Origin: Prevotella sp. UBA4268
Lineage (GTDB): Bacteria; Bacteroidota; Bacteroidia; Bacteroidales; Bacteroidaceae
Direction: 5' to 3'
DNA: 18,526 bases
NCBI GenBank assembly: GCA_002395135.1
Contig: DGWC01000087.1
Span: 1-18,526, forward strand
The stretch's first letter is position 1. Each line of letters opens with the position of its first letter. Shown here one piece after another: positions 1 to 18,526 of the stretch. A program made the translations under genes and the position numbers. The notes under the pieces were generated by a model. It searched no databases, was not told the DNA's origin, and saw only the letters and a program-made list of their open reading frames with translations.

Positions 1-11
1 TTGCACTTCTA

Positions 12-60
12 TATTGAACTTAGGTATTAATTTGCGCGGTAAATTACATTAATTTGCTGA
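12..60 (+). repeat. 22-base-period AT-rich repeat upstream of the secreted repeat protein
   Basis: The ten-mer ATTAATTTGC occurs at 26-35 and again at 48-57, exactly 22 bases apart. The better unit, at 38-60, reads GGTAAATTA-CA-TTAATTTG followed by CTGA, and its two halves are a near-perfect inverted repeat (GTAAATTA / TAATTTGC). The same 23-base element occurs at 13698-13720 on the minus strand with 20 of 23 matches, within a longer array. The upstream unit (12-37) is degenerate outside the shared core. The element sits about 95 bases before the promoter of the next gene. Its function is not known. Confidence 0.7.
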
Positions 61-153
61 CCCATTTCGGCACCCCCAGTGCTGAAAAGCATTGCCACGG
101 AAGGCAGAAAGTGGCAGAAAATGTGATAAAAAGTTATGCTTTTGACAAAAATA

Positions 154-185
154 TTTGCTTGGTTGTACATTTTTTCTTATTTTTG
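154..185 (+). promoter_or_regulatory. Bacteroidota sigma-ABfr type promoter
   Basis: A -33 element TTTG (154-157) is followed after 20 bases by a -7 element TATTTTTG (178-185), matching the Bacteroides consensus TTTG / TAnnTTTG with normal spacing. Transcription would start near 190-193, giving an A-rich leader of about 80 bases before the ATG at 273. Directly before that ATG is AAAGGA, a plausible but very closely spaced ribosome-binding site. Confidence 0.75.
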
Positions 186-272
186 CAGAAAATTCAACAC
201 GTTACCCTCTTGTCGCATAAGCGAATTTTCTACAAACAATTTATACAAACTAATTTAAACAAACAAAGGATT

Positions 273-2564
273 ATGAGGAAAATTTTACTTTCTGTAGTGG
301 CCTTGGCTGCCATGCTCATCGCTCCGCAGAGCGCGCAGGCACAGTCAGGTGCATCACTGGTTTACAACTTCGCCGGGCTGAAGGCTGAAAACAACCTGCA
401 GTTCCTGAATGGCGGTGACTATTATGTTTATTACAGCGAGTCACAGCCCGACATGTTGCGCTACAACTTCCGCGGTTATCAAAACTATGAGGGAGAGGCG
501 CTGAGCAAAGAGTGCCACGTGTGGCGTTATGGTGATAGTTTGGACGGATACCTCTCACCGGAGGGTCTGCTGTGCCCGAAAGACCGCGAGATGGTGGTCG
601 ACGGACTGGGTCGTGGCTCAGTGGTGAAGATCAACTACGACAACAGTGCCGTTGAGGGCGAGGGCGATGCCAAGATGGTGGTTTACATTACTGGCGCGTC
701 TGCCAAAACTCAGGTGGAGATTGACGGCGCTGCTCCCGTTGTCGGACAAACCACAATTGCCTCGGGTGCCGAAATCAAGGTGCTCGACGGCCAGTATATT
801 GCCTTCAAGGTGAAGAAGGGCATGGTGATCAAGTCTGTAGAGGTGAGCAACGTAGTGTACAACTACGAGGCCGGCACCACCGTGAAGAGCGACTTTGCCG
901 CCGAGGATAAAGTGTACAGACAGCCCGCCAAGCAGAACGGAAGCGTGAGCAACGGTCAGGTGTTCTATATCTGGGAGAAACCCGAGAAGACACATAGCCT
1001 GCGCCAGGACTACCGCGGCTATAAGTGGGAAGAAGGCCTGAAACTGCCCGAGGTGTGCCATGTGTGGCGCCGTGGTGACAACATCAACAACAATATTGGT
1101 GCCGGTGGTCTGCTTTGTCCCAACGACAAGGAAATGGTGATCGACGGTCTGGAGCCGGGCTCTGAGGTGACCATCACCTTCGATGCCACCAATGCCAGCA
1201 CCAAGGAACTGCTGTGGGTTCCCGGCGTGGAGGTGGCTCTCGAGGCTACCATCGACGGCAAGAAGCCTGTTATCGGCGAGACTACCATCCCTTCGGGCAA
1301 GGCCATCAACGTGGTTTCCACCGCTGACGGATACATCGCCGTGAAGGTGTTCAAGAACATGGTGATTTCAAAGATTGAGGTGAAGAATGCCGCTGAGACG
1401 CTCACATACAACTTTACCCTACTGAAGAGCAGACTGGAGACCAAGAATTATTCTTCTTACTTCTATGTTTGGGAGAAAGCAGACAAGGCCGACAGCCGCC
1501 GTCAGGACTTCAAGGGCTATCAGAACTATGTCGGCGCGAACCTGCCTGCCACCTGCCAGGTATGGCGTCGCAGCGACCGCTACGATCAGGACAACTCTCT
1601 GATCAACGGTGGACTGAACTGTCCGAACAACCGCGAGATGGTGATTAACGAACTGAAGGCCGGCGACATGGTGAAGATCAACTATGATGCCACCAACGCC
1701 AGCACCAAGGAAATGCTCTGGGCTACGGGTGCTTCGGCAGGAACAGAGGCCACGGTGAACGGCGTAGCGGCTGTTTCGGGTGCCACTGCCATCCCGTCGG
1801 GCGCTGAAATCAAGATTGTGAGCACCGAGGGCGGCTACTTCGGTTTCAAGGTGTTCAAGGGAATGGTGATTACCAGCGTTGAGGTGGTTAATCCTTCTGT
1901 GGAAGCCGAGAACGTGGTGAACGACTTCGCTGCTGCCGGACAGATTGTTCCCATCCAGCCGGAGAAGCAGAACGGAAGCGTGAAGAATGGCCAGGAGTTC
2001 TATATCTGGGAGAAGCCCGAAAAGGCCAACAGCCTGCGTCAGGACTACAGAGGCTACAAGTGGACAGAGGGTCTTGCCCTGCCCGAGGTGTGCCATGTAT
2101 GGCGCCGCAGCGATAATATCAACAACAACATCGTGGCTGGCGGTTTGAACTGCCCGAGTGACAAGGAAATGGTAATAGACGGTCTGGAGAACCACAGCAC
2201 CGTGACCATTACCTATGATGCTGAGAATGCTGCTGACAAGGAACTGCTCTATGTGCTGGGCATTGAGTCGAAGACCCAGGCACAGGTGAACTATGCAAGT
2301 GCTGTTCCTGGCGAGACAACCATCAGTTCGGGTGATGTTATCGAAGTTCCTTACACTGAAGACGGCTACATCGCCGTGAAAGTGAAGAAGGGTATGATTA
2401 TCTCTGAAATCAAGATCACTTACCATCCTTCAACGGGCATTGAGAACGCTGGCGCAGAGGCTGAGAAGGCCGACGGTGCATGGTATAACATGCAGGGTGT
2501 GCGCGTGGCTCAGCCGGCTAAGGGCGTTTACATCCACAACGGAAAGAAAGTGGTGGTGAAGTAA
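273..2564 (+). CDS. Exported protein of four tandem ~165-residue repeats with C-terminal sorting-like tail
   Basis: No known function recognised. I chose the ATG at 273 (763 residues) because a classic signal peptide starts there (MRKILLSVVALAAMLIAPQS, cleavage probably after AQA at 23). The frame stays open back to 54, but that stretch covers the promoter. The mature part holds four related domains at about residues 28-193, 204-372, 376-540 and 548-717. Each has the core C-[HQ]-VWR-x-x-D, then GGL-x-CP-x-x-x-EMV, and ends in a hydrophobic strand such as GYIAVKVKKGM. Two cysteines per domain (81/101, 262/282, 428/450, 607/627) are conserved and could form a disulfide. Each domain looks like a beta-sandwich of carbohydrate-binding type, but this is inference. 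The tail 719-763 (WYNMQGVRV ... GKKVVVK) resembles the short C-terminal domains of Prevotella exported proteins and perhaps T9SS sorting. It may be a surface adhesin or glycan-binding protein. It is transcribed toward the enzyme locus and so is not in its operon. Confidence 0.85.
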   Translation: MRKILLSVVALAAMLIAPQSAQAQSGASLVYNFAGLKAENNLQFLNGGDYYVYYSESQPDMLRYNFRGYQNYEGEALSKECHVWRYGDSLDGYLSPEGLLCPKDREMVVDGLGRGSVVKINYDNSAVEGEGDAKMVVYITGASAKTQVEIDGAAPVVGQTTIASGAEIKVLDGQYIAFKVKKGMVIKSVEVSNVVYNYEAGTTVKSDFAAEDKVYRQPAKQNGSVSNGQVFYIWEKPEKTHSLRQDYRGYKWEEGLKLPEVCHVWRRGDNINNNIGAGGLLCPNDKEMVIDGLEPGSEVTITFDATNASTKELLWVPGVEVALEATIDGKKPVIGETTIPSGKAINVVSTADGYIAVKVFKNMVISKIEVKNAAETLTYNFTLLKSRLETKNYSSYFYVWEKADKADSRRQDFKGYQNYVGANLPATCQVWRRSDRYDQDNSLINGGLNCPNNREMVINELKAGDMVKINYDATNASTKEMLWATGASAGTEATVNGVAAVSGATAIPSGAEIKIVSTEGGYFGFKVFKGMVITSVEVVNPSVEAENVVNDFAAAGQIVPIQPEKQNGSVKNGQEFYIWEKPEKANSLRQDYRGYKWTEGLALPEVCHVWRRSDNINNNIVAGGLNCPSDKEMVIDGLENHSTVTITYDAENAADKELLYVLGIESKTQAQVNYASAVPGETTISSGDVIEVPYTEDGYIAVKVKKGMIISEIKITYHPSTGIENAGAEAEKADGAWYNMQGVRVAQPAKGVYIHNGKKVVVK
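354..2423 (+). repeat. Four in-gene tandem repeats in an A-B-A-B arrangement
   Basis: The units lie at about 354-851, 882-1388, 1398-1892 and 1914-2423. Units 1 and 3 share the signature GYQNY and lack an N-terminal insert. Units 2 and 4 share GYKW and the insert QNGSV-x-NGQ. Units 2 and 4 are also close at the DNA level, for example 940-1028 against 1965-2063. Units 2 and 3 share an almost identical DATNASTKE[LM]LW block not kept in units 1 and 4. This pattern suggests duplication of a two-domain block followed by local exchange between units. Confidence 0.85.
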
Positions 2565-2580
2565 TCTTCGCTGACCGATA

Positions 2581-2656
2581 GCCTGTTTGGTGGCACCACC
2601 GGCAGGCGGAAAAAGAATCAGCCGCGTTCCTGAAGGGGAGCGCGGCTGACTTTTTT
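2581..2656. terminator. Bidirectional terminator between convergent genes
   Basis: TCAGCCGCG (2618-2626) pairs perfectly with CGCGGCTGA (2641-2649), and weaker TTCC/GGGA pairing continues into the loop. On the plus strand the stem is followed by C and six Ts (2651-2656). On the minus strand it is followed by TTCTTTTTCC (complement of 2608-2617). It can therefore end both the repeat-protein transcript and the HTCS transcript, whose stop codons lie on either side. A further GC-rich hairpin, GCCTG ... CAGGC with inner GGTGG/CCACC, lies at 2581-2607. Confidence 0.88.
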
Positions 2657-2664
2657 GTGTGTGA

Positions 2665-5600
2665 CTATTGCTTCTGCTGAGTGGTGCGATACTCCTTGGG
2701 GGTGGAGCCGTATTTCTGGCGGAAACACTTGATGAAGTAGCCCGGATCGCGGAATCCCACGGCATAGGCAATCTCTGCGATGCTCTGAGATGTGCCGGTA
2801 ACCATCTGTTCTGCCTTGGTGAGACGTATCTCTTTGACCAGGTCGACGGGCGCAAAGCCTGTGAGGCTCTTCAGTTTCTTGAAGAACACGGAACGGCTGA
2901 TGCCCATCTCCATGGCGATGGCTTCAATGCGGAAGTCTTCGTTTTGCAGGTTCTCCTCGATGATGTTGTGTATGCGCTTGATGAAGTCTAGGTCTTTCTG
3001 TTCCAGATGAGCGGAGTAGGGGCCTGCCTCGGCAGCGGTCTTGGCGTTCTGGCCTGCTGCCGGCCGGGCGGTTGGCTGCACTCCTCTTTCTGACGGGGCG
3101 GGCGTTTGGGCCACGTCTTGCAGGATATGCCGCTGGAAACGGTGCTGCTCTTCAAGCAACTGGTTGATGCGCGCCACGAGCAAATGGCTGCTGAAGGGCT
3201 TGGTGATGTAGGCGTTGGCACCGGCACTGATGGCCTCCATGTGGATGTCTTCGCCCTGTTTGGCGGTGAGGATAATCACAGGAATGTGGCTGATGGTGAA
3301 GTCTTTGCGCACGCGCCGCAGCAGTTCCATGCCGTCGATGCCGGGCATCATCAGGTCTGACACGATGATGTCGGGCGAATATTGGTAAACTTTGCGCAGT
3401 CCTTCTTCTCCGTTGTAGGCTGTGTGTATGGTGTATTTGTCTTTCAGTTGCAGGCTGAGCATGCGGCAAAGTTCTAAGTTGTCTTCTATGAGGAGGATGG
3501 TGGGCAGTTCCGTTGTGCTGGCGGTGTCGGTCTGCTCTGCGGTGTCGGCTTCGGTTTCTGCCGTCTCCGGGCTGTCAGTTGGCGTGGCTGTGACGGGCGA
3601 GGGGATGTCGGAGAGGTAGATGTCGGTAGTTTCCGGATCCAGTTGCTCCTTGGTTGTGGGCAGTTCCACGATGAAGGTAACGCCGCCTTCTTCCATGTTC
3701 TCGGCCCAGATGCGCCCTTGGTGCATATTGACGTATTCGCGTGAGAGCGAAAGGCCGATGCCGGTGCCGGTCTGGCTGGTGTCGTCGGCATGGTTGTTGG
3801 CCTGTGAGAATCGCTCGAAGATTTCTTCCAACTGGGTGTGGGGTATGCTGGCGCCATTGTCTTCCACGCGGATGGTGCAACTCTTGGCCGTGCTGTCGTG
3901 TTCCAGTGCCACGCAGATGGTGCCGCCTTCGGGCGTGAATTTGAAGGCATTGCTGACGAGGTTGTTCATCACGATGGCTATTTTCTGTGCGTCGCACCAG
4001 ATGAGCACATGCTCGCTGGGCAGTTCAAAGCGGAAGGCGATGTCGCGTTCCTGTGCCATCATGCGGTATTCCTGGTGCAGAGCCTCCAGCATGTTGTTCA
4101 CGTCGGTGAGCGAGGCATGCAGTCTCATCTTGCCGTTCTGCACTTTGCGGAAGTCAAGAATCTGGTTCACCAACTGCAGCATCTTCCGGGCGTTGTTGTC
4201 AATGAGGTTCAGGTATTCCTTGTCGGCGGCACCCAGTTGCTGGTTTTTCTTCAGTTCTTCAATGGGGCCTTTGATGAGTGTGAGCGGTGTGCGCAGTTCG
4301 TGACTGATGTTGGTAAAGAAGCGTATTTTGAGTTCTGCCAGCCGGTCGTTGATGTAAACCTCGTTGCGCATGCGTATCATGTAGATGGCCAGCCGCGCCA
4401 CGGCATAGAGTAAGGCCACCGCTAACAGGGCATAAAGGCAATAGGCCCACCACGTGGCCCACCACGGCGGCAGGATGCGTATGGTCAGTGTGCGCTCCTC
4501 GCTGGCGTTGTCCATCGTTCTCACGCGGAACGTGTATTTGCCCGGTGGCACGTTGGCATACGATGCAATGCGGTTGCTGCCGCTCATGTGCCATTGCTTT
4601 TCATATCCGTCGAGAATGTAGTTGTAGGCCACTTGCCTTTGCGTGGTGTAGTTCAACGATGCGAACTCAATGGTGAACATGTTCTGGCGGTGTGTCAGGG
4701 TGAGTGTTTCGGTGTAGCGTATGCTTCCTTCGTAGATGGGCGGGTCGAAGTCGCTCAGTGCGCGGTTCTGCACTTTGAAGTCGACGATGTAGAGCGGAGA
4801 AGTGTTCTTACTCGTTTTTTCTACCGCCGACGGGTTGAAGGTGAGCAGTCCCTGTCGGCATCCTATGAGCATGGTGCCGTTGCTCAGGCTAATGGATGTG
4901 TTGTCTTCGATATTCACATGGGGGAATCCTGCATATCGGTCATAGTGGCGGATGTAGCCTGTATGCGGGTCCAGCGTTGCCAGGGAGTTCTCGGTGCACA
5001 GCCACAGATGGTAGTTGGCATCTTCGGAAATGGAACTCACCACGCCGAGGTTGTTCTCGGAGAAAGGATACTGCTTGAGCGCTGGCTTGTGCTTTTTGCC
5101 GTCATAGCGTTCCAGCAGATACAGTCCTCCGCCGAAGACACCCATCCATACCGAACCCTGATGGTCTTTATACAGGGTGCAGATGTCGCTGTCGATGGCT
5201 TCTGATTCGCCCGTTTCACGGTAGGTCTCAAAAGCAATGCTTTCTGGTTTCTTGAAGTTCCCGGCGAAAGACATCAGTCCGTCGGTCGTTCCCACCCACA
5301 GTCGGCCGTCCTTATCCTCTGTAATCGTGCGCACGCTCATATACTGGTCGTATTGCGGATACTGGGAGAGCAAGTTGTTCTTGTGGTAGAAGCGCGTCTG
5401 GTTGCCTTGCTGCGCCAGCAGGTTGAGGCCGCCGCCGAAGGTGCAAACCCAGATTCTGTCCTTGCTGTCTTGGAATGTGTAGTACACGCGGTCGCTGCTA
5501 ATGGAGTATTTATCGGTGTAGTCGTTGGTGAAACGTGTGAACGAATAGCCTTCGGGAGCCTGCTTGTCGGGTGTCGCCTTCACCAGTCCGGCACCTTTTG

Positions 5601-6834
5601 TCGACAGCCACAGGCATCCTTGCCGGTCTTCCATGATGTGGAAGATGCTGCCAATGTCGCCCTTGAAGGCATGGATGACGGCAAATGTGTGGGGATTTAC
5701 GCAGAGCAGTTCGTTGTTTCGCGTGCCTATCCACAGGTTGCCGTTGCGTTGCTGGAGCAGTGCGCGCACGCCGTTTCCTGCAAAACTCATGGTGGAGGTC
5801 TGCGGAAAATGCAGGGAAACGAAGTTGAAATGGGAAGGTGGGAAACAGATTTTATATAGTCCGTTGACGGTGGAAGAGAGCCATAACTGACCATCGTTGT
5901 CAAGGAAAATATCATAGAAACGCACCCATTTCCCGTTGAATTCAGACTCACTGAGATTGCTCATCAGCCCGCTGTGGTGGTTATAGTGCAGGAGTTCACC
6001 GTCTGGCATCAGGATGAACAGTCCGTTTTCGCCGGCATCCTTGAACGACGGGTCGCGCAGCCGGTCGTGCTTCGGAAAAGTGAAGCGCCGGGTGGTTCCG
6101 TCGTTTGGGTGGTAGCAGGTGAGCAGTTGGTCGTTCTCGAATCTCCATACGTTTTTCAAATGGTCTGTGAAAGTTGTGTACCCCTTGCGCAGTTTTCGCG
6201 GATTCTTCTTGTCAATGGCATCGATGGAATAGTCTGTTCCAATCCAATAGCGCCGTTCACTGGTTTCCCCCTCCACGTCATGGAGCAGGCGCAAGGTGAT
6301 GGGATCGATGTCGTAGGCAGCATTGTGCAGCAGTGTCAGTTTCACATGGCCTTCCTCGTCGGCAGTGCCTTCATACAGGTTCTTGTTGCGGGTGAGCAGA
6401 AGCACACGGTTGCCGCCCATGTACCTGATCTTGATTACCTGCATGTTCTGCGAAATCTGCTTCAGTTCGTCATACACTTCGTGGTAGCGTTCCGTGCGCT
6501 TGTTGAAGATGTAGAGGCGGTTGTCCACGTTGCGCAGCCAGAGATGGCCCTTGTCGTCGTCGACAATGCTGATTACCTTCTGCGGCGGAACGTCCGACTG
6601 CCTGTTGGAACGGGTGGAAAAAGAGGAGAACACGGCACCGTCGAAAGAGCACAGTCCGTGCCAGGTGCCTATCCAAACGAATCCGTTGCGGTCTTTCTGT
6701 GCATCGTAAACAATGTTGCTGGGCAGCCCTTCGTCTTGTGAATAGTGCTCGATAATCATGCTCGGCTGTGCACTGCCGCGCCATGGCAGCAGCAGCCAGA
6801 GAATCACGAGCGCTGTTCTTCCTCCTTTCATCAT
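2665..6834 (-). CDS. Hybrid two-component system sensor histidine kinase/response regulator (HTCS, AraC type)
   Basis: This is a one-protein phosphorelay that senses a glycan fragment in the periplasm and switches on the locus. The 1389 residues show, in order: a signal peptide (to about 22, GSAQ); a double beta-propeller sensor of two-component-regulator repeats (about 30-670, with recurrent G-x-[LV]W-[IVL]-G motifs such as GNLWIGT and GRLWVGT); a Y_Y_Y domain (about 710-788); one membrane segment (about 794-818); HisKA with phospho-acceptor His845 in SHELRTP; HATPase (N958/N962, DNG 992-994, GTGIGL 1023-1028); a receiver with Asp1160 and Lys1212; and an AraC-type DNA-binding domain (about 1285-1385). 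Every catalytic residue expected of a working kinase/receiver is present. A Thr/Pro/Glu-rich linker (1062-1109) separates kinase and receiver, and a second Pro/Ala-rich linker (1241-1275) precedes the DNA-binding domain. It starts 24 bases after the GH2 stop, so it is probably the last gene of that operon and autoregulated. The first of two adjacent ATGs is taken as start. Confidence 0.96.
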   Translation of the reverse strand: MMKGGRTALVILWLLLPWRGSAQPSMIIEHYSQDEGLPSNIVYDAQKDRNGFVWIGTWHGLCSFDGAVFSSFSTRSNRQSDVPPQKVISIVDDDKGHLWLRNVDNRLYIFNKRTERYHEVYDELKQISQNMQVIKIRYMGGNRVLLLTRNKNLYEGTADEEGHVKLTLLHNAAYDIDPITLRLLHDVEGETSERRYWIGTDYSIDAIDKKNPRKLRKGYTTFTDHLKNVWRFENDQLLTCYHPNDGTTRRFTFPKHDRLRDPSFKDAGENGLFILMPDGELLHYNHHSGLMSNLSESEFNGKWVRFYDIFLDNDGQLWLSSTVNGLYKICFPPSHFNFVSLHFPQTSTMSFAGNGVRALLQQRNGNLWIGTRNNELLCVNPHTFAVIHAFKGDIGSIFHIMEDRQGCLWLSTKGAGLVKATPDKQAPEGYSFTRFTNDYTDKYSISSDRVYYTFQDSKDRIWVCTFGGGLNLLAQQGNQTRFYHKNNLLSQYPQYDQYMSVRTITEDKDGRLWVGTTDGLMSFAGNFKKPESIAFETYRETGESEAIDSDICTLYKDHQGSVWMGVFGGGLYLLERYDGKKHKPALKQYPFSENNLGVVSSISEDANYHLWLCTENSLATLDPHTGYIRHYDRYAGFPHVNIEDNTSISLSNGTMLIGCRQGLLTFNPSAVEKTSKNTSPLYIVDFKVQNRALSDFDPPIYEGSIRYTETLTLTHRQNMFTIEFASLNYTTQRQVAYNYILDGYEKQWHMSGSNRIASYANVPPGKYTFRVRTMDNASEERTLTIRILPPWWATWWAYCLYALLAVALLYAVARLAIYMIRMRNEVYINDRLAELKIRFFTNISHELRTPLTLIKGPIEELKKNQQLGAADKEYLNLIDNNARKMLQLVNQILDFRKVQNGKMRLHASLTDVNNMLEALHQEYRMMAQERDIAFRFELPSEHVLIWCDAQKIAIVMNNLVSNAFKFTPEGGTICVALEHDSTAKSCTIRVEDNGASIPHTQLEEIFERFSQANNHADDTSQTGTGIGLSLSREYVNMHQGRIWAENMEEGGVTFIVELPTTKEQLDPETTDIYLSDIPSPVTATPTDSPETAETEADTAEQTDTASTTELPTILLIEDNLELCRMLSLQLKDKYTIHTAYNGEEGLRKVYQYSPDIIVSDLMMPGIDGMELLRRVRKDFTISHIPVIILTAKQGEDIHMEAISAGANAYITKPFSSHLLVARINQLLEEQHRFQRHILQDVAQTPAPSERGVQPTARPAAGQNAKTAAEAGPYSAHLEQKDLDFIKRIHNIIEENLQNEDFRIEAIAMEMGISRSVFFKKLKSLTGFAPVDLVKEIRLTKAEQMVTGTSQSIAEIAYAVGFRDPGYFIKCFRQKYGSTPKEYRTTQQKQ

Positions 6835-6858
6835 CGGGTTTCTTTTGTTTGGTTCTTA

Positions 6859-9525
6859 TTATTTTACGCCAAATTCTTTTTGCTGCTCTTCCACTTCGTT
6901 GAGCGTTTTGCGTCGCTCTTCGTCGGTCATACCCTGTTTAGGCGTGTTGCGCGAGCCCGGCTGGAAAGTGTTCATGGAATGCCTTGACTTTGTTTCGGGC
7001 AGCATCTCATAGCACATCTTTCCCTCGTAAGGCACGCTCTCGATGGTCAGCGTGTCGGCAGCAGGCGCATAGTTGCCTTCGAAAGCAGAGCGGGCCGTGA
7101 TGGTAATCTTTCCTGCTTTGTTGGTGCTATGCACCAGAATGGGCGCACTTCCCCATTCCACGACGCGTGGATTGGCCAGAATAGAGGCATCGCCGATCAA
7201 TACACCTTCGCCCTCTACGGTGAAGAAAATATTGTCTTTTGCCAGACGGCGCACATTTCCGTTGTCGTCAGTCACCTCGGCCACAACGACGATGAAGTCG
7301 CTGCCGTCGGCCACCAGTGGCTTACCCATCTCGTCGGCATACAGACGTAACTTGGTGCTGCGGCGGGCTGGCATCTTCTTCTCCGTGCAAACCACCTTGC
7401 CGTCCTTGATACCTTCGGCCAGCAGGGAAACCTTCTGCCAGTTGCGTTGCTTGTAACTGTAGTCGCGGGCCTTCCAGAAATCCCAGAAGTCTTTGAAGAC
7501 TACGGGGGCGTTGGGCAGACCGTCGGCACGGTGGACAACGGGGAGTGTCTGCTGCTTGTCGCCCTCAAACTGGGTGAGGCGGACGCTGTCGCAGTTGGAG
7601 AAGATAACCACATCGTTGTCGGAGAACTGGGTCATTTCGTTGGCAATGAACAGCATGGGCTTTGTGATGACATCGCTTGTCAGCGATGTTTTGCCCTCAT
7701 TGGGAATTGCCTGGGAAGCAAACATCTCGCAGGCATATTTCTTCTGGCGGAAAGCATCGTAGATACCGCCGAGGTAAGGATCTGGATGGTAGCCGCGCTG
7801 GTGGTCGAAAGGATGCCACTGGCAACCGCCAATGAACTGGCGCTGGCCGTGGAACATCGTTCCATAGGTGTCTGCCAGCGAGAGCGCAGCGGTGAGCATG
7901 GGCTTCTCTCCCCAAAAGCGGGCGGCGCGGTTGATGCAGTTATGTGCATACCAGTCGTCCACCATCTCGCCGAATTCGCGGGTAAAGATGCACTTCTCAG
8001 TGCCGAGTTCCGGATTGTCCATGTCCTCGGGCCATCCGTAGAGCACGTCATAATTGTCTTTCACACCTGCCGAATGCATGTCGGCGGCAGCCACGGGGCG
8101 ACCCTCATACGGGAATTCCTCGCGAGTGATTTGCAGTGCCTCCAGGGCAAAGTCCTCAGGATATCTGGTTTCATTGAGGATGGGTTCCCACATCAGCACA
8201 CACGGATGGTTGCGGTCGCGGCGGATAATCTCGCGCGTGTTCTGGTGGACAAGTGCTGCCCATCCCTCTTCTTTGTTCCAGTATTGCCAGCCCGGCGTGG
8301 GTACGATGATGAAGATTCCCAGTTCGTCGCAGGCATCCATGAACGAAGGATCCTGCGGATAGTGGGCGGCGCGGATGATGTTCATGCCCGCATCTTTCAG
8401 TCGCCGGGCGTCTCTCCATTGCTGCGAATTGGGCAACGCATTGCCCACATAGGCAAAATCCTGATGGCGATTGCCTCCCACTAACTGGCGATAGGGCTTG
8501 CCGTTGAGCCAGAAACCGTCTTTTCCGCGGAACTCTGCCTTGCGGATACCCATGCGCACACAGCCGCCGTCGAGCCGTTGCTTGCCGTTCATCACCTGTA
8601 TTTCCACCTTATATAAATAAGGAGATTCTGGCGACCAGAGGTGAGGGCTGGGCAGAGAGGTCTTGAGCGTGGCGGTGACTGCGGGGATTTCCTGCTCAGA
8701 AAGGTAATCGCCCGACGGGCGTACAGGGCCGGGGACGGTCACATTCCCCTTGATTGTCTTCACGAGTCGCCCGTCAGCATCTTTGATTCGGGCAACAATG
8801 GTGGGAGAGCACTTGCGGTTCAGTCTGCTGCCCACTTCCACGTTGATGAACACATCGGCACTTTTTTCCGAGATATGGTCGTAATGCAGGAACACACCGC
8901 CGCCGGCAACCTTGTTCCGCTCAATGGCATCGGTGATGGCTACCGAAGACTTGCCGATGAGCCATACGTCGCGGTACATGCCGCCATGATAGGCAAAGTC
9001 GAGCGCCGACTGCTTTTTTCCCGGCGGGTAATTCTTGTCGTCGCTGTTGTCAGCCTGTACTGCAATCAGGCATTTGTCTCCTGCTTTCACTCCCGCTTGT
9101 GTCAGGTTGACGGTGATGGGCTGATAGCCGCCGAGATGTTTTTTCACCATTCTTCCGTTCACATAGATGAGTTGTTTGCCCATGATGGCCTCGAAGTGTA
9201 TGGTGATGTCCTTGTCGCGCAGGTCGACGGGCACGGTGAACTGCTTGCGATACCATGAAATGCCCTGATAGTTGCGGCATCCACTGGCTTCGCTGGGTTC
9301 CAGCCGTGAAGTGTGCGGGGCGCATACCACGTCCCATTTTGAGTCATCAAAGTCCACGGCCTCGGCACCTTTGGCATCGCCGAGCAGGAAGCGCCAGCCT
9401 TGATTGAAGTTATATATGATGCGACCGGAATTCTCCAGCGGGAACAATCCGGCTACAGATGTCTCCTGGGCACTCACAGTGATGATGCCCAGGAGCAGGG
9501 ATAGAAAGGCGATGGTTCTTTTCAT
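6859..9525 (-). CDS. Glycoside hydrolase family 2 enzyme (beta-galactosidase-like, periplasmic)
   Basis: 888 residues with a signal peptide (MKRTIAFLSLLLGIITVSAQ) and GH2 architecture: jelly-roll sugar-binding domain (about 35-190), Ig-like domain (about 195-325), TIM barrel (about 328-600) and C-terminal beta domains, including a GH2 C5-like domain (about 735-830). The likely acid/base is Glu452 in NHPCVLMWEPILNE and the likely nucleophile Glu517 in TREFGE. The catalytic WEPILNE is one residue longer than the common WSxGNE, marking a subgroup away from LacZ. GH2 includes beta-galactosidases, beta-glucuronidases and alpha-L-arabinopyranosidases. All three linkages occur in RG-II side chains, so the activity cannot be read from the sequence alone. 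If it works after the GH95, removal of the beta-GlcA exposed in chain A is one option. The C-terminal 45 residues are charged and probably disordered. It begins 15 bases after the GH78 stop. Confidence 0.93.
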   Translation of the reverse strand: MKRTIAFLSLLLGIITVSAQETSVAGLFPLENSGRIIYNFNQGWRFLLGDAKGAEAVDFDDSKWDVVCAPHTSRLEPSEASGCRNYQGISWYRKQFTVPVDLRDKDITIHFEAIMGKQLIYVNGRMVKKHLGGYQPITVNLTQAGVKAGDKCLIAVQADNSDDKNYPPGKKQSALDFAYHGGMYRDVWLIGKSSVAITDAIERNKVAGGGVFLHYDHISEKSADVFINVEVGSRLNRKCSPTIVARIKDADGRLVKTIKGNVTVPGPVRPSGDYLSEQEIPAVTATLKTSLPSPHLWSPESPYLYKVEIQVMNGKQRLDGGCVRMGIRKAEFRGKDGFWLNGKPYRQLVGGNRHQDFAYVGNALPNSQQWRDARRLKDAGMNIIRAAHYPQDPSFMDACDELGIFIIVPTPGWQYWNKEEGWAALVHQNTREIIRRDRNHPCVLMWEPILNETRYPEDFALEALQITREEFPYEGRPVAAADMHSAGVKDNYDVLYGWPEDMDNPELGTEKCIFTREFGEMVDDWYAHNCINRAARFWGEKPMLTAALSLADTYGTMFHGQRQFIGGCQWHPFDHQRGYHPDPYLGGIYDAFRQKKYACEMFASQAIPNEGKTSLTSDVITKPMLFIANEMTQFSDNDVVIFSNCDSVRLTQFEGDKQQTLPVVHRADGLPNAPVVFKDFWDFWKARDYSYKQRNWQKVSLLAEGIKDGKVVCTEKKMPARRSTKLRLYADEMGKPLVADGSDFIVVVAEVTDDNGNVRRLAKDNIFFTVEGEGVLIGDASILANPRVVEWGSAPILVHSTNKAGKITITARSAFEGNYAPAADTLTIESVPYEGKMCYEMLPETKSRHSMNTFQPGSRNTPKQGMTDEERRKTLNEVEEQQKEFGVK

Positions 9526-9540
9526 AGAATTGCGATTTCA

Positions 9541-12500
9541 TTAGGGTTGAAGTTCCACATGTTTCACGCGCAGACGTCTCCATGTGTAAACGGCGTGCAA
9601 CTTGCCATCGCTCGTCTGGATGATTGACGGATAAGAATACTGGTTGATGGGGCTTTCTTCGAGCGTCACCCAGTGTTTCCAGTTCATTCCGTCATCGCTG
9701 AGCAGCACCGACAGCGGCGTGCGGGCACCCTTCTGCTTGTCGGGTTCGATGGGCCAGTCGTTACATATCAGCGCGTAGCGCCCGTCTTTCAGGTTGACGG
9801 CATCCAGTCCGCTGTTGTTGTTGGGAACGTCAATGAGTTGCAGTTTGCTCCACGTCTCGCCGTTGTCGCTGCTGAAGGTAACGCCGATGTGGCGGCTGCG
9901 TGTGCGGCAGAGTGCTTCCAGACGACCGTCGGGCAGCACGAGGATGCTCGGCTGGATGGCCAGCAAGCCGCTGTCAGCCTCCACGAAGTCGGTGCGTTTC
10001 CACGTCTTTCCCATGTCGTCGCTGTATTCGAAATAGCATTTCCAGCCGTGGCGCTCGTCACTGGTGGGCGAGATGAGACGACCCTTGTTCAGGATGGGTT
10101 TGTTCTTGATGGGACCATACAGGTCGTCGGGCAGCGGTTCGCGCTTGCTCCATGTCTTGCCGCCGTCCTTGCTGCGTATCATCCATCCCTTCCATCCGGC
10201 CACGTTCACACCGATTTTGAAATAAATGCGCAGTTCGCCGTTGGGAACTTGATATACCACGGGGTTCCAGCAGGCTTCGCGATAGTCGGGACGGAACACG
10301 CCGTCGGCCACCATCTGCGGTGCCGTCCATTCCTTGGCTCCCTTTGGTTTGCGGCTTACCCAGATGCAAACGTCAGGGTGCCGCTCGTGGGTTCCGCCGA
10401 AATAGCAGGCCACCAGGTCGCCCTTGGTCGTCTCAGCAATGCTGGCAGAGTGGCACTGCGGGAACGAAGCCTCTTTGTAGAGGAACTCATCCACCAGCAC
10501 GGCACTGCTGCCCGTGTTTTCCTTCACCTCGAAATGATACTTGCCAGAACCGATACTCTTCATTGTTCCGTCGGCAAGATAAACGTCGGCAGTGGTGTTA
10601 GCAGGTATCTCAATGTCCCATACCACCATGCCGCCGGCCTTCTTCCATTTGCTCACAATCTTGCCATAGACCGACTGATAGGACGCATCGGCCTGATCCA
10701 TCTCGTCAACAGTGAAGTCGGGCTTCAGGATAATGTGCTTGAATCCCGGCTTGCCGCTGCGGATTCCCGCCACATCCTCATAGAGCCATGAGAGCAAGTC
10801 GCCCAGCAACATCACGTGGTTGCCGCTGTTCATGCTCGGGTTGGCGGTGTCGCCGTTCCACAGTTCCCAGATGGTGGTGGCACCTTTGGCTGCCATATAC
10901 CCCCAACTGGGGTAACTCTTGTTGGTGGCCAGTTGCCAGGCCATGTCGCTTCTGCCCATGTCGGTGAGCGCATGCATGAGCCATCCGATGCCAATCACGC
11001 CGCACGACACCTTTCCTCCGTTCAGCGTGATGATGTTCTTGATGATGTTCTTCTCCACCTCGCCGCGCACATAGTCGTCGTCAATCATTCCGAAGGCGAG
11101 CGGCAGGATGTTGGCGGTGACGGTATTGTTGCCGTAGTAGGTGTCATCGGGATAGAGCAGATGGCCAGGCACGGTGGTCGTTCCCTTGTTTACGTGCAGG
11201 AATTTCTTGTTGAAAGCCTCCTTCACCATCTTGGCTTCCTGCTCAAAGAAGTCGGCATCGCCCGTAAGACCCTGCATGTTGGCAAACTGAGCCATCAGTT
11301 TGCAGCAGCGGTAGTAATAGGCCGTGCCGATGAGGGTGCCGTCGGTAACGCGCCGCGGATCCTTGCTGTGAATCAGTTCCTCGCTCTCTGGCGGCACGCA
11401 CCAGTCGCCGTATTTGTCGCGCGGCATCAGTCCGTCCTCCTGATACTGGTCTTTCAGGTGCATCATCCAGCGCTTCACGTCGGGGTAGAACTTCTTCATG
11501 GGCGCGTCGTCGCCATATTGATTCACCATCATCTCTAATGAGAACGGCAGGGCTGCCGGCCAGGTGACGTTGTCACTATAATAGTTCCAGAAGGCTGGAG
11601 CCACATCGGGAATGCAGCCGTCTTCGCGTTCTGCCTCTGTGATGTCGCGCACCCACTTGGCATAGAGCGCGTTGTTGTCGAAGACGAAAGCCTCGCCAAA
11701 GCAGCCGCGTGTGCGATCGCCCAGCCACGGCTGGCGCTCGTCGCGCTGCGGACAGTCAACAGGCATGCCCTTGTAGTTGCTGCGGATGCCCCACACCGCG
11801 TTGCGATACACCTTGTTGAGCACCTCGTTGCCGGTGACAAGGCTGCCCGTTTCTTCCATTTCATCGTTGATTACTTCCCCGATGAAATCGTCGATTTTCA
11901 TGTTTTCGATGCCGGAAATCTCGGCAAAGCGGAATCCGTGGTACACGAAGGTGGGGTTCCACCAACTGCCCTGCTCCTTGCCGTTGGCGATATAGTAGTC
12001 GGTTGAGTTGGCGTGACGGAAGTTGGCGCGCCACAGATTCCCCGTGCTGTCCACCTTCTCGGCAAACACAATCTTCACCGTGTCGCCGCTCTTGGCGTTG
12101 TTGATGCGCACTTTCAGCCATCCCGCCATGTTCTGGCCCAGGTCAACCACGTATTTGCTGCCAATCTTCTGAATGCCGGCGGGCTTGATCTGCTCCACCA
12201 CCTTCATGTTGGGAGCCATGGCTCCGCGAAGCGTTCCCGTGGGAATGGCCACGCGCTCGGCAGGCCGCCACTTGCTGTCGTCATATCCCGGCATGTCCCA
12301 TCCTGTGAGTTCCATGCGGGCATCATATATTTCGCCGTCGTATTCGTTGTTGCTGCGGATGGCACCGTTGGCGTTCAGTTTCCATCTTTCGGTCGATGAA
12401 ATGGTCTTTTTGCTGCCGTCGGTATATTCGATAATCAGGTTCAGGCGCAGTTTCGGATAGCCGAAGTTGGCAATCTTGTAGGGCTTTTTCTTCTGCTGCA

Positions 12501-13242
12501 TGGTATAGTAGCGGCCGTTGCCCAGTGCCACGCCGATGGCATTCCGCTCGCTGAGCAGGTCGGTCACGTCGAAAGCGTTGTAGAGCACGGTCTTGCGGTA
12601 GTCGGTGGGAGCCGGTGCCAGCACTTGGTCGCCCACCTTCTTGCCGTTGATAAAGGCCTCATACATGCCCAGTCCGCTGATATAGAGCGTGGCCTGTTTC
12701 ACCTCCTTGTCACCCTTCTCAAACTCCGTGCGCAGGTAGCGGGCCGACAGTTGGCTGTGTTCCACCTCCTTGTCCCACGGCATGGCTCGGTCCAGACCAA
12801 TCCATTGTCCCTGCCAGTCGCTCTCGGTGAGCAGTCCCACGTTCCACATGGCAATGTCGCTCCAAGCCGATTCGCCCTTGGTGGTGTTCACTTTCACGCG
12901 CCAGTAGCAGCGAGTGTTGCTGCGCAGCCGCTTTCCGGCGTACGGAATCCACTGCGAGTCGGACGTGTTCAGGGTGTAGTCCCACAAGTCGCCCTCCAGC
13001 GCCTCCGCCTTCTCTCGCGACGAGGCCACGATGATGCGGGCCGATGTCTGCATCACGTCGTTCTGGTTAGAAGCAATTTGCCAGCCCAGCCGTGGTGTCT
13101 GCGTGTCCACGCTCATGGGGTTGGTCAGGCGTTCCGTGCGCAGGTGTTCCACTTTCAGCGTCGTCACGTTCACTTTTTTCTTGGCTGCCGTTGCGGAAAT
13201 CGCCGCAAAGCAGAGCAGCATGATCAGGAAGTTTTTTCTCAT
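9541..13242 (-). CDS. GH78 alpha-L-rhamnosidase fused to a C-terminal BNR/sialidase-like propeller
   Basis: 1233 residues with a signal peptide (MRKNFLIMLLCFAAISATAA, no proper lipobox). Residues about 25-905 are a complete GH78: N-terminal beta domains, the (alpha/alpha)6 barrel, and a closing beta domain (about 825-905). The expected general acid is Glu502 in DCPQRDER and the expected base Glu793 in ATTIWELW, by the usual GH78 pattern. Residues about 912-1230 are a separate propeller like COG4692 (predicted neuraminidase) with Asp boxes SKDGGKTW (1024-1031), SDDMGKTW (1074-1081) and SSDNGETW (1124-1131), plus a degenerate SDDGMNW (1182-1188). The sialidase FRIP motif is missing; its place reads SFPQCHSA, so true sialidase activity is unlikely. 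Two enzymes in one chain suggest consecutive cuts on one glycan. First gene of its operon, with an A-rich leader and AAGGA about 20 bases before the ATG. Confidence 0.93.
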   Translation of the reverse strand: MRKNFLIMLLCFAAISATAAKKKVNVTTLKVEHLRTERLTNPMSVDTQTPRLGWQIASNQNDVMQTSARIIVASSREKAEALEGDLWDYTLNTSDSQWIPYAGKRLRSNTRCYWRVKVNTTKGESAWSDIAMWNVGLLTESDWQGQWIGLDRAMPWDKEVEHSQLSARYLRTEFEKGDKEVKQATLYISGLGMYEAFINGKKVGDQVLAPAPTDYRKTVLYNAFDVTDLLSERNAIGVALGNGRYYTMQQKKKPYKIANFGYPKLRLNLIIEYTDGSKKTISSTERWKLNANGAIRSNNEYDGEIYDARMELTGWDMPGYDDSKWRPAERVAIPTGTLRGAMAPNMKVVEQIKPAGIQKIGSKYVVDLGQNMAGWLKVRINNAKSGDTVKIVFAEKVDSTGNLWRANFRHANSTDYYIANGKEQGSWWNPTFVYHGFRFAEISGIENMKIDDFIGEVINDEMEETGSLVTGNEVLNKVYRNAVWGIRSNYKGMPVDCPQRDERQPWLGDRTRGCFGEAFVFDNNALYAKWVRDITEAEREDGCIPDVAPAFWNYYSDNVTWPAALPFSLEMMVNQYGDDAPMKKFYPDVKRWMMHLKDQYQEDGLMPRDKYGDWCVPPESEELIHSKDPRRVTDGTLIGTAYYYRCCKLMAQFANMQGLTGDADFFEQEAKMVKEAFNKKFLHVNKGTTTVPGHLLYPDDTYYGNNTVTANILPLAFGMIDDDYVRGEVEKNIIKNIITLNGGKVSCGVIGIGWLMHALTDMGRSDMAWQLATNKSYPSWGYMAAKGATTIWELWNGDTANPSMNSGNHVMLLGDLLSWLYEDVAGIRSGKPGFKHIILKPDFTVDEMDQADASYQSVYGKIVSKWKKAGGMVVWDIEIPANTTADVYLADGTMKSIGSGKYHFEVKENTGSSAVLVDEFLYKEASFPQCHSASIAETTKGDLVACYFGGTHERHPDVCIWVSRKPKGAKEWTAPQMVADGVFRPDYREACWNPVVYQVPNGELRIYFKIGVNVAGWKGWMIRSKDGGKTWSKREPLPDDLYGPIKNKPILNKGRLISPTSDERHGWKCYFEYSDDMGKTWKRTDFVEADSGLLAIQPSILVLPDGRLEALCRTRSRHIGVTFSSDNGETWSKLQLIDVPNNNSGLDAVNLKDGRYALICNDWPIEPDKQKGARTPLSVLLSDDGMNWKHWVTLEESPINQYSYPSIIQTSDGKLHAVYTWRRLRVKHVELQP
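9553..10509 (-). other. Domain: BNR propeller (COG4692-like) at the C-terminus of the rhamnosidase
   Basis: About 319 residues (912-1230 of the fusion) form a self-contained unit with three good Asp boxes and one or two degraded ones, as in a six-bladed propeller. Conserved-looking blocks include CHSAS, CYFGGTHE, REACWNPV, KNKPI, QPSI, CRTRSRHIGV and SYPSI, which could line the active site. The Arg-rich CRTRSRH block and the YREACWNP block could hold a carboxylate-bearing substrate. There is no in-frame stop or spacer between this part and the GH78 part, so the fusion is real in this sequence. Confidence 0.8.
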
Positions 13243-13381
13243 ATTTTAGCAGTTGTTTTTTCCTTGTTCACGGTTCTGGTGCCGGCGTAGCGCATTCTTT
13301 TCCCGCCGCCACCTTATTATAATGACGTTCCATGTTGGTGTTTGTAATCCTGTTTCCAGTTACAACCTCATTCCTTTCCAA

Positions 13382-13425
13382 TGGTCTGCGATGGCAAAGA
13401 TAGTAATTTTTTTCAATAAATCAGC
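13382..13425 (-). promoter_or_regulatory. Predicted promoter of the GH78-GH2-HTCS operon
   Basis: On the minus strand TATCTTTG (13402-13395) followed by C is a perfect Bacteroidota -7 element. The -33 position, near 13422-13425, reads GCTG and matches the TTTG consensus poorly; it is preceded and followed by AT-rich DNA. Weak -33 boxes are common in HTCS-activated operons, where the regulator recruits polymerase. The implied transcript starts near 13388 and has a leader of about 145 bases. Confidence 0.55.
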
Positions 13426-13636
13426 AGGCCATGGCTCATAACCGCCGAATTTTTTCTTGTGTGCGGTGAATGTGGCTGGCAGGATTGTGCATGAAGGTTT
13501 TTCTTGCGACAGAATGATTGACTGCCGGTGGCGGTAAAGCGGTGCTGTTAACACGCTGAAAAACATGGTGAAAACCAATGTTTCCGAGCCCTGAAAGCAA
13601 CAGAATGGAGCGCCAAGCGCGCCACTATGGAAAAGT
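13403..13636. other. Non-coding upstream region of the GH78 operon
   Basis: No gene is convincing here. The only minus-strand ORF of note (13578-13360, 72 codons) runs through the predicted promoter and has no signal or known motif. A hairpin with a GAAA loop lies at 13561-13583 (AAACAT-GGT / ACC-a-ATGTTT, one bulged A) and GCGC-CAA-GCGC lies near 13611-13621. Either could be an operator for the HTCS or another regulator, but nothing in the sequence proves it. Confidence 0.4.
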
Positions 13637-13724
13637 AAATCATATTGATTTACCGTGCAAATTTAATTGATTTACTTTTCAAATCAAATTAATTTACTCA
13701 GCAAATTAAATTGATTTACCGAAG
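13637..13724. repeat. Four contiguous copies of a 22-base AT-rich repeat
   Basis: Units at 13637-13658, 13659-13680, 13681-13702 and 13703-13724 are each exactly 22 bases and follow AAATYAAATTGATTTACY plus four variable bases. The core is close to palindromic; the first unit with its left flank contains the perfect inverted repeat GTAAATCA-TAT-TGATTTAC (13635-13653). There are no spacers. The junction of units 3 and 4, read on the minus strand (13720-13698), matches the element at 38-60 in 20 of 23 bases, in the same orientation relative to the downstream gene. Period 22 is close to two turns of B-DNA, which fits repeated protein binding on one face. Confidence 0.88.
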
Positions 13725-13768
13725 CGATGTGACGACTTGCGGCGACCAAAGTGACAGTTCGGAGCATG

Positions 13769-13824
13769 AAAAGTGCCGCTCTCGAGGCTCAAGACCAGCG
13801 GCCTGGCTCTCAGAAAGCGGCACT
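13769..13824 (-). terminator. Hairpin terminator of the esterase-GH95-GH140 block
   Basis: AGTGCCGCT (13772-13780) and AGCGGCACT (13816-13824) form a perfect nine-base stem around a loop that itself can pair (CCAG/CTGG). On the minus strand the stem ends in TTTT. It lies 22 bases after the GH140 stop codon, where a terminator is expected. The U-tract is short, so some read-through into the next operon is possible. Confidence 0.65.
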
Positions 13825-13846
13825 CTTACGGGTTTGGGGTGCCGAC

Positions 13847-15286
13847 TTACCAGCGCTCGGTGAGCGCGGTGGCATCCTTCTTGATATAGTCCTTGGCGCT
13901 GTCAACGGCGATAATCACGCGGTCGCTGTTGTTGAGATAGGCACCGTCGTAGACAAATTCAGTTACTTTGTTGTCATACTCGCCCAGGTATTTCAGTGAG
14001 CCGTCGATGGGGTTCATCTGCCACACGTTTTTCTTCGTGCCCGAAATCTTGGTGAGGTCCACCTGCATGGGCTTGCCGCTGTAGTTGTAAACAAGCAGGT
14101 AGTCGTTGCCGCGGGTGGCAATCACGCGGTCGTAGCGCTCGCCGTTCTGCCCGGCAATGACGCTCTGGTCGGGAATGCGCTCGGTGAAGGGGAAGGCAAG
14201 GATGAGCCATTTCACGTATTTCATCTGCTTGAGTCCGGGGTCTTCAAGAGCGTCCCACCATGTCTTCGTGGCAAAGAACGAGGCTCCGGTGCCGGGGCGG
14301 TGGAACTGCATGATGCTGTTGTGGCCGTAGGTATGGCCGAAGCAGCCTGCGAACACGGCCCAATAGGCATAGCGGCGCACGTCGTAGTCTTGCCAGCGGG
14401 GTTCGTCGTTGCTGTGTAGCCCCTGGGGAATGTCCTCGTATGAGGGTTCGCCGTCAAGCACTGGCTTCATGGGCTGTTTCTCCCAACTCATGTCCACGTA
14501 GCGCCAGTTGTCTTCCTCGGTGTTTTCTTTGATGGTGTAGTCGCCGTCGCCGTTGCGCTGTCCGTAGCGTCGGTGTCCGCTCTGGAACATGTTGAAGTCG
14601 AGCCATTCACGGTCGTTGAACCATCGGGCAGAGGTGGTTCTGCCGCGCGGATGGAAGGTCATCACGTGGTTAGGGTCGTATTTGCGGATGGTTCTGGCGA
14701 GCACGTCCCACTGTGCTGTGCCCCTGTCGCCGAGCACGTCGCCTCCAATCATCCAGATGATGTTGGGCTTGTCTTTGTAGCGCTCGGCCAGGAATTTGCC
14801 GTAGGTGGCTGCCTTCTTGTCGTCCATGCGCTGGATTTGCGAGCCCCACACGCAGTCCATGGCGATGTAGATGCCGTTGCGGGCGGCCACGTCGACGATG
14901 TAGTCGAGGTGTTCCCAATAGCCGTAGACACCGGGCTTTGAGAACTTGGAGCAGTCGAAACTCTCGTCGTTGGCCTGGAATCCGAATATATTAAAGGTGG
15001 GAATGGAGTTGATCACCTGGATTTGCTCCACATTGTAGCCCTGCTGGCGTTCCTTGCCCAGATAGTAACTCACCTCTTCGCGGTTGAGCCTCTCGGGGAG
15101 CAGCCAAGAGGTGTTGCCCAGCCAGAAGAAGGGGGTGCCGTTCTCGTGTACGAGGAACCGCTTGTTGTCGCTCACTTTGAGTTTTCCGTTATCCCAAGGC
15201 AGATAGATGGATGGTCTTCTGCGCTGTGCGTTTGCGCCCGAGACAAACATGGCAATCAGGGCGGCTAAAATAATTGTTCTCTTCAT
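13847..15286 (-). CDS. GH140-family (DUF4038) enzyme, probable apiosidase
   Basis: 479 residues with a signal peptide (cleavage after ANA at 20). The N-terminal TIM-barrel part (about 30-370, DUF4038) has the family motifs FFWLGNTSWLL (53-63), WMIGGDVLGD and PVLDGEPSYED. The last part (about 380-465) is the small beta domain usually labelled putative collagen-binding. The founding GH140 enzyme, BT1012 of B. thetaiotaomicron, is an exo-apiosidase that cuts the Api-GalA bond and frees side chains A and B from the RG-II backbone. From memory its catalytic pair is Asp187 and Glu284. Here Asp183 (GGDV) and Glu280 (DGEP) stand at the same spacing, which supports an active enzyme of that kind. Last gene of its block, 28 bases after the GH95 stop. 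DUF4038 also covers uncharacterised relatives, so apiose specificity is inferred from the motifs and neighbours. Confidence 0.88.
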   Translation of the reverse strand: MKRTIILAALIAMFVSGANAQRRRPSIYLPWDNGKLKVSDNKRFLVHENGTPFFWLGNTSWLLPERLNREEVSYYLGKERQQGYNVEQIQVINSIPTFNIFGFQANDESFDCSKFSKPGVYGYWEHLDYIVDVAARNGIYIAMDCVWGSQIQRMDDKKAATYGKFLAERYKDKPNIIWMIGGDVLGDRGTAQWDVLARTIRKYDPNHVMTFHPRGRTTSARWFNDREWLDFNMFQSGHRRYGQRNGDGDYTIKENTEEDNWRYVDMSWEKQPMKPVLDGEPSYEDIPQGLHSNDEPRWQDYDVRRYAYWAVFAGCFGHTYGHNSIMQFHRPGTGASFFATKTWWDALEDPGLKQMKYVKWLILAFPFTERIPDQSVIAGQNGERYDRVIATRGNDYLLVYNYSGKPMQVDLTKISGTKKNVWQMNPIDGSLKYLGEYDNKVTEFVYDGAYLNNSDRVIIAVDSAKDYIKKDATALTERW

Positions 15287-15314
15287 GATGTTGTATGATT
15301 CTTTTGTTGTGATG

Positions 15315-17768
15315 TTATTTTGATGCGGTGACGGTCAGCGCCTGCCCGGCTTTGACTGACACTTGATAGAGGTTTTCGTATTTGCTGGCCACTTTTTTCA
15401 GTCCCTTCCCCTTGAGAGGAGTGGCCGAGCGGACAAGCAGGGTGCCGCCTTGGGTGGCCTTGATGGTGGCCGACTGCAACCGATGGTTTTGCCAGCGCAT
15501 GGCCACGTCGTGGTTGCCGCGCGCCTTCAGACCGCTGACTTCGCCTTCGCTCCATGCGTCGGGCAGGGCCGGCAGCAGGTGGATGACCTGGTAATTGCCT
15601 CGTTTCGAGACGACTGTTTCCTGACTTTGCAGGAGCATCTCGGCGATGCCGGCAGCACAGCCGAAGTTTCCGTCAATCTGGAATGGCGGGTGGGCATCGA
15701 AGAGGTTGGGGTAGGTGCCGCCCTTTTTCTTCTCGTTGCGCACCAGCGAGAGTTGGTCGCTGATGAGTTTTGCGGCGTGGTTACCGTCGAGGAGGCGCGC
15801 CCAGAGGCATACTTTCCAGCCCATTGACCATCCTGTGGAGGGGTCGCCGCGATGGATGAGCACCGTTTTGGCGGCTTCGGCCAGTTCGGGGGTGTTGATG
15901 GGCGAAATCTGGTTGCTGGGATAGAGGGCATAGAGATGGCTCACGTGGCGATGGGTGTCGTCGGGATTATCCCAGTCGTCGAGCCACTCCTGCAACTGTC
16001 CGTAGCGGCCAATCTGCAGCGGCGGCAGTTGGGCGAGTTTTTCTTTCAGGCTGTCGGTGAGCGCAAGGTTCTGGCCGAGGATGTTGCTGGCCTGTATCAC
16101 GTGGGTGAAAAGGTCGCTCACCAGTTCGTTGTCCATGGTGACACCGGCCGCGGTGGTTGCCCGGTGCTTGTGTTCGTTCTCCGGCGAGAGGCTGGGACAA
16201 ACCACCCAGTATCCCTTTTCGGGGTGCTTCACCATAATCTGGTTCAGGAAGCGGGCGGCTCCCACCATGATGGGGAAGGCCTCGCGCAGGAAGTTTTTGT
16301 CGGCCGTGTATAGCCAATGCTCCCACAGATGCTGGCACATCCATGCTGCACCGGTGGGCCACATGCCGCTCGTTGCCCTGTCGATGGCACCGGTGACGCG
16401 CCAGATGTCGGTGTTGTGGTGGAGCACCCAGCCGTCGGCATCGTACATAATCCGTGCGCTCTGGTGGCCTGTCTCGCTGATGTCTTTGATGAGCGAGAGC
16501 AGCGGCTCGGTGAGATCGGAGAGGTTGCCCACCTCGGCGGGCCAGTAGTTCATCTCCAGATTGATGTTGGTGGTGTATTTAGAGTCCCATGCGGGGTAGA
16601 GGGAGTCGTTCCAAATGCCCTGCAGCGTGGGCGGCTGGTTGCCTGGCTGCGATGTGCAGATGAGCAGGTAGCGCCCGAACTGGAAATAGGTTTCCACGAG
16701 GTGCAGGTCGTTGTTGTCCTTGAATTGTTCCACACGGCGGTCGGTGGTGAGGTGGGCGAAGCGGTCGCTGCCCAGGTTCAGGTTGACACGGTTGAACTGT
16801 TTCTGATAAAAGGCCACATGGCTCTGCTTCATTTCCTGATAACTGGTTTGGAGTGCCTGTTTCAGAATCCGTTCCGATTTCTCCACGTCGTTGCCGCTGA
16901 TGTCGTCGTAGTGCTTGAAATTGGTGGCAATGGAGATGTAGAGCGTGGCCTCGTCGGCCCCCTCAATGCTCAGCGCACCCTCGCGGCTCCTCATGGTTCC
17001 GCCCTTGCAGCGGGCAGTTACGCGTCCGGTGAAAGTTACTTTTCCCTTCAGTCCCTCGTGGTTGCCGCTGATGCCGCTCAGCGTTATCTCGTCGCCTTCG
17101 CTGGCTATCGTCACGTCGGAATGCGGAGAGGTGAGCGAGGCAACAAAGGTAACGGCTCCCTTTTTGCTGGCGGTGAGATGTACGGTGATGACGTTTCCCG
17201 TGAACGAGGCGATGTATTCCCGTCGGAAAGCGGTTCCGTCAACAGTATATTGTGTGACGGCGCGGGCGGAGTCGAGCGAGAGTTCGCGGATATAGTTCGT
17301 GTAATTGGTATGTCCGGGGAAGTTGATGGATAGGTTGCCAAACGGCTGATAGGGCATGCCGTGGTTGGTTCGGCTCTGAACATGAGCCGTTCCCATCTCT
17401 TGTGCTTCCTGGTATCTGCCTTCCCAGACCAACTGCTGAATCTTAGGCAGGTATTCTTTAGCCTCGGGGTTGGCATTGTTGTTGGGCTGTCCGGCCCAGA
17501 TGGTTTCCTCGTTCAACTGCAGCCGGTCGGCAAAGACGTTTCCGAAGACCATGGCTCCTAACCGTCCATTGCCGATGGGCAGCGCCTCTGTCCATGTCTG
17601 GGCGGGGCGGTCGTACCACAGTTTGTGCTCATTGGCGGCCTTTGCGGGTTGGGAACCTAAGGCAACGAGCAGGATGAGGATGACCAGCAGCGACTGCCAT
17701 GCATCGGCCTTTTTTGTGAATAGTTGCGAGAATGCTGAATCAGATGGTGCGGATGAATGTGCTTTCAT
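15315..17768 (-). CDS. GH95 enzyme, probable alpha-L-galactosidase
   Basis: 817 residues, full GH95 length, with an unusually long polar N-terminus before the signal hydrophobic stretch (26-38, cleavage probably after AKA near 44). No later Met fits, so this start stands. GH95 cleaves alpha-L-Fuc or alpha-L-Gal with inversion. The N-terminal beta domain is followed by an (alpha/alpha)6 barrel with WDSKYTTNINLEMNYWPAE (394-412), SPEN with likely acid Glu530, and HPPFQIDGNFG with Asp699. In the fucosidase AfcA the asparagine pair is preceded by a His that recognises the fucose methyl group. Here that place is Thr399, as I recall from characterised alpha-L-galactosidases. This fits the terminal L-galactose of RG-II chain A. 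It begins seven bases after the esterase stop, with AAAGA close before the ATG. Confidence 0.92.
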   Translation of the reverse strand: MKAHSSAPSDSAFSQLFTKKADAWQSLLVILILLVALGSQPAKAANEHKLWYDRPAQTWTEALPIGNGRLGAMVFGNVFADRLQLNEETIWAGQPNNNANPEAKEYLPKIQQLVWEGRYQEAQEMGTAHVQSRTNHGMPYQPFGNLSINFPGHTNYTNYIRELSLDSARAVTQYTVDGTAFRREYIASFTGNVITVHLTASKKGAVTFVASLTSPHSDVTIASEGDEITLSGISGNHEGLKGKVTFTGRVTARCKGGTMRSREGALSIEGADEATLYISIATNFKHYDDISGNDVEKSERILKQALQTSYQEMKQSHVAFYQKQFNRVNLNLGSDRFAHLTTDRRVEQFKDNNDLHLVETYFQFGRYLLICTSQPGNQPPTLQGIWNDSLYPAWDSKYTTNINLEMNYWPAEVGNLSDLTEPLLSLIKDISETGHQSARIMYDADGWVLHHNTDIWRVTGAIDRATSGMWPTGAAWMCQHLWEHWLYTADKNFLREAFPIMVGAARFLNQIMVKHPEKGYWVVCPSLSPENEHKHRATTAAGVTMDNELVSDLFTHVIQASNILGQNLALTDSLKEKLAQLPPLQIGRYGQLQEWLDDWDNPDDTHRHVSHLYALYPSNQISPINTPELAEAAKTVLIHRGDPSTGWSMGWKVCLWARLLDGNHAAKLISDQLSLVRNEKKKGGTYPNLFDAHPPFQIDGNFGCAAGIAEMLLQSQETVVSKRGNYQVIHLLPALPDAWSEGEVSGLKARGNHDVAMRWQNHRLQSATIKATQGGTLLVRSATPLKGKGLKKVASKYENLYQVSVKAGQALTVTASK

Positions 17769-17775
17769 ATCTTTA

Positions 17776-18526
17776 TTATTGCTTGGGTGTGAATCTTAAT
17801 GTGTTTTCTTCTTCAATGGTTACTTTGTCTTCATCGAGACAGTCGCGGTTGAGAGAAAAAGCCTGGATAAAAAACTCATAGACGGCATTGCGCTTGTTGG
17901 GGCCGAAATCGTGGCGCTCCTTGGGCAGATGAATGTTCATTACCTTCGGTGATTGGCCGTAGAAACCGTAGATGCGCTGCAGATAGGGGAATTCAACTTC
18001 CGGGGTGGTGCTCGTCCAGTCGCCGCCGTCGCTGACCACCATCATGGGTTTCGGGGCGAACATGGCGGCCAATTCGCCATTGCAGGTGCCTCCGCCTGCC
18101 AGTTGGATGGGCTTGCCGCTTTCGCAAGGACAGCCCCCGTCGAACCATGCCGACATGCTGACAACAGGACAGGAGGCCGTGAACCGGTCGTCGAGCACGG
18201 TGAGCAGCACGGTTTGTGTGCCTCCGCCTGACCCGCCGTTCACGCCGATGCGCTTCGGGTCGATGTCTTTATGGGTGTAAAGCAGGTTGAGAATGCGTAG
18301 GCCGTTGTATGCCTGCATCACGTGCGCCTCACTGGTATGGTGCGCTTCGGCCCCCACTTCATCCTCGCTCTCGCCCCATCCCCACAGGTCGTAGCTAACG
18401 CAGACGGCACCCATGCGGGCCAGCGTGGCATAGCGTTTCTGCAGGTCTGCATTGTAACGACCGCCGTTGAAATGGCCGTTGGGACAGACAATCAGCGGAT
18501 ACTTACCGGTTTTCCGTTTTCCATCC
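17776..18526 (-). CDS. Alpha/beta-hydrolase esterase, CE19-like (5' end outside window)
   Basis: Only the last 249 residues are seen. The frame stays open through the window edge (GKYPLIVCPNGHFNGG ...), so the Met at 18414 is internal and not the start. The alpha/beta-hydrolase core has PNGH near the oxyanion strand, the nucleophile elbow GVNGGSGGG (Ser at codon 18229-18231), a candidate acid Asp in DGGDW, and His in ERHDFG. The blocks GGCPCESG and NGELAAMFAPKPM are typical of esterases often annotated acetylxylan esterase. Several of these belong to CE19, whose founder BT1017 is, as I recall, a pectin methylesterase of the RG-II locus. A role in removing methyl or acetyl esters from pectin fragments is therefore likely, but the family call is tentative. 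First visible gene of the esterase-GH95-GH140 block. Confidence 0.85.
   Translation of the reverse strand, partial: DGKRKTGKYPLIVCPNGHFNGGRYNADLQKRYATLARMGAVCVSYDLWGWGESEDEVGAEAHHTSEAHVMQAYNGLRILNLLYTHKDIDPKRIGVNGGSGGGTQTVLLTVLDDRFTASCPVVSMSAWFDGGCPCESGKPIQLAGGGTCNGELAAMFAPKPMMVVSDGGDWTSTTPEVEFPYLQRIYGFYGQSPKVMNIHLPKERHDFGPNKRNAVYEFFIQAFSLNRDCLDEDKVTIEEENTLRFTPKQ

Follow-up and report, generated by a model that had tools for sequence, protein, structure and literature searches.

The nearest described relatives of the protein analysed here are GH33 enzymes and the RG-II enzymes of Bacteroides. GH33 catalysis by a Tyr nucleophile with paired Arg residues is an established mechanism. The 2017 paper of Ndeh et al. 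on RG-II in B. thetaiotaomicron is said to assign the Kdo step to BT1013, and the BT1020-type GH143-GH142 protein, which we take to be the chain D enzyme, shows how two glycosidases in one chain can dismantle a disaccharide side chain. Excerpts of published accounts list sialidase, trans-sialidase, anhydrosialidase, Kdo hydrolase and KDNase as GH33 activities (PMC9120202), name a GH33 Kdo hydrolase among RG-II enzymes in a metaproteome (PMC11214529) and describe RG-II chain C as terminating in alpha-1,5-rhamnose (PMC12282258).

Here we describe a single-chain protein from Prevotella sp. UBA4268 that joins a GH78 alpha-L-rhamnosidase to a GH33-fold propeller. It is encoded in an 18,526-nucleotide stretch of DNA, hereafter the window. 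With a probability of roughly 0.78, we propose that it is an exported two-step exo-glycosidase for RG-II side chain C, where substrate, mechanism, order of action and export are what we infer. It shares its locus and its two-enzyme build with the BT1020-type protein but lacks the PF24067 propeller found there, and it would act on chain C rather than chain D sugars. The protein does not look new but seems to be related to a Bacteroides enzyme that is already known, and the chain C idea is probably not new either, since the excerpts above list a Kdo hydrolase in GH33 and name one for RG-II. Within the titles and passages of open-licence literature that we searched, we found no description of this GH78-propeller fusion, nor of the altered active site or the aldolase link reported below, the searches not having been aimed at the aldolase.

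Results

The fusion is a complete two-domain protein that recurs in relatives. The open reading frame (9541..13242, minus strand; 1233 aa) carries all five GH78 Pfam modules over their cut-offs: Ig_Rha78A_N (residues 31-138), Bac_rhamnosid_N (179-350), Bac_rhamnosid (362-458), the six-hairpin catalytic domain (464-824, 336 bits) and the C domain (826-901). Together these make up the GH78 half (residues 31-901; 10540..13152, minus strand). The propeller follows (residues 912-1233; 9544..10509, minus strand), with BNR_2 matched at 941-1216 (283.9 bits) over profile positions 1-276 of 277. By eye, the N-terminus resembles a signal peptide. Of 1646 proteins that the propeller found among candidates 0.55-1.75 times as long as the query, the 120 listed all combine PF17389 with PF13088. 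The GH78 half is matched in 80/80 named loci (the best 80 of 372 relatives), a count that partly reflects selection because the query rows were mostly fused ones. This recurrence argues that the fusion, which the earlier note had read from the sequence, is real and not an assembly error.

The GH78 half lies near rhamnosidases of solved structure and retains their catalytic positions. It matches 6i60 with 512 bits and 3w5m with 397 bits. Glu502, in CPQRDER (497-503), and Glu793, in TIWELWNG (790-797), occupy the acid and base positions, opposite the RDER and WE motifs of 3w5m; we presume these roles from Rha78A.

The second half is a six-bladed Asp-box propeller of the sialidase type (residues 912-1233). 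Three strict Asp boxes (SKDGGKTW at 1024, SDDMGKTW at 1074 and SSDNGETW at 1124) are joined by a fourth, looser one at 1182; in 20,000 shuffles of the domain, two boxes arose in 2 and three in none, which bears out the earlier note's Asp-box claim. That note had also proposed comparing the fold with GH33, and the predicted fold of the whole domain is indeed GH33. Two other assignments were set aside: GH143, as the window protein has no PF24067 match in Pfam at E<=0.001, and L-Rha-GlcA lyase, as 7esk came up at no better than E 0.54.

The propeller probably keeps the sialidase plan around a rebuilt active site. We mapped this site using residue numbers that we take to hold for RgNanH, Neu2, NanI and the Micromonospora enzyme; the letters expected at these numbers in RgNanH fit its chain in the phmmer alignment. 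The sialidase positions fall on His931, Glu953, Gln1097, Arg1113, Arg1174 and Tyr1204. All six, including Gln1097, Glu953, the Tyr and the two Arg, are invariant in 108/108 aligned loci; these are 108 of 110, with L027 dropped for one in-frame stop and L131 because its span is not one open frame. GH33 sialidases, intramolecular trans-sialidases and Kdo hydrolases share with the propeller its fold, Asp boxes, Tyr and second and third Arg. The propeller differs from these enzymes in three places: the FRIP Arg is replaced by His, the acid Asp by Glu and the Glu partner of the Tyr by Gln. The missing FRIP arginine, which had been noted as evidence against the chain C role, is thus confirmed; His931 takes that column by ungapped extension, and two of the three carboxylate-binding Arg (Arg1113 and Arg1174) are kept. 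The hhalign path itself leaves a gap at the FRIP Arg and favours Tyr1202 as the nucleophile. We prefer Tyr1204, on which phmmer and spacing agree and which is conserved in 108/108 loci versus 97/108 for Tyr1202. Because the Tyr-assisting Glu is now Gln and one of three Arg is lost, ordinary sialidase chemistry cannot be assumed.

The window lies in an RG-II-type locus. All of the window genes listed here are on the minus strand. An HTCS hybrid two-component regulator (2665..6834; Reg_prop, HisKA, HATPase_c, Response_reg and HTH_18) probably regulates the locus of the fusion. A GH2 glycosidase (6859..9525) adjoins the fusion and has a relative in the same stretch in 8/80 named loci (best 80 of 372). 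Beyond the fusion lie a GH140 apiosidase-type enzyme (13847..15286; PF13204), a GH95 enzyme (15315..17768) and, at 17776..18525, the C-terminal portion of a gene for a pectin methylesterase resembling BT1017 (Pfam and BLAST). This gene continues outside the window through a run of N, and L006 1-891 has a match in the PME-DUF3826 protein of B. ihuae (69% over 170 aa). The next gene past the window (C36:19240-23499) encodes in one chain a GH43-type N-terminus (assigned by BLAST), a BT_1020 propeller (GH143), a CBM and an MGH1-like domain (GH142); we take GH142 and GH143 to be the names given to the two parts of BT_1020-like proteins. It is this GH143-GH142 gene, together with GH140, GH95, GH2, the HTCS and the methylesterase-like gene, that marks the locus as RG-II type.

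Gene order places the fusion where BT1013 stands in B. thetaiotaomicron. That species is not among the best 80 of 372 relatives, and the B. ihuae and B. faecis loci served as stand-ins. Genes of B. faecis, G219, G282 and other loci were labelled by their BLAST matches to proteins of B. ihuae or the window, and some of these labels were checked with Pfam. The B. ihuae order is a PL-like gene (no Pfam match), DUF3826, GH43, GH143-GH142, GH78, GH28, methylesterase-DUF3826, GH95, GH140, the fusion, GH127 and GH141; a GH3 label in this locus was given by eye. In B. faecis (L060), GH95, a 400-aa gene and GH140 are followed directly by the fusion, with methylesterase, GH28 and GH78 farther along on the opposite strand. 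The two fusions, both GH78-BNR_2, are 68% identical over 1217 aa, and the window propeller, at about 57% identity to that of B. ihuae, belongs to a diverged relative. Excerpts of one study identify BT1012 as an apiosidase, BT1017 as a methylesterase and BT1018 as a galacturonidase (PMC7939467); these identities and the gene order beside GH140 put the fusion in the place of BT1013, which adjoins BT1012. The earlier note's tentative suggestion that BT1013 may have a similar build therefore stands at the level of synteny, through B. faecis, where the fusion directly follows the BT1012-type GH140.

RG-II genes surround the fusion across its relatives. Among the 80 named loci (best 80 of 372), GH140 occurs in 66, GH95 in 53 and methylesterase in 31, and at least one of seven RG-II genes is found in 47 of the 50 with full flanks. 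The B. xylanisolvens XB1A locus (L063) has the same gene set and agrees by content, not by locus tags, with PUL 2 as excerpted. According to these excerpts, growth on pectin induces PUL 2, and several of its genes respond more strongly at a late stage; the excerpts describe PUL 2 as a homologue of a B. thetaiotaomicron locus that RG-II induces, and the families they list for it are GH28, GH33, GH43 and GH78 (PMC4769552). The GH33 in that excerpted list could alternatively be the BT1020-type gene.

The propeller tracks RG-II markers across the order. We searched 295 genomes for the propeller, PF24067, DUF3826 and the aldolase described below, and found the propeller (E<=1e-40) in 32, PF24067 in 19 (15 strong, over 200 bits, and four weak) and DUF3826 in 12. 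The propeller is present in 14/15 genomes with strong GH143 (all save G022) versus 18/280 others, in 15/19 when the four weak matches are counted, and in 12/12 genomes with DUF3826 versus 20/283 others. In 10 of the 14 genomes with propeller and strong GH143, the coordinates place the two on the same contig, no more than 30 kb apart.

Propeller and GH78 are fused in some genomes and separate in others. Seven of the 32 frames with the propeller are longer than 1200 aa, and each of the seven belongs to a GH143 genome; the three checked with Pfam (the window, B. ihuae and G133) are GH78 plus BNR_2, and in G133 a xylose-isomerase-like TIM barrel follows in the same chain. Such a barrel replaces GH78 as the propeller's partner in G208. 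G219 carries GH78 and the propeller as neighbouring separate genes among GH142, GH28, methylesterase and GH95 genes, and in G282 a BNR_2 gene stands alone, flanked by DUF3826 and methylesterase genes. Partners that are fused here and neighbours elsewhere suggest successive action on one substrate.

Propeller genes also occur outside RG-II loci. Strong GH143 matches are lacking in 18 of the 32 propeller genomes. In a tree of 29 of these 32 (G107, G111 and G281 left out) and 12 of the 80 named loci, midpoint-rooted for drawing only, a single group of 18 rows holds G282, G068 and G176 together with 15 of the 16 genomes without GH143; G003, also without GH143, groups with the RG-II rows. Three genomes without GH143 (G007, G212 and G233) pair a lone propeller gene with a sodium/solute symporter and a DHDPS/NAL-family aldolase, resembling a sialic-acid operon; an AraC-type regulator is close by in G007 and G212 (checked) and in G233 (by eye).

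A clade of NAL-type aldolases is linked to the propeller in both settings. Aldolases from these three clusters and from RG-II genomes form one clade (SH-aLRT 98, 13 rows) in a quick-method tree of 27 rows, all from propeller-positive genomes, with one long branch (G131). A search with one member of this clade (E<=1e-50) finds the linked aldolase in 18/295 genomes, of which 14 have the propeller, versus 18/277 among the rest; G005, G008, G022 and G166 have the aldolase and no propeller. Among the 280 genomes without strong GH143, the propeller is present in 4/7 with the aldolase versus 14/273 without (p 3.8e-4, an optimistic value, as are all our Fisher tests, since genomes of shared ancestry overstate independence); in G262, one of those four, propeller and aldolase sit on separate contigs. 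In 9/32 propeller genomes a DHDPS-family gene is found no more than 30 kb from the propeller, where uniform placement would give 1.15; the gene of one of the nine, G131, falls outside the linked clade. Among the 15 GH143 genomes, the linked clade is absent (E<=1e-50) from the window genome, B. ihuae (G165), G006 and G133. The propeller-linked aldolase of G282 is encoded at C274:2228-3145, and the window genome has an OtnK-linked one at C24:3872-4783. The propeller-aldolase link points to a propeller product from which an aldolase could release pyruvate, that is, a 3-deoxy-2-ulosonic acid; the four GH143 genomes without the aldolase and the four genomes without the propeller speak against it.

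Discussion

We propose that the fusion would take chain C apart in two steps. The GH78 half would first remove the terminal alpha-L-rhamnose, and the GH33-fold half would next hydrolyse the exposed Kdo off the galacturonan backbone. Here the Tyr would attack the carboxylate-bearing anomeric carbon while the two Arg hold that carboxylate; His931 would replace the first Arg, Glu953 would serve as acid/base and Gln1097 would stand in for the Tyr-assisting Glu. The earlier note had offered chain C as a candidate role, and the RG-II-type locus, the GH33 fold with its Tyr and two Arg, and the aldolase link all support it. The assignment to this chain rests on elimination and setting; rhamnose is also found on other RG-II chains. 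Also against it, 18 of the 32 genomes with the propeller have no strong GH143 match, and the window's own genome lacks the linked aldolase clade at E<=1e-50.

The fusion might instead serve another place in RG-II, with GH78 cutting a rhamnose off a different chain and the propeller hydrolysing some other acidic sugar, either Dha or a uronic acid. In favour of this, RG-II holds several rhamnose linkages, and a second GH78 is present in the B. ihuae locus, the B. faecis locus and the window's genome (on C98). We nevertheless judge it unlikely: GH143, which we take to be the Dha hydrolase family, occupies the same loci, and a uronic acid suits a Tyr nucleophile with paired Arg less well than a 2-ulosonic acid does. 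No more probable is the view that the propeller is a decayed sialidase which now binds sugar and keeps acidic side chains in place for the GH78 half. Loss of the FRIP Arg and the Glu-to-Gln change are what such decay might look like. Against it, the six site residues, Tyr and both Arg among them, do not vary in any of the 108 loci, propeller genes without a GH78 domain stand free in G219 and G282, and the propeller is linked to the aldolases.

That the propeller is simply a sialidase acting on sialic acids of host or diet, its union with GH78 accidental, is scarcely credible. Database names such as exo-alpha-sialidase and the GH33 fold itself invite that reading; the lost FRIP Arg and the RG-II setting, seen in 47/50 full-flank loci among the best 80 of 372, led us to set it aside in favour of the two-step chain C enzyme. 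More tentatively, this BNR_2 subfamily may extend beyond RG-II as a class of hydrolases for ulosonic acids that share the rebuilt His/Glu/Gln site, its RG-II branch taking Kdo and its branch in nan-like operons (Na+ symporter, NAL-type aldolase and AraC regulator), from genomes of this order that lack GH143, a keto-acid sugar.

Our reading connects an abundant family, annotated in databases as rhamnosidase or exo-alpha-sialidase, with RG-II chain C, and it warns that such genes should not be read as sialic-acid enzymes. With the named residues and the partner aldolase, the Kdo step and the catabolism that follows it would become open to testing. A related hydrolase is also indicated outside RG-II.

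A gene module built around a sialic-acid-lyase-like aldolase offers a candidate route for the breakdown of Dha. Genome G000, from which the window comes, carries a five-gene module at C24:3872-9801 (locus L183) comprising a DHDPS/NAL-type aldolase, a Na+ symporter, an iron-containing alcohol dehydrogenase, PdxA and an OtnK/DtnK-type kinase. The module would cleave Dha to pyruvate and a C4 acid, and a later step would convert threonate 4-phosphate to DHAP. Similar sets occur at L049, L053, L188 and L191, and in genomes G108 and G208 such a set sits inside the RG-II locus. These two RG-II loci (L185/L049 in G108, L186/L053 in G208) each hold two different aldolases, one from each clade, and each of the two adjoins a symporter-like gene.

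Propeller and aldolase also occur outside this setting. Three nan-like clusters (L136, L137 and L138) carry the BNR_2 propeller in genomes without GH143. At C17:17827-22486, genome G008 holds an aldolase of the propeller-linked kind and, some 3.6 kb away, a 415-aa frame with a weak likeness to the BT_1020 propeller; no BNR_2 propeller was found in this genome at the search cut-off. A xylose-isomerase-like TIM barrel (PF01261) follows the propeller in one chain, together with GH78 in G133 (L043 12584-17197) and without it in G208 (L053 17903-19888). Such a barrel, if an isomerase, could act on the sugar that the attached glycosidase sets free.

Further genes lie in and beside the window, and others farther away. 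Just outside it, GH43, GH143 and GH142 parts form a single 1420-aa chain on the minus strand (G000:C36:19240-23499, L006 1240-5499). B. ihuae has GH43 as a gene of its own, apart from the one for GH143-GH142. A methylesterase-like gene (window 17776-18525) continues into L006 and is crossed by an assembly N run; no DUF3826 domain was found at the end of this interrupted frame, and the sole DUF3826 match of G000 stands alone on C98. At the other edge, a large plus-strand protein with about four internal repeats, judged by eye, lies upstream of the regulator (window 54..2564). BNR proteins of another kind, some 590 aa long, are encoded on G000:C51 (L010 8963-10744) and at L098 5807-7582, and in Palleniella a protein resembling them by eye stands between GH140 and the GH78-BNR_2 fusion.

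Pairing of the two aldolase clades within the G108 and G208 loci is the pattern expected if one aldolase serves Kdo and the other Dha.
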